Source: Pseudomonadota bacterium
GTDB taxonomy: Bacteria; Pseudomonadota; Gammaproteobacteria; Burkholderiales; Burkholderiaceae_C
DNA: 64,000 nt
Assembly: GCA_018241225.1 (NCBI GenBank)
Contig: JAFEEG010000010.1
Coordinates: 416,052 to 480,051 of the forward strand
Reading direction: 5' to 3'
In this document: one piece after another, positions 1-64,000 of the stretch
Layout of the letters: the number at the start of each line of letters is the position of its first letter
Position numbering within the stretch: position 1 is the stretch's first letter
The notes under the pieces: model-generated
The model's database searches: none
What the model was told of the DNA's origin: nothing
The model's input: the letters and a program-made list of their open reading frames with translations, nothing else
Made by a program: the position numbers and the translations under genes

Positions 1-376
1 CAGCGTTGACCCAGCCGATGCGAATGGTGCCTTCGCAGAGCAAGGCTTGTGCCGGAAGCTCTTCCGGCGCGCTCTTGCGCTCTGGATTTGATAGCACGCG
101 TTGGTCGATTATCAACGACGCGGTGCCCGCCTGACGCAACTGCGCTGTAACCAGGAGTTGGTCGTCCAGCCGCGCCGAGCGGTGGTACTTGAGCGTGGTT
201 TCGCTCACCACGAAGATGCCGCCCGATGTCTCGCGCAATTTCTGCTGTTCGATGCCCAGCGAGCGCAGCCATTCGGTGCGCGCGCGTTCCATGAACTTCA
301 GGTAGTTGGCATAGAAGACGATGCCGCCGGCATCGGTGTCTTCCCAGTAGACGCGGATCGGGAACGCGAAACTCAT
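1..376 (-). CDS. ybgC: YbgC-type acyl-CoA thioesterase, 3' end outside the window
   Basis: Partial gene; about 125 residues are visible and the frame runs open off the left edge. The protein starts MSFAFPIRVYWEDTDAGG and continues IVFYANYLKF, which is the hotdog-fold 4HBT signature; D15 in the TDAGG motif is the expected catalytic acid. Members of this family are cytosolic or inner-membrane-associated thioesterases, usually linked to the Tol-Pal system. Its ATG overlaps the stop of the aminotransferase gene by four bases (ATGA), so the two are translationally coupled. A tolQ gene would be expected beyond position 1, but this cannot be seen. Confidence 0.9.
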   Translation of the reverse strand, partial: MSFAFPIRVYWEDTDAGGIVFYANYLKFMERARTEWLRSLGIEQQKLRETSGGIFVVSETTLKYHRSARLDDQLLVTAQLRQAGTASLIIDQRVLSNPERKSAPEELPAQALLCEGTIRIGWVNA

Positions 377-1551
377 AGGCCCCGCAGGCGCTCGATCGCT
401 TCCTCAAGGTGCGCCATGGAGCTGGCCGTCGAGAAGCGCACGAAGCGGCTGGTTTCGGCGGTGCCGAAGTCGCGCCCGGGCGTGATGGCCAGGTGGGCGC
501 GCTTCATCAGCTCGAAGCTGAAATCCCAGCTGCCCGAAACGCCCAGCTGCTGCGCCATCTGTGTGCAGTCGGCCCAGGCGTAGAAGGCGCCGTCGGGCAC
601 CACCGGCACCGGCAGGCCAGCCGCCTGCAGCTGCGGAATGAACCAGTCGCGCCGCGCCTTGAATTCGCCGCGGCGGCGCTCGTATTCGGCAATGCTCTCG
701 GGCTCGAAGCAGGCCAGGGCCGCGTACTGCGAAATCGTGCTGGCGCAGATGAACAGGTTCTGCGCGAGCCGCTCCACCACAGGCACCAGCGCCTCGGGCA
801 CCACCAGCCAGCCCAGGCGCCAGCCGGTCATGTTGAAGTACTTGGAGAAGCTGTTGATGCTGATCACCTGGTCATCGATGGCCAGCGCCGAGTGGCCAAA
901 GGTGTCGTCGTAGGACAAGCCCAGGTAGATCTCGTCGATGAGGGTGATGCCGCCCTTGCTTTTCACGAACTCGTGGATGCGGCGCAGCTCGTCCGGTGCG
1001 ATGGAGGTGCCGGTCGGGTTGGAGGGCGAGGCCAGCAGCACGCCGCGCGTGTTGTCCGTCCAGGCCGACTGCACCTTGGCCGCGGTGAGCTGGAAGCGCT
1101 CTTGCGCCGTGGTGGGCACCAGTACCGCAGTGCCCTCGGCTGCGCTCACGAAGTGGCGGTTGCACGGGTAGCTCGGGTCGGGCATGAGGATCTCGTCGCC
1201 GCGCTCGATCAGGGCCAGGCAGGCCAGCTGAAGCGCCGCCGATGCACCTGCGGTGACCACGACGCGGCGGGCCGGAACATCCAGGCCGAATCGCTTCGCA
1301 TACCAGTCGCTGATGCGCTCGCGCAGGGCGTCGAGGCCGACCGCGTGCGTGTACTGCGTGGCGCCACGGCTCACCGCGCGCGCGGCGGCTTCCTGGACCA
1401 GGGGCGGGGCGGTGAAGTCCGGCTCGCCGATGTTCAGGAAGATCATGGGCCGGTCGCTGTGCGCCACTTCGCGCGCCAGCTGCGAGGCGGCCTTGGCCAC
1501 CTCCATCACATAGAAGGGTTCGATGCGCTCGGCGCGCGAGGAGATTCTCAT
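373..1551 (-). CDS. PLP-dependent class I/II aminotransferase
   Basis: 392 residues with the fold-type I aminotransferase layout: the N-terminal stretch NIGEPDFTAPP, a glycine-rich TAGASAALQL segment, SNPTGT, and the PLP lysine in INSFSKYFNMTGWRLGW around residue 230. It transfers amino groups between an amino acid and a 2-oxo acid; the substrate cannot be read from the sequence (aspartate/alanine/aromatic-type all possible). I chose the ATG at 1551 because the open frame extending to 2223 lies across nusB and has no family-like sequence there. It follows nusB by about 20 bases and overlaps ybgC by four bases, so it belongs to the rib-nusB transcript. Confidence 0.88.
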   Translation of the reverse strand: MRISSRAERIEPFYVMEVAKAASQLAREVAHSDRPMIFLNIGEPDFTAPPLVQEAAARAVSRGATQYTHAVGLDALRERISDWYAKRFGLDVPARRVVVTAGASAALQLACLALIERGDEILMPDPSYPCNRHFVSAAEGTAVLVPTTAQERFQLTAAKVQSAWTDNTRGVLLASPSNPTGTSIAPDELRRIHEFVKSKGGITLIDEIYLGLSYDDTFGHSALAIDDQVISINSFSKYFNMTGWRLGWLVVPEALVPVVERLAQNLFICASTISQYAALACFEPESIAEYERRRGEFKARRDWFIPQLQAAGLPVPVVPDGAFYAWADCTQMAQQLGVSGSWDFSFELMKRAHLAITPGRDFGTAETSRFVRFSTASSMAHLEEAIERLRGL

Positions 1552-1571
1552 GAGGGGCAGGGCTCTTTCAG

Positions 1572-2105
1572 TCAGGGGCGGGCTTTGCCGGTGGCGCGGT
1601 CCGCCTCGACCTCGGCCGCACGCAGCTTGGGCGCCAGGCCGTTGAGCACGGCGTTGACGTACTTGTGGCCGTCGGTGCCGCCGAATTCCTTGGCCAGCTC
1701 GATGCACTCGTTGAGCACCACGCGCCAGGGCACGTCGGGGCAGTGGCGAAACTCGTACACGCCGATCCACATGGCCGCATGCTCGATGGGCGAGATCTCG
1801 GCCAGCTTGCGGTCCAGCAGCGGAACGATGAGCGCATCGAGTTCGACGGCCTCGGCGATGCTGCCGTGCAGCAGCGCGTCGTAGTGCGCCGCGTCGGCCT
1901 TGTGAAAGCCCGCCAGGTCGCGCGTGAAGGCGTCGATGGCGGCCGGCTCGTTGCGGCCTACCAGGTGCTGGTAGAGCGCCTGCAGCGCAAACTCGCGTGC
2001 GCGGCTGCGGGTGGACTTGGCCGAGGCCTTGCGGGCACCGGTGCTGGTCAGGCCGCCTCGCGTCTGGCGGGTCGGGCGGCTCGAGGGGTTGGTGTCGTCG
2101 GTCAT
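1572..2105 (-). CDS. nusB: Transcription antitermination factor NusB
   Basis: 177 residues. After a basic, low-complexity N-terminal extension of about 30 residues comes the NusB fold: [17 protein letters not shown], then the [21 protein letters not shown] helix region and the conserved [20 protein letters not shown] signature. NusB binds boxA RNA with NusE (S10) to form the antitermination complex for rRNA operons. Its ATG overlaps the ribH stop by four bases, the usual ribH-nusB coupling in proteobacteria. The N-terminal extension is longer than in Escherichia coli NusB (139 residues), a common betaproteobacterial feature. Confidence 0.96.
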
Positions 2106-2566
2106 GCCAGGCGTGCCAGGAGTTGGGCCATTTCGACTGCCACCTGGGCCGCATCGCGTCCCTTTTCGACCTGGCGCGCTTCGGCCTGCGCATGGTTCTC
2201 GGTGGTGAGGATCGCGTTGGCAATCGGCAGGCGATAGTCCAGCGCCACGCGGCTCACGCTGGCGCCCGATTCGTTGGCCACCAGCTCGAAGTGATAGGTC
2301 TCGCCGCGGATGATGCAGCCCAGCGCGATCAGCGCCTGGAAGCCACCGCGCTCGGCCAGTGCCTGCAGCGCGGTCGCCACCTCGAGCGCGCCGGGCACGC
2401 TCACGTGCTCGATGTCGCTTGCGGCCACGCCCAGCGCTTCGAGCTCGCCCTTGCAGGCCTGCGCCAGCGCGTTGGTGATGTCTTCGTTGAAGCGCGCCTG
2501 CACGATGCCGATGCGCAGCCCCTTGCCGTCGAGCGGCTGCACCGCTCCCTTGTTTGCACCTTGCAT
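2102..2566 (-). CDS. ribH: 6,7-dimethyl-8-ribityllumazine synthase
   Basis: 154 residues, normal length. It condenses 5-amino-6-ribitylamino-uracil with 3,4-dihydroxy-2-butanone 4-phosphate, the penultimate step of riboflavin synthesis, as an icosahedral or pentameric cytosolic complex. Visible signatures are [13 protein letters not shown] near residue 20, [14 protein letters not shown], and the substrate-binding stretch [19 protein letters not shown]. The gene lies 13 bases after ribBA and overlaps nusB by four bases, so it is mid-operon and needs no promoter of its own. Confidence 0.97.
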
Positions 2567-2579
2567 GGTGTTTTCTTCC

Positions 2580-3740
2580 TTAGTCTTTTTTCGTGATGTA
2601 GCCGGCGATTTCCAGCCCGTAGCCCGCGGCCATGCTGGGCATGCGTCGGGGCGTGCCCAGCAGGTTCATGCGGCGCACGCCGCATTCGCGCAAGATCTGC
2701 GCGCCGATGCCGTAGCTGCGCAGGTCCATCCGGCCGCGCTCGGGGGCTTGCGCCGGTCGAGCCTTGCCTTCGAACTGGGCCACCAGTTCTTCGCCCGATT
2801 CGCCGCAGTTCAGGAACACCGCCACGCCTTTGCCTTCGGCCGCGATGTGCGCCAGGCTTGCGTCCAGGCTCCAGGAGTGCATGGACCGGTTCACTTCAAG
2901 TGCGTCGAGCACCGACAGCGGCTCGTGCACGCGCACCGGCACGGTTTCGTCGGCTTCCCAGCGGCCACGCACCAGCGCCAGGTGCACGCCGTTGCTGGGC
3001 GTGTCGCGGAAGGCATGGGCGGTGAACCAGCCAGCGGCGGTCTGGATCTCGCGGCAGCCGACTCTCTCGACCAGCGTTTCGTGGTGGCTGCGGTGCTCGA
3101 TGAGGGCCGCAATGGTTCCGATCTTGATGCCGTGCTCGGCCGCGAAGATCTGCAGGTCGGGCAGGCGCGCCATGGTGCCGTCCTCGTTCATCACTTCGCA
3201 GATGACGGAGGCGGGCGAGCAGCCGGCCATGGCAGCCAGGTCGCAGCCGGCTTCGGTGTGGCCCGCGCGCATGAGCACGCCGCCGTCCACCGCTTGCAGC
3301 GGGAAGATGTGGCCGGGTTGCACCAGGTCCGATGCCACCGCGTTGCGTGCCACCGCCGCCTGCACCGTGCGGGCGCGGTCGGCGGCCGAGATGCCGGTGG
3401 TCACGCCTTCTGCCGCCTCGATCGAGACCGTGAAGGCGGTGGAATGCTTGGCGCCGTTGCGCGCCACCATGGGCGGCAGCTGCAGGCGCTCGCACATCTC
3501 GCGCGACAGCGTCAGGCAGATCAGGCCGCGCGCGTGGCGGGCCATGAAGTTGATGGCCTCGGGCGTGATGTGGTCGGCGGCGATGACGATGTCGCCTTCG
3601 TTCTCGCGGTCTTCCTCGTCCACGAGGATGACCATGCGCCCGGCGCGCAGTTCCTCGACGATTTCCTCGACGGGGGAAATGGGCGCTGCCGGACGGTTCG
3701 TGCCTGCGGCGCTGGCAATGGGGGTGACGTTGCCGGTCAT
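2580..3740 (-). CDS. ribBA: 3,4-dihydroxy-2-butanone 4-phosphate synthase with degenerate GTP cyclohydrolase II domain (RibBX type)
   Basis: 386 residues. The N-terminal RibB domain is intact: the acidic [10 protein letters not shown] loop is at residues 41-50 and the HTEAGCDLA segment is present; it converts ribulose 5-phosphate to the four-carbon riboflavin precursor plus formate. The C-terminal RibA-like domain lacks the zinc cysteines of GTP cyclohydrolase II: where the family has a Glu-Cys-(x)n-Cys-x-Cys cluster, this protein reads [15 protein letters not shown] with no cysteine. Such proteins are known in Proteobacteria as RibBX. The domain is therefore unlikely to open GTP, and a separate ribA should exist elsewhere. 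The start overlaps the ribE stop by four bases. Confidence 0.93.
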
Positions 3741-4393
3741 GGTTGTGTGTCTTTCTGTGGGGGCACGGCAATGGCGCCGGCCTGCAACATGCGTTCGACG
3801 TAGCGGGCGACGGTGTCGATCTCGAGGTTGACCTGGCTGCCTTCGCGCAACTGGCCCAGCGAGGTGTTCTCGACCGTGTGGGGGATCAGGTTGATGCTGA
3901 TCTCGCAGCCATCGGCCAGGTCCTGCACGGAATTGACCGTGAGGCTCGCACCGTTGACGGTGATGGAGCCCTTGTAGGCCAGGAAGCGCGCCAGGCTGGT
4001 GGGCACCAGCACGCGCAGCTCCCAGCTCTCGCCGATGGGGGCAAAGCGGCTGACCTTGCCGATGCCGTCGACGTGGCCCGAGACGATGTGTCCGCCCAGC
4101 CGGTCGTGCGCGCGCAAGGCCTTCTCGAGGTTGACCTGGGCGCCCGGGTCGGTCAGGCCAGCGGTCTTGTCGAGCGATTCGGCGGAGATGTCGATGGTGA
4201 ACTCCTGGCGCGCGGGGTCCAGGGTGGTCACCGTCATGCAGGCGCCGTTGAGGGCGATGCTGTCACCGAGTCCCACATCGTCGAGGTAGGCGGGCGGCGC
4301 CGCGATATGCAGGCGCTTGCCGTGCGATGAAGAGCTTCCGAGGTCGTGGACGGCGGCGATGCGCCCCACGCCGGTAATGATTCCGGTGAACAT
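3737..4393 (-). CDS. ribE: Riboflavin synthase alpha chain
   Basis: 218 residues with the diagnostic [12 protein letters not shown] start and the duplicated lumazine-binding (Greek-key) domains: first repeat with NGACMTVT around residue 50, second with [13 protein letters not shown] and [14 protein letters not shown]. It dismutates two 6,7-dimethyl-8-ribityllumazine molecules into riboflavin and the pyrimidine precursor. The gene follows ribD by 52 bases and is coupled to ribBA by a four-base overlap. I see no FMN riboswitch in the 52-base spacer, which is too short for one. Confidence 0.97.
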
Positions 4394-4445
4394 TTGCGCA
4401 TTTTAAAAGGCTCCGGCGCCGCGAGGCCCGTCCGGGGGTGTTGCG

Positions 4446-5555
4446 CTACGCGAACCAGCCGGATCGCCCGGCCAGCCGGGCGATGAGGCGCAGGTCGGAG
4501 CCGATTGATTCCACAGAGCGAAATTCCAGTTCCACGGCCTGGGCCAGCGTCTGCAGGGGGCCCTGGGCGTGGATCTGGCTGGCCATGTCCATGCCGGCGC
4601 CGATGAGCTTGGGGGCCAGATAGAGCAGCAGTTCGTCGACCTGGCCTTCGCGCAGGAACGAGCCGTTGAGCTTGTGGCCGGCTTCGACGTGCAGTTCGTT
4701 GACCTCGCGGGCGGCCAGGTCCTGCAGCAGGGCGGGCAGGTCGACCTTGCCCTGCGCATTGGGCAGGTAGCGCACGTCCACGCCGCGGGCCTGCAGCGGG
4801 GCGGCTTTATCGGCGTTGGGCTTGGCGGCGTAGATCCAGACCGGACGCTCGGGTGTGTCGAACAGGCGCGCGTCGGGCGGCGTCTGCAGGTGGCTGTCGA
4901 CGATGACCAGCGGGGGCTGGCGCGGCGTTTCGACCTCGCGCACGTCCAGGCGCGGATCGTCTTCGAGCACCGTGCCCACGCCGGTCAGCACGGCACCGGC
5001 GCGGGCGCGCCAGGCATGGCCGTCGGTGCGGGCGGCATGGCTGGTGATCCATTGGCTCACGCCGTTTTCGAGGGCGGTCTTGCCATCCAGCGAGGCGGCG
5101 AGCTTCATGCGCACCCAGGGCGTCTTGCGCAGCATGCGGCTGAAAAAGCCGATGTTGAGTTCGCGTGCCTCTTCTTCGCCCGGGCCGACCTCGACCGCGA
5201 TGCCCGCGGCGCGCAACCGCTCGAAGCCCTGGCCGGCCACCAGCGGATTGGGGTCTGCCAGCGATGCCACGACCTTGCCGACGCGTGCCGTCGCCAGCGC
5301 GTCGCAGCAAGGTCCGGTGCGGCCGTGGTGGGCGCAGGGTTCAAGGGTGACGTAGACGGTGGCGCCTTCGACCGAACGGCCGCGTGCCTGGGCATCGCGC
5401 AGGGCCATGATCTCGGCGTGCGGCCCGCCCGTTCGCTGGGTGTGCCCGACGCCGATCACATCGCCGCCGGGCGCGACGATCACGCAGCCGACGGCCGGAT
5501 TGGGAGGTGCCACGCGCTGGGCTTCGCGCGCGGCCTGGAGGGCAAGCTGCATCAT
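4446..5555 (-). CDS. ribD: Bifunctional riboflavin biosynthesis deaminase/reductase RibD
   Basis: 369 residues. The N-terminal cytidine-deaminase-like domain (about 1-140) shows the zinc site: HAEIMAL followed by EPCAHHGRTGPCCDAL. The C-terminal reductase domain begins near residue 145 with RMKLAASLDGKTAL and includes the DPRLDVR segment. The enzyme deaminates the pyrimidine produced by GTP cyclohydrolase II and then reduces its ribosyl chain. Two ATG codons occur in tandem at the start; the first is given. It is the first riboflavin gene of the leftward operon and follows the pilE gene by 39 bases, so riboflavin genes may be partly cotranscribed with the minor pilins. Confidence 0.96.
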   Translation of the reverse strand: MMQLALQAAREAQRVAPPNPAVGCVIVAPGGDVIGVGHTQRTGGPHAEIMALRDAQARGRSVEGATVYVTLEPCAHHGRTGPCCDALATARVGKVVASLADPNPLVAGQGFERLRAAGIAVEVGPGEEEARELNIGFFSRMLRKTPWVRMKLAASLDGKTALENGVSQWITSHAARTDGHAWRARAGAVLTGVGTVLEDDPRLDVREVETPRQPPLVIVDSHLQTPPDARLFDTPERPVWIYAAKPNADKAAPLQARGVDVRYLPNAQGKVDLPALLQDLAAREVNELHVEAGHKLNGSFLREGQVDELLLYLAPKLIGAGMDMASQIHAQGPLQTLAQAVELEFRSVESIGSDLRLIARLAGRSGWFA

Positions 5556-5594
5556 GGACGTGCAGCATAGCGGCCAGCGGGGCGCAGCGCAGTC

Positions 5595-6050
5595 TCAACG
5601 GTTCCAGCAGTCGGCCACCTTCGCCTGGTTTCCCTGGAGGCCGCGCTCCCCGGTGCTGCTGAGCGTGAACGTGCCGCACGCGTCATCGGCCTGGGCGCCT
5701 TGCGGCGTGGCGCGCAGCATGAATCGGCTGGCGGCATCGACGGCATCCAGCGGCGGCTGACGGGATATGGCGTATTGCCCGCCGGGCACGCTCGACAAGG
5801 CCTCGGGCACTTCGGCGTTGGCGAAGGAGCCGCTGGCCGTGGCTTCGCGTTCCAGGCGGTGCGCAGCCTGCAACAGTGCCGAGCGGGCCTTGGCGCGGTG
5901 CGCGCGCCGCAAATATGCGTTGTACGAAGGCAGTGCCACGCTCGCAAGGATGGCAACCAGGACCAGGACGATCAGCATCTCGATCAGGGTGAAAGCGCGG
6001 CCGGGGCGGCGGCGCGGTTGAAACATGGGTAGCTTGGGTTTTCTCATCAT
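5595..6050 (-). CDS. pilE: Type IV pilin, PilE-like (minor pilin)
   Basis: 151 residues. A basic leader ends at RPGR, followed by the prepilin methylation site and hydrophobic helix AFTLIEMLIVLVLVAILASV, with Glu at position +5 relative to the expected processing site. The C-terminal half carries a cysteine pair (DACGTF and VADCWN) likely forming the pilin disulfide loop. It follows pilY1 with a four-base overlap. In this gene order the last member is a PilE-like minor pilin that helps prime pilus assembly in the inner membrane rather than the main fibre subunit. The leader ends in Arg rather than the usual Gly, so the cleavage site may be atypical. Confidence 0.88.
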   Translation of the reverse strand: MMRKPKLPMFQPRRRPGRAFTLIEMLIVLVLVAILASVALPSYNAYLRRAHRAKARSALLQAAHRLEREATASGSFANAEVPEALSSVPGGQYAISRQPPLDAVDAASRFMLRATPQGAQADDACGTFTLSSTGERGLQGNQAKVADCWNR

Positions 6051-8584
6051 TGCAGCTGCCGCCAGCCTGCCCGACGGGCCACGAAGTCAAGGCGGCGGCG
6101 GGACGTTTCCTGCGGCGTGCCTTCGCCGAAGGTGATGGTGCGCTCCTGCCCTGCGCGCTTGAGCTGTATGGAGGGTGCACTGCCCAGTTCGATGCGAGAC
6201 GCGTTCAAGGCCGCCATCACATCTCCATAGAGCTGCGATTCAGGGCGAGCGCCATCGAGGGCGTTGAGGGTCGTGCGGAAGATTCGTGTGGCCGGTGGCT
6301 CGCAGGACTCGGGCAGCGTGGTCTGCCTGAAGGCCGCGGACGGCGCCAGGCTGAGCACGTCCACCAGCTTGCCGTCGAATCGCTGGGGGTTCGCGATGAC
6401 GCGCTCGCCCGCCATCGGAAGGTCGAGGTACCAGCCTCGGCTTGTCGTTGTCGGCTTGGCCGCGACCGCTTGCTGGGTCGATGTCCAGAGCAGACGGCCC
6501 GAGCTCATGCCCACCGGCTCGGGCGCGACGGCCTGCTGCACCAGGGAGGACCTGTCTGCTGGCGCCATGCCCGCATCGCCCGCATCGCCCGCATCGAGGA
6601 CCCCGTAGATCGACTGGGTGCTGGCATCACTTCGGTCGGCGTCGCTCAGCAAGCGGCCGGTGCCCACCACGACCATGCGCCCGCCCGCAGGGTGAGGTAT
6701 GACCAGCGGCGCAGCGGTGATGGGCTGCGCCATGCCCTTGGCATCGTGCGCCATCAGCAGCGGCTTGCCACCGGAAGCGAGCTTCCAGTTGCCGGCGTCG
6801 CGCCCGGCCAGGTCGAACTTCCAGAGGGCACCCTGCAGGTCGCCCGCGTAGGCGGCATCCGGCACGCGGTCGCCGTCCAGGTCCACCAGTCGCGCAGCTG
6901 CCAGGCCGTTGCTGCCGGCTTCGCCCGCTTGCAGTTTCAGCAGTTCGCGCGCGCCGTCGAGAAACTGGATCAGCAGCACCGCTTGCTGGCGCGCGCTGCC
7001 GTAGCCGTTGCCGATGACCACGGCCCAGCGGCCATTGTTGAGCCTCGCGATCTGCCAGGTGCCCGACGTTTCGCTGACCGGTGCGCCGGTGATGCGGCCG
7101 ATGTCCGGGTCTTGGCTTGCCGTGGTGTCGAGCAAGACCAGCCGGGTTGCGGCGTCTGCCTCGGCCAGACCCTCGACAGGGTCGGTCACGTCCAGCACGA
7201 AGTAGCCGGGGCCTCCCGCGCCCATGAAGCCGGCGAGCAGCGTCCTGCTGCGGCCTGACTCGTCGATCATGTCTGCCGTCCACGGCGAGCCATCGACAAG
7301 ATAGGCGTGGCGGTAGCTGGGGCGCGCGAGTTGCGCCAGGCTGGCATAAGCCCCTTGGGGAACGTATGCAAACAACTCGGCGCCCGTGTCCGCAGAAAAG
7401 GCATGCAGCATGCCGTCGTTGCCGCCAAGAAATAGCATCGGCGCCCTGGCTGGCGTCAAGTTGCTTGCCGGGCGGCCCGGCAAATGCCAGAGCGCCGAGT
7501 TGACCGAATCGCCCTGGCGCGAATCGCGGTTGCGAAAGCCGCCGCCATTGGATTGTTCGCCGTTGCGTTCGCCGCGCAGGTAGTCCAGGCGCTGCTCGCC
7601 CAGCGAGTCGCCATCGCTCAGGGCGGCTTGCTGCGACGGTGCGAGCTGTGCCCAGCGAAAGGGCGTCGCGAAGAGCTTGCCGCTGGCGCCGTGGCTGGTG
7701 AGGATGAGTCGGGTGGTCGGGGTGCGCTTGTCCAGCAGGCTGGCGCTGGTGTGCGCCAGCGTGGTGTCGTCGTCGCGCTGGCCCCATGCAGGGAGACTGC
7801 TGCTGGTGTCGCCAAGGGCTTGCACCGATACATCTCCGCTCCAACGCGCCGCATCGAAGCGCGATGCAAAGATCATGGGCGCTGCCGTGGTGGCGGGCGT
7901 GAAGTTGCTGGAAGCCGCCAAGGACGCGATGGTTCGGGTCCGCAGGCTCCAGCTTTGCGCCAACAGGTTGTCGACAGCCTCAGAGAGTTGGCCGGTAGCG
8001 TCGGTTCGGCTGGTGTCGATGCGGCGCACCGATGGCGCCGGGGGCGCGCTGGGCGCGGTGTCCCCTGCGTCTTGAATGGGCGTGGCGAGCAGCACATGGC
8101 TCGTGCGGCAGGCCAGTCGTGGGTTGGCTTGCACGTCGCCCTGCAGGTAGGCCTGGGCCTTGGCGAGCAAGGACCCCGCAGAGGTGCCGGCAAGTTGCCT
8201 TGTACTGTCCGCAGCAAGGGCATCAAAAAGCGCGGCAAGTTCATTGCGCCGCGCGTCGTCCAGTGACCGGGGTGCGTTGTGCCCCACGCACAGCGCTCCG
8301 TTGTCCGGCAGTGCCTCGCATCGCTGCCCGACCTGCCAGCCCAGGCGCATGCTCGCATCGGGGGCGCGTTCGGCGCCGAAGCTGCGTCGCACCGCTTGGG
8401 GAAACTGGGCAGGCTGCAGGTCGCCGTCGATGGCCAGGAGCACATTCGGCGCGGGAATCTTCCCGTCGACCAGCATCGGGGCGGTCGAAAAATCAGATGC
8501 GGCGTCGGCATGGACCGTCACGCACGCGAAGGCCACGGCCAGCGCCACGCCCGCACCACTCGCCGCGCACCTTCTGCTCGTCAC
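6047..8584 (-). CDS. pilY1: PilY1-family pilus tip/biogenesis protein
   Basis: 845 residues from a GTG start that overlaps the pilX stop (GTGA). The start begins a normal signal peptide, VTSRRCAASGAGVALAVAF then ACVTVHADA. The C-terminal half is the PilY1 beta-propeller: GGNDGMLHAFSADTGAELFAY, the EF-hand-like calcium loop DLDGDRVPDAAYAGDLQGAL, and VVGTGRLLSDADRS. PilY1 is exported and acts at the pilus tip in adhesion and in control of extension and retraction. The frame is open for another 161 codons upstream, but these overlap pilX and look like noise. The N-terminal region is shorter than in Pseudomonas PilY1 (about 1160 residues). Confidence 0.92.
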   Translation of the reverse strand: MTSRRCAASGAGVALAVAFACVTVHADAASDFSTAPMLVDGKIPAPNVLLAIDGDLQPAQFPQAVRRSFGAERAPDASMRLGWQVGQRCEALPDNGALCVGHNAPRSLDDARRNELAALFDALAADSTRQLAGTSAGSLLAKAQAYLQGDVQANPRLACRTSHVLLATPIQDAGDTAPSAPPAPSVRRIDTSRTDATGQLSEAVDNLLAQSWSLRTRTIASLAASSNFTPATTAAPMIFASRFDAARWSGDVSVQALGDTSSSLPAWGQRDDDTTLAHTSASLLDKRTPTTRLILTSHGASGKLFATPFRWAQLAPSQQAALSDGDSLGEQRLDYLRGERNGEQSNGGGFRNRDSRQGDSVNSALWHLPGRPASNLTPARAPMLFLGGNDGMLHAFSADTGAELFAYVPQGAYASLAQLARPSYRHAYLVDGSPWTADMIDESGRSRTLLAGFMGAGGPGYFVLDVTDPVEGLAEADAATRLVLLDTTASQDPDIGRITGAPVSETSGTWQIARLNNGRWAVVIGNGYGSARQQAVLLIQFLDGARELLKLQAGEAGSNGLAAARLVDLDGDRVPDAAYAGDLQGALWKFDLAGRDAGNWKLASGGKPLLMAHDAKGMAQPITAAPLVIPHPAGGRMVVVGTGRLLSDADRSDASTQSIYGVLDAGDAGDAGMAPADRSSLVQQAVAPEPVGMSSGRLLWTSTQQAVAAKPTTTSRGWYLDLPMAGERVIANPQRFDGKLVDVLSLAPSAAFRQTTLPESCEPPATRIFRTTLNALDGARPESQLYGDVMAALNASRIELGSAPSIQLKRAGQERTITFGEGTPQETSRRRLDFVARRAGWRQLQ

Positions 8585-9285
8585 GAATCCACTCGTTTCC
8601 AGACCAGGAGGCCTTGCACCACCGCACGCGTGGCCGGCTTGTTGCCCTCGGCCATGGCGGTGATTCGAAAGATGTAGGGATTGTCGACATCGGGCGCGAT
8701 ATCGGCGTTGTCGGCGGGCGCCGGCGCAGACGCGTCGAAGGCCAGCACTTCCACCCAGTACCAGCCCTTGTTGGCGAGCAGGGCATTGGTCGCCAGGGGC
8801 GAGGGCGCGCCGCTGAACTCTCCGTAGTGCGCTGCCGCGGACTTGACCTTGTCCAGTTCCGCGGCGGGCAGTCGCCAGAACTCTGGCGCAAGGCCTTCGG
8901 GCAGGCAGATGCCTTGGGCGCATTGGGGGGACTTGGCGGCAAGCCAGTCGCGAACCGGGTCGAATTCGACGGGGCCGTCCTGTGGAAACCAGACTGTGCC
9001 TTCGGCCAGGGCAGGCGGGCCGCGACGGCGGCAACTGTGTTCGTACTCGGGGCCGTCTTCTCGACAAGGGCCGCCGTTGGGTGCGCGGCCCTGAATGTCG
9101 AGTTCCGCGTCGTGCAGCAGCGCTTGGGCATTGGACAGGGCCCGCTGGTAGTCTGCGTCGGTTCCGGTGATCAGTTCGTTGAACCAGGCTGTGCGCAGCG
9201 CGCCGCCGAGCACCAGCGCAGCCAGCAGGACCAGGACGGACACCACCAGAAGCGCCACGCCTTGCTGAGAATGCCGGGCCGCCAT
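8581..9285 (-). CDS. pilX: Minor pilin assembly protein PilX
   Basis: 234 residues. Short leader followed by QQGVALLVVSVLVLLAALVLG, the PilX N-terminal transmembrane helix, which often lacks the strict Glu at +5. The rest is a periplasmic domain with paired cysteines (GGPCREDG, YEHSCRR, QCAQGICLPEG). It lies between pilW (2-base gap) and pilY1 (4-base overlap), which fits its role in the minor pilin priming complex in the inner membrane. Confidence in the family comes from both the helix and the order of neighbours. Confidence 0.88.
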   Translation of the reverse strand: MAARHSQQGVALLVVSVLVLLAALVLGGALRTAWFNELITGTDADYQRALSNAQALLHDAELDIQGRAPNGGPCREDGPEYEHSCRRRGPPALAEGTVWFPQDGPVEFDPVRDWLAAKSPQCAQGICLPEGLAPEFWRLPAAELDKVKSAAAHYGEFSGAPSPLATNALLANKGWYWVEVLAFDASAPAPADNADIAPDVDNPYIFRITAMAEGNKPATRAVVQGLLVWKRVDS

Positions 9286-9286
9286 T

Positions 9287-10054
9287 TCAGCCTTCCGAGG
9301 ATGCGTTCAGCATGAAGAGCTTGCGTGTCACCAGCGTCATGCGGCCCTCGTCGCCGGTTTCGCGGCGTTCACATCCGACGTACTGGCGCCCCGGTGTTCG
9401 CAGGCGCTGCTCGCCGCGAAGCTCCAGGCACACCTCCACCGCCTGGACTGCCGGCCACATCTGCGCCGATTCGATCTCGCTGGCCAGCATGACGCGGACC
9501 CGGCTGCCCCAAAGAACGCGATAGCGCAGCTTGAACGACGCCACGCCACCGATGAGCGGCTGGTTCTGAGAGCCGGTCTTGCAGCCCAGGTTGCCCTTGG
9601 CATCCACCTGGAAGAGGGCTTGTGTCATGGCGCCAGGCGCTGCCTCGTGGCCGAGACAGTCGCGCTGCAAGCTCGGCAGGAGCGGGGGCGAGGTATGCAC
9701 GAGCAACAGGCTGTCGCTTGCGCCGGGTGCTCCTTCCGTGCCGTACACGCGGTTGGCGTCGGGTGCGAAAGCAGATGGCGAGGCGAACCGGAAGCTGGCC
9801 GTGCCGATGGGGCTGGCCTGCAGTTCGAGCGAGCCCGCAGAGCGGACTTGCCGCCCGATCGTGCGCAGCGCGTACGACGCCTGCTGCTGGAGCGCAGTCA
9901 TTTCGTGAATGGATGCGGCTGCGTCCCGGGCGATCATCAACGCCGCAATTGCCGCCGCCACAGCCAGGCCCGCCAGGGTCAGCGCGACCATCAGCTCAAT
10001 GAGCATCGTCCCGGCGCAATGCATCGGATTGCATGGAGCGCAATGCCTGGCCAT
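9287..10054 (-). CDS. pilW: Minor pilin PilW
   Basis: About 255 residues from the ATG at 10054, four bases after the pilV stop; alternative ATGs at 10072 and 10024 are possible. The prepilin site reads CAGTMLIELMVALTLAGLAV, with processing expected after Gly and Glu at +5. The long periplasmic part carries several cysteines (QRDCLGHE, LGCKTGSQ, CLELRGEQ). PilW is a minor pseudopilin-like subunit that, with PilV, PilX and PilY1, forms the initiation tip of type IV pili. Confidence 0.88.
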   Translation of the reverse strand: MARHCAPCNPMHCAGTMLIELMVALTLAGLAVAAAIAALMIARDAAASIHEMTALQQQASYALRTIGRQVRSAGSLELQASPIGTASFRFASPSAFAPDANRVYGTEGAPGASDSLLLVHTSPPLLPSLQRDCLGHEAAPGAMTQALFQVDAKGNLGCKTGSQNQPLIGGVASFKLRYRVLWGSRVRVMLASEIESAQMWPAVQAVEVCLELRGEQRLRTPGRQYVGCERRETGDEGRMTLVTRKLFMLNASSEG

Positions 10055-10058
10055 GCGC

Positions 10059-10580
10059 CTACGGATGGACATGGCCGAATTGACAGGCATGGCCGGCGGG
10101 ACAGGACGCGCCCGGCACCGCCAGTTCGAAGTCGTCGTCATTGCGCGCGCGCCACGCCACCATGACGCCCAGCAGGCGCGGCTGCGTCCCGGCCTGCGCC
10201 TCGGGGGAATCGAACACCGTGGCGTCGCCGTCCGGCAGCGCGCGGGCAACTTCGGATTTCCATTGGGCGAGATCCCATCGGACCAGTTGGTCCGTTGCGC
10301 AGGTCTGGGCCTCGCAATCGACGTCGGCCGCAGGCGTGGTGCGCCAAGCCATGCGGTAGCCGGCGAGTTCGTTGAAGCCCCGGGGGTTGGCGCGCACGCG
10401 CTCTGCCAGGTCGTCGATCAGGTGCAGGGCCTGTGCGCGTCGCAGCGCGCTTTCGCTGTCGGCCTGCGTGCGCAACTGCATGTAGACAAGTGTCAGGAGC
10501 GCGCCGCCCAGGACAGTGAGCGCGACCAGTGCCTCGAGCAGGGCGGCGCCTCTTGTTGTGCGGTTGCGCAGGCTCAGCAT
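10059..10580 (-). CDS. pilV: Minor pilin PilV
   Basis: 173 residues from the ATG at 10580. The leader MLSLRNRTTRG is followed by AALLEALVALTVLGGALL, a class III prepilin site with Glu at +5. The body has the PilV-type segment LIDDLAERVRANPRGFNELAGYR and a cysteine pair (DCEAQTCA). The start overlaps the true 3' end of fimT (stop at 10574-10576) by seven bases. The open frame extends upstream to 10826 but that part corresponds to fimT in another frame. Confidence 0.9.
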   Translation of the reverse strand: MLSLRNRTTRGAALLEALVALTVLGGALLTLVYMQLRTQADSESALRRAQALHLIDDLAERVRANPRGFNELAGYRMAWRTTPAADVDCEAQTCATDQLVRWDLAQWKSEVARALPDGDATVFDSPEAQAGTQPRLLGVMVAWRARNDDDFELAVPGASCPAGHACQFGHVHP

Positions 10581-11115
10581 CCGGAGTCGCCGGCATCGTC
10601 GGCGGTGATACGAATCCGGCCGCCCGCCGAGATGGCGATCGTGCGTGCCGAGGTGCGCGAGCACACCTTGAAGCTCAGTGCGCCCAACCCGGCGAGTTCG
10701 CCCCAGGCATCGAACCTGAGGGCGCCCAGGCTGCTGGTCTGGACGATCTCCAGGCCCGAGGGTGGTTGGCCGACGAAAGCAGCTCGTCGGCCTCGTCGCG
10801 TTTGCCGTTTTCATTGGCGTCGACAAAGGCTGCCCAGCCGCAGTCCCAATGCGAATTGCCCGAGCCAGCCGTGCAACCCTCCAGGTTGGACCGTGCGAGC
10901 GTGACGCCCCCTCCGCGCCGGAAGGCCTCTGCCCGCGCCGTGTAGAGGCTGCTGGTCAGCGTGTCGGCCGCGTTGCGCACCTTCCAGCGATCGGAAATGG
11001 CCGCAAAGCTCGGGGCGGCCAGGGCGATGAGCAATGCAAGCACGCAGCCGGCAACCAGCAATTCCAGCAGCACCAGACCGCGCGTGCGAATGGGCGCTTG
11101 GCTGCGCGCTTGCAT
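10574..11115 (-). pseudogene. fimT: FimT/GspH-type pseudopilin with apparent frameshift
   Basis: The first 120 or so codons encode a normal FimT/GspH pseudopilin: leader MQARSQAPIRTRG, helix LVLLELLVAGCVLALLIALA, then ISDRWKVRNAADTLTSSLYT and CGWAAFVDANENGKRDEADE. Near 10760 the frame turns to nonsense and stops at 10675. The continuation in a neighbouring frame is clearly the family's C-terminus: PSGLEIVQTSSLGALRFDAW, LSFKVCSRTS, and GRIRITADDAGDSGC, ending in a stop at 10574-10576 that overlaps the pilV start. Restoring one missing base in about 10745-10775 would give an intact protein of about 180 residues. This is either a real mutation or a sequencing/assembly error. Confidence 0.85.
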
Positions 11116-11244
11116 CGTCTCTTCCTCTCCCTATTTCTGGACGCATCCTAGGCGCCCAGGTCTTGGGTCGGCACGCGCCACCGCCTGTCGGTCGATTTCG
11201 GCCGGCGAAAGGTGGTTCGATGGAGGATGGAGACTTTTAAACGA

Positions 11245-11269
11245 ATTTGCCACCGAATTGGTGGCAAAT
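11245..11269 (-). terminator. Hairpin, probable terminator after glyA-nrdR
   Basis: Perfect 10-bp inverted repeat ATTTGCCACC / GGTGGCAAAT with a five-base loop, located 21 bases past the nrdR stop in the direction of transcription. On the minus strand it is followed by TCGTTTAAAAG, only a weak T run. The position between nrdR and fimT suits a terminator that separates the glyA-nrdR transcript from the pilin cluster. The rest of 11116-11290 shows no gene. Confidence 0.65.
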
Positions 11270-11290
11270 GATGCGAGCTGTTCGCTGTTG

Positions 11291-11734
11291 TTAGATGTCC
11301 CGCAACAACTGTCGGAACTCGTCAACGTCCTCGAAACTTCGGTAGACCGAGGCGAAGCGGACATAGGCCACCTTGTCCATCCGCTTGAGTTCGCGCATGA
11401 CCAGTTCGCCCAGCTTGTTGGATTCGATCTCGCGCAGCCCGCTGGCCAGCAGCTTCTGCTCTATGCGCAGCAGCGCGTTGTCGATCTGCTCGATGCTCAC
11501 CGGCCGCTTGCGCAGTGCCAGTGCCATCGATGCGCGCACCTTCGTCGCGTCGAAGTCGGCCCGGCGGCCATCCTTTTTCACGACGGCCGGGAAGGTGACT
11601 TCCGGCCGTTCGTAGGTGGTAAAGCGCTTGTCGCATGCACCGCATTGCCGACGGCGGCGCACGAAGTCGCCGTCTTCGGAAATGCGCGTTTCGACGACCT
11701 GCGTGTCGCCATGGCCGCAAAAAGGACACTTCAT
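11291..11734 (-). CDS. nrdR: Transcriptional repressor NrdR
   Basis: 147 residues, family length. N-terminal zinc ribbon with CPFC and CGAC pairs (residues 3-6 and about 31-34), then the ATP-cone domain starting [19 protein letters not shown] and ending [17 protein letters not shown]. NrdR senses ATP/dATP and represses ribonucleotide reductase genes by binding NrdR boxes. It lies 19 bases after glyA, the common proteobacterial glyA-nrdR pairing that links one-carbon and deoxynucleotide metabolism. Confidence 0.97.
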
Positions 11735-11753
11735 GCGGCGCGCTCCCTGCCGG

Positions 11754-12998
11754 TCAGCGGTAGACGGGGAAGCGGCTGGTCAGGGCATTGACCTTGGCGC
11801 GCACCGCCGCGATGTTGGCCGCGTCGCGCGGGTTGTCCAGCACGTCGGCGATCAGGTTGGCCGTGATGCGCGCTTCCTCGTCCTTGAAGCCGCGGGTGGT
11901 CATGGCGGGGGTGCCAACGCGCACGCCGCTGGTGACCATCGGCTTTTCCGGGTCGTTGGGGATGGCGTTCTTGTTGATGGTCATGTGGGCGTCGCCCAGC
12001 ACGGCCTCGGCTTCCTTGCCGGTGATGCCCTTGGCGCGCAGGTCGACCAGCATGACGTGGCTCTGCGTGCCACCCGAGACGATGCGCAGGCCGCGCGACG
12101 TGAGCGTTTCGGCCACGATCTCGGCGTTCTTGACCACCTGTTGCTGGTAGGTCTTGAACTCGGGCGAGAGCGCTTCCTTGAAGGCCACCGCCTTGGCGGC
12201 GATGACGTGCATCAGCGGGCCGCCCTGCAGGCCGGGGAAGATGGCGCTGTTGATGGCCTTCTCGTGCTGCGACTTCATCAGGATGATGCCGCCGCGCGGG
12301 CCGCGCAGGCTCTTGTGGGTGGTGGAGGTGACCACGTCGGCGTGCGGCACGGGGTTGGGGTACACGCCCGCGGCGATCAGGCCGGCGTAGTGGGCCATGT
12401 CGACCATGAAGATGGCACCAACGTCCTTTGCAACCTTGGCAAAACGCTCGAAGTCGATGCGCAGCGAGTAGGCCGAGGCGCCAGCGATGATGAGCTTGGG
12501 CATGTGCTCATGCGCCTTGCGCTCCATCGCGTCGTAGTCGATCTCTTCCTTCTCGTTCAGGCCGTAGCTCACCACGTTGAACCACTTGCCGCTCATATTG
12601 AGAGGCATGCCGTGGGTCAGGTGGCCGCCTTCGGCCAGGCTCATGCCCATGATGGTGTCGCCGGGCTTGAGGAAGGCCAGCATGACGGCCTCGTTGGCAG
12701 AGGCGCCGCAATGGGGCTGCACGTTGGCAGCGTCGGCACCGAAGATCTGCTTGACGCGCTCGATGGCCAGCTGCTCGACCACGTCCACGTGCTCGCAGCC
12801 ACCGTAGTAGCGCTTGCCGGGGTAGCCCTCGGCGTACTTGTTGGTCAGCTGGGTGCCCTGGGCGGCCATGACGGCCGGGGAAGCATAGTTCTCGCTGGCG
12901 ATCAGCTCGATGTGTTCTTCCTGGCGCTTGTGCTCGGCCTGAATGGCGGCCCAGACTTCAGGATCGGTCTCGTTGACCAGGATGTTGCGTTGGTACAT
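11754..12998 (-). CDS. glyA: Serine hydroxymethyltransferase
   Basis: 414 residues, normal length. It interconverts serine and glycine with tetrahydrofolate, supplying methylene-THF. Key features: [20 protein letters not shown], and the PLP lysine in [17 protein letters not shown] around residue 225. N-terminal [19 protein letters not shown] is the substrate-binding signature. Transcribed with nrdR. The 235-base gap upstream (12999-13233) shows no gene; I could not recognise a riboswitch there. Confidence 0.98.
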
Positions 12999-13233
12999 GG
13001 CAGTCCTTCGGGAAGGTTCTTAAGGCGTCGGATCCCTGTTTACGCTCAAACAAGGGCTGCCCAGGCGAACGGCTGAACACCCGCAGATGCAGGTGGCACG
13101 CTTCCCAGTGGTTTTCCCACGTCAGCGCAAGCGTTCCGGCGAGAACCTGATGGTTTGCGGAGCGCGGCGCCTATCGCCAGTCGCGTACGTCGCCGAGTTT
13201 ATCCGAGCTCGGCGGCGCAGGTGCGCAAGAGGT

Positions 13234-14094
13234 TCAAGAATCGGCGGCGACCATGGCCACCTTCTGGCCGCCCTCGGGGCCGGTCTTGGCGTCGGTCGTG
13301 GTGGGCGCCGCAGGCGCGGCGGGTTGCTGCACGCGCAGCGCGGGCGCCGCGGGCGTGATGGTGGGCACGTTGCGTCCGCCCGCGACCTGGCGCAGGCGCT
13401 CGTGTTCGGCCATGACCTTGGCCGCATAGCCGCCGTCGCTGGGCAGGTTGGCTGCGCCGACGTAGTAGCGCAGGCCGCCCTCGACGGACCCAGCGCGGGA
13501 GATGCATTCCATCAACACCTTCACGCCTACGCGCATGTTGGTGACCGGGTCGAAAGCCGTGAGAGTGCCGCCGGCGGGCTCGTACTTGTCGCCGTGCACG
13601 CGGGTCATGACCTGCATGAGGCCCTGGGCGCCGACCTGGCTCTGTGCAAAGGGGTTGAAGCTGGATTCGACGGCCACGATGGCCAGGATCAGGGTGGGGT
13701 CGAGCTTGGTGCGCTTGCCCAGGTCGTAGGCCTCGGCCACCAGCACGCTCAGCGGCTCGGCAGCCACGCTGTATTTCTTGCTCAGCCAATACGCGACAGC
13801 GGCCTGCTGCTTGGGCAGGTCTTGCGGAAGCGCAGCCGTGGTGCGCTCGATGGCGCTGGGCTCCAGGTCCACCATCGGGGCTTCGGGCACCGGGCGGCGC
13901 GACTGGAGCCAGCCCATGAGCTGCTCCTCGCCGGACTGGCGCAGGTCGGGCCGTGCCACCAGCGCAAGCGCGGCGAACACGGTGGCCAGGCCAAGCAGGG
14001 CAAAGCCGTTGTGGGTAATTTCGAAAAAGCCGTCGGCCACGTCGGACACAACGGTCCGCAGCCCTTGGGCTGTGGCTGATAACGCCTGTTTCAT
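13234..14094 (-). CDS. Membrane-anchored lytic transglycosylase (SLT domain)
   Basis: 286 residues. One N-terminal membrane segment (about 28-46, FALLGLATVFAALALVA) places the rest in the periplasm. The SLT catalytic domain starts near residue 125: LDPTLILAIVAVESSFNPFA, with the catalytic Glu in AVESSF, then GAQGLMQVM and GLRYYVGAANL. It should cleave the glycan strand of peptidoglycan to 1,6-anhydro ends. The C-terminus is Ala/Pro-rich. No partner gene is coupled to it; the upstream region to 14425 is non-coding. Confidence 0.87.
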   Translation of the reverse strand: MKQALSATAQGLRTVVSDVADGFFEITHNGFALLGLATVFAALALVARPDLRQSGEEQLMGWLQSRRPVPEAPMVDLEPSAIERTTAALPQDLPKQQAAVAYWLSKKYSVAAEPLSVLVAEAYDLGKRTKLDPTLILAIVAVESSFNPFAQSQVGAQGLMQVMTRVHGDKYEPAGGTLTAFDPVTNMRVGVKVLMECISRAGSVEGGLRYYVGAANLPSDGGYAAKVMAEHERLRQVAGGRNVPTITPAAPALRVQQPAAPAAPTTTDAKTGPEGGQKVAMVAADS

Positions 14095-14425
14095 CGCTCT
14101 TCCTTTCTTATGCAGCGTCCGATACCGACGCCACTCGAAAGTGGCAGCAGAGACAGGCGGCGCGCGGATTGGTAACTATCAGGTCCGCGCGAGAGTGGGG
14201 AGTAAGAGCGCGGTCGCCTGATATTCAGCTTGTGATCAAAAAGTTCGCAAGCGGCGGATTCAATGAAGCCCGGTGCAAGACTGGCACGTCAGGGCAGCGG
14301 GGATTCTAGGAGGGCCTACATACCCGGTCAAGAATATAGATATTCTACTTCATTGCAAAAAGTATCTTATGTGCAGTCTGGAAAAGACCTTGAATCGAAT
14401 CCTCCCAGCCCATTGAAAACTCGAT
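14095..14425. other. Intergenic region without recognised gene
   Basis: A 331-base gap between the divergent transglycosylase gene and the candidate leader RNA. The part from about 14310 to 14425 is clearly richer in A/T than the surrounding DNA, as expected for promoters. I see no tRNA, no conserved ORF and no strong hairpin here. Confidence 0.6.
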
Positions 14426-14454
14426 TTGCAATGGCTTCGAAGCGCGCCTAACCT
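14426..14454 (+). promoter_or_regulatory. Candidate sigma-70 promoter
   Basis: TTGCAA at 14426-14431 and TAACCT at 14449-14454, separated by 17 bases. Matches to the consensus are partial (4/6 and 3/6), but spacing is ideal and transcription would begin near 14460, exactly at the first hairpin of the structured RNA. This is inference from sequence only. Confidence 0.4.
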
Positions 14455-14460
14455 ACGGAT

Positions 14461-14672
14461 GCCTGAACGTTTCAGGCGCTCGCCAAGGTCCGGCAGCCAA
14501 GGGGTATCTCATCTCGCGGCACCGCGGTCGCGGCCTAAGCGGTGGCAATCTCTTGCTGCCAGCGCGTGCGGAACGAATCCACTTCCGCTCGGGCGAAAAG
14601 ATGGCATGAGCCTGGGGCTCGCCATCGAGCCCGGTTGCACGACGTCCAGTCAGCAACCGGGCTTTCTTTTTT
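14461..14672 (+). ncRNA. Candidate structured RNA: small RNA or 5' attenuator leader of the DUF748 gene
   Basis: About 212 bases with many compact stems and no plausible protein. In order: hairpin GCCTGAACGTTTCAGGC at 14461-14477; a long-range stem between GGCAGCCAAG (about 14493-14502) and CTTGCTGCC (about 14552-14560) with one bulge; GCGGAA/TTCCGC flanking about 14568-14588; a two-part hairpin at 14600-14626 with outer arms GATGGC/GCCATC and inner arms GAGCC/GGCTC; finally the terminator at 14628-14672. Because only 31 bases separate the terminator from the DUF748 start codon, the RNA may be a leader that controls read-through. I cannot assign it to a known RNA family. Confidence 0.5.
14628..14672 (+). 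terminator. Strong intrinsic terminator
   Basis: Perfect 11-bp arms AGCCCGGTTGC (14628-14638) and GCAACCGGGCT (14653-14663), 14-base loop, followed directly by TTCTTTTTTCT. This is the strongest Rho-independent terminator in the window. It points rightward and lies 31 bases before the ATG at 14704, so it either ends a small RNA or attenuates the DUF748 transcript. Confidence 0.85.
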
Positions 14673-14703
14673 CTCCATTGCATTTGCGGCACACTCGCCG
14701 CCA

Positions 14704-17700
14704 ATGAAAGCTGTCACTCTCAAAGAACTCCAAGAAAACAAGTGGGTCCGGCGCGGGGTTGTCGCCCTGGCAGTTCTCCTCACGCTATGGGCCATAGCGT
14801 GGGCCGCGGTGCCGCCCATCCTGAAGAGCCAGGTGCAGAAGATCGCCAGCGAGAAGCTGGGCCGGCAAGTCACCTTGGGGGAGGTCAGCTTCAAGCCCTG
14901 GACGCTGGAGCTGGCGGTGAACGACCTGCGCATCGCCAGCGCGGACGGCAGCCACTCGGAAGTGGACATAGGCCGGCTCTACGTCGACGCCGAGCTGCAG
15001 TCGATCCTGCGGCTGGCGCCGGTGGTGGATGCGGTCACCATCGAGCGGCCCAAGCTCAGTGTCGCGCGCAACAAGGACGGCAGCTATGACTTCGACGACA
15101 TCCTCAAGCGCCTGGCCAGCGAACCCGAAAAGCCCAAGGCCGAGCCCGCGCGCTTTGCCATCTACAACATCCAGATCATTGGCGGCGAGGCCGACTTCGA
15201 CGACCAGGCCATCGGGCTCAAGCATGAGTTGCGCGAGCTGACGCTGCGCGTTCCCTTCCTGAGCAGCTTTGCCTCGCAGCGCGACGTGAAGGTGCAACCC
15301 AAGCTGGCCTTCAAGCTCAATGGCAGTGCCTTCGATTCAGATGCCGAGGCCACCCCATTTGCCGAGGTACGTGCGGCCGACGGCCGGGTGCGCATTACCG
15401 ACCTGGACCTGTCGGGTTTTCTCAAGTACGCGCCGCGCGATCAACTGGCCAAGCTGGCCGGCGGCAAGCTCGACGCCGATCTGAAGGTCGACTTCAAGCA
15501 GGGGGCGGCGGAAGGGCTGGTCATCACGGGCCAGGTGGAGTTTCGGGACACCAAGGTGCTGGATGCCCGCGAAAAGGACCTGCTGGCCTTCGAGTCGCTC
15601 AAGCTCGGCTTGGCCAACGTGCGGCCGCTGGAGGGTCTCGTTCACCTGAGCGAGGTGGCGCTCAAGGCGCCGAACCTGGCAATCACCCGGCAGGCCAACG
15701 GCAGGCTCAACCTGCAGCCGGTCGATCCGGCCGAAAGCGCCGGCAAGGCGCCGGAAGTCTCCAGGCCCGTGGCCGAGGCGGCCAAGGGCGCGGTCGAGAA
15801 GAAGACCTGGACGATACAGGTCGACAAGATCGACCTGCAGGCCGGCAAGGCCGCCTGGCGCGACGAGACCCTGGCGCCTGCCGCCGTTGCGGAGCTGGGG
15901 CAGCTGGACCTTCACGCCGAGGGGGTGGCCTGGCCCATGGAAAAGCCCGCGTCCTTCAACGGCTCCACCGTCCTGGGCGGCGGCACCATCAAGTTCAAGG
16001 GCGAGGCGACCGACAAGCAGGCGAAGGTGGAAACCGAGATCGGTGAGCTGCCGCTGTCGGTGGCGGCGCCCTACCTGGCGCAGCAACTCGAGCCCACGGT
16101 CAACGGCAAGCTGGGCGGCAAGATCGAGCTGGCCTGGAACAACCCCGAGCTGCAGGTCAACGTCACGCAGTTTTCGGTGGATGGCCTGGCACTGGCCCAG
16201 GGCAAGGCTTCGCTGGCCAGTGTTGGCCGCCTCGAAGTGGCTGATGCCAAGGTCGATCTGTCCAAGCGCACGGTGAGCGTGGCCAGCCTCAGCGTGAGCA
16301 AGCCGCAGGTCAAGGTCGAACGCGGCAGCGACAAGCGGTGGATGTTCGAGAGCTGGCGCAAGTCGGCGGCTGCGCCCAATGGCGCGAAGCCCGCGCCTGC
16401 CAAGGGCAATGGCAACGGCAAAGCAAACGGTGGCGCGGACAGCGCTGCCTGGCAGGTTTCGCTCGCCAGCCTGTCGGTGGACGGCGGCGTGGTCGGCTTC
16501 AGCGACAAGGCCAATGAAAAGACGCCGGTCGAGGTGGAGTTCAACAACCTGGGCGTGAAGGCGCAGCAGCTGACGCTGGACGGCACCAAGGCCTCGCCCA
16601 TCGAGGTGTCGGGCCGAATTGCCTCGGGGCGGCGCGCCGATCCGGGCCGCTTCTCGTACAAGGGAAAGATCGCGCTCAAGCCCATGGCCACCGAGGGCCA
16701 GGTCGACCTGAACTCGCTGCCGGTGCATGCCTTCAAGGCCTACTTTGCCGACCAGGCGCCCAACGTCGACCTGCGCCGCTTCTATCTCAGCTATAAGGGC
16801 AGCGTGCAATACGCCGCCGAGTCGGCCGGCCCCAAGGTGAGCCTGGCCGGCGATACCGCGCTGGAAGACGTGCGGGTCAACAGCGCGTTGCTGGCCCAGG
16901 TCGGCGGGCCGCGCGAGAGCGGTGCCAGCCGGTTGCTGTCCTGGAAGTCGCTCACGCTGCGTGGCGTCAAGTTCAACATGGTGCCCAGCAAGCCGTTCTC
17001 CCTGGACGTGCGCGACACCGCGCTGGTCGACCTGTTTGCCCGCGTGGTCATCGACGAGACCGGAACGCTGCACCTGCAGGACCTGGCCAGCCGGCAACCG
17101 ATCGACATCGGCAAGCCCGGGGACGCCAAGACCGATGGCCAGCCGGCCCAACCCGCTCAGCCAGCACAGACCCGCAAGAAGCTGTTCGGCAGCGGAACGG
17201 TCACCAAGTCGCCCCAGCCGGTGGCGCCGGGCGGCCGCTCCGCACCCGCCGAGCTCATGGTGGGTGGCGACGCCGCGCCGAAGGCTGCCGCGGCCACGCC
17301 GGCGCCTGCGGCGGCCGATACCGGCCCCAAGCCGACGATCAATTTCGGGCCGATCGCGCTGGTCAATGCGCGCATCGACTTCAACGACCACTTCATCAAG
17401 CCCAACTATTCGGCGGACCTGAGCGAACTCACGGGCAAGCTCAGCGCCTTCTCCTCTCAGCCGGTGGACGGCAAGGCGGCCTTGGCCGACCTGGAACTGC
17501 GCGGCAAGGCGCAGCAGACGGCGTCGCTGGAGATCACCGGCAAGCTCAATCCGCTGGCCAAGCCGCTGGAACTCGACGTCACCGCGAAGATGCGAGACCT
17601 GGAACTCGCGCCCCTGTCGCCTTATTCGGGGCGCTACGTGGGCTACGGCATCGAGCGCGGCAAGCTGAGCGTGGACCTCAACTACAAGGTCGAGCCCGAC

Positions 17701-18531
17701 GGGCGCCTCACGGCGACCAACAAGCTGGTGCTCAACCAGCTCACCTTCAGCGAAGAGCAGGTGCCGGGGGCCGAGCGCACCTTGCCGGTGAAGTTCGCCA
17801 TGGCGCTGCTGGCCGACCGCAACGGCGTGGTGGACATCGACCTGCCGCTGTCGGGCTCCATCAACGACCCGCAGTTCAGCCTGGCGCCCCTGATCTGGAA
17901 GGGCATCGTCAACCTCATCGTCAAGGCGGTGACTTCGCCGGTGGCCCTGTTCACCGGCGGAGGCGGCGGCTCGGGCGGCGAATCGAACATCATCGCCTTC
18001 GACGCGGGCAGCGACGACCTCACGCCGCAAGCCAAGGAAAGCCTGGACAAGGTCGCCAAGGCGCTGACCGAACGCCCCACCTTGCGCATGACGGTGGTGG
18101 GCACGGCCGACCTCGAGAAGGAACGCAGCGCCTACCAGCGCCAGCGCCTGCGCGAGATGGCACAGGCCGAGAAGCGCCGCGACGCGGTGCGCGCCGGCAA
18201 GCCTGCAGACCAGGTCAGCCCGGTGACCGATGCCGAGTATCCGGAGCTGATCACCTCCGTCTACAAGCGCGCCGATTTCAGCAAGCCGCGCAACATGGTG
18301 GGGCTCACCCGCAGCCTGCCGATCAAGGAAATGGAAGACCTGCTCATCGCCAACATGACGGTGAACGAGGAGTCGATCCGCAACCTGGCGGTGCAGCGCG
18401 GCGTGGTCGTGCGCGACTACCTGCTCGAGCAGAAATTGCCGGCCGAGCGCCTGTTCCTGGGCGCGGTGAATACCAAGGCCAGCGGCAACGACTGGAAGCC
18501 CGGCGCCGAGCTCAAACTCGACGCGCGTTGA
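14704..18531 (+). CDS. DUF748 (AsmA-like) envelope protein
   Basis: 1275 residues. N-terminal membrane anchor at about residues 19-37 (GVVALAVLLTLWAIAWAAV), then a long periplasmic part of repeating beta-rich AsmA/DUF748 units: LGRQVTLGEVSFKPWTLEL near residue 50, PLSPYSGRYVGYGIERGKLS and LPLSGSINDPQFSLAPLIWK in the C-terminal third. After residue about 1090 comes an OmpA-like tail: IIAFDAGSDDLTPQAKESL and ALTERPTLRMTVVGTAD. AsmA-superfamily proteins are thought to bridge inner and outer membranes and move phospholipids; the exact role of DUF748 members is not known to me. No clear ribosome binding site precedes the ATG. Confidence 0.9.
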   Translation: MKAVTLKELQENKWVRRGVVALAVLLTLWAIAWAAVPPILKSQVQKIASEKLGRQVTLGEVSFKPWTLELAVNDLRIASADGSHSEVDIGRLYVDAELQSILRLAPVVDAVTIERPKLSVARNKDGSYDFDDILKRLASEPEKPKAEPARFAIYNIQIIGGEADFDDQAIGLKHELRELTLRVPFLSSFASQRDVKVQPKLAFKLNGSAFDSDAEATPFAEVRAADGRVRITDLDLSGFLKYAPRDQLAKLAGGKLDADLKVDFKQGAAEGLVITGQVEFRDTKVLDAREKDLLAFESLKLGLANVRPLEGLVHLSEVALKAPNLAITRQANGRLNLQPVDPAESAGKAPEVSRPVAEAAKGAVEKKTWTIQVDKIDLQAGKAAWRDETLAPAAVAELGQLDLHAEGVAWPMEKPASFNGSTVLGGGTIKFKGEATDKQAKVETEIGELPLSVAAPYLAQQLEPTVNGKLGGKIELAWNNPELQVNVTQFSVDGLALAQGKASLASVGRLEVADAKVDLSKRTVSVASLSVSKPQVKVERGSDKRWMFESWRKSAAAPNGAKPAPAKGNGNGKANGGADSAAWQVSLASLSVDGGVVGFSDKANEKTPVEVEFNNLGVKAQQLTLDGTKASPIEVSGRIASGRRADPGRFSYKGKIALKPMATEGQVDLNSLPVHAFKAYFADQAPNVDLRRFYLSYKGSVQYAAESAGPKVSLAGDTALEDVRVNSALLAQVGGPRESGASRLLSWKSLTLRGVKFNMVPSKPFSLDVRDTALVDLFARVVIDETGTLHLQDLASRQPIDIGKPGDAKTDGQPAQPAQPAQTRKKLFGSGTVTKSPQPVAPGGRSAPAELMVGGDAAPKAAAATPAPAAADTGPKPTINFGPIALVNARIDFNDHFIKPNYSADLSELTGKLSAFSSQPVDGKAALADLELRGKAQQTASLEITGKLNPLAKPLELDVTAKMRDLELAPLSPYSGRYVGYGIERGKLSVDLNYKVEPDGRLTATNKLVLNQLTFSEEQVPGAERTLPVKFAMALLADRNGVVDIDLPLSGSINDPQFSLAPLIWKGIVNLIVKAVTSPVALFTGGGGGSGGESNIIAFDAGSDDLTPQAKESLDKVAKALTERPTLRMTVVGTADLEKERSAYQRQRLREMAQAEKRRDAVRAGKPADQVSPVTDAEYPELITSVYKRADFSKPRNMVGLTRSLPIKEMEDLLIANMTVNEESIRNLAVQRGVVVRDYLLEQKLPAERLFLGAVNTKASGNDWKPGAELKLDAR

Positions 18532-18628
18532 GCGCTCGCCCCGGGTCGGTCAAAATGGAGGGCTGCGCCGGAAATTCCGGCGCGTTTCCATTTGTGTATT
18601 CCAGAGATCCACCAGAAGACTTCTCGCT

Positions 18629-21436
18629 GTGACTTCATCCTCTACCAAGCCCCACGATATCCAGGCCCTCGACGCACTCACGGGCGGCGCCTTCACCGCG
18701 CCCACCGCCGGCGAGCGTGCGCAACGCGTGCGCGACTGGCTGGCGGCGGGCCCCGCGGCCGAACAACTGCAGGAAGTCTTCAAGGAGCTCAGCGGCCGCG
18801 ACAAGGGCGCAGCTCGCCTGGTGCGCGAGAAGCTCGATGAGTTGCGCCGTGCCCGCGACCAGGCCTCCATTGCCGCGGAGTGGGAGCAAAAGGCCCGCGC
18901 ACTGCTCGAACAGCCCAAGCTCAACATCGCCGATGCACTGGCCTGGCAGCGCGACGCCGCCAAGGCCGGTGCACCGCTGTCGCGCGAGCCGCTGGCCGGC
19001 GTGAAGACGCAATTGGCCGAGCGCGTGAAGGGCATCGAAGATCTTCAGCACCGCGCCCAGGTGCATCGCGAAGCGGCCGTGCTGCTGGCCCAGCGCTTCG
19101 AAGTGCTTTCCACCAAGGGCTGGAAAGACGCCCAGGCCGCCGGCGAATCGCTGGCCGCCGACGTGCAGAGCTGGAAGCAGCAGGCCACCGAGATTTCCTC
19201 CGATGCCAACTGGGGCAGCCTCGACGCGCGTGTGGCGCCCCAGCTCGAGGCATCCAAGGCGCAGCTGCTGGTGGTCTCGGATGCATTCCAGGCGGCGCTT
19301 GCGCAGGCGGTGGCTGCCGCTGACGACGCTGCCGCGCCCCTGCCGCCGGTTCTGGTCTGGGCCGACGAGCTGCGCGCGGCGCGAGGACTGCCGCCCGAAG
19401 CCGTTGCCGCAGCCGCCAGCGTGGCCAAGCCTGCGCCCGCCAGGGCGCCCAAGGTCGACCCTGCCGCACGCGCTGCAGCCGAAGAAGCTGTGAAGGCCGC
19501 CCTGGCCAAGCTCGAGCAGGAAACCGCCGAAGGCCATGGCAAGGCCACGGCCGGCGCTGCCGCCGCGTTGCGCGCCGTGCTCAAGGACCATGGCCGCCAC
19601 ATCGAGCAGCCGCTCGAAGGCCAGGTCCATGCCGCCCTGGTTGCTGCCGGCGAACTCGAAGGCTGGCAACGCTGGAGCGCGGACAAGGTTCGCGAAGAGC
19701 TGGTGGCCAAGGCCGAGGCGCTGCTCAAGCGCCCCGAAGGTCAGGCACTGGGTGGACGCAAGATGCAGGAAAGCCTGCGTGCCCTGCGCGACCAGTGGAA
19801 GAAGGCCGACCAGGGCGGGGTGCCCAACCACGCCCTGTGGAAGCGTTTTGACGAAGCCTGCAACGAAGCCCACAAGGTGGTCGAGGCCTGGCTTGAAAAG
19901 GTGCGCGCCGATGCGGCGGAGCATCGCGCCCATCGCCTGGCGCTGATCGAGGAAGTGAAGGCCTGGGCCGCAGCCCACGCCAGCAGCACTGACCTGAAGG
20001 CGCACAACCGTGCCCTGCACCAGTTCGCCGACCGCTGGCGCGACGCAGGCCATGTGGGCGAGAAGCTGTTCGCCGAGCTGCAGGCACAGTGGGCCGAGGC
20101 TTTCGGCGCCGCGCGCGCCCCCATCGACGCCGCGCAAAAGGGCAGCATCGAGCGCCGCCAGGCGCTGATCGCCGAGGCCGTGGCCCTGGGCGCCGCGCCG
20201 CAGCTGCGAATCGATGCCGTCAAGGCGCTGCAGCAGCGCTGGCAGAGCGAAGCGCAGAGCGTGCCGCTGGAGCGCCGCCAGGAACAGAAGCTGTGGGACG
20301 CGTTCCGCGCGCCCATCGACGAAGCCTTCAACCGCAAGTCGGCCGAACGTGAAAAGGCCAGCGCCGCCATGAGCGAGCACGACCGTCATGTGCTGGTGGC
20401 CTCCAAGGCACTCGAAGCCGCCAATGCCACGGGCGACGCGCAGAAGATCCGCGCGGCCGTGGCCGACCTCGAAGCGGCATTGCGCGGCGAATTCAAGCCC
20501 GCACCGGCGGATGGCCCGGGCGTGGGCGCCACTGACGTGGTGGCGCCAAGCCAGGCCGCGGCCGAATTTGCCGAAAGTGCCGACCTGGCCGGGGCGCCGG
20601 CCGAAGGCGGCGGCGAGAACACCGAGGCCGCGGGCCCCGCTGAGTCGACAGAACCTGCCAACGACCTGACCGCACCGGCGGATGGGGCAGACCCCTCGGC
20701 GCGTACCGACGCCGAAGCGCCGGCCCCCGCGCCGGCCCCCGCACCGCGCAAACCGGTGGTGGCCGTGCGCGGCGACGACCGTCCCGGCGGCAAGAGGCCC
20801 GAGCCTGCACCCGCTGCGCGCGGCGGCCGCCCGGGTGATCGGCGCGATAGTCGTGGTCCACGCGGCGATGCCCGTGGTGGCAACGATCGCGGTGGAGATC
20901 GCGGCGACCGGGGCGATCGTGGTGATCGCGCCGGCCGCTTCGGCAACGACCGTCCCGATCGCGGCCCGCGCCTGGGCGACGCGGCTTTCCGCGCGCAGCG
21001 CGAGTCGCTGGAGCACGCACAACTGGCCTTGCGCAAGTTGGCCGCGCAAGCACACGGCGAAGCGCTTACGCAGCTGATCGGTGCCTGGGAATCGCGCGAC
21101 GCGGCTCAGTTGCCCAGCGTCCAGGAGCTCGGCCGCGGGGTTTCCCCGGCCGTGCGCGGCGCATGGCAGCAATCGCTGGGTTCGGCGCCGGCCGGCGAAG
21201 TCGGCAAGGATGCGGCAGAGTCCCTGCTGCGCCTTGAAATGGCTGCCGAGGTGCCCACGCCGGCCGAACTGCTCGAGGATCGCCGTGCGCTGCAACTCAA
21301 GCTGCTCACGCGCCGCGGCGATCCGGCGCCTGCCCAGACCTGGGGCCAGGACGTGGGCAAGGTGCTGGCGTCCGCGCACGACGCGGCGTCGGCGCGCCGC
21401 CTGCAGTCGGCGCTCAAGTCGCTGCTGCGCAAGTAG
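18629..21436 (+). CDS. DUF349 domain protein with RG-rich C-terminal linker
   Basis: 935 residues from a GTG start, 97 bases after the DUF748 gene. Mostly helical, Ala/Glu-rich, with repeated DUF349 units, each a three-helix segment such as RALRDQWKKADQGGVPNHALWKRFDEA and the similar stretch around PLERRQEQKLWDAFRAPIDEAF. Around residues 700-790 is a low-complexity linker rich in Pro/Ala then Arg/Gly/Asp (GGDRGDRGDRGDRAGRFG), followed by a final helical domain. No catalytic motif is seen. The basic RG linker suggests RNA or ribosome contact, but that is inference. Confidence 0.85.
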   Translation: MTSSSTKPHDIQALDALTGGAFTAPTAGERAQRVRDWLAAGPAAEQLQEVFKELSGRDKGAARLVREKLDELRRARDQASIAAEWEQKARALLEQPKLNIADALAWQRDAAKAGAPLSREPLAGVKTQLAERVKGIEDLQHRAQVHREAAVLLAQRFEVLSTKGWKDAQAAGESLAADVQSWKQQATEISSDANWGSLDARVAPQLEASKAQLLVVSDAFQAALAQAVAAADDAAAPLPPVLVWADELRAARGLPPEAVAAAASVAKPAPARAPKVDPAARAAAEEAVKAALAKLEQETAEGHGKATAGAAAALRAVLKDHGRHIEQPLEGQVHAALVAAGELEGWQRWSADKVREELVAKAEALLKRPEGQALGGRKMQESLRALRDQWKKADQGGVPNHALWKRFDEACNEAHKVVEAWLEKVRADAAEHRAHRLALIEEVKAWAAAHASSTDLKAHNRALHQFADRWRDAGHVGEKLFAELQAQWAEAFGAARAPIDAAQKGSIERRQALIAEAVALGAAPQLRIDAVKALQQRWQSEAQSVPLERRQEQKLWDAFRAPIDEAFNRKSAEREKASAAMSEHDRHVLVASKALEAANATGDAQKIRAAVADLEAALRGEFKPAPADGPGVGATDVVAPSQAAAEFAESADLAGAPAEGGGENTEAAGPAESTEPANDLTAPADGADPSARTDAEAPAPAPAPAPRKPVVAVRGDDRPGGKRPEPAPAARGGRPGDRRDSRGPRGDARGGNDRGGDRGDRGDRGDRAGRFGNDRPDRGPRLGDAAFRAQRESLEHAQLALRKLAAQAHGEALTQLIGAWESRDAAQLPSVQELGRGVSPAVRGAWQQSLGSAPAGEVGKDAAESLLRLEMAAEVPTPAELLEDRRALQLKLLTRRGDPAPAQTWGQDVGKVLASAHDAASARRLQSALKSLLRK

Positions 21437-21454
21437 GAAAACGGGCGGCTGGCT

Positions 21455-21475
21455 GCGCGATCGTGTCGATCGCGC
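21455..21475. terminator. Perfect hairpin between convergent genes
   Basis: GCGCGATCG, loop TGT, CGATCGCGC: nine paired bases, placed in the 42-base space between the convergent DUF349 and mtfA genes. It is symmetrical so it could act on both strands, but neither side has a T run, so terminator function is uncertain. Confidence 0.45.
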
Positions 21476-21478
21476 GGT

Positions 21479-22273
21479 TCAGTCGGCTCGCTGGCCCAGG
21501 AAGAATTCGTTGAAAAGGCGCGTCAGCGCGGGTTCTTCGGTCGCAAACCGGCTGCGGTTGACGAAGTAGGCCTCGCAGGCCACTGCAAAGAACTCGGAAA
21601 TGGATTCGGCGCCGTAGTCGTCCAGCCAGGGTGGCTCGCCGCCGAAGCGTTCTGCCACGATGGTCTTTTCGCGAAAGGCCTCGAACGCGGGCTCGATCAC
21701 CGTCAACCACGCGGCGGAGGCGGCACGGGCGCCCTTGGTGCCGCCAAAGCCGGCCGGCAGCGGCGGGCAGCCGTCAGCCGTGCCATTGCGCAGGTCGATC
21801 TTGTGTGCAAATTCGTGGATCACCACGTTGTAGCCCCCGTCGCTGGTCACGCCGCTGGCCAGCACGTCCTGCCAGCTGAGCATGACGGGGCCGTGCTGCA
21901 TGACTTCACCGGCCACGACTTCCTCGTACTCGTGCACCACGCCGGCCTCGTCCATCACCTGGCGCGGCGCCACCACCTCGGCCGGGTGCACCACCACGCC
22001 CACGAAGTCGTCATACCAGGCCAGTCCGCCGGGAAGGTGCAGTACCGGCAGCACGGCCTGCGCCGCGATGCTCAGCGCGACTTCGTCGGTGATGACGAAG
22101 CCGTGCGCGCCGTGAAACTCCTTGTCGCGCAGGAACTCGGCGGCCAGTTGGCGCAGTTGATCGACCTCTGCCGCTGGCCGCTGCCCCAGGAAGGGGTAGC
22201 GTGTCAGCGTGGCCTGCCACGCCGCGTCGGGAATGGCAGGCAGGGAACGCAACTTGCGCAGCCATCCAAGCAT
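21479..22273 (-). CDS. mtfA: MtfA-type zinc metallopeptidase (M90 family)
   Basis: 264 residues. The zinc motif HEFAHKID is at about residues 153-160, with a downstream Glu in the DYGAESISEFFAVACEAYF helix as probable third ligand. In enterobacteria MtfA binds the glucose-PTS repressor Mlc and has peptidase activity; in betaproteobacteria without that circuit the role is unknown. It lies 24 bases after lpxH in the same direction. Confidence 0.88.
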   Translation of the reverse strand: MLGWLRKLRSLPAIPDAAWQATLTRYPFLGQRPAAEVDQLRQLAAEFLRDKEFHGAHGFVITDEVALSIAAQAVLPVLHLPGGLAWYDDFVGVVVHPAEVVAPRQVMDEAGVVHEYEEVVAGEVMQHGPVMLSWQDVLASGVTSDGGYNVVIHEFAHKIDLRNGTADGCPPLPAGFGGTKGARAASAAWLTVIEPAFEAFREKTIVAERFGGEPPWLDDYGAESISEFFAVACEAYFVNRSRFATEEPALTRLFNEFFLGQRAD

Positions 22274-22297
22274 GTTCGCTTTTTTGTAGGGCGGCGC

Positions 22298-23071
22298 TCA
22301 GCGCAGATCGACGCGTTTGGCGCCGGCTGCCGACAGGCACAGCACTTGTGCGCGCGGCGGATGGGCGTCGACGTCCCAATCGCTGAGCACGATGCGCTGC
22401 AGGCCGTGGCCCAGGTCGTGGACAGCAGGGCGGTGCGTGTGGCCGTGGATCAGCGTGTGCGCGCCGGCGCGCGTGAGCCATTGCGCGGCGGCCGGGCCAT
22501 CGACGTCGGCCCAGACCATGTCGGGTTCGCGCTGGCGAGCCTCGCTTTGCGAGCGCACCGAGCGGGCGAGGGCGCGCCGTTGCTCCAATGGCTGGGCCAG
22601 CACGGCCTGCTGCCAAGCGGGTGAGCGCACCTGCTCGCGAAAGCGCAGGTATTCGGTGTCTTCCAGGCACAGCGCGTCGCCATGGCTGAGCAGCCAGCGC
22701 TGGCCCATGAAGGCCAGCACCGTCGGATCGTCGAGCAGTTGGATGTTGGCGCGCGCGGCAAAGTCCTGCCCCAGCAGGAAATCGCGATTGCCGTGCATGA
22801 AGTAGATGGGCCGCCTGGCCGCCGCTTCGTGAAGCAGGGCGGCGCACTGGGCCTCGAAGCCGGGCAGGGCGGCGGCATCGTCGCCCACCCACACCTCGAA
22901 CAGGTCGCCGAGGATGAACAGGGCGTCGGCCGGCGTGGTCTGCAGGTAGCCGCGCCACGCCTCGACGGTGGCAGGCCGGTCGGCCTGCAGGTGCAGGTCG
23001 GAAATGATGTCGACCGTGTGCCAGCCCTGGGGCGCCACGAGCTCCTGGAATGCGGGGGTCTGCAGACTCAT
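22298..23071 (-). CDS. lpxH: UDP-2,3-diacylglucosamine diphosphatase
   Basis: 257 residues with metallophosphoesterase motifs: ISDLHLQADRP (D and H), LFILGDLFEVWVGDD, HGNRDFLLGQDF, LLSHGDALC and HGHTHRPAVH. It hydrolyses UDP-2,3-diacylglucosamine to lipid X and UMP in lipid A synthesis, at the inner membrane's cytosolic face. It is followed by mtfA and preceded by ppiB with a 36-base spacer; ppiB-lpxH adjacency is common in this group. Confidence 0.96.
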   Translation of the reverse strand: MSLQTPAFQELVAPQGWHTVDIISDLHLQADRPATVEAWRGYLQTTPADALFILGDLFEVWVGDDAAALPGFEAQCAALLHEAAARRPIYFMHGNRDFLLGQDFAARANIQLLDDPTVLAFMGQRWLLSHGDALCLEDTEYLRFREQVRSPAWQQAVLAQPLEQRRALARSVRSQSEARQREPDMVWADVDGPAAAQWLTRAGAHTLIHGHTHRPAVHDLGHGLQRIVLSDWDVDAHPPRAQVLCLSAAGAKRVDLR

Positions 23072-23107
23072 GTCATTCAGGACAGGCCGTTGGCGCCAGC
23101 CGTATCG

Positions 23108-23623
23108 TTATTCGGCGATGACGACGGCCTTCTCGATCACCACGTCTTCCAGCGGCACGTCGTCGTGGAAGCCCTTGCGGCCGGTCTTGGCGCGCTCGAT
23201 CTTGTCGACCACGTCGCTGCCCGAGGTGACCTTGCCGAACACGGCATAGCCCCAGCCCTGGGCGGTGGGGGCGGTGTGGTTCAGGAAGCCGTTGTTGGCC
23301 ACGTTGATGAAGAACTGGGCGGTGGCCGAATGCGGCGCATTGGTGCGCGCCATGGCAACGGTGTACTTGTCGTTCTTCAGGCCGTTGTTGGCCTCGTTCT
23401 CGATCTGCGCGTCGGTCGGCTTTTGCGACATGCCGACTTCGAAGCCGCCACCCTGGGCCATGAAGCCGGGAATCACGCGATGGAAGATGGTGCCGTCGTA
23501 GAAGCCCTTCTTCACGTAGGCCAGGAAGTTGGCCACGGTCTTGGGCGCCTTCTCGGCATCCAGCTCGAGGACGATGACGCCCTGGTTGGCAATGTGCAGT
23601 TCGACTTGGGGCTTGTTGCTCAT
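23108..23623 (-). CDS. ppiB: Cytosolic peptidyl-prolyl cis-trans isomerase (cyclophilin)
   Basis: 171 residues, no signal peptide. Cyclophilin core: [32 protein letters not shown], with the active-site Phe-His-Arg, then NFINVANN-type substrate pocket ([13 protein letters not shown]) and [11 protein letters not shown]. It assists folding at proline bonds. It follows the exported paralogue ppiA by 18 bases; the two clearly arose by duplication. Confidence 0.95.
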
Positions 23624-23641
23624 GGTGTGACTCCAGTTGGA

Positions 23642-24235
23642 TTATTTGGCCAGGGTGGCCGATTGAATGACGACGGGCACGACCGGCACGTTCTGCATGC
23701 CGTTCTTGTTGCCGGTGGGAACGGCGCGGATCTTGTCGACCACGTCCTTGCCGGCCACCACCTTGCCGAATACGGTGTAGCCGTAGCCGTCGGGATTGGG
23801 GGCGTTGAGCCCGTCGTTGTTCTTCACGTTAATGAAGAACTGCGACGTGGCCGAGTTGGGGTTGCCGGTGCGCGCCATGGCAATGGTGTAGCTGTCGTTC
23901 TTCAGGCCGTTCGATGCTTCCAGCGGAATGGGCTCGCGCGTGGGCTTTTGCGCCAGCTCGACGGTGAAGCCGCCACCCTGGATCATGAAACCGTCGATGA
24001 CGCGATGGAAGACGGTGCCGTCGTAGTGCTTGTCCTTCACGTATTGAAGGAAGTTGGCCACCGTCTTGGGCGCCTTGTCGGGTGCGAGTTCGACCACGAT
24101 GTCGCCCATCGAGGTCGACAGTTTCACGCGCGGGGCGGCCTCGGGTGATTGCGCAAAGGCGGTGCTTCCAAGCACAAGGCTGCAGGACGCGGCCAGCAGC
24201 AGGCGGCGAGCGAGGACTGGAGTGTTCAGGGCCAA
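23642..24235 (-). CDS. ppiA: Periplasmic peptidyl-prolyl cis-trans isomerase (cyclophilin)
   Basis: 197 residues. A signal peptide (RRLLLAASCSLVLGSTAFAQ, cleavage after AFA) precedes a cyclophilin domain with GTVFHRVIDGFMIQGGGF and SQFFINVKNNDGLN. Compared with the downstream ppiB it has an NPDGYGYTVFGKVVAGK segment and a longer C-terminus. It should catalyse prolyl isomerisation in the periplasm. Transcribed leftward with ppiB and lpxH. Confidence 0.94.
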   Translation of the reverse strand: MALNTPVLARRLLLAASCSLVLGSTAFAQSPEAAPRVKLSTSMGDIVVELAPDKAPKTVANFLQYVKDKHYDGTVFHRVIDGFMIQGGGFTVELAQKPTREPIPLEASNGLKNDSYTIAMARTGNPNSATSQFFINVKNNDGLNAPNPDGYGYTVFGKVVAGKDVVDKIRAVPTGNKNGMQNVPVVPVVIQSATLAK

Positions 24236-24321
24236 AGCGTTTCTTTCAGATCAAGGAAGGTTTGAAGAAGCAATGTTGCATCACCTGTGGCTGAGCACCG
24301 GTAAATGCAAGGGCTTGGACA

Positions 24322-24930
24322 CTATCGCTGCGCAGGTGTTCCCGCGTTGGCGTCGCGCGTGGCGGCACCCGAAGCAGGGGCCTTGCCGGTAGCCGGCTTG
24401 GGCAGGAAGACCTCGCGCAGCAGCGTGAGCTTGGGCGCAACGGTGGTGTTGCCCTTGTCCAATTGCTGGGCCTTGGTGTAGGACTGGGCCGCCAGGCGCA
24501 CGTACACGTCGCCGAGATTCTCGTGCGCGGTGGCGTAGTTGGGATTGCGCTGCAGCGCGGTTTCCAGCGCGTCGCGTGCCTTGCCGAATTCGCTTTGCGC
24601 GGCGTACAGGGCGGCCAGGTTGTTGTAGGGCTCGGGCAGTTCAGGGAATTCCTGCGTCAATGCGGTGAAGGCACTGATGGCGTCGGCCTGTTTGCCCTGG
24701 TCGGTGAGGATGACGCCGCGCATGAAGCGCATCTGCGGGTCGCGCGGGTTGGTGGCTACGTAGGCGTCGGCCTTGGCCAGCGCCTCGTTGGTGCGGCCCT
24801 GGCGCAGCAGGGCATTGACGTCGGCGTACTGGTCTGCGTGCGCGCTGCCGGCCCAACCCACGACAAGCGCGAGCAAGGCTGCAAAAAGAAAGAGTCGGGG
24901 AGAAAAGCGTGAAATTTCGACCTGCTGCAT
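24322..24930 (-). CDS. Exported TPR-repeat protein
   Basis: 202 residues from the ATG at 24930; an upstream ATG at 24990 would add a non-signal-like extension. Signal peptide RLFLFAALLALVVGWAGSAHAD, then about four tetratricopeptide repeats (GRTNEALAKADAYVATNPRD, DAISAFTALTQEFPELPEPYNNLAALYAA, ARDALETALQRNPNYATAHENLGDVYVRLA). TPR proteins of this type act as periplasmic scaffolds; the partner is unknown. It is transcribed away from cysS, with a shared 209-base upstream region, and sits 86 bases before ppiA. Confidence 0.87.
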   Translation of the reverse strand: MQQVEISRFSPRLFLFAALLALVVGWAGSAHADQYADVNALLRQGRTNEALAKADAYVATNPRDPQMRFMRGVILTDQGKQADAISAFTALTQEFPELPEPYNNLAALYAAQSEFGKARDALETALQRNPNYATAHENLGDVYVRLAAQSYTKAQQLDKGNTTVAPKLTLLREVFLPKPATGKAPASGAATRDANAGTPAQR

Positions 24931-25139
24931 GAAGCCTCGGGAGGGAATTCGGGTTGCGCGGCAAGGCTCGGAACTACCCGAAATGCACACGGCATGGGCC
25001 GTTTATACTGCGGGTCATTGTAGCCGAGGGGTCTGTGGCGACCCCTCTTGCCACGCCCCCCCTTTCCTGAAATAAAGCGTCCTTCGCCCAGGGCAAACCT
25101 GCCCGGTGGGCGCAAGAAACTGCGACGCCTTCGAATCCC

Positions 25140-26528
25140 ATGAGTTTGCGCATCTACAACACGCTTTCGCGTGAGCTGGAGGTCTTTTCGCCATTGCGGC
25201 CCGGCGAGGTCCGCATGTACGTGTGCGGCATGACCGTGTACGACTACTGTCACCTGGGGCATGCCCGCTCGATGATCGCCTTCGACGTGGTGCAGCGCTG
25301 GCTCAAGGCCAGCGGCTATCGCGTGAACTACGTGCGCAACATCACCGACGTGGACGACAAGATCATCAAGCGCGCGGTGGAAAACGGCGAGAGCATCCGC
25401 AGCCTGACCGACCGCATGATCGATGCGCTGCACGAAGATGCCGACGCCCTGGGCATCGAGCGCCCCACCCACGAGCCGCGCGCCACCGAATACGTGCCGC
25501 AGATGCTGTCGATGATCGGCACGCTCGAGAACAAGGGCCTGGCCTACCGTTCGACCAATGGCGACGTGAACTACGCGGTGCGCAAGTTCGCGGGCTACGG
25601 CAAGCTCTCGGGCAAGTCGCTGGACGAGCTGCACGCCGGCGAGCGTGTGGCCGTGCTCGACGGCAAGGACGATCCGCTCGACCCCGTACTCTGGAAAAGC
25701 GCCAAGGAAAGCGAACCGCAGGACGTGAAGTGGCCCAGCGAGTTCGGCCCGGGCCGTCCGGGCTGGCACATCGAGTGCTCGGCCATGGCATGCGCCCTGC
25801 TGGGCGAGACACTCGACATCCACGGCGGCGGCGCCGACCTGCAGTTTCCGCACCACGAGAACGAGATCGCCCAGAGCGAAGGCGCCAACGGCAAGCCGCT
25901 GGCCAACGTGTGGATGCACAACGGCTTCATCAACATCGACGACGAGAAGATGTCCAAGAGCCTGGGCAACTTCTTCCTCATCCGCGATGTACTGAAAGTC
26001 TTTGACGCGGAAACCATCCGATTCTTCGTCTTGCGTGCGCACTACCGCAGCCCGCTCAACTACAGCGACGTGCATCTGCAGGATGGGCGCGCCTCGCTCA
26101 AGCGCCTGTACACGGCGCTGCAGCGCGTCAAGCCTTCCAGCGCGGCCATCGACTGGAACGAGCCGCATGCGGCCCGCTTCAAGGCTGCCATGGACGAGGA
26201 CTTCGGCACGCCCGAGGCGGTGGCCGTGCTGTTCGAGCTGGCCGGTGCGGTGAACCGCGCCGCGACCGACGAAGAGGCGGCAAGACTGGGCGGCGTGCTG
26301 CGTGCCCTGGGGGGCACGCTGGGTATCCTGCAAGACGACCCCGACGCGTACCTGCGCGCCGGCGCCACGCTCGACGAGGCCACCATCCTCTCGATGATCG
26401 AGCAGCGGGCGCAAGCCAAGGCCGCGAAGAACTTTGCCGAGGCCGACCGCATCCGCAAGGAGCTGCTCGAGCAGGGCATCGTGCTGAAGGACTCCGCCAC
26501 CGGCACCACCTGGGCGGCCGCACAGTGA
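25140..26528 (+). CDS. cysS: Cysteinyl-tRNA synthetase
   Basis: 462 residues. Class I synthetase motifs: [19 protein letters not shown] (the HIGH-like HLGH and a zinc Cys), [12 protein letters not shown] and [20 protein letters not shown] (further zinc ligands), and KMSKSLGN (KMSKS). C-terminal anticodon-binding helices end in [21 protein letters not shown]. It charges tRNA-Cys. The stop overlaps the GTG start of the glycosylase gene by four bases. Confidence 0.98.
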
Positions 26529-27193
26529 ACGCAGCTGCCACCAAGGGGTCGGCCAAGAGCCTTCCCGTCACCATCATCACGCCCGACTACTGGGACGACG
26601 CGTGCAAGCACCTGGCCAAGAAGGACCGGGTGATGAAGCGGCTGATTCCGCAGTTCGGCGATGCCTGCCTGGAGTCGCGCGGCGACGCCTTCACCACGCT
26701 GGCGCGCAGCATCGTGGGCCAGCAGATCTCGGTCAAGGCGGCCCAGGCCGTGTGGGACCGCTTCATGGACCTGCCCCGGCGCCTGACGCCGGGCAACGTG
26801 CTCAAGCTCAAGGTGGACGACATGCGCGCGGCGGGCCTGTCGGCGCGCAAGGTCGAGTACCTGGTCGACCTGGCGCTTCACTTCGACAACGGCACGGTGC
26901 ACGTCGATTCATGGAAGGACATGGAAGACGAGCAGATCATTGCCGAACTGGTGGCCATTCGCGGCATCGGTCGCTGGACGGCCGAGATGTTCCTCATGTT
27001 CCACCTCATGCGGCCCAATGTGCTGCCGCTGGACGATGCGGGCCTGATCAACGGCATCAGCCACAACTATTTTTCGGGCGATCCGGTCAGCCGAAGCGAT
27101 GCCCGCGAGGTCGCCATGGCCTGGGCGCCGTACTGCAGCGTGGCGACTTGGTATATTTGGAGATCGCTCGAACCGGTGCCCGTGGCGTACTGA
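26525..27193 (+). CDS. DNA-3-methyladenine glycosylase (AlkA-like, HhH-GPD)
   Basis: 222 residues from a GTG start overlapping cysS (GTGA). The helix-hairpin-helix is [18 protein letters not shown] and the catalytic Asp follows in LPLDDAGL, both typical of the HhH-GPD superfamily. The N-terminal half has [20 protein letters not shown]. It removes alkylated purines from DNA in base excision repair. The cysS-glycosylase-accA order is a recurring one in Comamonadaceae. It lacks the extra N-terminal domain of E. coli AlkA (282 residues). Confidence 0.92.
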
Positions 27194-27241
27194 ATTCTTT
27201 CGTTCCCCAGGCATTACCGCCCCTCGAGACACAGCAAAACA

Positions 27242-28231
27242 ATGGAGAAGACGTTGGCAAAACGAACCTTCCTCGACTTCGAGCAACCCATCGCGGAGCT
27301 CGAATCCAAGATCGAAGAGCTGCGTTATGTGCAGACCGAATCGGCGGTCGACATTTCGGAAGAAATCGACCAGCTCAGCAAGAAGAGCCAGCAGCTCACC
27401 AAGGACATCTACAGTGACCTGACGCCCTGGCGCATCACCAAGATCGCGCGCCATCCGGAGCGCCCGTACACGCTGGACTACGTGAACGAAATCTTCACCG
27501 ATTTCGTCGAGCTGCACGGCGACCGCCACTTTGCGGACGACCTGTCGATCGTGGGCGGCCTGGCGCGCTTCAATGGCATGCCGTGCATGGTTCTTGGCCA
27601 CCAGAAGGGCCGCGACACGAAAGAGCGCACGGCGCGCAACTTCGGCATGAGCAAGCCCGAGGGCTACCGCAAGGCCCTGCGCCTGATGAAGACGGCCGAG
27701 AAGTTCAAGCTGCCGGTCTTCACCTTCGTCGACACGCCCGGTGCCTACCCCGGCATCGACGCGGAAGAGCGCGGCCAGTCCGAGGCCATTGGCCGCAACA
27801 TCTTCGAGATGGCGCAGCTCGAAGTGCCGATCATCGTCACCATCATTGGCGAAGGCGGCTCCGGCGGCGCGCTGGCCATTTCGGTGGGCGACCAGGTCAT
27901 GATGCTGCAGTACTCGGTGTACTCGGTCATCAGCCCCGAAGGCTGCGCTTCCATTCTCTGGAAGACCGGCGAAAAGGCGCAGGAAGCGGCTGACGCGCTG
28001 GGCATTACCGCGCACCGCCTCAAGGCCCTGGGCCTGGTCGACAAGATCGTGAACGAGCCGGTGGGTGGCGCGCACCGCGATCACCGCCAGATGGCTGTGT
28101 TCCTCAAGCGCGCCCTGGGCGAAGCGTACCGCCAGGTGGCAGACCTGAAGCCGCGCGAGCTGCTCGAGCGCCGCTACGAGCGCCTGCAGAGCTACGGCCG
28201 CTTCTCGGACACCCGGGCCGACAGCAAGTAA
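27242..28231 (+). CDS. accA: Acetyl-CoA carboxylase carboxyltransferase subunit alpha
   Basis: 329 residues, normal length. The N-terminal coiled segment [18 protein letters not shown] is followed by the crotonase-like carboxyltransferase domain: [56 protein letters not shown] and [13 protein letters not shown] (oxyanion and CoA site). With AccD it transfers CO2 from biotin to acetyl-CoA, the first step of fatty acid synthesis. Another ATG lies a few codons in, but the first is used. Confidence 0.98.
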
Positions 28232-28255
28232 GCCTGCCGCCCCGCGTGGGTGGCA

Positions 28256-28555
28256 TCAGCGCGCGGCGCCTGGATGGCGCTGCGCAACCCGCTCCTTCAG
28301 CGCCGCGTGCAATTCGGTGGGCATGAGCCGGGCCGCCAGGGCCAGGAGCAGGGCGGCGACCACGCCGTCGTCGATCCAGCCCAGCACCGGGATCAGGTCG
28401 GACACCAGGTCGACCGGACTGAGCACATAGAGCCCCGCCGCCAGCACCGCCAGCTTGGCCGAACGAGGCGTGTCCGGGTGGCGCAGCATCGCCCAGGCCA
28501 ACGCAAGCTCCTTGCGCAGCGAATACCAGAGGGTGGCGAGTTTCCACATGTGCAT
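28256..28555 (-). CDS. DUF1232 small membrane protein
   Basis: 99 residues from the ATG at 28555; longer starts exist up to 28678 but give a cysteine-rich, non-conserved extension. It has the DUF1232 core YVLSPVDLVSDLIPVLGWID preceded and followed by hydrophobic helices (LAVLAAGLYVLS, GVVAALLLALAARL), so probably two membrane segments. Function of the family is unknown. It is oriented against accA and tilS on both sides. Confidence 0.8.
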   Translation of the reverse strand: MHMWKLATLWYSLRKELALAWAMLRHPDTPRSAKLAVLAAGLYVLSPVDLVSDLIPVLGWIDDGVVAALLLALAARLMPTELHAALKERVAQRHPGAAR

Positions 28556-28701
28556 GACTCCTGACTTGGGGCACATGTGGGACCGGATGGCCCGGATGCA
28601 AGTTCCCGCAGGCCCGCTCGGCCCCACAATGCACGCACGCATTCTGTTGCCTGCGGGCACGGGGCGGGTCCAAGTCATTTCTGCCGGGAGGGAAAAGCAT
28701 C

Positions 28702-29661
28702 GTGAATTCGGTCGAGCACGCCGTTGCGGACTTCGAGCCCGGCTTGCCGCTGGCGGTTGCCTTCAGCGGCGGGGCCGATTCCACGGCCCTGCTGTTGGCT
28801 TGCGCGCGGCGCTGGCCCGGAAAGGTGCTGGCCTTTCACGTGCACCACGGCTTGCAGGCGGCGGCCGATGGCTTCGAGGCACATTGCCGGGCCGTTTGTG
28901 CCGACCTGAAGGTGCCGTTTTCGGCTCATCGAGTGGATGCCCGGCACGCCAGCGGGGAAAGCCCCGAAGACGCGGCGCGGCGCGCCCGCTACGCCACGCT
29001 GGCGCAGCTGGCACGCGAGGCAGGCGTGCAGGACATTGCGCTGGGCCACCACGCCGACGACCAGGCCGAAACCATCTTGCTGGCGCTCTCGCGCGGTGCC
29101 GGGCTCTCGGGCCTGGCGGCCATGCCCGCGTTGGCGCGGCGCGGCGGGCTCAGCTACCACCGGCCCTTCCTGCACCTGGCAGCAGGCGGCCTTCGCACCT
29201 GGCTGCGCGGGCAGGGCGTGGGCTGGATCGACGACCCGAGCAACGGCGATGCACGCTACACCCGCAATCGCATCCGCAGCGTGCTGCTGCCTGCGCTGGA
29301 GCAGGTCTTTCCCCAGTTTCGCAGCACCTTCGCCCGCAGCGCAGGTCACGCGGCGCAGGCCCAGGCGCTGCTGGTGGAACTGGCCGAGCAGGACCTGGCA
29401 GCCGTCGGCGTACCGCCGCGCATCGATGCCCTGCAGGCGCTGCCGCGTGCGCGACAGGCCAACGTGCTGCGCCACTGGCTGCTGCGCACGCACGGCTGCA
29501 CGCCCAGCGCGGCGCAACTCGAGGAACTGCTGGGGCAGGTGCATGCCTGCCGCACACGCGGGCACCGCGTGCACATCAAAGTGGGTACCGGCTTTGTCGA
29601 GCGGGTGGGCGTCACGCTCGATTGGTACAATGTCGCGCCCTCGCCAAGGCCTTCGCGCTGA
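28702..29661 (+). CDS. tilS: tRNA(Ile)-lysidine synthase
   Basis: 319 residues. N-type ATP pyrophosphatase P-loop SGGADSTALLLA at about residues 22-33, then GHHADDQAETILLALSRGAGLSGLAAM, and the IDDPSNGDARYTRNRIR signature near residue 185. It converts the anticodon cytidine of tRNA-Ile(CAU) to lysidine, making it read AUA. The C-terminal substrate-binding domain is short compared with E. coli TilS (432 residues). It precedes lysC by 80 bases. Confidence 0.95.
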   Translation: MNSVEHAVADFEPGLPLAVAFSGGADSTALLLACARRWPGKVLAFHVHHGLQAAADGFEAHCRAVCADLKVPFSAHRVDARHASGESPEDAARRARYATLAQLAREAGVQDIALGHHADDQAETILLALSRGAGLSGLAAMPALARRGGLSYHRPFLHLAAGGLRTWLRGQGVGWIDDPSNGDARYTRNRIRSVLLPALEQVFPQFRSTFARSAGHAAQAQALLVELAEQDLAAVGVPPRIDALQALPRARQANVLRHWLLRTHGCTPSAAQLEELLGQVHACRTRGHRVHIKVGTGFVERVGVTLDWYNVAPSPRPSR

Positions 29662-29741
29662 CCGGATGCAGGTGCGCTGCCCTGGTGCATTGCACGAGCT
29701 TTGCACGCGGGGCGGCATCCATACCTCCTAGATATTCACCC

Positions 29742-31010
29742 ATGGCATTGATCGTTCATAAATACGGCGGCACGTCGATGGGCTCGACCGAGCGCATCAG
29801 GAATGTCGCCAAGCGCGTGGCCAAGTGGGCCCGCGCCGGCCATCAGATGGTGGTGGTTCCCAGCGCCATGAGCGGCGAGACCAACCGCCTGCTGGGCCTG
29901 GCCAAGGAACTGGCCCCCTCGAAAACCGATGCCGCCTACGGCCGCGAGCTCGACATGCTGGCCGCCACTGGCGAGCAGGCATCGTCCGCCCTGCTGGCCA
30001 TTGCGCTGCAGTCCGAAGGCGTCGAGTCGGTCAGCTACGCCGGCTGGCAGGTGCAGGTGAAAACCGACAGCAGCTACACCAAGGCCCGCATCGAAAGCAT
30101 CGACGACGAGCGCGTGCGCGCCGATCTCAATGCCGGCCGCGTGGTCGTCATTACCGGCTTCCAGGGCGTGGACGAGGGCGGCAACATCACCACCCTGGGC
30201 CGTGGCGGCAGCGACACCTCGGCCGTGGCCGTGGCCGCCGCCATGCGCGCGGACGAGTGCCTGATCTACACCGACGTGGACGGCGTCTACACCACCGACC
30301 CGCGCGTGGTGCCCGAGGCACGCCGCATGAAGACCGTGAGCTTCGAGGAAATGCTGGAAATGGCCAGCCTGGGCTCCAAGGTGCTGCAGATCCGCTCGGT
30401 GGAATTCGCCGGCAAGTACAAGGTGCCGCTGCGTGTGCTGTCCAGCTTCACGCCGTGGGACATCGACATCAAGGAAGAAGCCGCATCCGGCACGCTCATC
30501 ACTTTCGAGGAAGACGAAAACATGGAACAAGCCGTTGTCTCGGGCATCGCGTTCAACCGCGACGAAGCCAAGATCTCGGTGCTGGGCGTGCCTGACAAGC
30601 CCGGCATCGCCTACCAAATCCTGGGTGCCGTGGCCGACGCCAACATCGAGGTCGACGTGATCATCCAGAACCTGAGCAAGGACGGCAAGACCGACTTCAG
30701 CTTCACGGTGCATCGCAACGATTTCGCCAAGACCACCGACCTGCTCAACTCCAAGGTGCTGCCCGCGCTGGGCGCCGCCAAGGTCGAGGGCGACGCCAAG
30801 ATCTGCAAGGTGAGCATCGTGGGCATCGGCATGCGCAGCCACGTGGGCGTGGCCAGCAAGATGTTCCGCGTGCTGAGCGAAGAGGGCATCAACATCCAGA
30901 TGATTTCCACCAGCGAAATCAAGACCTCCGTCGTCATCGACGAGAAGTACATGGAATTGGCTGTGCGCGCACTGCACAAGGCCTTCGATCTGGACCAAGC
31001 AGGCGCGTAA
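29742..31010 (+). CDS. lysC: Aspartate kinase
   Basis: 422 residues. The kinase domain begins ALIVHKYGGTSMGSTERI and includes TLGRGGSDTSAVAVAAAM and DVDGVYTTDPRVV. Two ACT domains follow from about residue 265 (ISVLGVPDKPGIAYQILGA and VSIVGIGMRSHVGVASKMF with INIQMISTSEIK), which give feedback control by lysine and/or threonine. It phosphorylates aspartate at the start of the lysine, methionine and threonine pathways. A tRNA-Ser starts 23 bases after the stop. Confidence 0.97.
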   Translation: MALIVHKYGGTSMGSTERIRNVAKRVAKWARAGHQMVVVPSAMSGETNRLLGLAKELAPSKTDAAYGRELDMLAATGEQASSALLAIALQSEGVESVSYAGWQVQVKTDSSYTKARIESIDDERVRADLNAGRVVVITGFQGVDEGGNITTLGRGGSDTSAVAVAAAMRADECLIYTDVDGVYTTDPRVVPEARRMKTVSFEEMLEMASLGSKVLQIRSVEFAGKYKVPLRVLSSFTPWDIDIKEEAASGTLITFEEDENMEQAVVSGIAFNRDEAKISVLGVPDKPGIAYQILGAVADANIEVDVIIQNLSKDGKTDFSFTVHRNDFAKTTDLLNSKVLPALGAAKVEGDAKICKVSIVGIGMRSHVGVASKMFRVLSEEGINIQMISTSEIKTSVVIDEKYMELAVRALHKAFDLDQAGA

Positions 31011-31033
31011 GCGTGGCATAATCGCGTTCTTAC

Positions 31034-31126
31034 GGAAACGTGACCGAGTGGCCGAAGGTGCTCCCCTGCTAAGGGAGTATGGGGTGTAGAGCCTCATCGA
31101 GGGTTCGAATCCCTCCGTTTCCGCCA
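31034..31126 (+). tRNA. tRNA-Ser (anticodon GCT)
   Basis: 93 bases including an encoded CCA. Acceptor arms GGAAACG (31034-31040) and CGTTTCC (31116-31122), discriminator G, then CCA. The anticodon loop CTGCTAA lies in the stem CTCCC/GGGAG, giving GCT. A long variable arm (type II tRNA) and the T-loop GGTTCGAATCC are visible. A CATAAT hexamer 11 bases upstream may be its -10 element. Confidence 0.97.
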
Positions 31127-31171
31127 AAACTGGTTGCGCGGCAGTCCTTTTGGAAGACCGCGAAACCTCAG

Positions 31172-31199
31172 AAAAGCCCCGCCTGGTCGGGGCTTTTTT
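31172..31199 (+). terminator. Intrinsic terminator after tRNA-Ser
   Basis: AAAAGCCCCG, loop CCTGGT, CGGGGCTTTTTT: a GC-rich stem with A tract before and T tract after, 46 bases past the tRNA. It should end the lysC/tRNA transcript before the molybdenum hydroxylase genes. Confidence 0.9.
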
Positions 31200-31280
31200 G
31201 TGGGCGAGTCATTCGCATCGCACGCCGCTCGCTCCCTCGCGTACCATGCGTCTCTCAGTTTCTTCAAGCGGGAGACCTTG

Positions 31281-34094
31281 ATGAAGCGAAGGAATGACGA
31301 GCAGGAGGCCGGCGGCGTTTCTCGCCGCGATCTTCTGAAGCTGGGCGCCGTCGCCGGCATCGGTGTGTGGGTGGCACCGCTGTTCACCGAGGCCTACGCC
31401 GCGCTCTTCGAGGACAAGCTCCTGACGCCAATCGACTGGGCCGCCGGCAACGGCTCGGTCAGGTTCCGCATCGACGGCTCGGCCAAGGTCACTGGCCAGA
31501 AGATCTTCGCGTACGACATCCGCGCCCGCGACCTGCCGAACTGGCCGCAGCAGCAGTCGCACGCTCTCTTGCTGCGAGCGGGTTTCGCCGATCGGCCCTT
31601 CGCCGGCATCGACCTGGCCATTCTGGGCGAGGACCTGAAGCCGGACCGCGTCGTTACCGCCGAGGACCTGGTGCGTGACCGCATCGCCTTCCCGCCCTTC
31701 TACGGCGACGACATGCTCCTGCCGGTGGGCAAGACGCCCGCCTACCTCGGTCACGCCGTGGCGCTGCTGATCTTCGAGGACTTCGTGCGCTTTCGCTACG
31801 CCAAGGACAAGCTGCAGTTTCGCGACGGAGTCGTGAAGGGCGGCGATGTTAGCGGCCCGCTCGAGCGCGAGCCGTGGGCGGGCTTTCGCTATGTGCGCGT
31901 GGGGGGCGCCACGCCCTTCGACGAAGACCTGTTCTCGACCTACAAGGACACCGTCCTCTTTCCTTCCTTCAAGAAGCGCCAGGCGATCTGGCCCGAGGCT
32001 GTCATGAACGGGGCCAAGCTGGGCGAGACGGGCATGGCTCATGTGAAGGCCATTGCCGACGAGTTGGCGCAACCGCCCGAAGACTGGCTGGTGCTCAGCC
32101 GAGACTATTTTTCCCAGTCCATCGACACCGCCGCGCTGGAGCCCGACAACGCCAACTGCTGGTACGACCCGGACAAGCAGGCCTTGCACATGGTGGTGCC
32201 CACCCAGTCGCCGGTGGAGGTGGCCGAGTCCACGCTGCAGATGGTCGCCAAGTGCGCCTTTCCGGTGAAGAACCTCTTCCTGCACCCTTGCTACACCGTC
32301 GGCTACGGCTCCAAGGACCACTGCAACTTTCCCTTCTATGGCTTGATGGCGGCCTTGTATGCGCAGGGCAAGCCGGTGCGCCTGGCCAACGATCGCTTCG
32401 AGCAGTTCCAGACTTCACTCAAGCGCCACAGCATCCAGATGAAGTACACGATGGCGGTCAACAAGAAGACCGGCATGATCCAGTCCTTCAAGGGCGATTT
32501 CACGCTGGACGGCGGCGGCCGCATGAACTTCACGCCGTCGGTGACCCTGGTGGCCGCAACCTCCGCGCAGAGCATCTACTACCTGCCCAAGAACGACTTC
32601 ACCGCCGTGGGCCTGGCCACACGCGCCATCGATGCCGGCAGCGCACGCGGCTATGGCACCTTGCAAGCCATGGGTGCGACAGAGATGCTGATCGACGAGT
32701 TGGCCGAGAAGCTCGGCATGGACCCGATCGAGTTCCGTCTCAAGAACGTCCTGCGCAGCGGCATGAAGAACAGCCAGGGAGCCATTCCCGCAGGCGCGGT
32801 GCGCGCCGATGAAGTGATGCTCAAGGCGCAGAAGCACGAGTTGTGGACCGGTCGCGCCAAGCGCAAGACCGAGTACGAGGCCGCCCATCCGGGCAAGCGT
32901 TACGGCGTGGGTTTCGGCTGCGTGCAGAAGGACTTCGGCACGGGCGCGGAGTCGTGTTTCGCCAAGATCGAAGTCTCGCCCGACGGGGTGTTGACGATGC
33001 ATCTGAGCGGCGCGGAAATCGGCAGCGGCATGGGCACGTCGCAGGCGGTGGTGGCGGCGAAATGGCTGGGCCGGCCGATCGACCAGGTGCAGACATCGAT
33101 CGTGGACTGGCCCGAGTTGCCGATGAAGGTCAGCGGCGACCCCTACCTGATGAGCCAAGCCGACCAGGACAGTCATCAATCCGACCCGGCCTGGACACCC
33201 AGCTACTGCTCGCCCTCGAGCGCCAGCAACTCGGCCTACTACTTCTCGCACGGTACGCGCGAGACGGCGCGGGTGCTGTTCGAACACGGCCTGTGGCCCG
33301 CCGCCATGTCGATCTGGAGCTCCGGCTTCGGAGGCGGGCAGGCTGCGCCCTATGTGATGCGGATCGAGGACGCGCGCTGGGTCGAAGGCAAGCTCACCTG
33401 TGCCGGCATGGAAGCGCTCACGCTGGCGCGGCTGGCCGCACAGGCGCACAAGCTCGGCCTGGTGACTGGCGTGGTCGCCCACACCTTCAACCGCTGGCAA
33501 TGGGCCGAGGCGGACTTCACGGTGGACGGCCAGACGCACCGCCGGCCGCTGGACGGCCTGGCCGTGCGGCACGCGGAGCCTGGCGGCTATGCGGTCGTCG
33601 CCCGCCAGAAGGTCTTCTATCCACCGCTGCAGCGCAACAACGCCGGCGTCACCTACTACAGCGCCATTGCCACGCTGGCGGAAGTGGCGGTGGACATCAA
33701 CTCGGGCAAGGTCGAGTTGCTCAAGCACCACTCGGTCCTTGAATGCGGCAACCAGATCGTGCCGCAACTGGTCTCCGGCCAATTGCAAGGGGGCCTCGCC
33801 ATGGGGATCGGCCATGCGCTGCACGAGTACCTGCCGCTCTACGAAGACGGTCCCGGCAACGGCACCTGGAACTTCAACCGCTACCAGTTGCCGCGCAGCA
33901 AGGACGTGGCGGTCTGGAGCCAGCACAGCGAGGTCTTGCCGCCGCTCTCGGACACCGATCCGCCCAAGGGCATGGGCGAGGTGACGATGATCGCGATCGT
34001 GCCGGCCATCGTGAATGCCATTGCGCACGCCACCGGCCATCGATTCCGCGAACTGCCGGTGACGCCCGCCAAGATCCGGGAGGCCCTGGCATGA
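31281..34094 (+). CDS. Periplasmic molybdenum hydroxylase, large (molybdopterin) subunit
   Basis: 937 residues. A Tat signal, SRRDLLKLGAVAGIGVWVAP, lies at about residues 14-33, so the enzyme is folded with its cofactor and exported. The body matches the xanthine-dehydrogenase/IorB-type molybdopterin family, with GSARGYGTLQAMGATEMLIDELA, HLSGAEIGSGMGTSQAVVAAKW and the C-terminal catalytic Glu in PKGMGEVTMIAIVPAIVNAI. Substrate is not readable: aldehydes or N-heteroaromatics such as isoquinoline or nicotinate are possible. It overlaps the [2Fe-2S] subunit by four bases and is followed by a cytochrome, so electrons pass to the respiratory chain rather than to NAD. Confidence 0.9.
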   Translation: MKRRNDEQEAGGVSRRDLLKLGAVAGIGVWVAPLFTEAYAALFEDKLLTPIDWAAGNGSVRFRIDGSAKVTGQKIFAYDIRARDLPNWPQQQSHALLLRAGFADRPFAGIDLAILGEDLKPDRVVTAEDLVRDRIAFPPFYGDDMLLPVGKTPAYLGHAVALLIFEDFVRFRYAKDKLQFRDGVVKGGDVSGPLEREPWAGFRYVRVGGATPFDEDLFSTYKDTVLFPSFKKRQAIWPEAVMNGAKLGETGMAHVKAIADELAQPPEDWLVLSRDYFSQSIDTAALEPDNANCWYDPDKQALHMVVPTQSPVEVAESTLQMVAKCAFPVKNLFLHPCYTVGYGSKDHCNFPFYGLMAALYAQGKPVRLANDRFEQFQTSLKRHSIQMKYTMAVNKKTGMIQSFKGDFTLDGGGRMNFTPSVTLVAATSAQSIYYLPKNDFTAVGLATRAIDAGSARGYGTLQAMGATEMLIDELAEKLGMDPIEFRLKNVLRSGMKNSQGAIPAGAVRADEVMLKAQKHELWTGRAKRKTEYEAAHPGKRYGVGFGCVQKDFGTGAESCFAKIEVSPDGVLTMHLSGAEIGSGMGTSQAVVAAKWLGRPIDQVQTSIVDWPELPMKVSGDPYLMSQADQDSHQSDPAWTPSYCSPSSASNSAYYFSHGTRETARVLFEHGLWPAAMSIWSSGFGGGQAAPYVMRIEDARWVEGKLTCAGMEALTLARLAAQAHKLGLVTGVVAHTFNRWQWAEADFTVDGQTHRRPLDGLAVRHAEPGGYAVVARQKVFYPPLQRNNAGVTYYSAIATLAEVAVDINSGKVELLKHHSVLECGNQIVPQLVSGQLQGGLAMGIGHALHEYLPLYEDGPGNGTWNFNRYQLPRSKDVAVWSQHSEVLPPLSDTDPPKGMGEVTMIAIVPAIVNAIAHATGHRFRELPVTPAKIREALA

Positions 34095-34633
34095 ACACCA
34101 AGCCGCTGACGATCAAGATCAATGGGAAAGACGTGGGCCCGCTCCAGGTGCCCGATGGTCTGATGATGCTGGACTTCCTGCACGAATTCGCCGGGCTGAC
34201 GGGCTCGCGCCTGGGGTGCGGCATCGGCATGTGCAGGGCCTGCGTGGTGATCGTCGACAAGCCCGACGGCACGAGCGAGGAGATGCGCACCTGCATCACC
34301 GGCGCGCATCATTTCGCCGGCAAGGCCATCCGCACGGTCGAGGGGCACGCGCAGCGCAACGACAAAGGCGAGGTCACGGCGCTGTCCGCCATCCAGCAGA
34401 AGTTTCTGGAGCACTACAGCTTCCAGTGCGGCTACTGCACGCCGGGCTTCGTCAATGGCGCCACGGTGCTGATCGAGCGGCTCAAGCGCGAGCCGGTGGC
34501 CAAGAGCCGGGTCGAGCAGGTCATTACCGAATCGCTGGACACGCACCTGTGCCGTTGCACGGGCTACGTGCGCTACTACGAGGCGGTGAAGGACGTGATC
34601 CTCTCCACCCCCGGCCTCACCAAGGAGGGCTGA
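34091..34633 (+). CDS. Molybdenum hydroxylase small subunit, two [2Fe-2S] clusters
   Basis: 180 residues with no signal peptide; it is expected to be carried through the Tat pathway bound to the large subunit. The N-terminal plant-ferredoxin-like cluster has CGIGMCRACVV and a distal Cys in MRTCITG; the C-terminal cluster has QCGYCTPGF and HLCRCTGYVRYYEAV. This is the usual four-plus-four cysteine pattern of IorA/CoxS-type subunits, passing electrons from the molybdenum centre to the cytochrome subunit encoded just downstream. Confidence 0.93.
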   Translation: MNTKPLTIKINGKDVGPLQVPDGLMMLDFLHEFAGLTGSRLGCGIGMCRACVVIVDKPDGTSEEMRTCITGAHHFAGKAIRTVEGHAQRNDKGEVTALSAIQQKFLEHYSFQCGYCTPGFVNGATVLIERLKREPVAKSRVEQVITESLDTHLCRCTGYVRYYEAVKDVILSTPGLTKEG

Positions 34634-34636
34634 ACC

Positions 34637-35851
34637 ATGAAGGTCCTGCTCGTTCCTGCGCTTGCGCTGGTGCTCGGTGCCTGCGGCGGCCCCAGCGGAG
34701 ACGGCCAGCCGTTCAAGGCATCGCCCGAACAGATTGCGCGCGGCAAGTACCTGGCGCGCGCAGCCGATTGCGCGGCCTGCCACACGGCCCCGGATGGTCC
34801 TGCCATGGCCGGTGGCGTGCCGCTGGAGTCGCCCTTCGGCGCGCTCTACGGCAGCAACATCACGCCCGATCCCGAGCATGGCATCGGCAAGTGGAGCGCG
34901 GACGACTTCTACCGCGCCGTGCATGACGGCAGCGCGCCCGGCTCGCGCCAGCTCTACCCGGCCATGCCTTACACCTCCTATCGCGGGATGCCACGCGAGG
35001 ATGTGGATGCCATCTACGCGTACCTGATGAGCCTGCCGCCGGTCAAGCAAGCCAACAAGGAGGCCGATCTTCATTTCCCCTACAACATGCGCTTCGGCGT
35101 CGTCTTCTGGAAGTTGCTGTTCCTGAAGGATGAGCTGCCCAATTCGTCGCAGGGCAGCTCGCCGCAGTGGCTGCGTGGGCGCTATCTCGGCAATGTGCTC
35201 GGCCACTGCGGCGAATGCCACACGCCCCGGGGCAAGCTGGGGCAGATGAACCTGGGCGAGTCGCTCAAGGGTGCACCGATGGGCCGCTGGATGGCCCCCG
35301 ACATCACGCCGGCAGGCCTTGCCGCAAGGGGGTGGACCGAGGCCGATGTGCGCCAGTTCATGAAGACCGGCGTGGCCCCCCAGGGTTCGGCCTTCAGCGA
35401 AATGCACCTGGTGGTCAAGCTGAGCACGCAATACCTCACGGACGACGACCTGGGCGCACTCGCACGCTACACCATGGGCGACAAGGCGCCGCCCCCCGAG
35501 CCGGTGAAGGCAGACGCCACCGCCGACCAGCGCCTGGGCAGCGGGCGCCAGATCTACCTGAACGCCTGCGCCGGCTGCCACGGGCGCGACGGCGATGGTC
35601 GGCCCCACGTGGCCGTCGCGATGGCCGGCAACGCAACCCTGCGTCAACCCGACGCGCACAACCTCATCGTTTCCATCCTCGACGGCGTGCCCGCCCAGGA
35701 ATTCCCAGGCCTCGAACGCATGCAGGACATGCCTGCCTTTGGCCACCAGTACACCGACGCGGAACTGGCCGACCTGGCGAACTACCTGCGCGTGCGCTTC
35801 GCCGGCCTGGCGGCCGACGTGCAGGCGGACACCGTCAAGAAGCTGCGCTAG
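34637..35851 (+). CDS. Lipoprotein triheme cytochrome c, electron acceptor subunit
   Basis: 404 residues. A lipobox (ALVLGAC, Cys15) indicates a lipid anchor. Three CxxCH heme sites are seen: CAACH near residue 46, CGECH near 195 and CAGCH near 312. This is the layout of cytochrome subunits of membrane-bound aldehyde dehydrogenases and nicotinate-dehydrogenase-type complexes. It starts three bases after the [2Fe-2S] subunit, so the three genes form one operon and the complex likely feeds quinone or a terminal oxidase. Confidence 0.92.
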   Translation: MKVLLVPALALVLGACGGPSGDGQPFKASPEQIARGKYLARAADCAACHTAPDGPAMAGGVPLESPFGALYGSNITPDPEHGIGKWSADDFYRAVHDGSAPGSRQLYPAMPYTSYRGMPREDVDAIYAYLMSLPPVKQANKEADLHFPYNMRFGVVFWKLLFLKDELPNSSQGSSPQWLRGRYLGNVLGHCGECHTPRGKLGQMNLGESLKGAPMGRWMAPDITPAGLAARGWTEADVRQFMKTGVAPQGSAFSEMHLVVKLSTQYLTDDDLGALARYTMGDKAPPPEPVKADATADQRLGSGRQIYLNACAGCHGRDGDGRPHVAVAMAGNATLRQPDAHNLIVSILDGVPAQEFPGLERMQDMPAFGHQYTDAELADLANYLRVRFAGLAADVQADTVKKLR

Positions 35852-35968
35852 GTCCCGCCGGGTTGCAGCAGGCGCAGCCACCACCTGTTCAAGGGGGTCG
35901 GCAGGCGCAAGCGCAAGTGCCAGACAGGCCCCAGTCCTTCTGGCGATGGTGGTCGGGCAAGCGCTGAG

Positions 35969-36469
35969 CTACTTCAGATCCAGGAAGTTGCTCTCGATCC
36001 AGACCCGGCCCTCTTCGTTCAGCGCGAAGGTGAGGGCCTTTTCCTTGGAGAGCTTGCCCTTGCGAATGGCTTCCGAGAGGGGGTTGGCGCGCTGCCCCGG
36101 CGCATCGTCGTTGCGGCGGCGGTTGTACACGTGCTCCTTGCCGTCTTCGCCGCTGTAGCTGTAGGAGACGCTGATGCCGTCGAGGTCGGCCAGTGGCTGC
36201 AGGAAGGCGATGAACTGCGACGCGCTGATGCCATCGGATCGGATGGCGTTCCAGTGCTTGTAGAGGACTGGGTTGGGCACGGGGCCTGGCCCGGCAGCCG
36301 GCGTGCGCGCGGCTGCCGGAGCCTGCGCATCCGGCGGTCCGTTCTTGCGGAAGAAATCAGCCACGATCTCGGTGAGCGACCTGGAGTCGGGGCTGCGGGT
36401 CTTGCCGCGTGACGGGATGGCCTCCAGGCTGTGCGGCACCGTTTCCATCTCCGTGCTGCGTCTTTCCAT
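35969..36469 (-). CDS. Hypothetical protein
   Basis: 166 residues from the ATG at 36469; an earlier ATG at 36499 is possible. No family recognised. A disordered, Pro/Ala-rich segment (about 45-70, PDAQAPAAARTPAAGPGPVP) separates a short N-terminal part from a compact C-terminal part with NPVLYKHWNAIRSDGISASQFIAFL and LNEEGRVWIESNFLDLK. No signal peptide or membrane segment. It is convergent with the cytochrome gene. Confidence 0.6.
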   Translation of the reverse strand: MERRSTEMETVPHSLEAIPSRGKTRSPDSRSLTEIVADFFRKNGPPDAQAPAAARTPAAGPGPVPNPVLYKHWNAIRSDGISASQFIAFLQPLADLDGISVSYSYSGEDGKEHVYNRRRNDDAPGQRANPLSEAIRKGKLSKEKALTFALNEEGRVWIESNFLDLK

Positions 36470-36843
36470 GACTGAACTCCTTCCAGGCCCAGGTGACAAG
36501 CGTGCGCTAAATCCTAAGTTCCGAATTCACATTCGCTGCTGCTTGTCGCAGGGTCTCATGCGCAATTCGTGGCGTATTTCGCAGTGCCGACGAGATGCGA
36601 AAACGACCTTGCGCAGGACCTCCTCACAAATGAAATCCAAAGTTCTCGCTGGACGCGGCGCGGCTGATGCGCCCGAGGCCAGGCTGCCGGCTACACCATC
36701 GCATCACCCCGGCGCCTGCACTCGTGTGGCAAACATCACGTGCCGGACGATTCCGAGAAGAATCAAGGGCAACTCCTGACGGGTTTCAAGTGTTTCTTGC
36801 TTGATTCTTCGCGAGCGCTCATTCCGGCGCGCGAGGAGTTGCG
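36470..36843. other. Non-coding stretch with one long inverted repeat
   Basis: 374 bases between a divergent hypothetical gene and the gene at 36844. I see no convincing ORF, tRNA or promoter consensus. The only clear structure is an 11-bp inverted repeat in 36757-36810, listed separately. Confidence 0.6.
36757..36810 (+). repeat. 11-bp perfect inverted repeat upstream of the 36844 gene
   Basis: Arms GAAGAATCAAG (36757-36767) and CTTGATTCTTC (36800-36810) separated by 32 bases, ending 33 bases before the start codon. It could be an mRNA hairpin in the leader or a pair of operator half-sites. A smaller hairpin CAAG/CTTG sits inside the loop. Confidence 0.55.
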
Positions 36844-37410
36844 ATGTCTATGCGGAAAGCTCTGGTGGCCGCGGGCCTCGTACAGTTTCTCAAGTTGTGC
36901 GTTCTTGCTCTTGCCGTCTCTTTGCCAACCGTGCAGGCGCAGCAGGTCTACCGCTGCGGCAACAACTACAGCGCCGAACCGTGCAGCGGGGGCAAGGCGG
37001 TCGACGTGTCACCGCCGGTGCGCAATCTCGATGCGGTGAGCAAGTCGGAGGCCTACCTTTGCGTCAGCAACAGTGGCGGCCGGTTCTGGTCGCCCGAGCA
37101 CTGCCGCGAGCGCGGCGCCCAGATTGACCGGATCGAATCGGTGCCGGCAGGCCTGCCATGGGACCAGCAGGTGAAGATCGCCGAGCAGCAGGCGCGGCAG
37201 GGCTACGCGATCCAGCGGCAGAACGTCACCCAGCACGGCGGAGCCACGGCCGGAACCACGGGGCGCGACCCTTCGCGCTGCGCCCATTTCAACCAGCAGG
37301 TGGAGCAGCTCGATATCCAGGCGCGCCAGCCCCAGAGCACGGCGTCGCTAGGCTGGATTGCGCAGCAGCGCAAGGATGTGAGGGACCGGCAACACAGGGC
37401 CGGCTGCTGA
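36844..37410 (+). CDS. Secreted DUF4124-like protein
   Basis: 188 residues. Signal peptide LKLCVLALAVSLPTVQAQ, then a short N-terminal module QVYRCGNNYSAEPCSGGKAV, the pattern of DUF4124 proteins. A second cysteine pair (YLCVSNSGG, SPEHCRER) and a C-terminal helix with CAHFNQQVEQLDIQARQ and a final RAGC complete it. Function unknown; probably a periplasmic protein with disulfides. A GAGGAG ribosome site precedes the ATG. Confidence 0.72.
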   Translation: MSMRKALVAAGLVQFLKLCVLALAVSLPTVQAQQVYRCGNNYSAEPCSGGKAVDVSPPVRNLDAVSKSEAYLCVSNSGGRFWSPEHCRERGAQIDRIESVPAGLPWDQQVKIAEQQARQGYAIQRQNVTQHGGATAGTTGRDPSRCAHFNQQVEQLDIQARQPQSTASLGWIAQQRKDVRDRQHRAGC

Positions 37411-37413
37411 CCG

Positions 37414-37923
37414 CTAGGCCGGTGCGCCCGGCACGGTTCGCCGCGACTTGTGCAGGCGGATGAGCTGCACCGTCACGCCCACCAGGAAGATCACGAACAC
37501 CACGCCGATCAGCTTCTGCAGCATCGGGTCGTCCGGCCCGGTGAACAGGGGCGCGCCTGCGGGCAGGCGCGAGAAGGTCTCGGTAAAGCCCGGGATCATG
37601 TGGAAGAAGAAGGTGAGCGAGTAGCTCGCCGTGGCCACGTAGGCCGATGCGCCGCCGAAGAGCTTGCGGCGCCACGCCAGTGCGGCAATGGCCAGCACCA
37701 CCAGCGTGATGATGCCCAGCATGTGGGGCGGGCCGAATCCGCCATGCTGGAAGATGGGAAAGCCGGTGAGGCAGGTGAGCACCGTGGCCCCCACATAGGT
37801 CTTGCCCAGGCTGTTGTCGGGAATGATGGCCTTGTCGCGAATAAGGGCCCATGCGCCCGCGCCGATGGCCACGAGGCTGATCAAGGTGTGGATGGCGCCC
37901 AGGTTGGTCAGTCCGAGGATCAT
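37414..37923 (-). CDS. Four-helix membrane protein of unknown function
   Basis: 169 residues with four hydrophobic segments: GAIHTLISLVAIGAGAWALI, YVGATVLTCLTGFPIF, MLGIITLVVLAIAALAW and LIGVVFVIFLVGVTVQLI, plus an aromatic segment YSLTFFFHMIPGF. The histidines in the first and third helices recall small heme-type membrane proteins, but no family is certain. It is convergent with the DUF4124-like gene (3-base gap) and divergent from the catabolic cluster. Confidence 0.65.
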   Translation of the reverse strand: MILGLTNLGAIHTLISLVAIGAGAWALIRDKAIIPDNSLGKTYVGATVLTCLTGFPIFQHGGFGPPHMLGIITLVVLAIAALAWRRKLFGGASAYVATASYSLTFFFHMIPGFTETFSRLPAGAPLFTGPDDPMLQKLIGVVFVIFLVGVTVQLIRLHKSRRTVPGAPA

Positions 37924-38042
37924 GGTTTCGTGCTCCTTCGTTGCTGGTGGTGGTGGTCGTCGCGCGCGAGCGTAGCGTCAGCTGCCGGTTTATGCACTTC
38001 CGTCTGTCGGAGTACGGCTGGGCACCACCGGATTGCAACTGA

Positions 38043-38076
38043 TTGACATCTAAACATTTGAAAAGTAATGTAGATG
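38043..38076 (+). promoter_or_regulatory. Promoter with overlapping operator-like dyad, left end of catabolic cluster
   Basis: Perfect -35 TTGACA (38043-38048), 17-base spacer, -10 TAATGT (38066-38071). The spacer contains TCTAAACATTTGA (38049-38061), which is repeated exactly at 54893-54905. A dyad CATCTA (38047-38052) / TAGATG (38071-38076) spans the whole promoter, with a second, slightly offset pair ACATT/AATGT inside. This is the layout of a repressor site that blocks RNA polymerase; the MarR protein encoded at 41949 is the obvious candidate. Confidence 0.65.
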
Positions 38077-38122
38077 CTCGATCGCTTCGATCCATTTAGC
38101 CAAGCAAGTGGGGTGCCCGTTC

Positions 38123-39196
38123 ATGAATATCGCAATCCTGGGTGGAGGTCACGGCTGCTATGCCGCGGCCGCCGATCTTTCCGAAGCCGGCCATGAAGTG
38201 CGCCTGTGGCGCCGGGACGCCGCCGCGCTGGCGCCGGTCATCGAGGCCGGCTCGATCCGCCTGAAGGACGCGCAGGGTGCGCGCGACGTGCCCATTGCGC
38301 TGGCCACCGGCAACATCGGCGAGGCGATGCGCGGGGCGCAGCTCATCCTCATTCCGTCGCCGGCCATTGCGCAGGCCGACATCGCCCGCGCCATGGCGCC
38401 GCACCTGGTGGACGGCCAGGTGGTGTTCCTGCCGCCGGGCACCTTCGGCACCTACGTCATGGCGCAGATCGTGCGCGAGGCCGGCAACAAGGCCGACGTG
38501 GCCTGGGCCGAGACCGGCACGCTGCCCTACCTGGCGCGCAAGCATGGCGAGCGGGAGGTCAACGTCACCATCCGCGCCATCCACCTGCCCACCGGCGTGT
38601 ACCCGGCGCGCAAGGAAAAGGAGGCCATCGAGGTGATCCGCCAGGCCTACCCGGCGGTGCACGGCTGCGGCGACGCGCTGTCGGGCGCGCTGATGAACGC
38701 CGGCCCCATCATCCATCCGCCGCTGATGGTGATGAACGCCGCGCCGCTGCAGCACTTCGAGCGCTGGGACATCCACAACGAGGGCACGCAGCCCTCGGTG
38801 CGCGCCGTCACCGACCGGCTGGACCACGAGCGCATCGCGGTGCGCGATGCCTTCGGCCACGCCGGCCCGCACTATCCGCTGGCCGACCACTACAACAACG
38901 ACAAGTGGATGTACGGCGACGCGCACAAGCAACTGGTCAAGTCCGGCGACTGGCGCGAGCACATCGACCTGCACACGCATCGCTACATCGCCGAGGACAC
39001 CGAGATGGGCCTGGCCTTCCTGGCCTCGGCCGCGCGCTACGCGGGCGTGGATGCGCCCATTGCACAGGGCCTGCTGGCCATCGTGGGCGGCTTCCTGGGG
39101 CGCGACCTGCGCAAGGGCGCGCGCACCTTCGAGGCACTGGGCCTGGCCGGCTTGTCGCGCGATGCGCTGAAAGAGCGCCTGCATGACGGCCGCTGA
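38123..39196 (+). CDS. NAD(P)-dependent octopine/nopaline dehydrogenase family protein
   Basis: 357 residues. N-terminal Rossmann nucleotide-binding motif ILGGGHGCYAAAADL at residues 4-18, followed by the family's middle part IPSPAIAQADIARAMAPHL and a C-terminal helical domain with GPIIHPPLMVMNAAPL and YGDAHKQLVKSGDW (the His-Asn/Asp region). Members reduce or oxidise secondary amines made from an amino acid and a 2-oxo acid, or related 2-hydroxy acids; the substrate is unknown here. First gene after the dyad promoter; overlaps the next gene by 14 bases. Confidence 0.85.
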   Translation: MNIAILGGGHGCYAAAADLSEAGHEVRLWRRDAAALAPVIEAGSIRLKDAQGARDVPIALATGNIGEAMRGAQLILIPSPAIAQADIARAMAPHLVDGQVVFLPPGTFGTYVMAQIVREAGNKADVAWAETGTLPYLARKHGEREVNVTIRAIHLPTGVYPARKEKEAIEVIRQAYPAVHGCGDALSGALMNAGPIIHPPLMVMNAAPLQHFERWDIHNEGTQPSVRAVTDRLDHERIAVRDAFGHAGPHYPLADHYNNDKWMYGDAHKQLVKSGDWREHIDLHTHRYIAEDTEMGLAFLASAARYAGVDAPIAQGLLAIVGGFLGRDLRKGARTFEALGLAGLSRDALKERLHDGR

Positions 39197-40205
39197 AAAC
39201 GCGCCCGGCCTGCCGGCCATGCCCCGCATCGCCGCGGTGGGCGCGGGCCGCATGGGCCGAGGCATTGCCATTGCCTTTGCATATGCCGGGCATCGCGTCT
39301 CCCTGGTGGACTTGCGCACGCGCAGCGACGAGGCCTGGCACAAGCTGGCCGACGAGGCGCGCACCGAGATCGAAGGCAGCCTGCGCGGCCTGGCCGCCCT
39401 GGGCGTGCTGGCGCCCGAGCAGGTGCAGGCCATTGCGCAGCGCGTGCTGCTGGTGCGTGCCGAGCAGGCACCGCAAGCGCTGGCCGCCGCGCAGATGGTG
39501 TTCGAGGGCGTGCCCGAAACGCTCGAAGCCAAGCGCGAAGCCTTTGCCCATATCAACGCGCATTGCCCTGACGACGCCATCCTGACCTCCACCACGAGCA
39601 GCATCCTGGTCAGCCAGATTGCGCAGTTCGTGAAGCGGCCCGAGCGCTTTCTCAATATCCACTGGCTCAACCCGGCGTACGTGATTCCAGTGGTGGAGCT
39701 GAGCCATCACGACGGCACCGACCCGGCCGTGCTGGCGCGTGCCAAGGCGGTGCTGGAGGACATCGGCAAGCTGCCGGTGGTGTGCGGTCCTACGCCCGGC
39801 TACATCGTGCCGCGCCTGCAGGCGCTGGTGATGAACGAGGCTGCGCGAATGATCGAGGAGGGCGCCGCCACCGCCGAGGAAATCGACAAGGCCACGCGCT
39901 TCGGCCTGGGCCTGCGCTTTGCCGCGCTGGGCGTGGTGGAGTTCATCGACTTCGGCGGCGCGGACATCCTGCACCACGCCAGCCGCGAGATGTCGGGCTC
40001 CATCGACGCCGGGCGCTACCAGGCGCCGGCCATCCTGGGGCGCATGATGGAAGAAGGGCGCCTGGGCCTGAAGACGGGCAGCGGCTTCTACGACTATGCG
40101 GGGCGCGACGTCGCGGCCTATCGCGGCGATGTGCTGCTGCGCACGCTGGGCGAGCTCAAGCACGCCGGCTTGTGGCGCGCACCGGCGTCGGCCACGCGCG
40201 ACTAG
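39183..40205 (+). CDS. 3-hydroxyacyl-CoA dehydrogenase, NAD-binding type
   Basis: 340 residues. NAD-binding GAGRMGRGIAIAFAYAGH near residue 20, catalytic His in HWLNPAYVIPVVEL (with the partner Glu) and TPGYIVPRLQALVMNEAARMI at the domain linker; the C-terminal domain ends GLKTGSGFYDY. It oxidises a 3-hydroxyacyl-CoA to 3-oxoacyl-CoA. In this cluster it may act on a side-chain CoA intermediate. It overlaps the dehydrogenase before it and ends 43 bases before the alpha/beta-hydrolase gene. Confidence 0.9.
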   Translation: MTAAENAPGLPAMPRIAAVGAGRMGRGIAIAFAYAGHRVSLVDLRTRSDEAWHKLADEARTEIEGSLRGLAALGVLAPEQVQAIAQRVLLVRAEQAPQALAAAQMVFEGVPETLEAKREAFAHINAHCPDDAILTSTTSSILVSQIAQFVKRPERFLNIHWLNPAYVIPVVELSHHDGTDPAVLARAKAVLEDIGKLPVVCGPTPGYIVPRLQALVMNEAARMIEEGAATAEEIDKATRFGLGLRFAALGVVEFIDFGGADILHHASREMSGSIDAGRYQAPAILGRMMEEGRLGLKTGSGFYDYAGRDVAAYRGDVLLRTLGELKHAGLWRAPASATRD

Positions 40206-40248
40206 CGTGCCTTGCGACCGCCGCGGCGCTTGAGCGCACGAACACGCC

Positions 40249-41058
40249 ATGAATACGCCACCCATCCGACGCGCCTTTGCCGACCTGTCCGTGGGCCAGG
40301 TGCACTACGCCGAGTGCGGCGACACATCCGCGCCTGCCGTGCTCCTGCTGCACCAGAGCCCGCGCAGCTGGGCCGAGTACCGCGAGGTGCTGCCACTGCT
40401 GGGCCGGCGCTATCGCGCCATCGCCATGGACACGGTGGGCTTCGGCGATTCGGCGCCGCCGCCCTGGCCGCCGAGCATCGAGCGCTGGGCCGGCGTGGCG
40501 GCGCAGCTGCTCGACTCGCTGGGCATCGGGCGCGCGCACCTCGTGGGCCATCACACCGGCGGCGTCATTGCCGTGGAGCTGGCCGCGAGCTTTGCGCAGA
40601 AGGTGGGGGCGGTGGTGCTGTCGTCCACGCCGTACACGAACGAGGCCTTTCGCATCGCGCGCGCACGGCGCCCGCCCATCGATGCGGTGCAGCCCCGGGC
40701 CGATGGCGCGCACCTGATGCAGATGTGGGCCAACCGCCAGGGCTTCTACCCCGTGCACCGGCCCGAGCTGCTGCAGGCTTTCGTGCTCGACGGCCTCAAG
40801 GCCTCGGGCGACATCGAGGGCGGCCACCGTGCGGTGGCAAGCTACCGCATGGAAGAGCGCATCGGCCGCGTCACTCAGCCGGTGCTGCTCATTCGCGCGC
40901 CGCAAGATCCGTTTGCTTCGCCGCACGCTGCGGAGCTGGCCGAGCACCTGCCCGATGCACGCATCGTCGACATCGAAGGTGGCATGGTGCCGCTGCCCGA
41001 CCAGTTGCCCGATGCCTTTGCCAACGCGGTGCTCGACTTCCTGGAGGGCCTGGCATGA
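40249..41058 (+). CDS. Alpha/beta-hydrolase-fold protein lacking catalytic Ser and His
   Basis: 269 residues with a clear alpha/beta-hydrolase fold: LLLHQSPRSWAEYREVLPLL (oxyanion region), AMDTVGFGDSAPP, and the nucleophile elbow LVGHHTGGVIAVEL. The elbow, normally G-x-Ser-x-G, reads G100-H-H102-T-G104, so His102 replaces the nucleophile. The usual acid is present (D220 in RAPQDPFA), but the position of the catalytic His, in IEGGMVPLP, is Met246. It is therefore unlikely to hydrolyse esters by the normal mechanism. It is coupled by a four-base overlap to the alcohol dehydrogenase gene. Confidence 0.82.
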   Translation: MNTPPIRRAFADLSVGQVHYAECGDTSAPAVLLLHQSPRSWAEYREVLPLLGRRYRAIAMDTVGFGDSAPPPWPPSIERWAGVAAQLLDSLGIGRAHLVGHHTGGVIAVELAASFAQKVGAVVLSSTPYTNEAFRIARARRPPIDAVQPRADGAHLMQMWANRQGFYPVHRPELLQAFVLDGLKASGDIEGGHRAVASYRMEERIGRVTQPVLLIRAPQDPFASPHAAELAEHLPDARIVDIEGGMVPLPDQLPDAFANAVLDFLEGLA

Positions 41059-41930
41059 AAGCGATGCGCGTACACGGCTGGAACCGGCCGCCCGAACTGG
41101 AAGACCTGCCCGAGCCGGTGCGCACACCTGGGCGCACCCTGGTGCGAATGGCTGCTGCCACCGTGGGCCACATCGACCGCACCGTGTGGGGCGGCCAGTT
41201 CATGAGCCCGCCCGCCTTGCCCTATGTGCCCGGCGTGGAGGCCGCGGGCACCGTGCTGGAAAGCGAAGTCTTCTCGCCGGGCGAGCGCGTCTGGATTCGC
41301 GGCACGGGCCTGGGCACGCGCTTTGACGGCACCTGGCGCGAAGTCATCGACGCGCCCGACGCCGCGATCGGCCGCCTGCCCGATGGCGTGCCCATGGCCC
41401 TGGGCTCGGCCTTCTTTTCGCCCTCGACCTCCGCCTGGGTTGCGCTGCACGAAGTGGCCAAGGTCCGCGCGGGCGAGCGGGTGCTGGTCAGCGGCGCCAG
41501 TGGCGCAGTGGGTTCGCTGGCCATGCAGCTGACACAAGATGCCGGCGCGCAGGCCCTGGCGCTGCAAGCGGGCGATGCTGCGCCGGGCGCCAAGGCCGAT
41601 GTGCTGATCGATACGGTCGGCGGCCCCGTCCTGGCGGCAGCGCTGGAGCACATCGAAGCTGGCGGCCGCGCGGTGCTGGTCGGCTACACCGCCGGCAACG
41701 AGATGGCGCTGGACATCGCCCGCTTCCTGCAGCGCGACGTGAGCCTGTTGCCGCTGAACATGTTCCGGCGCGATGCCGCAGGCCGCGCCGCGGCGCCCGA
41801 GTTGCTGGCCCGTCTGGCCGATGGCCGGCTGAAGCTGCAGGTGACGGAGTTCGCGCTGGCCGATGCGGCGCGTGCCATGCAGTGGATCACGCAGCGCGGC
41901 CACGGCGGCCGCGCGGTGCTGGTGCCTTGA
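41055..41930 (+). CDS. Zinc-free alcohol dehydrogenase/quinone oxidoreductase (MDR superfamily)
   Basis: 291 residues. GroES-like N-terminal domain (PYVPGVEAAGTVLE) and Rossmann domain with VLVSGASGAVGSLAMQLTQ near residue 140. The cysteines and Glu that bind catalytic and structural zinc in true alcohol dehydrogenases are absent, which points to a NADPH-dependent quinone or enone reductase. It closes the left catabolic transcription unit and is convergent with marR (18-base gap). Confidence 0.88.
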   Translation: MKAMRVHGWNRPPELEDLPEPVRTPGRTLVRMAAATVGHIDRTVWGGQFMSPPALPYVPGVEAAGTVLESEVFSPGERVWIRGTGLGTRFDGTWREVIDAPDAAIGRLPDGVPMALGSAFFSPSTSAWVALHEVAKVRAGERVLVSGASGAVGSLAMQLTQDAGAQALALQAGDAAPGAKADVLIDTVGGPVLAAALEHIEAGGRAVLVGYTAGNEMALDIARFLQRDVSLLPLNMFRRDAAGRAAAPELLARLADGRLKLQVTEFALADAARAMQWITQRGHGGRAVLVP

Positions 41931-41948
41931 GCGAGCAGGGCGCGCAGC

Positions 41949-42494
41949 TCACTCGTCCTCGTCGTCGTCCGACTCGTCGGTGGGCGAGCCTTCGTGCAGC
42001 TCGATCATGCGGCGCAGCGTGCTTTTCAGCGCCTCGGCGCTTTCCAGGCCAAAGGGTTCCAGCACGCGCATCTCGTGCTCGTGCGCCAGTTCCATCAGGT
42101 GCCCCACGGTGCGCTCGCCCGCCTCGGTGATGCGCACCAGCGTGATGCGGCGATCACTCTCGTGGGGCAGGCGCTCCACGTGGCCGCGCTGGGCCATGCG
42201 GTCGAGCATGCGCGTGACCGTTGGCTGCTTCATCACCGCGATCTGCGCCAGGCGGCCGATGCTGATGGCATCGCCACCCGCCAGCGAAGCCAGCACCCGC
42301 CACTCCGACACCGAGAAGCCGTGCTGGCGCGCCACCTTGTGGAACTCGGACGAGATCAGGTGGCTCGCCTGCGCCAGCAAGGCCGCCAGGTAGTCCTCGA
42401 CAAAGCGTCGCCGGGGCTCCACCGCGCCTGCCGCACTGGGGTTTCGGCGCTGCGTCCTGGTGGGCACGCTGCTTGCATGTCTAGGGTTATTCAT
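41949..42494 (-). CDS. marR: MarR-family transcriptional regulator, probable repressor of the cluster
   Basis: 181 residues. Winged-helix core: SVSEWRVLASLAGGDAISIG, recognition helix KQPTVTRMLDRMAQRGHVERL and the wing ESDRRITLVRITEAGERTV. N-terminal extension of about 30 residues and an acidic C-terminal tail (SPTDESDDDEDE). It is transcribed divergently from the IorA-like gene across a 75-base intergenic region. MarR repressors in iad-type auxin loci are released by indole-3-acetic acid; that this one senses the same ligand is inference from the neighbourhood. Confidence 0.93.
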   Translation of the reverse strand: MNNPRHASSVPTRTQRRNPSAAGAVEPRRRFVEDYLAALLAQASHLISSEFHKVARQHGFSVSEWRVLASLAGGDAISIGRLAQIAVMKQPTVTRMLDRMAQRGHVERLPHESDRRITLVRITEAGERTVGHLMELAHEHEMRVLEPFGLESAEALKSTLRRMIELHEGSPTDESDDDEDE

Positions 42495-42569
42495 GATTGT
42501 GGATAGATTCAGTTCTAAAGAATATACGTCCTGCGGACACTTTTCGTCCGAGGGTTTTCAAGGAGCAGC
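42495..42569. promoter_or_regulatory. Divergent marR / IorA-like control region
   Basis: The 75 bases between the divergent genes contain the palindrome TTCTAAAGAA (42513-42522), whose TCTAAA core matches the first half of the 13-base motif at 38049 and 54893. A TTGTGG at 42497-42502 could be a -35 with an AT-rich -10 at about 42520-42526. A GTCC/GGAC hairpin follows. An AAGGAG ribosome site precedes the ATG at 42570. Confidence 0.5.
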
Positions 42570-44750
42570 ATGGCTGAGCGTTCCTTTGTCGAAGAAGTCA
42601 AGAAACTGAAGCTTCCCGAAGGCGAGGTTTTCAGTGGAGAAGGCATTCTGGCGGTGACCAAGGCGCTGCTGGAATCCGGTGTGGCCTACGTCGCCGGCTA
42701 CCAGGGCGCGCCGATCTCGCACCTGATGGATGTGCTGGCCGATGCGCAGGACATCCTGAGCGAGCAGGGCATCCGGTTCGAGAACAGTGCCAGCGAGGCC
42801 ACCGCCGCCGCGACGCTGGCCGCGTCGGTGAACTACCCGTTGCGCGGCGCGGTCACCTTCAAGGCCACCGTGGGCACCAACGTCGCCTCCGACGCGCTGG
42901 CCAACCTGGCCTCGGGCGGCGTCACCGGTGGTGCGCTGATCATCGTGGGCGAGGACTACGGCGAAGGCTCCTCGATCATGCAGGAGCGCAGCCACGCCTT
43001 CGCGATGAAGTCGCAGATCTGGCTGCTGGACCCGCGGCCCAACCTGCCGTCCATCGTCGAGGCGGTCAAGGCCGGCTTCGACTTGTCGGAAGCCAGCAGC
43101 ACGCCGGTGATGCTGCAGCTGCGCATTCGCGCCTGCCACGTGCACGGCCAGTTCGTGGCCGGTGCCAACGTTGCGCCCAAGTTCACGCTCAAGGACGCCC
43201 TGGAGCAGCCGCAGCGCGACGTGAGCCGCATCGTGCTGCCGCCGGCCAGCTTCGTGCACGAGCAGGAAAAGGTGCGCGAGCGCTGGCCTGCCGCGGTGCG
43301 CTTCATCGAGGAGCGCAAGCTCAACGAGTTCTTCGAGGGCGACGCCGGCGACCTGGGCGTGATCGTGCAGGGCGGCAGCTACAACACCCTGATGCGCGCC
43401 CTGGAGCGCCTGGGCCTGGCCGACGTGTACGGCAACACGCAGGTGCCGCTGTACGTGATGAACGTGGCCTACCCGGTCATCGACAGCGAGGTGATCCGCT
43501 TTTGCGAAGGCAAGCGCGCCGTGCTGCTTGTGGAGGAGGGGCAGCCCAACTTCATCGAGCAGAACGTGGCCACCATCCTGCGCCAGTCGGGGGTGGACGC
43601 CGAGCTGCACGGCAAGGACCTGCTGCCCGTGGCCGGCGAGTACACCACTGCCGAACTGCTCAAGGGCGCGCGCGCCTTCTTCCAGCACTACGGCCGCATC
43701 GCGCCCCAGCCCAAGCCCGAGCCGGTGCGCAAGGTCATTCCGCTGGTGGCAGCGCCCGCGGACCTGCCCGCGCCGCCCGAGCCCGACCAGCCCATCGAGG
43801 CCGTGGTGCATGCGCGCCCGCCGGGTTTCTGCACCGGCTGCCCCGAGCGCCCGATCTTCAGCGCGATGAAGCTGGTGGAGCGCGAGCTGGGCCCGCACCA
43901 CGTGAGTGCCGACATCGGCTGCCACCTGTTCTCCATCCTGCCGCCTTTCCACCTGGGCAACACCACCATGGGCTACGGCCTGGGCGCGGCCGGTGCGGCG
44001 GCGCTGAACGTCCCGGCCGGCAAGCGCGCCATCTCGGTGATGGGTGACGGCGGCTTCTGGCACAACGGGCTGACCAGCGGCATTGCCAACGCGGTGTTCA
44101 ACCGCAGCGACAACCTCACCATCGTCGTCGACAACAACTACACCTCGGCCACCGGCGGGCAGGACATCCTCTCGTCCAAGGCGAACAACACGACGCGCAG
44201 CACCGGCCATGCGATCGAGCAGGCGGTGCGCGGCGTGGGCGTGAAGTGGGTCAGGACGCTGCGCCGCACCTACGACGTGGCCGGCATGCGCGACACCCTG
44301 CGCGAGGCGCTGACCACCAAGGAGAAGGGCCCCAAGGTCCTGATCGCGCAGTCCGAATGCATGCTCAACCGCCAGCGCCGCGAAAAGCCGCTGGTGCGCA
44401 AGGCACTGGCGGCCGGCGAGCGCGTGGTGCGCGAGAAGTTCGGCGTGGATTCGGACACCTGCACGGGCGACCACTCCTGCATCCGCCTGTCGGGCTGCCC
44501 GTCGCTGTCGATCAAGCCCAACCCCGACCCGCTGCGCAGCGACCCGGTGGCCACCGTGCTGGACAGCTGCGTGGGCTGCGGCAACTGCGGCGACGTATCG
44601 CACGCGGCGGTGCTGTGCCCCTCGTTCTACAAGGCGCAGGTGGTGAGCAACCCCACCGGCTGGGAGCGCCTGCGCGAACGCATGCGCGCCTCGGTCATCG
44701 GCTGGATGCAGCGCGGCGACGCCAAGCGGCGCGAGAAGTACGCGTTCTGA
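42570..44750 (+). CDS. Indolepyruvate ferredoxin oxidoreductase alpha-like (TPP enzyme)
   Basis: 726 residues. N-terminal pyrimidine-binding domain (GYQGAPISHLMDVLADA), C-terminal TPP domain with GDGGFWHNG at 492-500 and NN at 522-523 (the GDG...NN motif), and an iron-sulfur tail with seven cysteines (C631, C637, C643, C667, C670, C673, C683; CVGCGNCGDVSH then LCPSF). This family oxidatively decarboxylates aryl 2-oxo acids, such as indolepyruvate or phenylglyoxylate, to acyl-CoA. Here isatinate (2-aminophenylglyoxylate), an aryl 2-oxo acid, is my proposed substrate. First gene of the right-hand unit, divergent from marR. Confidence 0.9.
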   Translation: MAERSFVEEVKKLKLPEGEVFSGEGILAVTKALLESGVAYVAGYQGAPISHLMDVLADAQDILSEQGIRFENSASEATAAATLAASVNYPLRGAVTFKATVGTNVASDALANLASGGVTGGALIIVGEDYGEGSSIMQERSHAFAMKSQIWLLDPRPNLPSIVEAVKAGFDLSEASSTPVMLQLRIRACHVHGQFVAGANVAPKFTLKDALEQPQRDVSRIVLPPASFVHEQEKVRERWPAAVRFIEERKLNEFFEGDAGDLGVIVQGGSYNTLMRALERLGLADVYGNTQVPLYVMNVAYPVIDSEVIRFCEGKRAVLLVEEGQPNFIEQNVATILRQSGVDAELHGKDLLPVAGEYTTAELLKGARAFFQHYGRIAPQPKPEPVRKVIPLVAAPADLPAPPEPDQPIEAVVHARPPGFCTGCPERPIFSAMKLVERELGPHHVSADIGCHLFSILPPFHLGNTTMGYGLGAAGAAALNVPAGKRAISVMGDGGFWHNGLTSGIANAVFNRSDNLTIVVDNNYTSATGGQDILSSKANNTTRSTGHAIEQAVRGVGVKWVRTLRRTYDVAGMRDTLREALTTKEKGPKVLIAQSECMLNRQRREKPLVRKALAAGERVVREKFGVDSDTCTGDHSCIRLSGCPSLSIKPNPDPLRSDPVATVLDSCVGCGNCGDVSHAAVLCPSFYKAQVVSNPTGWERLRERMRASVIGWMQRGDAKRREKYAF

Positions 44751-44776
44751 CGCGCCAACAAGAACAAGACCTCACG

Positions 44777-46279
44777 ATGAACGCAGCACAACCCATCAAG
44801 ATCGCGATCCTCGCCATGGGCGGCGAGGGCGGCGGCGTGCTGGCCGACTGGATCGTCGACCTCGGCGAGCACAACGGCTACATCGCCCAGACCACCTCGG
44901 TGCCCGGCGTGGCGCAGCGCACCGGCGCCACCATCTACTACGTCGAGCTGTTTCCGCGCGAGCGGGCCCAGGCCGACGGCGGCCGGCCGGTGCTGGCGTT
45001 GATGCCGCTGCCCGGCGACGTGGACGTGGTGCTGGCCTCCGAGCTCATGGAAGCCGGCCGCGCCGTGCAGCGCGGGCTGGTCACGCCCGAGCGCACAACG
45101 CTGCTGGCTTCCACGCACCGCGTGTATTCCATTGCCGAGAAGTCGGCCATGGGCGACGGCCGGGTGGACAGCACGCAACTGCTTGCCCACGCCAACCGCG
45201 CGGCCAAGCGCTTCGTGCGCTTCGACATGGCCAAGGCGGCAGAGGAAAGCGGCAGCGTGATCAGCGCCGTGCTTTTCGGCGCGCTGGCGGGCACCGGCGT
45301 GCTGCCTTTCAGCCGCGCGCAGTTCGAGGCCACCATCGAGCGCGGCGGCGTGGGCGTCAAGCCCAGCCTGCGCGCCTTCGGCGGTGCCTTCGAGCGGGCC
45401 CAGAAGGAAGGCGAGCCCGCGCAAGAGAGCGCGGCCCTGTCGCAGCGCGAACCCGCGCCCACGCACCCGGCCGTGCGCGCGCTGGTGGAGCGTGTGCGCA
45501 AGGACTTCGCCGCGCCGCTGCAGCCCACGCTGCTAGAAGGCGTGCGCCGTCTCATCGACTACCAGGACACCGACTACGCCGGCACCTATCTGGATCGCGT
45601 GAAGGCCGTGCAGGCGCTGAACGTCGACGACGGCGGCCGCCTGAACGAGGCCGTTGCACGTCACCTCGCGCTGTGGATGTCGTATGAAGACACCGCACGC
45701 GTCGCCTCGCTCAAGACCCGCGCCACCCGCTTCGAGCGCGTGCGCGGCGAATCGGGCGCCAGCGACGACCAGCTGGTCGCCATCAACGAATACATGCACC
45801 CGCGCCTGCAGGAAATCTGCGAGACGCTGCCCGGCGGCCTGGGCCGCTGGCTGATGAACTCGGGCGCGCCGCGCCGCATGGTCGACCGCATGACGCAAAA
45901 GGGCCGCGTGATTCGCACCAGCTCGCTGCGCGGCTACCTCATGCTGCGCTGCGTGGCAGCCGCCAGCCGCTGGCGGCGCAGCACCACCCGCTTTGCGGAA
46001 GAGAACGCGCTCATCGAGCAATGGCTCGCCCGCATCGCGCAAGTGGCCGCGTTCAACCCCGCGCTGGCCCTCGAGGTGGCCCAGTGCCAGCGGCTGGTGA
46101 AGGGCTACAGCGACACGCACGAGCGCGGCAAGCGCAACTACCAGTTGCTGATGGACGCGGCCCAGCGGGCCGGCACCAACCTGGCGCCGGCCACGCTGCG
46201 CGAGTTGCGCGATGCGGCCCTGGCCGACGAACATGGCAAGCAGCTCAAGGCCAAGCTGGCGCAATACGCACTCGGCTGA
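44777..46279 (+). CDS. Indolepyruvate oxidoreductase beta-like protein with DUF6537 domain
   Basis: 500 residues. The N-terminal POR-gamma-like domain (about 1-190) starts IKIAILAMGGEGGGVLADWI and has TTSVPGVAQRTGATIYYVEL. After residue 230 comes a helical DUF6537-type domain (RRLIDYQDTDYAGTYLDRV, ending HGKQLKAKLAQYAL). It pairs with the TPP subunit 26 bases upstream to form the two-chain enzyme. The long fused C-terminal domain is usual in proteobacterial aerobic relatives, not in the short archaeal IorB. Confidence 0.88.
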   Translation: MNAAQPIKIAILAMGGEGGGVLADWIVDLGEHNGYIAQTTSVPGVAQRTGATIYYVELFPRERAQADGGRPVLALMPLPGDVDVVLASELMEAGRAVQRGLVTPERTTLLASTHRVYSIAEKSAMGDGRVDSTQLLAHANRAAKRFVRFDMAKAAEESGSVISAVLFGALAGTGVLPFSRAQFEATIERGGVGVKPSLRAFGGAFERAQKEGEPAQESAALSQREPAPTHPAVRALVERVRKDFAAPLQPTLLEGVRRLIDYQDTDYAGTYLDRVKAVQALNVDDGGRLNEAVARHLALWMSYEDTARVASLKTRATRFERVRGESGASDDQLVAINEYMHPRLQEICETLPGGLGRWLMNSGAPRRMVDRMTQKGRVIRTSSLRGYLMLRCVAAASRWRRSTTRFAEENALIEQWLARIAQVAAFNPALALEVAQCQRLVKGYSDTHERGKRNYQLLMDAAQRAGTNLAPATLRELRDAALADEHGKQLKAKLAQYALG

Positions 46280-46293
46280 AGGAGACACAAGGG

Positions 46294-47286
46294 ATGACGC
46301 ATCCGGCACCCACCACCCTGACCCTGCGCGTCGTCGAGGCGCGCAGCCTCAACCCGCTCATCCGCATGCTGCGCCTGGCCGCGGCCGACGGCGCGCCGCT
46401 GCCGGCCTACAGCGCCGGCGCACACATCCGCGTGCAGGTCACGGCCAACGGCCAGAAGGACTGGCGCCACTACTCGCTCATCAACACCTCGCCGCGCATG
46501 GACGCGACGGTCGCGCCCACCGAGTACCTGATCTCGGTGCGCCGCGAAGACGCGGGCCGCGGTGGTTCGCGCTTCATGCATGAAGGCCTGCAGGCGGGTG
46601 ACAGCCTGCTCATCGAAGCGCCCAAGAACGACTTTCCGGTGCACGAAGGTGCGCCGCGTGCGGTGCTCATCGCAGGCGGTATCGGCGTCACGCCGCTGGT
46701 GAGCATGGCCGCGCGCCGCAAGGCCGAGGGCGCCCCGGTGCGCATGCACTACGCCGGTCGCAGTCGCGACCTGATGGCCTACCTGCCCGAGTTGCAGGCA
46801 CTGCTGGGCGACGACCTCGTGGTGCATGCCGACACCGAGGCAGGCGCTCCGCTGGACATCGCCAAGCTGCTGGACGGCTGCGAAGCGAGCGACCAGCTCT
46901 ACGTCTGCGGCCCCAAGGTGATGCTGGACGCCGTGCTGGCCGCCACCCAGGCGCGTGGCTGGACGCATGACCGCGTGCACTTCGAGCTGTTCACCGAGCC
47001 GGTGGTGGAAGCGGGCGACCATGCCTTCGAGGTGGTGCTGGCCCAGTCGGGCAAGACCTTCACGGTGCCGGCCGACCAGACCATTCTCGATTGCCTCATC
47101 GAACACGGCTGCGACCCGATGTTCGACTGCAAACGCGGCGAATGCGGCGTGTGCACCACGCCGGTGATGGAAGGCGAGATCGACCACCGCGACTACGTGC
47201 TCACGAACCGCGAGAAGGCGCAGGGCAACGTCATGCAGATCTGCATTTCGCGCGCCAAGGGCGCCAGGCTGGTGCTCGACATCTGA
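46294..47286 (+). CDS. Phthalate-dioxygenase-type oxidoreductase (FMN/[2Fe-2S])
   Basis: 330 residues. FMN/FAD domain with RHYSLINTSP-type motif (WRHYSLINTS), NAD domain LIAGGIGVTPLVSM and YVCGPKVMLDAV, then a C-terminal plant-type ferredoxin domain: C-x4-C-x2-C in DCKRGECGVCTT and a distal Cys in MQICISRA. This is the class IA reductase layout, so no separate ferredoxin is needed. It supplies electrons from NADH to the Rieske dioxygenase encoded next, and possibly also to the second pair at 59837. It corresponds in position to the reductase of iad-type loci. Confidence 0.92.
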   Translation: MTHPAPTTLTLRVVEARSLNPLIRMLRLAAADGAPLPAYSAGAHIRVQVTANGQKDWRHYSLINTSPRMDATVAPTEYLISVRREDAGRGGSRFMHEGLQAGDSLLIEAPKNDFPVHEGAPRAVLIAGGIGVTPLVSMAARRKAEGAPVRMHYAGRSRDLMAYLPELQALLGDDLVVHADTEAGAPLDIAKLLDGCEASDQLYVCGPKVMLDAVLAATQARGWTHDRVHFELFTEPVVEAGDHAFEVVLAQSGKTFTVPADQTILDCLIEHGCDPMFDCKRGECGVCTTPVMEGEIDHRDYVLTNREKAQGNVMQICISRAKGARLVLDI

Positions 47287-47321
47287 GCGCCGAAAAGCAA
47301 GAAAAGGAAGGAGACCCACCA

Positions 47322-48635
47322 ATGACAAGCTACAGAGGCAACCCCGAGGCCGTGCGCGCCCTGGTGCAGCCCGACCGCGTGCACCGCGACCTCTACATCA
47401 GCCAGGAGCTGTTCGAGCTGGAGCAGGAGCACTTCTTCGCCAACACCTGGAACTACGTGGGCCACGAGAGCCAGTTGCCCAAGAACGGCGACTACATCCA
47501 GGCCGACATCGCCGGGCGTCCGCTGATCGTTGTGCGCCACAGCGACGGCACAGTGCGCGCCATGATGAACCGCTGCGCGCACAAGGGCTCGCGCCTGGTG
47601 AGCGCGGCCTGCGGCAACACCGGCAAGTTCTTCCGCTGCCCGTATCACGCGTGGACCTTCAAGACCGACGGGTCGCTCTTGGCCATTCCGCTGAAGAACG
47701 GCTACGAGGAAACCAACCTGCACGAGTGCGAATCGGCCAAGGGCCTGACGGTGGTGAAGAACGTGCGCAGCTACCGCGGCTTCATCTTCGTGAAGATCAA
47801 CGACGCGGGGCCGGACTTCGAGGAGTACTTCGGCGACTCGCTCAGCTCCATCGACAACATGGCCGACCGCTCGCCCGAGGGCGAACTGGAAATTGCCGGC
47901 GGGTGCCTGCGCTTCATGCACCAGTGCAACTGGAAGATGTTCGTGGAGAACCTCAACGACACCATGCACCCCATGGTGGCGCACGAATCGTCGGCCGGCA
48001 CGGCCAAGACCATGTGGGCCGACAAGCCGGCCGATGCACCCAAGCCGATGGCCATCGAGCAGTTCGTGCCCTTCATGTCGGACTACAAGTTCTTCGACGA
48101 CATGGGCATCCGCACCTACGACAACGGCCACAGCTTCACCGGCGTCAACTTCAGCATCCACAGCAAGTACTCCGCCATTCCGGAGTACGACAACGCCATG
48201 AAGGCGCGCTACGGCGAAGAAAAGACCGCGCAGATCCTGGGCATGGCGCGGCACAACACGGTGTACTACCCCAACCTGACCATCAAGGGCGCCATCCAGG
48301 CCATCCGCGTGGTCAGGCCGATCTCGGCCGACAAGACGCTGATCGAAAGCTGGACCTTCCGCCTCAAGGGCGCGCCGCCCGAGCTGCTGCAGCGCACCGC
48401 CATGTACAACCGGCTCATCAACTCGCCGTTCTCGGTGGTGGGGCATGACGACCTGCAGGCCTACCGCGGCATGCAGGCCGGCCTGCACGCCAGCGGCAAC
48501 GAGTGGGTCAGCCTGCACCGCAACTACGACCCGGCCGAGTTGAAGGGTGGCGAGCAGACCACGGGCGGCACCAACGAGCTGCCCATGCGCAACCAATACC
48601 GCGCCTGGGCGCAGCGCATGACGGAGACCATGTAA
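47322..48635 (+). CDS. iadD: Rieske ring-hydroxylating dioxygenase alpha subunit (IadD-like)
   Basis: 437 residues. Rieske cluster ligands C85-x-H87 (CAHKGS) and C106-x2-H109 (CPYH); mononuclear iron site with bridging D213 and ligands H216 and H221 in ENLNDTMHPMVAHE. It hydroxylates an aromatic ring with O2 and electrons from the reductase upstream. Because it lies in an iad-like neighbourhood (MarR, IorAB-like pair, isatin-hydrolase-like cyclase), I infer attack on the indole ring of indole-3-acetate. The symbol is given by context; which of the two Rieske pairs is the true iadDE needs experiment. It overlaps the beta subunit by one base. Confidence 0.82.
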   Translation: MTSYRGNPEAVRALVQPDRVHRDLYISQELFELEQEHFFANTWNYVGHESQLPKNGDYIQADIAGRPLIVVRHSDGTVRAMMNRCAHKGSRLVSAACGNTGKFFRCPYHAWTFKTDGSLLAIPLKNGYEETNLHECESAKGLTVVKNVRSYRGFIFVKINDAGPDFEEYFGDSLSSIDNMADRSPEGELEIAGGCLRFMHQCNWKMFVENLNDTMHPMVAHESSAGTAKTMWADKPADAPKPMAIEQFVPFMSDYKFFDDMGIRTYDNGHSFTGVNFSIHSKYSAIPEYDNAMKARYGEEKTAQILGMARHNTVYYPNLTIKGAIQAIRVVRPISADKTLIESWTFRLKGAPPELLQRTAMYNRLINSPFSVVGHDDLQAYRGMQAGLHASGNEWVSLHRNYDPAELKGGEQTTGGTNELPMRNQYRAWAQRMTETM

Positions 48636-49123
48636 TGGCCACCACCACAATCACCCGCCAGGACCTGATCGATTTCGTGGTGCGCGAATCGCGATTGCTC
48701 GACGGCAAGCAGTACGAAGAGTGGAACACGCTCTTCACCGACGACGCCTTCTACTGGATACCGGCCGCACCGGACCAGGAAGATGGCCTGAACCACTGCT
48801 CGCACATGTACGAGGACAAGCTGCTGCGCGAGCTGCGCATCGAGCGCCTGAAGAGCCCGCGTGCCTTCTCGCAGCAGCCACCCAGCCGCTGCCACCACCT
48901 GCTGCAGGTGCCTGCGGTCGAGCGCTTCGACGAAGCCGCCAACGAGTACCTGGTGCGCACGGAGTTCCACTACACCGAGTCGCAGGGCGACGAGCTGCAG
49001 TTCTACGTGGGCACCTTCTTCCACCACCTCAGGCAGGTGGACGGCGCTCTGCGCATGACGCTCAAGCGCGTGAACCTGCTGAACTGCGACGCGGCCCTGC
49101 CGGCGGTGCAGCTGTTCATCTGA
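48635..49123 (+). CDS. iadE: Ring-hydroxylating dioxygenase beta subunit (IadE-like)
   Basis: 162 residues of the NTF2-like fold: FVVRESRLLDGKQYEEWNTLFTDDAFYWIP near the N-terminus, QQPPSRCHHLLQVPAVERF in the middle and the conserved end LNCDAALPAVQLFI. It is structural, forming the alpha3beta3 hexamer with the alpha chain. Its ATG overlaps the alpha stop by one base. It is clearly paralogous to the beta subunit at 61153. Confidence 0.88.
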   Translation: MATTTITRQDLIDFVVRESRLLDGKQYEEWNTLFTDDAFYWIPAAPDQEDGLNHCSHMYEDKLLRELRIERLKSPRAFSQQPPSRCHHLLQVPAVERFDEAANEYLVRTEFHYTESQGDELQFYVGTFFHHLRQVDGALRMTLKRVNLLNCDAALPAVQLFI

Positions 49124-49136
49124 GGCGGCGGCACAT

Positions 49137-50759
49137 ATGAACGCAACCGTTCACCAGGTCTTTGCCGCCACCGCGGCCCGCACGCCGCAGGCCGAGTTCC
49201 TGTTTACCGAGTCGGTCACCGCCAAGGCCTACGGCATTGCCTCTGGCGTGCTGCACTGGGGCGAGGCTGCTGCCGAGGTGCAGCGCCTTCGCCAGGCCTA
49301 TGCGCAGGCCGGCTGGGGCCACGGCCACCGCGTCGGCCTGCTGCTGGAAAACCGCCCGGCCTTCCTGCTGCACTGGCTGGCGCTCAACGCCCTGGGCGTG
49401 AGCGTGGTGCCCATCAATGCAGAGATGCGCTCGGCCGAGCTCATCTATCTCATCGGCCACAGCGAGATCGGCCTGGCCGTGACCTTGCCCGAGCGCGCCG
49501 CCGACCTGCTTGCCGCGGCCGAACAGGCCGGCGTGCCCTTCGCCACCATGGGCGCGGACGATGCGGTGCCGCAAGCCCCTACGGCTGCACCGCGTGCGGC
49601 CGAGCCCATCGGCACGCAGACGGAATGCGCGCTGCTCTACACCTCGGGCACCACCGGCCGCCCCAAGGGCTGCATCCTTGGCAACGACTACTTCCTGCGC
49701 GCCGGCCAGTGGTATGCCGCACTGGACGGCGTGTGCAGCATCCGCCCCGACACCGAGCGCGTCATCACGCCGCTGCCGCTGAACCACATGAACGCGATGG
49801 CGTTCTCCACCATGGTGGTGCTGACGGCCGGGGGCTGCCTGGTGCAGCTGGACCGCTTCCATCCCAGGAGCTGGTTGGCCAGCGCGCGCGAAAGCCGCGC
49901 CACCATCGTCCACTACCTGGGCGTGATGCCGGCCATGCTGCTGTCGGCCGCGCCTTCTTCGGCAGACAGCGACCATGCCATCCGCTGGGGCTTCGGCGCC
50001 GGCGTGGACAAGAAGAACCACGCGCCGTTCGAAGAGCGCTTCGGCTTCCCGCTGGTCGAGGCCTGGGCCATGACCGAGACGGGCGCGGGAGGCTGCATCA
50101 TGGCCAACCGCGAACCGCGCCTGGTGGGCAGCAGCTGCTTCGGCCGCCAACCCGACTTCATGGACATGAGGCTGGTCGATGAGGAAGGCAAGGAGGTCGG
50201 TGTCGATGCGCCCGGCGAGTTGCTGGTGCGCACCCGTGGCGACGACCCGCGCAAGCACTTCTTCTCCGGCTACCTCAAGGACGAAGCAGCGACGAAGCAA
50301 GCCTGGGCCGACGGCTGGTTCCACACGGGCGACCTGGTACGCCGCGACGCACAGGGCAACCTCTTCTTCGTCGATCGCAAGAAGAACGTGATCCGCCGCA
50401 GCGGCGAGAACATCTCGGCCGTGGAAGTGGAAAGCGTGCTCAACCAGCACCCGGCCGTGAAGACCTCCGCCGTGGCCGCCACGCCCGACGAGGTGCGCGG
50501 CGACGAGGTGCTGGCCTGCATCGTGCTGCGCGAGGAGGTGAGCAACGACAACCCCGCGCAGTTGGCCGCCAGCATCGTCGACCATGCGCTGGCCCAACTG
50601 GCCTACTACAAGGCCCCAGGCTACGTCGCCTTCGTCGATGCGCTGCCGCTGACGCCTTCGCAGAAGATCCAGCGCGGCCAGTTGCGAGACCTGGCGCGCG
50701 AGTTGCCGGGGCAGGGCGGCTGCGTCGACACGCGGGCCATGAAGAAGAGGCAAGCATGA
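49137..50759 (+). CDS. AMP-forming acyl-CoA synthetase
   Basis: 540 residues. AMP-binding P-loop-like motif LLYTSGTTGRPKGC near residue 165, AWAMTETG (A5-type motif), GWFHTGDLV and DRKKNVIRRSGENISAVEVE, and the adenylation Lys in LPLTPSQKIQRGQLR near the C-terminus. It makes a CoA ester from an acid; here I propose the ring-oxidised indole-3-acetate derivative. It follows iadE by 13 bases and overlaps the thiolase-like gene by four bases (ATGA). Confidence 0.9.
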   Translation: MNATVHQVFAATAARTPQAEFLFTESVTAKAYGIASGVLHWGEAAAEVQRLRQAYAQAGWGHGHRVGLLLENRPAFLLHWLALNALGVSVVPINAEMRSAELIYLIGHSEIGLAVTLPERAADLLAAAEQAGVPFATMGADDAVPQAPTAAPRAAEPIGTQTECALLYTSGTTGRPKGCILGNDYFLRAGQWYAALDGVCSIRPDTERVITPLPLNHMNAMAFSTMVVLTAGGCLVQLDRFHPRSWLASARESRATIVHYLGVMPAMLLSAAPSSADSDHAIRWGFGAGVDKKNHAPFEERFGFPLVEAWAMTETGAGGCIMANREPRLVGSSCFGRQPDFMDMRLVDEEGKEVGVDAPGELLVRTRGDDPRKHFFSGYLKDEAATKQAWADGWFHTGDLVRRDAQGNLFFVDRKKNVIRRSGENISAVEVESVLNQHPAVKTSAVAATPDEVRGDEVLACIVLREEVSNDNPAQLAASIVDHALAQLAYYKAPGYVAFVDALPLTPSQKIQRGQLRDLARELPGQGGCVDTRAMKKRQA

Positions 50760-51928
50760 GCCGCAAACGCATGTCCTATGAAGGCGTGGCCGTCGCGGTG
50801 CCGGTGACGGTGCCGTACGTGCGCTACTCCACCCACACCGCGCACTGGTTCATCGGCGCTGCCGTCGCGGCGCTGGTCAAGCAAAGCGGCATTCCCAAGG
50901 AAGAAATCGACGGCCTGTGCCTGTCGAGCTTCTCGCTGGTGCCCGACACCGCCGTGGGCGTGACCCAGCACCTGGGCCTGTCGCCGCGCTGGCTGGACCA
51001 CGTGCCCACCGGCGGCGCGTCCGGCGTGATGTGCCTGCGCCGCGCGGCCCGCGCCGTTCAAGCCGGCGATGCGGACGTGGTGGCCTGCGTGGCGGCCGAT
51101 ACCAACCATGTCGACTCCTTCCGCCAGACCCTGGGCGCGTTCAGCAACTTCTCGCGCGACGCCACCTACCCCTACGGCTCGGGCGGCCCCAATTCCATCT
51201 TCGCCTTCATCACCGCCAACTACATGCGCACCTACGGCGCACGGCGCGACGACTTCGGCCGTATCGCGGTGGACCAGCGCACCAACGCGCTGGCCAACCC
51301 CAACGCGCTGTTCAAGAAGGGCCTGACGCTGGACGAGTACATGGCCGCGCGGCCCATCTCCGACCCCATCCACCTGTTCGACTGCGTCATGCCCTGTGCG
51401 GGCGCCGAGGCTTTCCTGGTGATGAGCGAGGAAAAGGCGCGCGAGCTGGGCCTGCCGCATGTGGTGATCCGCGGCGCCATCGAGCGCCACAACGCCTTCG
51501 CCGACGACCCGGTGATGGTGCAGGGCGGCTGGCGTATGGACCGTGGCGACCTGTATGCGCAGGCCGGCATCCAGCCCAGCCAGGTCGACTTCATCCAGAC
51601 CTATGACGACTACCCGGTGATCGTGATGATGCAGTTCGAGGACCTGGGCTTTTGCGAAAAGGGCGAAGGCCCCGAGTTCGTGCGCTCGCACGACATGACC
51701 TACGCCGGCAGCTTTCCCAACAACACCAGCGGCGGGCAACTGTCGGTGGGGCAGGCCGGGGCGGCCGGCGGCTTCCTGGGCATGACCGAGGCCATTCGCC
51801 AGCTCACCGACCAGGCCGGCAAGCGTGCCGTGAAGGATGCGCAACTGGGCATGGTGTGCGGCTTCGGCATGGTCACCTACGACCGCTGCCTTTGCACCGG
51901 CGCCGTCATCCTGGGGAGGAACCAATGA
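50756..51928 (+). CDS. Thiolase-like (Ltp/SCP2-type) protein without catalytic Cys and His, probable retro-aldolase
   Basis: 390 residues of the thiolase fold. The nucleophile loop, normally with C-x-S-G, reads VPTGGASGVMCL, so Gly87 replaces Cys; the C-terminal G-H-P loop reads LSVGQAGAAGG, so Gln333 replaces His. Tyr283 and Tyr286 lie in QTYDDYPVIVM. Loss of Cys with a DUF35 partner next door is the pattern of Ltp2-ChsH2 steroid side-chain aldolases, which use tyrosines to split a tertiary beta-hydroxyacyl-CoA. I infer retro-aldol release of acetyl-CoA from a dioxindole-3-acetyl-CoA. A benzylsuccinate BbsB-like role is the alternative. Confidence 0.85.
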   Translation: MSRKRMSYEGVAVAVPVTVPYVRYSTHTAHWFIGAAVAALVKQSGIPKEEIDGLCLSSFSLVPDTAVGVTQHLGLSPRWLDHVPTGGASGVMCLRRAARAVQAGDADVVACVAADTNHVDSFRQTLGAFSNFSRDATYPYGSGGPNSIFAFITANYMRTYGARRDDFGRIAVDQRTNALANPNALFKKGLTLDEYMAARPISDPIHLFDCVMPCAGAEAFLVMSEEKARELGLPHVVIRGAIERHNAFADDPVMVQGGWRMDRGDLYAQAGIQPSQVDFIQTYDDYPVIVMMQFEDLGFCEKGEGPEFVRSHDMTYAGSFPNNTSGGQLSVGQAGAAGGFLGMTEAIRQLTDQAGKRAVKDAQLGMVCGFGMVTYDRCLCTGAVILGRNQ

Positions 51929-52016
51929 CCCCCACGTTTGCCACTTCGTGTGCTGCACTGCCCCCCGAGGGGGCCAAGCGCCTGCCTTGGGGCGGCCCGG
52001 CGGAGGCGCTATGACC
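51925..52016. repeat. REP-like hairpin element flanked by 6-bp direct repeats
   Basis: About 80 bases (51931-52010) lie between the two copies of ATGACC at 51925-51930 and 52011-52016. The element holds two perfect hairpins: GCCCCC/GGGGGC at 51960-51974 with loop CGA, and AGCGCCT (51977-51983)/AGGCGCT (52004-52010). This sort of GC-rich element ending in GGGGCGGCCCGGCGG is dispersed through Comamonadaceae genomes, from memory. It separates two genes that otherwise would be coupled by an ATGA overlap. Confidence 0.7.
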
Positions 52017-53270
52017 ATGCCTCTGATGCGCCCCAAGCGCAAGAACCCCGTCCTGCGCACGCGGCAGATGAACCTGCCGCCCTGGCAGCGCGGCCGCGTT
52101 GCGCTGGGCATTACCGCTGCCGCCGCCGAAGGCCGCTTCGAGCTGCAGGTGTGCGAAGACTGCGGCACGGTGCAGTACCCGCCGCGCGAAGCGTGCAAGA
52201 AGTGCCTCTCGGCAGCGCTGCGCTGGCGCCAGCAGTCCGGCGAGGGCCAGCTCATTTCGAGCACCACGCTGCACCACAGCAACGACCTCTTCTTCCGCGA
52301 ACGCCTGCCCTGGCGCCTGGGCCTGGTGCACCTGGATGCCGGCCCCACGCTGGTGGTGCACCTGCACGGCGAGGTCGAGGACTCGAAAGAGGCGCCCACC
52401 CGTGTGCGCGTAGGCGCCCGGCTCGACCGCGCCGGACAAGCGGTACTCATTGGATTTCCGAACGAAGGGAGCCCCCACATGGCCGACGACAAGATGCTGC
52501 GCGAAATGACCAGCGACCCCAAGTTCCGCAAGGTGCTCGTCACCGACGGCAAGACCCCCGTGGGCCAGGAGGTGGTGCGCGCCCTGGTCAAGGCCGGCGC
52601 CGACATCGTCTGGGTCGGCCATGCCGAACCCTGGAAGAAGCTGGGCGGGCTGGACGACATCAGCGCGCTGCCGCAGGTGACGCTGGTGCCGCTGGACTTG
52701 ACCAACGGCCGCCAGGTGAGCGAGCTGGCCGGTGAGATCGGCGGCAAGATCGACATCGTGATCAACACCGCCGAGGTGCACCGCACCTTCGGCATCGGCG
52801 GCCGCCGCGGCACCGATGTGGCCAAGGCGGAGATGGACATCAACTACTTCGGCCTGCTGCGACTGGCGCAGGAGTTCGGCCCCGCGCTCAAGGGCCGATC
52901 GGCCGACGGGCAGAGCTCGGCCACGGCATGGGTGAACCTGCTGTCGGTGTATGCGCTGTCCAACTTCCCGCCGCATGGCACTTTCAGCGCATCGAAGGCC
53001 GCCGCCTATTCGCTGGCCCAGTGCCTGCGCGCCGAGATGCGGCCGGCCGGCATCCGCGTGATCAACGTGTTCCCCGGCCCCATCGACGACGAATGGAACC
53101 AGCACGTACCGCCGCCCAAGCTCGCGCCCTCGGCGCTGGCCAATGCGATCGTGAAGGCGCTGCGCGACGGCGTGGAAGACGTCTATCCCGGCGACGTGGC
53201 ACAGGAATGGCTCGAGCGCTGGCGCGACAACCCCAAGGTGCTCGAACGCGAACTCGCTGCAGGCGGCTGA
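52011..53270 (+). CDS. DUF35 (OB-fold/zinc ribbon) protein fused to a degenerate SDR domain
   Basis: 419 residues. Residues 1-150: DUF35, with zinc ribbon C48/C51 (VCEDCG) and C62/C65 (CKKC) and an OB-fold ending AVLIGF. Residues 173-419: short-chain dehydrogenase fold, but the cofactor loop reads TDGKTPVGQ instead of TGxxxGxG (D179, P183) and the catalytic Tyr is Phe325 in GTFSASKAAA, with Ser312 and Lys329 kept. DUF35 partners stabilise and gate thiolase-like aldolases such as Ltp2. The SDR part may be structural. The start directly follows the hairpin element; 52017 is another ATG. Confidence 0.88.
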   Translation: MTMPLMRPKRKNPVLRTRQMNLPPWQRGRVALGITAAAAEGRFELQVCEDCGTVQYPPREACKKCLSAALRWRQQSGEGQLISSTTLHHSNDLFFRERLPWRLGLVHLDAGPTLVVHLHGEVEDSKEAPTRVRVGARLDRAGQAVLIGFPNEGSPHMADDKMLREMTSDPKFRKVLVTDGKTPVGQEVVRALVKAGADIVWVGHAEPWKKLGGLDDISALPQVTLVPLDLTNGRQVSELAGEIGGKIDIVINTAEVHRTFGIGGRRGTDVAKAEMDINYFGLLRLAQEFGPALKGRSADGQSSATAWVNLLSVYALSNFPPHGTFSASKAAAYSLAQCLRAEMRPAGIRVINVFPGPIDDEWNQHVPPPKLAPSALANAIVKALRDGVEDVYPGDVAQEWLERWRDNPKVLERELAAGG

Positions 53271-53284
53271 ACCAAGGAGCAAAG

Positions 53285-54094
53285 ATGACGACCGAGACCC
53301 TGACAAAAGCCGCCGGCGCACTGGGCGCCCTGGTAAGCGCCCTGGCCAGCAACCGCATCCGCGTGGTCGACCTCACGCAGACGCTCACGCCCGAGTTCCC
53401 GCAGATCGCGCTGCCGCCCGAGATGGGCCAGTGCTGGCCCTTCCGCATCGAGGAAGTGTCGAAGTACGACGAGCGCGGCCCGGGCTGGTACTGGAACAAT
53501 TTCTCGTGCGGCGAGCACACCGGCACGCACTTCGACGCGCCCATCCACTGGATCTCCGGGCGCGACCTGCCCAACAACTCGGTGGACACCATTCCCGTGC
53601 AGCACTTCGTGGCGCCCGCTTGCGTCATCGACTGCTCGGAGCAGGTGAAGAAAGACCCCGACTACCTGCTCACGGTGGAAGACATCGAGCGCTTCGAGGC
53701 TGCCCACGGCCGCATCCCCACCGGCGCCTGGGTGCTGATGCGCACCGACTGGTCCAAGCGGCAAGACCCGGAGGCCTACCAGAACTTCGACGAGACCGGC
53801 CAGCACACGCCGGGCCCGAGCACCGAGGCGGTGCGCTTCATGGTGGAGCAGCGCGACGTGCTGGGCTTCGGCTCCGAGGCCATCGGCACCGATGCCGGCC
53901 AGGGCTACCACCTGCGCCCGCCGTACCCCTGCCACTACTTCATGCACGGCGCGGGCCGCTACGGCCTGCAGTGCCTGAGCAACCTCGACCAGCTGCCGCC
54001 CACCGGCAGCGTGCTCATCTGCCCGCCGCTGAAGATCCAGAAGGGCAGCGGCAGCCCGCTGCGCGTGCTGGCATTGGTGGAGGACGCACGATGA
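53285..54094 (+). CDS. Cyclase-family metal hydrolase, isatin-hydrolase-like
   Basis: 269 residues. The metal motif H78-x3-H82-x-D84-x3-H88 in HTGTHFDAPIHW is that of the cyclase/kynurenine formamidase family (PF04199), which includes Mn-dependent isatin hydrolase. It hydrolyses a cyclic or N-acyl amide; in an auxin pathway the natural step is ring opening of isatin to isatinate. Formamidase activity on an N-formyl compound is the alternative. It lies 14 bases after the DUF35-SDR gene and overlaps the SDR gene by four bases. Confidence 0.86.
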   Translation: MTTETLTKAAGALGALVSALASNRIRVVDLTQTLTPEFPQIALPPEMGQCWPFRIEEVSKYDERGPGWYWNNFSCGEHTGTHFDAPIHWISGRDLPNNSVDTIPVQHFVAPACVIDCSEQVKKDPDYLLTVEDIERFEAAHGRIPTGAWVLMRTDWSKRQDPEAYQNFDETGQHTPGPSTEAVRFMVEQRDVLGFGSEAIGTDAGQGYHLRPPYPCHYFMHGAGRYGLQCLSNLDQLPPTGSVLICPPLKIQKGSGSPLRVLALVEDAR

Positions 54095-54822
54095 GCAGCG
54101 CCCCTCTTGTTGCGGCGGTGACCGGTGGCAGCGCCGGCATCGGCAAGGCCATCTGCGAAGACCTGCTGGCCAAGGGCTACGAGGTGATCTCGCTGGCGCG
54201 GCGCGCCGCCGACATCGCGCACCCCAAGATGCACAGCATCGAGGTCGACCTGATGGACCGCGCCGCCACCGCGCAGGCCGCCAAGGAGATGACCGAGCGC
54301 TTCGAGGTCAACACGCTGGTGCACAACGCCGGCGTCATTCGCGCGGCGCTGCTGCCCGAGGTGAAGCTGGACGACCTCGACGCACTGGTCGACCTGCACC
54401 TGGGCTGCGCCATCACGCTCGCGCAAGCGGCACTGCCCACCATGCGCGCGCAGCGCTTCGGCCGCATCGTGCTGCTTTCTTCCCGCGCGGCGGTGGGCCT
54501 GCAGACCCGCACCAGCTACTCGGCCACCAAGGCCGGCATGCTGGGCATGGCCCGCACCTGGGCGCTGGAGCTGGCGCCCGAGGGCATCACCGTGAACGTG
54601 GTGGCTCCCGGCCCCATTCGCACCGACATGTTCTACGACGTGGTGCAACAAGGAAGTGACAAGGAGCGCGCGCTGGCCGCATCGGTTCCCGTCAAGCGCC
54701 TGGGCGAATCGGCCGACGTGGCGCGGGCGGTGTCCTTCTTTGCCGAGCCGGCCAACGGCTTCGTGACCGGGCAGGTGCTGTACGTGTGCGGCGGCACCAG
54801 CGTCGGCAGCCTTGCGCTCTGA
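54091..54822 (+). CDS. Short-chain dehydrogenase/reductase
   Basis: 243 residues with an intact SDR fold: TGGSAGIGKAI cofactor loop, VHNAGVI, catalytic Ser in LLSSRAAVG and Tyr-Lys in TSYSATKAGML, and the usual NVVAPGPIRTDMF. NAD(P)-dependent alcohol/ketone conversion; the substrate might be a hydroxylated indole such as dioxindole or a dihydrodiol. It ends the transcription unit begun at 42570; 145 bases follow before the binding-protein gene. Confidence 0.9.
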   Translation: MSSAPLVAAVTGGSAGIGKAICEDLLAKGYEVISLARRAADIAHPKMHSIEVDLMDRAATAQAAKEMTERFEVNTLVHNAGVIRAALLPEVKLDDLDALVDLHLGCAITLAQAALPTMRAQRFGRIVLLSSRAAVGLQTRTSYSATKAGMLGMARTWALELAPEGITVNVVAPGPIRTDMFYDVVQQGSDKERALAASVPVKRLGESADVARAVSFFAEPANGFVTGQVLYVCGGTSVGSLAL

Positions 54823-54886
54823 AAAGCGCAAGAGGCCCGGCATAGGTGAATCCCCTCCTAAGCAAGCCCGCATCTCGTGTTTATGC

Positions 54887-54967
54887 TTTAGCTCTAAACA
54901 TTTGATAAATCATCTTGTTCGCCTCCCGATCCTTCCACCACTGACCATCCATCCAAAGAGGAACGCC
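54887..54967 (+). promoter_or_regulatory. Promoter/operator region of the transporter unit
   Basis: The intergenic region 54823-54967 carries TCTAAACATTTGA at 54893-54905, identical to the motif inside the 38043 promoter, followed by TAAAT so that ATTTGATAAAT forms a short palindrome (54900-54910). Flanking sequence is AT-rich (TTTATGCTTTAG). A good -35/-10 pair is not clear; GATAAA may serve as -10. An AAAGAGGAA sequence before the ATG is the ribosome site. Confidence 0.55.
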
Positions 54968-56125
54968 ATGCAAGTTTCCATGCGTCTTTGCCTTCGTACC
55001 GGCCTGGCCCTGGGCCTGGGCGCCGTTGCAGTTGCCCAAGCCTTCGCGGCCGACCTCAAGGTCGGCTTCATCACCTCGCTGTCGGGGCCGGTGTCCTCGC
55101 TGGGCATTCCCTACGACAAGGGCATCAAGGCCGGCGCGGCCTACAAGTCCGAGGTGGCCGGCCACAAGATCACCATGATCTCGCTGGACGATGCGTCAGA
55201 CCCCAGCACGGCCGCGCGCAACGCCCGCAAGCTGATCGAGGAAGACAAGGTCGACGTGATCATCGGCACGGCCGGCTCGCCCGGTGCGCTGGCCATTGCC
55301 GCCGTGGCGCGCGAGACCAAGACGCCGCTGATCTCCATTGCCAACGCCAACCTGCCGGGCGAGGAGGGCGCGTGGATGGTCACGCTGCCGCAGCCCGCGC
55401 CGCTGATGGTCAGCGCCGTGGTCGAGAAGATGAAGGCCTCGGGCGTGAAGTCGGTGGGCTACATCGGCTTCTCAGACGCCTGGGGCGACCTGGTGTACGA
55501 CGCGCTGCAAAAGAGCGCGGGCCCCGCCGGCATCAAGGTGATCGGCAACGAGCGCTATGCGCGCGCCGACAGCTCGGTGGCCGGCCAGGTGCTCAAGATC
55601 GTGGCGCAAAAGCCCGACGCGGTGATCACCGGCACCTCGGGCACGCCCGGCGCCTTGCCCTACCTGGCACTGGCCGAGCGCGGCTACAAGGGCCAGATCT
55701 ACGGCACGCACGCGCTCATCAACCCCGACTTCGTGCGGGTGGGTGGTGCGTCGGTGGAAGGGCTGCTGGCACCCACCGGCCCGGTGATCGTGGCCGAGCA
55801 GCTGCCCGAATCCAACCCCATGCGCAAGGTGGCGATGGACTTCCGCGCGGCCTACCAGAAGGCCAACGGCGCGGCGCCCACCGATGCGTTCTCGGCCTAC
55901 TCCTTCGACGGCTGGCTGGTCATGCTCGATGCCGCATCCCGTACCAAGGGCGAGCCCGGCACGCCGGCCTACCGCGTTGCCCTGCGCGACGCCATCGTCT
56001 CCACCAAGGAGCTGGTGGGCACGCACAGCGTCTACAACTTCAAGCCCACCGATCGCTACGGCTCGGACGAGCGCTCGCGCGTGATCGTGAAGCTGGAAAA
56101 GGGCCAGTGGAAGCTGGTGCCCTGA
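54968..56125 (+). CDS. Liv-type ABC transporter substrate-binding protein (copy 1)
   Basis: 385 residues. Signal peptide RTGLALGLGAVAVAQAFAA, then a type I periplasmic binding fold: LKVGFITSLSGPVSSLGIPY, LDDASDPSTAARNARKLIEEDKVDVIIG, GFSDAWGDLVYDAL and SFDGWLVMLDAA. Family members bind branched-chain amino acids, amides or aromatic acids; here probably indole-3-acetate or a related aromatic. It is paralogous to the proteins at 58653 and 61709. It starts a new unit after a 145-base gap that carries the shared operator-like motif. Confidence 0.92.
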   Translation: MQVSMRLCLRTGLALGLGAVAVAQAFAADLKVGFITSLSGPVSSLGIPYDKGIKAGAAYKSEVAGHKITMISLDDASDPSTAARNARKLIEEDKVDVIIGTAGSPGALAIAAVARETKTPLISIANANLPGEEGAWMVTLPQPAPLMVSAVVEKMKASGVKSVGYIGFSDAWGDLVYDALQKSAGPAGIKVIGNERYARADSSVAGQVLKIVAQKPDAVITGTSGTPGALPYLALAERGYKGQIYGTHALINPDFVRVGGASVEGLLAPTGPVIVAEQLPESNPMRKVAMDFRAAYQKANGAAPTDAFSAYSFDGWLVMLDAASRTKGEPGTPAYRVALRDAIVSTKELVGTHSVYNFKPTDRYGSDERSRVIVKLEKGQWKLVP

Positions 56126-56138
56126 GCACGCATTGCCG

Positions 56139-58622
56139 ATGAACGTTCCCAGCCTGGCCCACCCGATGCACGCTAGAAGTCTTCATCGCCCCTCGCGCGG
56201 CCGCGCCGCCCTGTCCGTGCTGCTGGCTGCCGCCTGGCTGGCCGGCTGCGCCACGCAGGCACCGCCGTCGGGCGACGTCACGATCAAGCGCGACGGGCAT
56301 GGCGTGCCGCACGTCTACGCCAACAACACCTACGGGTTGTTCTACGGCTTTGGCTATGCCATTGCCGAAGATCGCCTGTACCAGCTCGAGATGGCCAAGC
56401 GCTCGGGCAACGGCAGCGTGGCCGAGGTGCTGGGACCGAACTTCGTGGCGACCGACACCGCCACCCGCTCGAACATCGACCCGGCGAGCATTCGCCGCCA
56501 GATCGACGCGCTGAGCGCCGACGACCGTGCCATGTTCGAGGGCTATGCGGCCGGCGTCAACGCACGCATCCGCGACGTGATGGCCGAGCGCGCGAAGCTG
56601 ATGCCGCGCCAGTTCAACGACAACGGCTTCGCGCCTTCGCAGTGGACGGCCGACGACGTCGCACTGGTGTGGATCGGCCTCATCCTCAATCGCTTCTTTG
56701 CCGGCACCGCCGAGGTGGCCAACCTGTCCTTGCTGCAGCAGCTCAAGGCGGCGCGCGGCGAGGCGGCGGGCAAGCAGCTGTACGAGCAGCTGCGCTGGCT
56801 GGAAGACCCGACGGCGCCCACCATCGTGCCGCGCGGCGCGGCTGCGAGCACCGCGCAGGCCGAGCCGGGCGACGCCGCGTTGGCGCCCTTGTCGCAGGCG
56901 GCCGCTGCCGATTTCCGCTCGGCGCAGGTCACCCGCCTGGGCCTGGCCGCGGCCGAGCAGATGCCCACCGCCAGCAACGCCTGGGTGCTGGGCCCCGGCC
57001 GCACGCGCGAGGGCGTGGCGGTGTTCTACAACGGGCCGCAGCAAGGCTTCAACAACCCGGCCTTCGTGCACGGCATCGGCCTGCATGGCGCGGGCTATGA
57101 CCTGACCGGCTTTACCCCGGTGGGCCTGCTGCCGGTGCTGTTCGGCACCAACGGCACCATCGCCTGGGGCTCGACGGTGGGGTCGCTGGACACCAACGAC
57201 ACCTACCAGGAAGAACTCAACCCGGCCAACAAGTACGAGTACCGCTACCAGGGCGCATGGCGCCAGATGGCGCGCCGGGTCGACGAGATCCGCGTCAAGG
57301 GCGAGGCGCCGCGGTCCATCGAGATCCATTCCACCGTGCACGGCTTCGTGCAGAGCTGGGACCTGCCCAACCAGCGCGCCTACACCGTGCGCAGCACCTG
57401 GCAGGGCCGCGAGGTCGAGACCATGCTGGGCTGGGCGCAGGCCGCCCGCTCGCGCGACTGGCAGCAGTACCTGGCGCAGGGCTCGCGCGTGAGTGCCTCC
57501 ATCACCTGGTTCTATGCCGACGTGGCGGGCAACATCGGCGCGATCGGCCTGGGCAGCCAGCCGCGCAGGCCGGCCGGGCAGGACATCCGCTTTCCCGCGC
57601 GCGGCGACGGCAGCATGGAGTGGCAGGGCCTGCTGCCCTTCGACGCCAATCCGCGCAGCTACAACCCGGCGCAGGGTTACCTGGCCAGCTGGAACAACCA
57701 GATTGCGCAGGGCCTGCGCGCCGACGGCGCCAACTTCTCGCACGTCGATCGCGTGGCCGAGATCCATGCGCAACTGCAGGGCAGTGCCAGGCTCGATGCC
57801 GACCAGGTCTGGAAGGTGAACGAGAACGCGTCGTTGGCCGACCTGAATGCCCGCTACTTCGTGCCCGTCATCGTCAAGTCGGCGGCAGGCTTGCCAGCCG
57901 GCGACCCGGTGCGCCGCGCAGCCGACCTGCTGGGCAAGTGGGACTTCAAGAACCGCGCCGCGCCCAACGATGCGGTGTACGACAACAACGCCACCACGGT
58001 GCTGCGCGCCTGGCTCGGGGCCATGGGCAAGCGGCTGCTGGCCGACGACCTGCCGGCCCCGGTGCTGGCGAACTACGCCAACCTGGGCTACCCCACGCTC
58101 ACGCCGCGCGGCTCGCCGGGCAGCGTGCAGCCGGCGGCTGTTTCCAAGCTGATCTGGAATGCGCTGCAGGGCCAGGCCTCGGGCGTGCCGCAGCGCATCG
58201 ACTTCTTGCACGGCCGCGATCCGCAAGCCGTGGTGCGCGCGGCATTGGCCGACGCGGTGGCCGAGCTGTCGGCCAAGCAGGGTCCCGACATGGCGCGCTG
58301 GACCACGCCGGTGGTGAAGCACCGCTTTGCCAGCATCAATGCCATCGGCGTGCCGTGGGCGGGTGCCGACGAGCAGCCAGAGACCAGCCCCTACATGAAC
58401 CGCGGCACGCTGAGCTACCGCGTGGTGCTGCGCCCGGGCGAGGTCGGCATGTGCTCGGTGGCTGCACCGGGGCAAAGCGGCTTCGTCGACCCTGCCGGCA
58501 AGCGCGACCGCCACTACGGCGACCAGCTGGCGCTGTTCCAGAACTTCGGCTGCAAGCCCGAGCGCCTGACGCCTGCGCAGCTGGACGCGGACCTCGAATC
58601 CACGCGCACCTTGCGCTACTGA
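56139..58622 (+). CDS. Lipoprotein penicillin-acylase-family N-terminal nucleophile hydrolase
   Basis: 827 residues. Signal and lipobox WLAGC (Cys37) anchor it to a membrane on the periplasmic side. The alpha-chain part has IKRDGHGVPHVYANNTYGLFYGFGYAIAEDRLYQLEM, then the autoprocessing site TASNAWVLGPGRT, with Ser279 as the new N-terminal nucleophile (preceded by Ala rather than the common Gly). FGTNGTIAWGSTVG and PNAP-like RGTLSYRVVL follow. The family hydrolyses amides such as N-acyl amino acids. Lying between auxin-like uptake genes, it may release the acid from indole-3-acetyl-amino acid conjugates. An ATG at 56166 is an alternative start. Confidence 0.88.
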   Translation: MNVPSLAHPMHARSLHRPSRGRAALSVLLAAAWLAGCATQAPPSGDVTIKRDGHGVPHVYANNTYGLFYGFGYAIAEDRLYQLEMAKRSGNGSVAEVLGPNFVATDTATRSNIDPASIRRQIDALSADDRAMFEGYAAGVNARIRDVMAERAKLMPRQFNDNGFAPSQWTADDVALVWIGLILNRFFAGTAEVANLSLLQQLKAARGEAAGKQLYEQLRWLEDPTAPTIVPRGAAASTAQAEPGDAALAPLSQAAAADFRSAQVTRLGLAAAEQMPTASNAWVLGPGRTREGVAVFYNGPQQGFNNPAFVHGIGLHGAGYDLTGFTPVGLLPVLFGTNGTIAWGSTVGSLDTNDTYQEELNPANKYEYRYQGAWRQMARRVDEIRVKGEAPRSIEIHSTVHGFVQSWDLPNQRAYTVRSTWQGREVETMLGWAQAARSRDWQQYLAQGSRVSASITWFYADVAGNIGAIGLGSQPRRPAGQDIRFPARGDGSMEWQGLLPFDANPRSYNPAQGYLASWNNQIAQGLRADGANFSHVDRVAEIHAQLQGSARLDADQVWKVNENASLADLNARYFVPVIVKSAAGLPAGDPVRRAADLLGKWDFKNRAAPNDAVYDNNATTVLRAWLGAMGKRLLADDLPAPVLANYANLGYPTLTPRGSPGSVQPAAVSKLIWNALQGQASGVPQRIDFLHGRDPQAVVRAALADAVAELSAKQGPDMARWTTPVVKHRFASINAIGVPWAGADEQPETSPYMNRGTLSYRVVLRPGEVGMCSVAAPGQSGFVDPAGKRDRHYGDQLALFQNFGCKPERLTPAQLDADLESTRTLRY

Positions 58623-58652
58623 CCCGACCCAGAACAAGAAAGGACTCACCTC

Positions 58653-59810
58653 GTGAAGCATCTCTTCCCGCGCCTGGCGATTGCTGCTGCAGCAGCCTTC
58701 ATGGCCACCGGCGCCCTGGCGGCCGACACCATCAAGATCGGCTTCATCAGCTCGCTCTCCGGCCCGGTGGCCGCGCTGGGCGTGCCGTACGAGAAGGGCA
58801 TCCGAGCCGCCATTGCGCAGCAGCCCACCGTGGCCGGCCACAAGGTCGAGCTGATCGTGCTGGACGATGCGTCCGACCCGACCACCGCCGGGCGCAATGC
58901 GCGCAAGCTGGTGGTGGACGACAAGGTGGACCTGCTCATCGGCACCTCGGGCGTGCCCGGCGCCATGGCCATCGCGGCCGTGGCCAAGGAGACCGGCACG
59001 CCGCTGATCTCGCCCACGCCGGTGGTCATTGCCGGCGGGGCCGACACCTGGACCGTGACCGTGTCGCAGCCCTTCGGCCTGATGGTGTCTGCCGTGGTCG
59101 ACCGCATGAAGAAGGCCGGCGTGAAGACCGTGGCCTTCATCGGCTTTTCCGACGCGCTGGGCGACCTGGCCTACGACTCGCTGGTCAAGGCGGCAGGCCC
59201 GGCCGGCATCAAGATCGTGGCCAACGAGCGCTATGCGCGATCCGACTCGTCGGTGGCCGGGCAGGTGCTCAAGATCGTGGCGCAAAAGCCCGACGCGGTG
59301 TTTGCCGGCAACTCCGGCACGCCCGGTGCGCTGCCCTACCTGGGGCTGGCCGAGCGCGGCTACAAGGGCCAGATCTACGGCACGCACGGCCTCATCAACG
59401 CCGACTTCGTGCGCGTGGGCGGCGCGGCCATCGAAGGCCTGCAGGTGCCCAGCGGCCCGGTGCTGGTGGCCGACCAGTTGCCCGACAGCAACCCGATCAA
59501 GAAGGTGTCGATGGACTTCCGCGCCAGCTACCAGAAGGTCAACGGCGCCGTTCCCACCGACGCCTTCTCGTCCTACACCTACGACGCCTACCTGCTGCTG
59601 GCCGACGCGGCCAAGCGCGTGCCCAAGGCCGCGGGCGAGCCCGGCACGGCGGCCTACAAGACCGCGCTGCGCGACGCCATCATGTCGACCAAGGAGCTGG
59701 TGGGCACGCACGGCGTCTACAACTTCAAGGCCGACGACCGCTACGGCTCGGACCAGCGCGCCGTGGTGATCGTGCGCATGGAAAAGGGCCAGTGGAAGCT
59801 GGCGCCCTGA
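58653..59810 (+). CDS. Liv-type ABC transporter substrate-binding protein (copy 2)
   Basis: 385 residues from a GTG start, beginning with signal peptide LAIAAAAAFMATGALAAD. Same fold as copy 1: IKIGFISSLSGPVAALGVPY, LDDASDPTTAGRNARKLVVDDKVDLLIG and GFSDALGDLAYDSL. The ligand loop differs from copy 1 (SPTPVVIAGGADTWTVT versus SIANANLPGEEGAWMVT), so the ligands probably differ. Placed between the acylase and the second dioxygenase, it may bring that enzyme's substrate. Confidence 0.92.
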   Translation: MKHLFPRLAIAAAAAFMATGALAADTIKIGFISSLSGPVAALGVPYEKGIRAAIAQQPTVAGHKVELIVLDDASDPTTAGRNARKLVVDDKVDLLIGTSGVPGAMAIAAVAKETGTPLISPTPVVIAGGADTWTVTVSQPFGLMVSAVVDRMKKAGVKTVAFIGFSDALGDLAYDSLVKAAGPAGIKIVANERYARSDSSVAGQVLKIVAQKPDAVFAGNSGTPGALPYLGLAERGYKGQIYGTHGLINADFVRVGGAAIEGLQVPSGPVLVADQLPDSNPIKKVSMDFRASYQKVNGAVPTDAFSSYTYDAYLLLADAAKRVPKAAGEPGTAAYKTALRDAIMSTKELVGTHGVYNFKADDRYGSDQRAVVIVRMEKGQWKLAP

Positions 59811-59836
59811 TCGCGGACTGAACAAGGCCGAGCACC

Positions 59837-61156
59837 ATGTACCGCAACCAGCCCGACCGCATCCGCGCGCTTGTGCAGGAAGACCGCGTGCACCGCGACC
59901 TGTACACCAGCGACGAGCTGTTCGAGCTGGAACAGGAGCATTTCTTCGCCAACACCTGGACCTACCTGGGCCACGCCAGCCAGGTGCCCAACGCGGGCGA
60001 CTACCTGGCGCAGGAAATTGCCGGGCGCCCGCTGATGATGGTGCGCCAGGCCGACGGCGCCATCCGCGTGCTCTACAACCGCTGCGCCCACAAGGGCTCG
60101 CAACTGGTGTCTGACACCTGCGGCAATGCGGGCAAGTTCTTCCGCTGCCCGTATCACGCCTGGACCTACAAGCTCGACGGCGCGCCACTGGCCATTCCGA
60201 TCAAGGCCGGCTACGAGGGCACGCGGCTGAAGGAATGCGAATCGGGGCAGGGCCTGAGCCCGGTGCCCGGCGTGGCGGTGTACCGCGACTTCGTGTTCGT
60301 GCGCCTGTCGCAGCAAGGCCCCGGCTTCGAGGAGTATTTCGGCGAGGCGCTGCGCTCCATCGACAACCTGGTGGACCGCTCGCCGCAGGGCAAGCTCACC
60401 CTGGCCGGTGGCGCCATGCGCAACATCATCCACTGCAACTGGAAGATGTACCTGGAGAACATCAACGACACGGTGCACCCCATGTCCACGCACGAGTCGG
60501 CCACCCGCGCGGCCAATGCGCTGTGGCAGGACAAGGCGGCCGATGCGCCCAAGCCCATGGCGATGGAGCAGATCCTGCCCTTCGGCGCTGGCTACGAGTT
60601 CTTCGACAACATGGGCGGGCGGGTGCTGCCCAACGGCCACAGCGTGCTGGGCACCCGCTTTTCCATCCACTCCAACTACGCGCGGCTGGGCGACTACGAG
60701 CAAGCCATGCGCGCCGCCCACGGCGAGGAGCGGGCCAACGAGGTGCTCACCCGTTCGCCGCAGAACTCGGTGCTGTTTCCCAGCCTGTCGGTCAAGGGTT
60801 CGCCGCAGGCCATCCGCGTGATCCGGCCGCTGGCGGCCAACCGCACCCTGGTGGAGGCCTGGACCTTCCGGGCCGAGGGTGCGCCCGAATTACTTTTCGA
60901 GCGGGCCTTGAGCTACAACCGCCTGGTCTTCTCGCCCATGTCGGTGGTGGCGCACGACGACGTGCACCTGTTCGAGAGCATGCAAAAGGGCCTGCGGGCG
61001 CAAGGCAACGAGTGGGTGAGCCTGCACCGCGACCACCACCCAGGCGATGCCGAGGTGGCGCCGCAGGACGTCAATGGCACCAGTGAACTGCTGATGCGCA
61101 ATCAGTTCCGGGCCTGGGCCGAGTTCATGACCTTGCGCATGGGAGCCAGCCAATGA
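59837..61156 (+). CDS. Rieske ring-hydroxylating dioxygenase alpha subunit (second pair)
   Basis: 439 residues, paralogous along its length to the alpha subunit at 47322. Rieske ligands C83, H85, C104, H107; iron site D211, H214, H219 in ENINDTVHPMSTHE. The catalytic pocket region differs from copy 1 (FGAGYEFFDNMGGRVLPNG versus MSDYKFFDDMGIRTYDNG), suggesting another substrate. No reductase is encoded beside it, so the one at 46294 probably serves both. It overlaps its beta subunit by four bases. Confidence 0.92.
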   Translation: MYRNQPDRIRALVQEDRVHRDLYTSDELFELEQEHFFANTWTYLGHASQVPNAGDYLAQEIAGRPLMMVRQADGAIRVLYNRCAHKGSQLVSDTCGNAGKFFRCPYHAWTYKLDGAPLAIPIKAGYEGTRLKECESGQGLSPVPGVAVYRDFVFVRLSQQGPGFEEYFGEALRSIDNLVDRSPQGKLTLAGGAMRNIIHCNWKMYLENINDTVHPMSTHESATRAANALWQDKAADAPKPMAMEQILPFGAGYEFFDNMGGRVLPNGHSVLGTRFSIHSNYARLGDYEQAMRAAHGEERANEVLTRSPQNSVLFPSLSVKGSPQAIRVIRPLAANRTLVEAWTFRAEGAPELLFERALSYNRLVFSPMSVVAHDDVHLFESMQKGLRAQGNEWVSLHRDHHPGDAEVAPQDVNGTSELLMRNQFRAWAEFMTLRMGASQ

Positions 61157-61659
61157 CCGGCAACGTGCCAGGCGATCCGCTGCTGCGCGAAACGGCCCTG
61201 TGCGACTTCATCGCGCAGGAGGCGGCGCTGCTCGACGAGGGCCAGTACGAGCAGTGGCTCGACCTGTTTACCGAGGACGGGCGCTACTGGGTGCCGCTGC
61301 TCGGGCGCTACCAGGAAGACGTGCATTCGCACAACTCCATTGCCTACGAAGACCGGCTGCTGCTGCAGCTGCGCATCCGGCGCCTGCGCGATTCGCGCGC
61401 CCATTCCCAGCATCCGCCCAGCCGCTGCCAGCATGTGCTGCAGATCTCGCGGGTGGAAAGCGTGGACGGAGACGCCGGCACCGCCGTGCTGCGCACGCCG
61501 TTTCTCTACATCGAGGCGCGCGGCGAGGAACAGCTGATGCTGGCCGGCAGCTACCGCCACCTGCTGGTGCGCATGCCCGGTGGCCTGCGCATCCAGCAAA
61601 AGCGTGTCGACCTGCTGGGCGCGGAACGTGCATTGCCAGCGGTCCAACTGTTCATCTGA
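61153..61659 (+). CDS. Ring-hydroxylating dioxygenase beta subunit (second pair)
   Basis: 168 residues. Same NTF2-like fold as the beta subunit at 48635: FIAQEAALLDEGQYEQWLDLFTEDGRYWVP, QHPPSRCQHVLQISRVESV and the shared end ERALPAVQLFI. Coupled to its alpha chain by ATGA. A structural subunit of the second dioxygenase. Confidence 0.92.
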   Translation: MTGNVPGDPLLRETALCDFIAQEAALLDEGQYEQWLDLFTEDGRYWVPLLGRYQEDVHSHNSIAYEDRLLLQLRIRRLRDSRAHSQHPPSRCQHVLQISRVESVDGDAGTAVLRTPFLYIEARGEEQLMLAGSYRHLLVRMPGGLRIQQKRVDLLGAERALPAVQLFI

Positions 61660-61708
61660 TTTGCCTTTCTTTTCAGCCATCGAAACCCAACCCATCGAGG
61701 AGCCCGTG

Positions 61709-62872
61709 ATGAAGAAGAGCTTTGTGCGCAAGTCCCTGACCCGCTGTGCGGTCGCCCTGGCCGTTGTGGCCGCCACCGCATCCGCCGCGCTGGCGGCGGA
61801 CCTGAAGGTCGGGCTGAGCGTGTCGCTCTCCGGGCCCAACTCGTCGCTGGGCGTGCCGTATTCCAAGGGCATGGCCGCAGCGCAGTCCTACAAGGGCGAG
61901 ATCAACGGCCGCAAGGTCCAGCTCATCGTGCTGGACGACGGCAGCGACCCGACCACCGCCGGGCGCAACGCCCGCAAGCTGGTCGAGGAAGACAAGGTGG
62001 ACGTGCTCATGGGCACCTCCGGCGTGCCCGCCGCCATTGCCATGGCCCAGGTGGCCAAGGAAAGCAAGACGCCGCTGATCGGCCTGACGCCCATCGCGCT
62101 GAACCCGGCCGACAACGCCTGGGTGGTGACGGTGGCCCAGCCCACGCAGCTGATGGTGGACGCGGTGGTGGAGCGCATGAAGCGCAACAACGTCAAGACC
62201 GTGGGCTACATCGGCTTTTCCGACGCCTGGGGCGACCTGGTGTGGGACGCGTTGAACAAGGCCGCGGCCAAGGCCGACATCAAGGTGGTGAGCAACGAGC
62301 GCTATGCGCGCGCCGATGCGTCGGTTACGGGGCAGGTGCTCAAGATCGTGGCGCTCAAGCCCGATGCGGTGATGACCGGCGGTGCCGGCACGCCGGGCGC
62401 GCTGCCATTCCTTGCCCTGCAGGAGCGCGGCTACAAGGGCCAGATCTACGGCCAGCACGGCCTGATCAACCCCGACTTCGTGCGGGTGGCCGGTGCCTCG
62501 GGGCAGGGCGCGCTGATGCCCACCGGCCCGATCATCGTGGCCGAGCAGCTGCCGGCCGACTACCCCACCAAGAAGATCGGCCTGGACTTCCGCGCTGCCT
62601 TCCAGAAGGTGAACAACGCACCCACCTCCGATGCCTTCTCGGCCTACTCCTTCGACGGCTGGATGGTGTTTGCCGACGCCGCCGCGCGCGCCAAGGGCGA
62701 GCCGGGCACGGCGGATTTCCGCGCCTCGCTGCGCGATGCCATCTTCAGCACCAAGGAGGTGGTGGGCACGCACGGCGTCTACAGCTTCAAGCCGGGCGAC
62801 CTGTACGGCGTGGACGAACGCGCCCGCGTGATCGTCAAGCTCGACAACGGCCAGTGGAAGCTCGCGCCCTGA
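61709..62872 (+). CDS. Liv-type ABC transporter substrate-binding protein (copy 3)
   Basis: 387 residues. Signal peptide RCAVALAVVAATASAALAAD, then LKVGLSVSLSGPNSSLGVPY, LDDGSDPTTAGRNARKLVEEDKVDVLMG and GFSDAWGDLVWDAL. The ligand loop (IGLTPIALNPADNAWVVT) is again different from the other two copies. It lies 41 bases before livH and is therefore the copy most directly tied to the permease. Confidence 0.92.
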   Translation: MKKSFVRKSLTRCAVALAVVAATASAALAADLKVGLSVSLSGPNSSLGVPYSKGMAAAQSYKGEINGRKVQLIVLDDGSDPTTAGRNARKLVEEDKVDVLMGTSGVPAAIAMAQVAKESKTPLIGLTPIALNPADNAWVVTVAQPTQLMVDAVVERMKRNNVKTVGYIGFSDAWGDLVWDALNKAAAKADIKVVSNERYARADASVTGQVLKIVALKPDAVMTGGAGTPGALPFLALQERGYKGQIYGQHGLINPDFVRVAGASGQGALMPTGPIIVAEQLPADYPTKKIGLDFRAAFQKVNNAPTSDAFSAYSFDGWMVFADAAARAKGEPGTADFRASLRDAIFSTKEVVGTHGVYSFKPGDLYGVDERARVIVKLDNGQWKLAP

Positions 62873-62913
62873 CCCCGCCAACCCACACGACCTGATTTCG
62901 GGAGAACCTTCAA

Positions 62914-63969
62914 ATGACATGGGACGTGGCACTCATCCTGGGCATCGATGGCCTGGCGAACGGTGCTGTTTATCTTCTGGCCGGACTCGGCCTGGTGCTG
63001 ATCTTTTCGGTCACGCGGGTGGTCTTCGTGCCCTTCGGCGACGTGGCGGCCTTTGCCGCGCTCACGCTGGCGGCCTTCGAGACCAACCGCATGCCGCCCA
63101 CCATCGGCCTGGTGCTGACGCTGGCGGCGCTGGCGCTCGTTACCGAGGTGGGCTCGCTGCTGCGCCGCGGTGAAGGCGCGCGCATTCCCAAGGCGCTGCT
63201 GATGTGGGGCGTGCTGCCGGTGCTGCCGTGCCTGCTGGCCTGGGGGGCCGCGCGTTCCGGCGTGCCGGCTTCGCTGCAGATCATCGCCAGCGTGCTGCTG
63301 GTGGTGCCCATCTCGCCGCTGCTGGCGCGGGTGGTGTACCAGCCCATCGCCGATGCCTCGGTGCTGGTGCTGCTGATCGTGTCGCTGGCGCTGCACTTCC
63401 TGCTGTCGGGCCTGGGCCTGCTGTTCTTCGGGCCCGAGGGCTCGCGCACCGCGCCGCTGGCCAGCGGCATGTTCGAGCTGGCCGAGGGCTTCACGGTGAG
63501 CGGACAGGTGGTGCTGATGGTGGCCTCGGCCATCGTGCTCAGCGGCCTGTTCTTCCTGGTGTTCGAGCGCACGGTGGCTGGCAAGGCGCTGCGCGCCACG
63601 GCGGTGAACCGGGTGGGCGCGCGACTGGTGGGCATCCGCCCGGCACGCACGGCCATGCTGGCCTACGGCTGCGCCTCGCTGCTGGCGGGCCTGATCGGCG
63701 TGCTGATCGCTCCGGTGACCACCATGTACTACGACTCGGGTTTCATCATCGGCCTGAAGGCCTTCGTCGCCGCCATCATCGGCGGCCTGGTGAGCTACCC
63801 CATGACGGCCATCGGCGCCATTGCCGTGGGCCTGGTCGAAAGCTTTGCATCGTTCTGGAGCGGTGCGCTGAAGGACGTGATCGTGTTCAGCCTGCTGATC
63901 CCGGTGCTGATGCTGCGCTCCTTCCTCACGCCGCAGGCGGAAGAAGATGAAGAGGAGGTGGATCAATGA
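62914..63969 (+). CDS. livH: Branched-chain amino acid-type ABC permease (LivH-like)
   Basis: 351 residues with eight or so membrane segments: LILGIDGLANGAVYLLAGLGLVLIFSVT at the N-terminus, VLLIVSLALHFLLSGLGLLFF, VVLMVASAIVLSGLFFLVF, and MLAYGCASLLAGLIGVLIAPV. The EAA-type cytoplasmic loop (ERTVAGKALRATAVNRVGARLVGI) contacts the ATPase. Longer than usual LivH because of an insert around residues 60-110 (LLRRGEGARIPKALLMWGVL). The acidic C-terminus (QAEEDEEEVDQ) is unusual. It overlaps the next gene by four bases. Confidence 0.93.
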   Translation: MTWDVALILGIDGLANGAVYLLAGLGLVLIFSVTRVVFVPFGDVAAFAALTLAAFETNRMPPTIGLVLTLAALALVTEVGSLLRRGEGARIPKALLMWGVLPVLPCLLAWGAARSGVPASLQIIASVLLVVPISPLLARVVYQPIADASVLVLLIVSLALHFLLSGLGLLFFGPEGSRTAPLASGMFELAEGFTVSGQVVLMVASAIVLSGLFFLVFERTVAGKALRATAVNRVGARLVGIRPARTAMLAYGCASLLAGLIGVLIAPVTTMYYDSGFIIGLKAFVAAIIGGLVSYPMTAIGAIAVGLVESFASFWSGALKDVIVFSLLIPVLMLRSFLTPQAEEDEEEVDQ

Positions 63970-64000
63970 GCCGCGCACGGCCGCCCGAAGCGGCGAAGGC
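63966..64000 (+). CDS. Start of the next ABC transporter gene, cut by the window
   Basis: Only the first codons (MSRARPPEAAK) are visible, overlapping livH by ATGA. By the usual order it should be a livM-type second permease, perhaps fused to the ATPase, but nothing in the visible residues proves it. Confidence 0.5.
   Translation, partial: MSRARPPEAAK

Follow-up and report, generated by a model that had tools for sequence, protein, structure and literature searches.

A Variovorax-type iad auxin-degradation locus encoding a predicted thiolase-fold retro-aldolase and a DUF35-SDR fusion protein

Organization and identity of the locus

The window, i.e. the whole analysed stretch of 64,000 nucleotides, possesses a tightly packed gene set which was recovered by gene calling and Pfam/NCBIfam domains (Table 1). 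All the gene types named in an earlier note on this DNA were found: a MarR gene diverging from IorAB-like genes, followed by a reductase, a Rieske pair, an AMP-forming ligase, a thiolase-like protein, a cyclase and an SDR. The DUF35 protein of that note exists as a domain but not as a gene of its own: it forms the N-terminal half of the fusion protein IadH, which continues with an SDR domain. Two SDR domains were found in place of the single one reported, in the second half of IadH and in IadJ. The unit was proposed to end at 54822, but the gene run continues beyond this point, where genes for a penicillin amidase, an ABC permease and another Rieske pair were found along with three for solute-binding proteins. 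The MarR gene and iadA are separated by a 75 bp gap, in which no inverted repeat of at least 7 bases was found. Since comparable gene sets were found again in many of the 110 loci compared, the set is not a product of chance.

Table 1. Features of the iad locus and its downstream region
Feature	Position	Strand	Evidence
MarR regulator, relative of IadR (MarR_73)	41949..42494	-	phmmer vs 7kfo (which we take to be MarR_73) E 2.6e-67; Pfam MarR
IadA-like, TPP 2-oxoacid:ferredoxin oxidoreductase alpha	42570..44750	+	TIGR03336 E 1.2e-85; Pfam TPP_enzyme_C
IadB-like, oxidoreductase beta with DUF6537	44777..46279	+	NF006179 733.6 bits (cut-off 348)
IadC, FAD/NAD and 2Fe-2S reductase	46294..47286	+	Pfam Fer2, NAD_binding_1, FAD_binding_6
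IadD, Rieske oxygenase alpha	47322..48635	+	9o71 E 3.1e-283; 7yls E 1.9e-282
IadE, Rieske oxygenase beta	48635..49123	+	Ring_hydroxyl_B E 6e-24
IadF, AMP-forming acyl-CoA ligase	49137..50759	+	AMP-binding E 1.6e-49
IadG, predicted thiolase-fold retro-aldolase subunit, motif YDDY	50756..51928	+	9myr_A (CtSal) best match
IadH, ChsH2-type DUF35 fused to degenerate SDR	52011..53270	+	zf-ChsH2, OB_ChsH2_C, adh_short in a single frame
IadI, predicted isatin hydrolase	53285..54094	+	5nna isatin hydrolase A E 7.9e-113
IadJ, intact SDR dehydrogenase	54082..54822	+	NF005753 E 1.9e-67; TGGSAGIG and YSATK intact
IadK2-like ABC-transporter solute-binding protein	54980..56125	+	7ylt (presumably IadK2) E 1.1e-207
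Second solute-binding protein	58701..59810	+	Peripla_BP_6
Second Rieske alpha (D2)	59837..61156	+	Pfam; clade apart from IadD
Second Rieske beta (E2)	61153..61659	+	Ring_hydroxyl_B
Third solute-binding protein	61709..62872	+	Peripla_BP_6
ABC transporter permease	62914..63969	+	BPD_transp_2

The gene iadD was the basis for assigning the locus to iad. In alignment, IadD is identical to the solved Variovorax protein 9o71 at 396 of 437 positions. The IAA-type Rieske pair IadDE has the IadC reductase gene directly upstream, and the iadF-J set and an IadR-type MarR gene are also present. Judged from sequence, the stretch is a Variovorax-type iad auxin-degradation locus, a type already described (PMC9613470, PMC12633357); the earlier label "iad-like" was too cautious. 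The MarR, iadA-J and IadK2-like gene types are common to this locus and that of V. paradoxus CL14 (PMC9613470, PMC10374108, PMC12633357), and no core difference was found in this comparison, which was made by gene types and IadD and not by the CL14 locus DNA.

For a locus of this type, the route to anthranilate is known in outline. In V. paradoxus, IAA is oxidised by IadCDE; according to a 2025 preprint, the Rieske enzyme product is C10H9NO3, and formation of C10H9NO4, interpreted as dioxindole-3-acetate, requires IadJ, the second SDR (PMC12633357). Deletion of iadF, iadG, iadH or iadI significantly reduced anthranilate, and from annotation IadG was assigned as ketothiolase and IadH as alcohol dehydrogenase (PMC12633357). 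Dioxindole has been found in cultures (PMC9613470).

The thiolase-like subunit IadG and its DUF35 partner

The best PDB match of IadG is 9myr_A (CtSal), with a sequence E of 1.8e-51 and a fold E of 1.2e-36. When IadG is aligned with 7pxp_C and 7yvy_A, two chains of thiolase type, Gly82 and Gln328 (residues counted from a start at 50771) stand at the thiolase Cys and His positions, in agreement with the earlier observation that both catalytic residues are lacking. These columns hold Gly and Gln in 121/121 IadG rows, which include distant homologues from L068-L072; the 80 named loci described below were collected with alignment A1 (first sequence from L057) and two peptide patterns. As GGQLS[VA]GQA is contained in one of these patterns, the selection itself accounts for part of the invariance of Gln323 and Gln328, while YDDY, Gly82 and all IadH residues lay outside the patterns. 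The nucleophilic Cys and GHP His of beta-ketothiolases are thus absent, and on the Gly at the Cys position in every row a thiolase role of IadG was rejected. A thiolase fold with loss of this Cys is a feature that IadG has in common with Sal/Ltp2-type retro-aldolases. The motif YDDY, whose CtSal counterpart is YDCY, was found in 117/121 rows; its Tyr-Asp is present in all 121 and Asp is the third residue in 120. In place of a catalytic Tyr followed by D-[C/H], IadG has Asp at the third place, where the proven aldolases carry Cys or His; therefore IadG is a variant and not a plain Sal or Ltp2 member.

In the window, a DUF35 zinc-finger partner is encoded beside the thiolase-like gene. A DUF35 gene adjoins iadG in 78 of the 80 named loci (the best 80 of 574), and the records of the other two end just after iadG. 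The IadH rows (118) represent the window and 117 of 122 loci (L009-L020, L048-L157), one row per locus, selected on its BLAST score against the DUF35 half; none was found in L069, L070 and L071, and the records of L118 and L140 end. Row sets overlap in a few genomes, and distinct counts are given where they were made. In the window, one open frame contains zf-ChsH2 (E 4.7e-13), OB_ChsH2_C (E 4.6e-13) and adh_short (E 3.5e-21), and the predicted model has a pLDDT of 87.8. The Cys4 zinc finger is kept in 118/118 rows.

The SDR half showed a different picture. Its glycine motif TGxxxGxG was found in 0/104 distinct fusions as against 74/74 in the IadJ control. Ser, Tyr and Lys are all kept in 6/104 and Tyr in 20/104, while Ser is present in 100/104 and the third Gly in 98/104. 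The window IadH possesses Ser, Phe and Lys at the catalytic positions, so that it lacks both the glycine motif and the Ser-Tyr-Lys set of SDR alcohol dehydrogenases, and Phe replaces Tyr in 17/17 same-genus rows (15 genomes). In the alignment with 5u4s, the closest SDR of solved structure, that protein shows Leu at the Tyr position, yet it was crystallised with NADP. Mean pairwise identity is 0.57 for the SDR half and 0.59 for DUF35; being nearly as conserved, the SDR half does something. It is missing in some loci, e.g. in Alcaligenes faecalis: nine of the 118 rows are DUF35-only, and in seven of these cases the gene is accompanied by D, E, F, G and J. The IadG tree, in which some branches are very long (L072, L068), requires five switches between the fused and the DUF35-only state, and a single clade was rejected (p-AU 5e-5), giving weak support to repeated loss of the SDR half. 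Taken together, the SDR half appears conserved but degenerate and dispensable across species, and is probably not the working alcohol dehydrogenase of the annotation; our confidence in this is that of the whole scheme below.

Proposed side-chain cleavage and the fate of isatin

IadI, the match of isatin hydrolase A, contains GLQC and EHTGTHFDAPIHW, having both the manganese-site motif and the GLQC/GLAS signature of isatin hydrolases; GLQC is present in 108/111 IadI rows. These features favour the earlier proposal that the cyclase would open isatin. The accompanying proposal, that the thiolase-like/DUF35 pair is a retro-aldol cleaver, gains from the CtSal match, the Cys loss, the DUF35 partner and the degenerate SDR. 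IadF would make dioxindole-3-acetyl-CoA, and IadG with the DUF35 half of IadH would form a Sal/Ltp2-type retro-aldolase, in which the C3 hydroxyl would be deprotonated by Tyr278 and the acetyl-CoA enolate protonated by Asp280. Most likely, IadGH would thus split dioxindole-3-acetyl-CoA in a redox-neutral reaction, yielding isatin and acetyl-CoA. IadI would open isatin to isatinate, and IadAB would probably decarboxylate it oxidatively to anthranilate or anthraniloyl-CoA, the weakest step. The scheme from IAA to anthranilate, with IadGH as retro-aldolase, a non-working SDR half, IadI and IadAB, is considered as a whole to be quite probable. What it suggests as new relative to published work is the carbon-carbon cleavage by IadGH, with which the sequences agree more closely than with the published annotation.

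For the last step, it is a real, though the lesser, possibility that IadAB is a housekeeping oxidoreductase for indolepyruvate or another 2-oxoacid, and that isatinate loses CO2 non-enzymatically or through some other activity. IadAB is not strictly required, because the iadC-K2 region by itself restored anthranilate (PMC12633357). IadA scored 288 bits against TIGR03336 (IOR_alpha, cut-off 650.9); it is related, but from the score it is not assignable as indolepyruvate oxidoreductase. Relatives at E 1e-200 or better were found in 45/399 genomes of the order, 11 of these iadH-positive. Against the housekeeping role, the IadA homologue tracks the pathway across genomes: full-length copies with at least 63% identity were found in 11/12 iadH-positive vs 6/387 iadH-negative genomes, with the cut chosen post hoc, relatedness uncorrected, partial matches in G148, G303 and G398 left uncounted, and further copies possibly missed, as one search missed a G450 copy shown by another. 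Genomes were counted as iadH-negative if they gave no match at E 1e-40, a level at which a DUF35-only IadH could be missed. Moreover, C8H7NO3 and C7H7NO accumulate only on overexpression of iadC-K2 (PMC12633357), in strains which presumably lack iadAB. Downstream, no match to anthranilate 1,2-dioxygenase TIGR03228 reached the cut-off in the genome (best 182 vs 671.9 bits). A PRK08255 match (1435 bits, cut-off 1078) beside enoyl-CoA hydratase and acyl-CoA dehydrogenase genes hints at an anthraniloyl-CoA route, and it may serve salicylyl-CoA instead.

It is unlikely that the SDR half is an active unusual isatin/dioxindole reductase, coupled to the retro-aldolase and detoxifying isatin. The high conservation of the domain, the retained Ser and third Gly, the six fusions with Ser, Tyr and Lys, and the dioxindole of cultures speak for it. 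The uniform Phe of the same-genus rows and the absence of the domain from seven iad-like loci (Alcaligenes, Paenalcaligenes and others) speak against it; IadJ is the only nearby SDR in five of these loci and one extra weak match occurs in each of the other two, by BLAST with iad proteins, which could miss an unlike SDR. Isatin reduction as the main job of this half was rejected on the glycine motif, Tyr and domain-loss data.

Quite improbable is the assignment of the preprint, in which ketothiolase IadG and alcohol dehydrogenase IadH reductively cleave off the side chain, leaving dioxindole as the substrate of IadI: an SDR domain does occur in IadH and the iadI deletion accumulates C8H7NO2, the dioxindole formula, and not isatin (PMC12633357), but IadG lacks the thiolase Cys, no fusion has the glycine motif, otherwise similar loci have DUF35-only IadH, a thiolase needs a beta-keto thioester which a tertiary alcohol cannot become, and dioxindole plus water gives C8H9NO3, unlike the C8H7NO3 seen. 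By formula, the latter equals isatin plus H2O, and C7H7NO equals C8H7NO3 minus CO2 (data of PMC12633357). The C8H7NO2 build-up fits a reduction step, and the retro-aldol scheme must call it a side reaction. That anthranilate formation needs iadH (PMC12633357) is compatible with a role of either its DUF35 or its SDR half.

Relation to known aldolases and significance

The bile-acid aldolase CtSal-CtShy(DUF35), 9MYR (PMC12329534), has in common with IadGH the thiolase fold, the DUF35 partner gene, the catalytic Tyr and two adjacent Gln. It differs in the catalytic Cys304, which is Asp in IadG, in the fusion of DUF35 to a MaoC hydratase instead of an SDR, and in its steroid substrate, the predicted one of IadGH being an oxindole. 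The Ltp2-ChsH2(DUF35) aldolase (6OK1) has the fold, the DUF35 partner and the Tyr of the YDxx motif in common with IadG, whereas its His296 is Asp in IadG and the Tyr344 place has no Tyr in the alignment. The benzoylsuccinyl-CoA thiolase BbsAB (7pxp) shares the fold and also pairs with a DUF35 protein (PMC12329534); it is a weaker match than CtSal and has Cys and His in place of Gly82 and Gln328. IadI has the manganese-site motif and GLQC signature in common with isatin hydrolase A of Ralstonia solanacearum and Labrenzia (5nna, 5nnb, 5nmp; PMC6117287).

A wider reading, whose parts taken jointly fall a little short of an even chance, is that IadGH would be a third thiolase-fold retro-aldolase type, with Tyr-Asp in place of Tyr-Cys or Tyr-Tyr, a DUF35 clamp joined to a dead SDR, and an N-heterocyclic tertiary beta-hydroxyacyl-CoA as substrate. 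Ligase, IadGH and isatin hydrolase would then form a portable module, supplied with dioxindole-3-acetate by different front-end oxygenases; D2/E2 may feed it without IadJ, starting from 2-oxindole-3-acetate, which plants themselves form in breaking down auxin. Six rows, from five distinct loci, have D2 as their sole Rieske protein and give no IadC or IadJ match. At the same thresholds both are also missing in the non-D2 loci L049, L052 and L129 and the short records L135, L137 and L151, so the 2-oxindole-3-acetate idea is only a lead. No oxygenase was found among ten proteins sampled from the front end of three Rieske-free loci; they belong to transport, racemase-family, hydrolase, PEP-mutase and chemotaxis families, with one protein without match.

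Through the iad pathway, root bacteria reverse the root stunting caused by auxin, and it is being engineered into root-associated strains (PMC12633357). Its carbon-carbon cleavage was assigned from annotation alone in the preprint (PMC12633357), while the sequences point to a redox-free retro-aldol split, and the supposed dehydrogenase domain of IadH is neither canonical nor universal. Retro-aldol chemistry would put isatin, not dioxindole, on the pathway. This reading would indicate the portion of IadH that an engineered cassette has to carry, and it would widen the range of the DUF35 aldolases beyond steroids to include a plant hormone.

Gene content and identity of the locus

All the gene types named in an earlier note on this DNA were recovered by gene calling and Pfam/NCBIfam scans. 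The DUF35 protein listed there is present, but not as a separate gene: DUF35 and an SDR domain share a single open frame (IadH), and an ordinary second SDR gene (iadJ) was called downstream of this fusion. Gene calling and Pfam show the run continuing to the window end, with genes for three solute-binding proteins, a penicillin amidase, another Rieske pair and a permease.

Positions of selected features in the window
Feature	Position	Remark
Octopine-dehydrogenase-like, 3-hydroxyacyl-CoA dehydrogenase, alpha/beta hydrolase and zinc-type oxidoreductase genes	38123-41930	end just before the MarR gene
IadG	50756-51928	thiolase-like protein
IadH	52011-53270	zf-ChsH2 36-70, OB_ChsH2_C 72-138, adh_short 174-365 (Pfam)
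Second SDR gene (iadJ)	54082-54822	
Penicillin-amidase gene	56133-58622	between two solute-binding genes
Second Rieske alpha/beta pair	59837-61659	

The assignment to an iad locus for indole-3-acetate (IAA) breakdown, made in the same note, was borne out by protein search against characterised relatives. The Rieske alpha subunit matched the solved chains 9o71 and 7yls (the latter presumably IadDE) at E about 1e-283, the MarR protein the 7kfo series (which we take to be MarR_73; E 2.6e-67), the first solute-binding protein 7ylt (presumably IadK2; E 1.1e-207) and the cyclase isatin hydrolase A (E 7.9e-113). In the alignment, 396 of 437 residues are identical to 9o71, which is Variovorax IadDE according to a V. 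paradoxus preprint (PMC12633357). From iadC to iadK2 the gene order is consistent with what the published passages show, and the locus is of an already known type.

The window's genus is probably Variovorax. At E 1e-40 or better, the IadH query matched 89 of 100 genomes within the genus and, within the order, 12 of 399. IadG at E 1e-60 or better was found in 10 of 398 phylum genomes and in 6 of 369 class genomes. Each of these four counts includes the window's own genome. Four IadG-positive genomes (G683, G766, G1064 and G1201) carry distant homologues only (37-44% identity).

Relation of IadG to DUF35-type retro-aldolases

The best solved sequence relative of IadG was the bile-acid retro-aldolase CtSal (9myr_A, E 1.8e-51), followed by Ltp2 (6ok1_A, E 5.2e-42) and BbsB (7pxp_C, E 1.4e-29). 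The predicted structure (31 sequences, pLDDT 87.8) also had 9myr_A as its top Foldseek match (E 1.2e-36, TM 0.88). In CtSal, catalysis is assigned to a YDCY motif through its Tyr302 and Cys304, aided by Gln347 and Gln352, and Gly89 is placed close to the substrate hydroxyl (PMC12329534). Against these, IadG carries Tyr278-Asp-Asp280-Tyr in place of YDCY, and Gln323 and Gln328 for the two glutamines. Among 121 aligned rows, Tyr278 is invariant and residue 280 is Asp in 120, with a single Cys; the motif is YDDY in 117, YDDF in three and YDCY in one. The description of IadG as thiolase-like without Cys and His was correct: the thiolase Cys and GHP His of 7pxp_C and 7yvy_A align to Gly82 and Gln328, both found in 121/121 rows, the Gln328 count partly by construction as one locus-search pattern contains that residue.

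Three of the fetched loci (L069, L070 and L071) have distant IadG homologues (36-40% identity, motif YDDF) with no DUF35 match found within the stretch, and these would belong to a wider YDD family. A gene of the Asp/Glu/hydantoin-racemase family adjoins iadG at L059:9480-10223 and L142:6156-6947, both loci without a Rieske match.

Conservation and decay in IadH

In 78 of 80 named loci, iadG has a DUF35 gene as its same-strand neighbour, and the records of the other two (L118, L140) stop just after iadG. All four zinc cysteines of IadH are present in 118/118 rows. Among 104 distinct fused IadH proteins, the TGxxxGxG motif of the SDR half is found in none, its first Gly being replaced by Asp (99), Asn (4) or Ala (1); 20 retain the catalytic Tyr and 6 the full set of Ser, Tyr and Lys. 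In IadJ of the same loci, taken as control, the three Gly, Tyr and Lys are all kept in 74/74 distinct rows. Phe replaces Tyr and Asp replaces the first Gly in all 17 same-genus IadH rows (15 genomes).

DUF35-only IadH accounts for 9/118 rows. Seven such loci adjoin D, E, F, G and J (L066, L084 of Alcaligenes faecalis, L085, L097, L105 of Paenalcaligenes hominis, L108 of Schauerella, and L123), five of them also with I in the stretch (exceptions L066, L108); SDR matches besides J are weak (about 29-30% identity) and occur in L066 and L105 only. These otherwise iad-like loci offer a natural test of the SDR domain. The IadG tree requires five switches between the fused and the DUF35-only state and rejects a single clade (p-AU 5e-5), with a long-branch warning. 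From the sequences, the SDR half is called degenerate and dispensable, not useless, because its conservation nearly equals that of the DUF35 half (mean pairwise identity 0.57 and 0.59, 600 sampled pairs).

Proposed side-chain cleavage and the surrounding steps

The beta carbon of dioxindole-3-acetyl-CoA bears a tertiary alcohol, which oxidation cannot turn into a ketone, and therefore there is nothing for a thiolase to cut. Retro-aldol cleavage would split this thioester directly to isatin and acetyl-CoA. In V. paradoxus, iadCDE begins IAA breakdown, C10H9NO4 is reached only with iadJ, anthranilate is significantly lower after deletion of iadF, G, H or I, and annotation is the source of the roles given to F (CoA synthase), G (ketothiolase) and H (alcohol dehydrogenase) (PMC12633357). 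The preprint also gives the formulas C8H7NO3 and C7H7NO, and C8H7NO2 builds up without iadI (PMC12633357). By formula bookkeeping, C8H7NO3 equals isatin plus water and C7H7NO equals C8H7NO3 minus carbon dioxide, in agreement with the retro-aldol route via isatin. The C8H7NO2 accumulation is, however, the main point where the published data allow the opposite reading. We reinterpret it as a side reduction of isatin; IadI acting on dioxindole (C8H7NO2) would yield C8H9NO3. The isatin-hydrolase signature GLQC and the manganese-site motif EHTGTHFDAPxHW are each present in 108/111 IadI rows, the other three differing from the latter by one residue.

An IadA homologue (E 1e-60 or better) was found in all 18 genomes tested whose locus is without IadA in the fetched flank, and on the iadG contig within about 30 kb in 6 of the 8 with genome handles. 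In the order, full-length IadA at 63% identity or more occurs in 11 of 12 iadH-positive vs 6 of 387 other genomes (Fisher p 1.6e-16, which ignores relatedness; the cut was picked after the table was seen). Ten of the eleven came from the order-wide search and G450, missed there, from a separate one; the twelfth, G279, has a copy at 59% identity. The window's genome has a second copy, 60% identical, on a different contig. In the preprint, the iadC-K2 region works alone (PMC12633357), and from the deletion's gene range these strains would be without iadAB. The IadAB step in the pathway is supported only indirectly. The window's genome also has PRK08255-type salicylyl-CoA hydroxylase/oxidoreductase, enoyl-CoA hydratase and acyl-CoA dehydrogenase genes (L163:9661-14610, contig C10), a possible anthraniloyl-CoA outlet; TIGR03228 anthranilate dioxygenase was not found above cut-off in this genome.

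In the clade of the second Rieske pair (11 rows), this is the sole Rieske in six rows from five distinct loci, where F, G, H and I adjoin it and no IadC or IadJ match occurs; the pair may hydroxylate 2-oxindole-3-acetate directly to dioxindole-3-acetate. Penicillin-amidase homologues (E 1e-100 or better) occur in 9 of 61 same-genus genomes including the window's own, and in G048 the gene shares its strand with iadH and follows it at a distance of about 3 kb, as in the window; the same-genus loci L074-L077 gave no match to it. This putative amidase might free IAA from amide conjugates.

Among the papers listed by a literature search, mostly outside subscription journals, none paired DUF35 or retro-aldol with auxin degradation by its term counts; further iad, DUF35-aldolase and isatin-hydrolase sources were PMC9613470, PMC10374108, PMC11630574, PMC12329534 and PMC6117287. 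The worthwhile outcome is that IadG and IadH can be reassigned, in a testable way, to a predicted Tyr-Asp variant of the DUF35 retro-aldolases, one that carries a decayed SDR.
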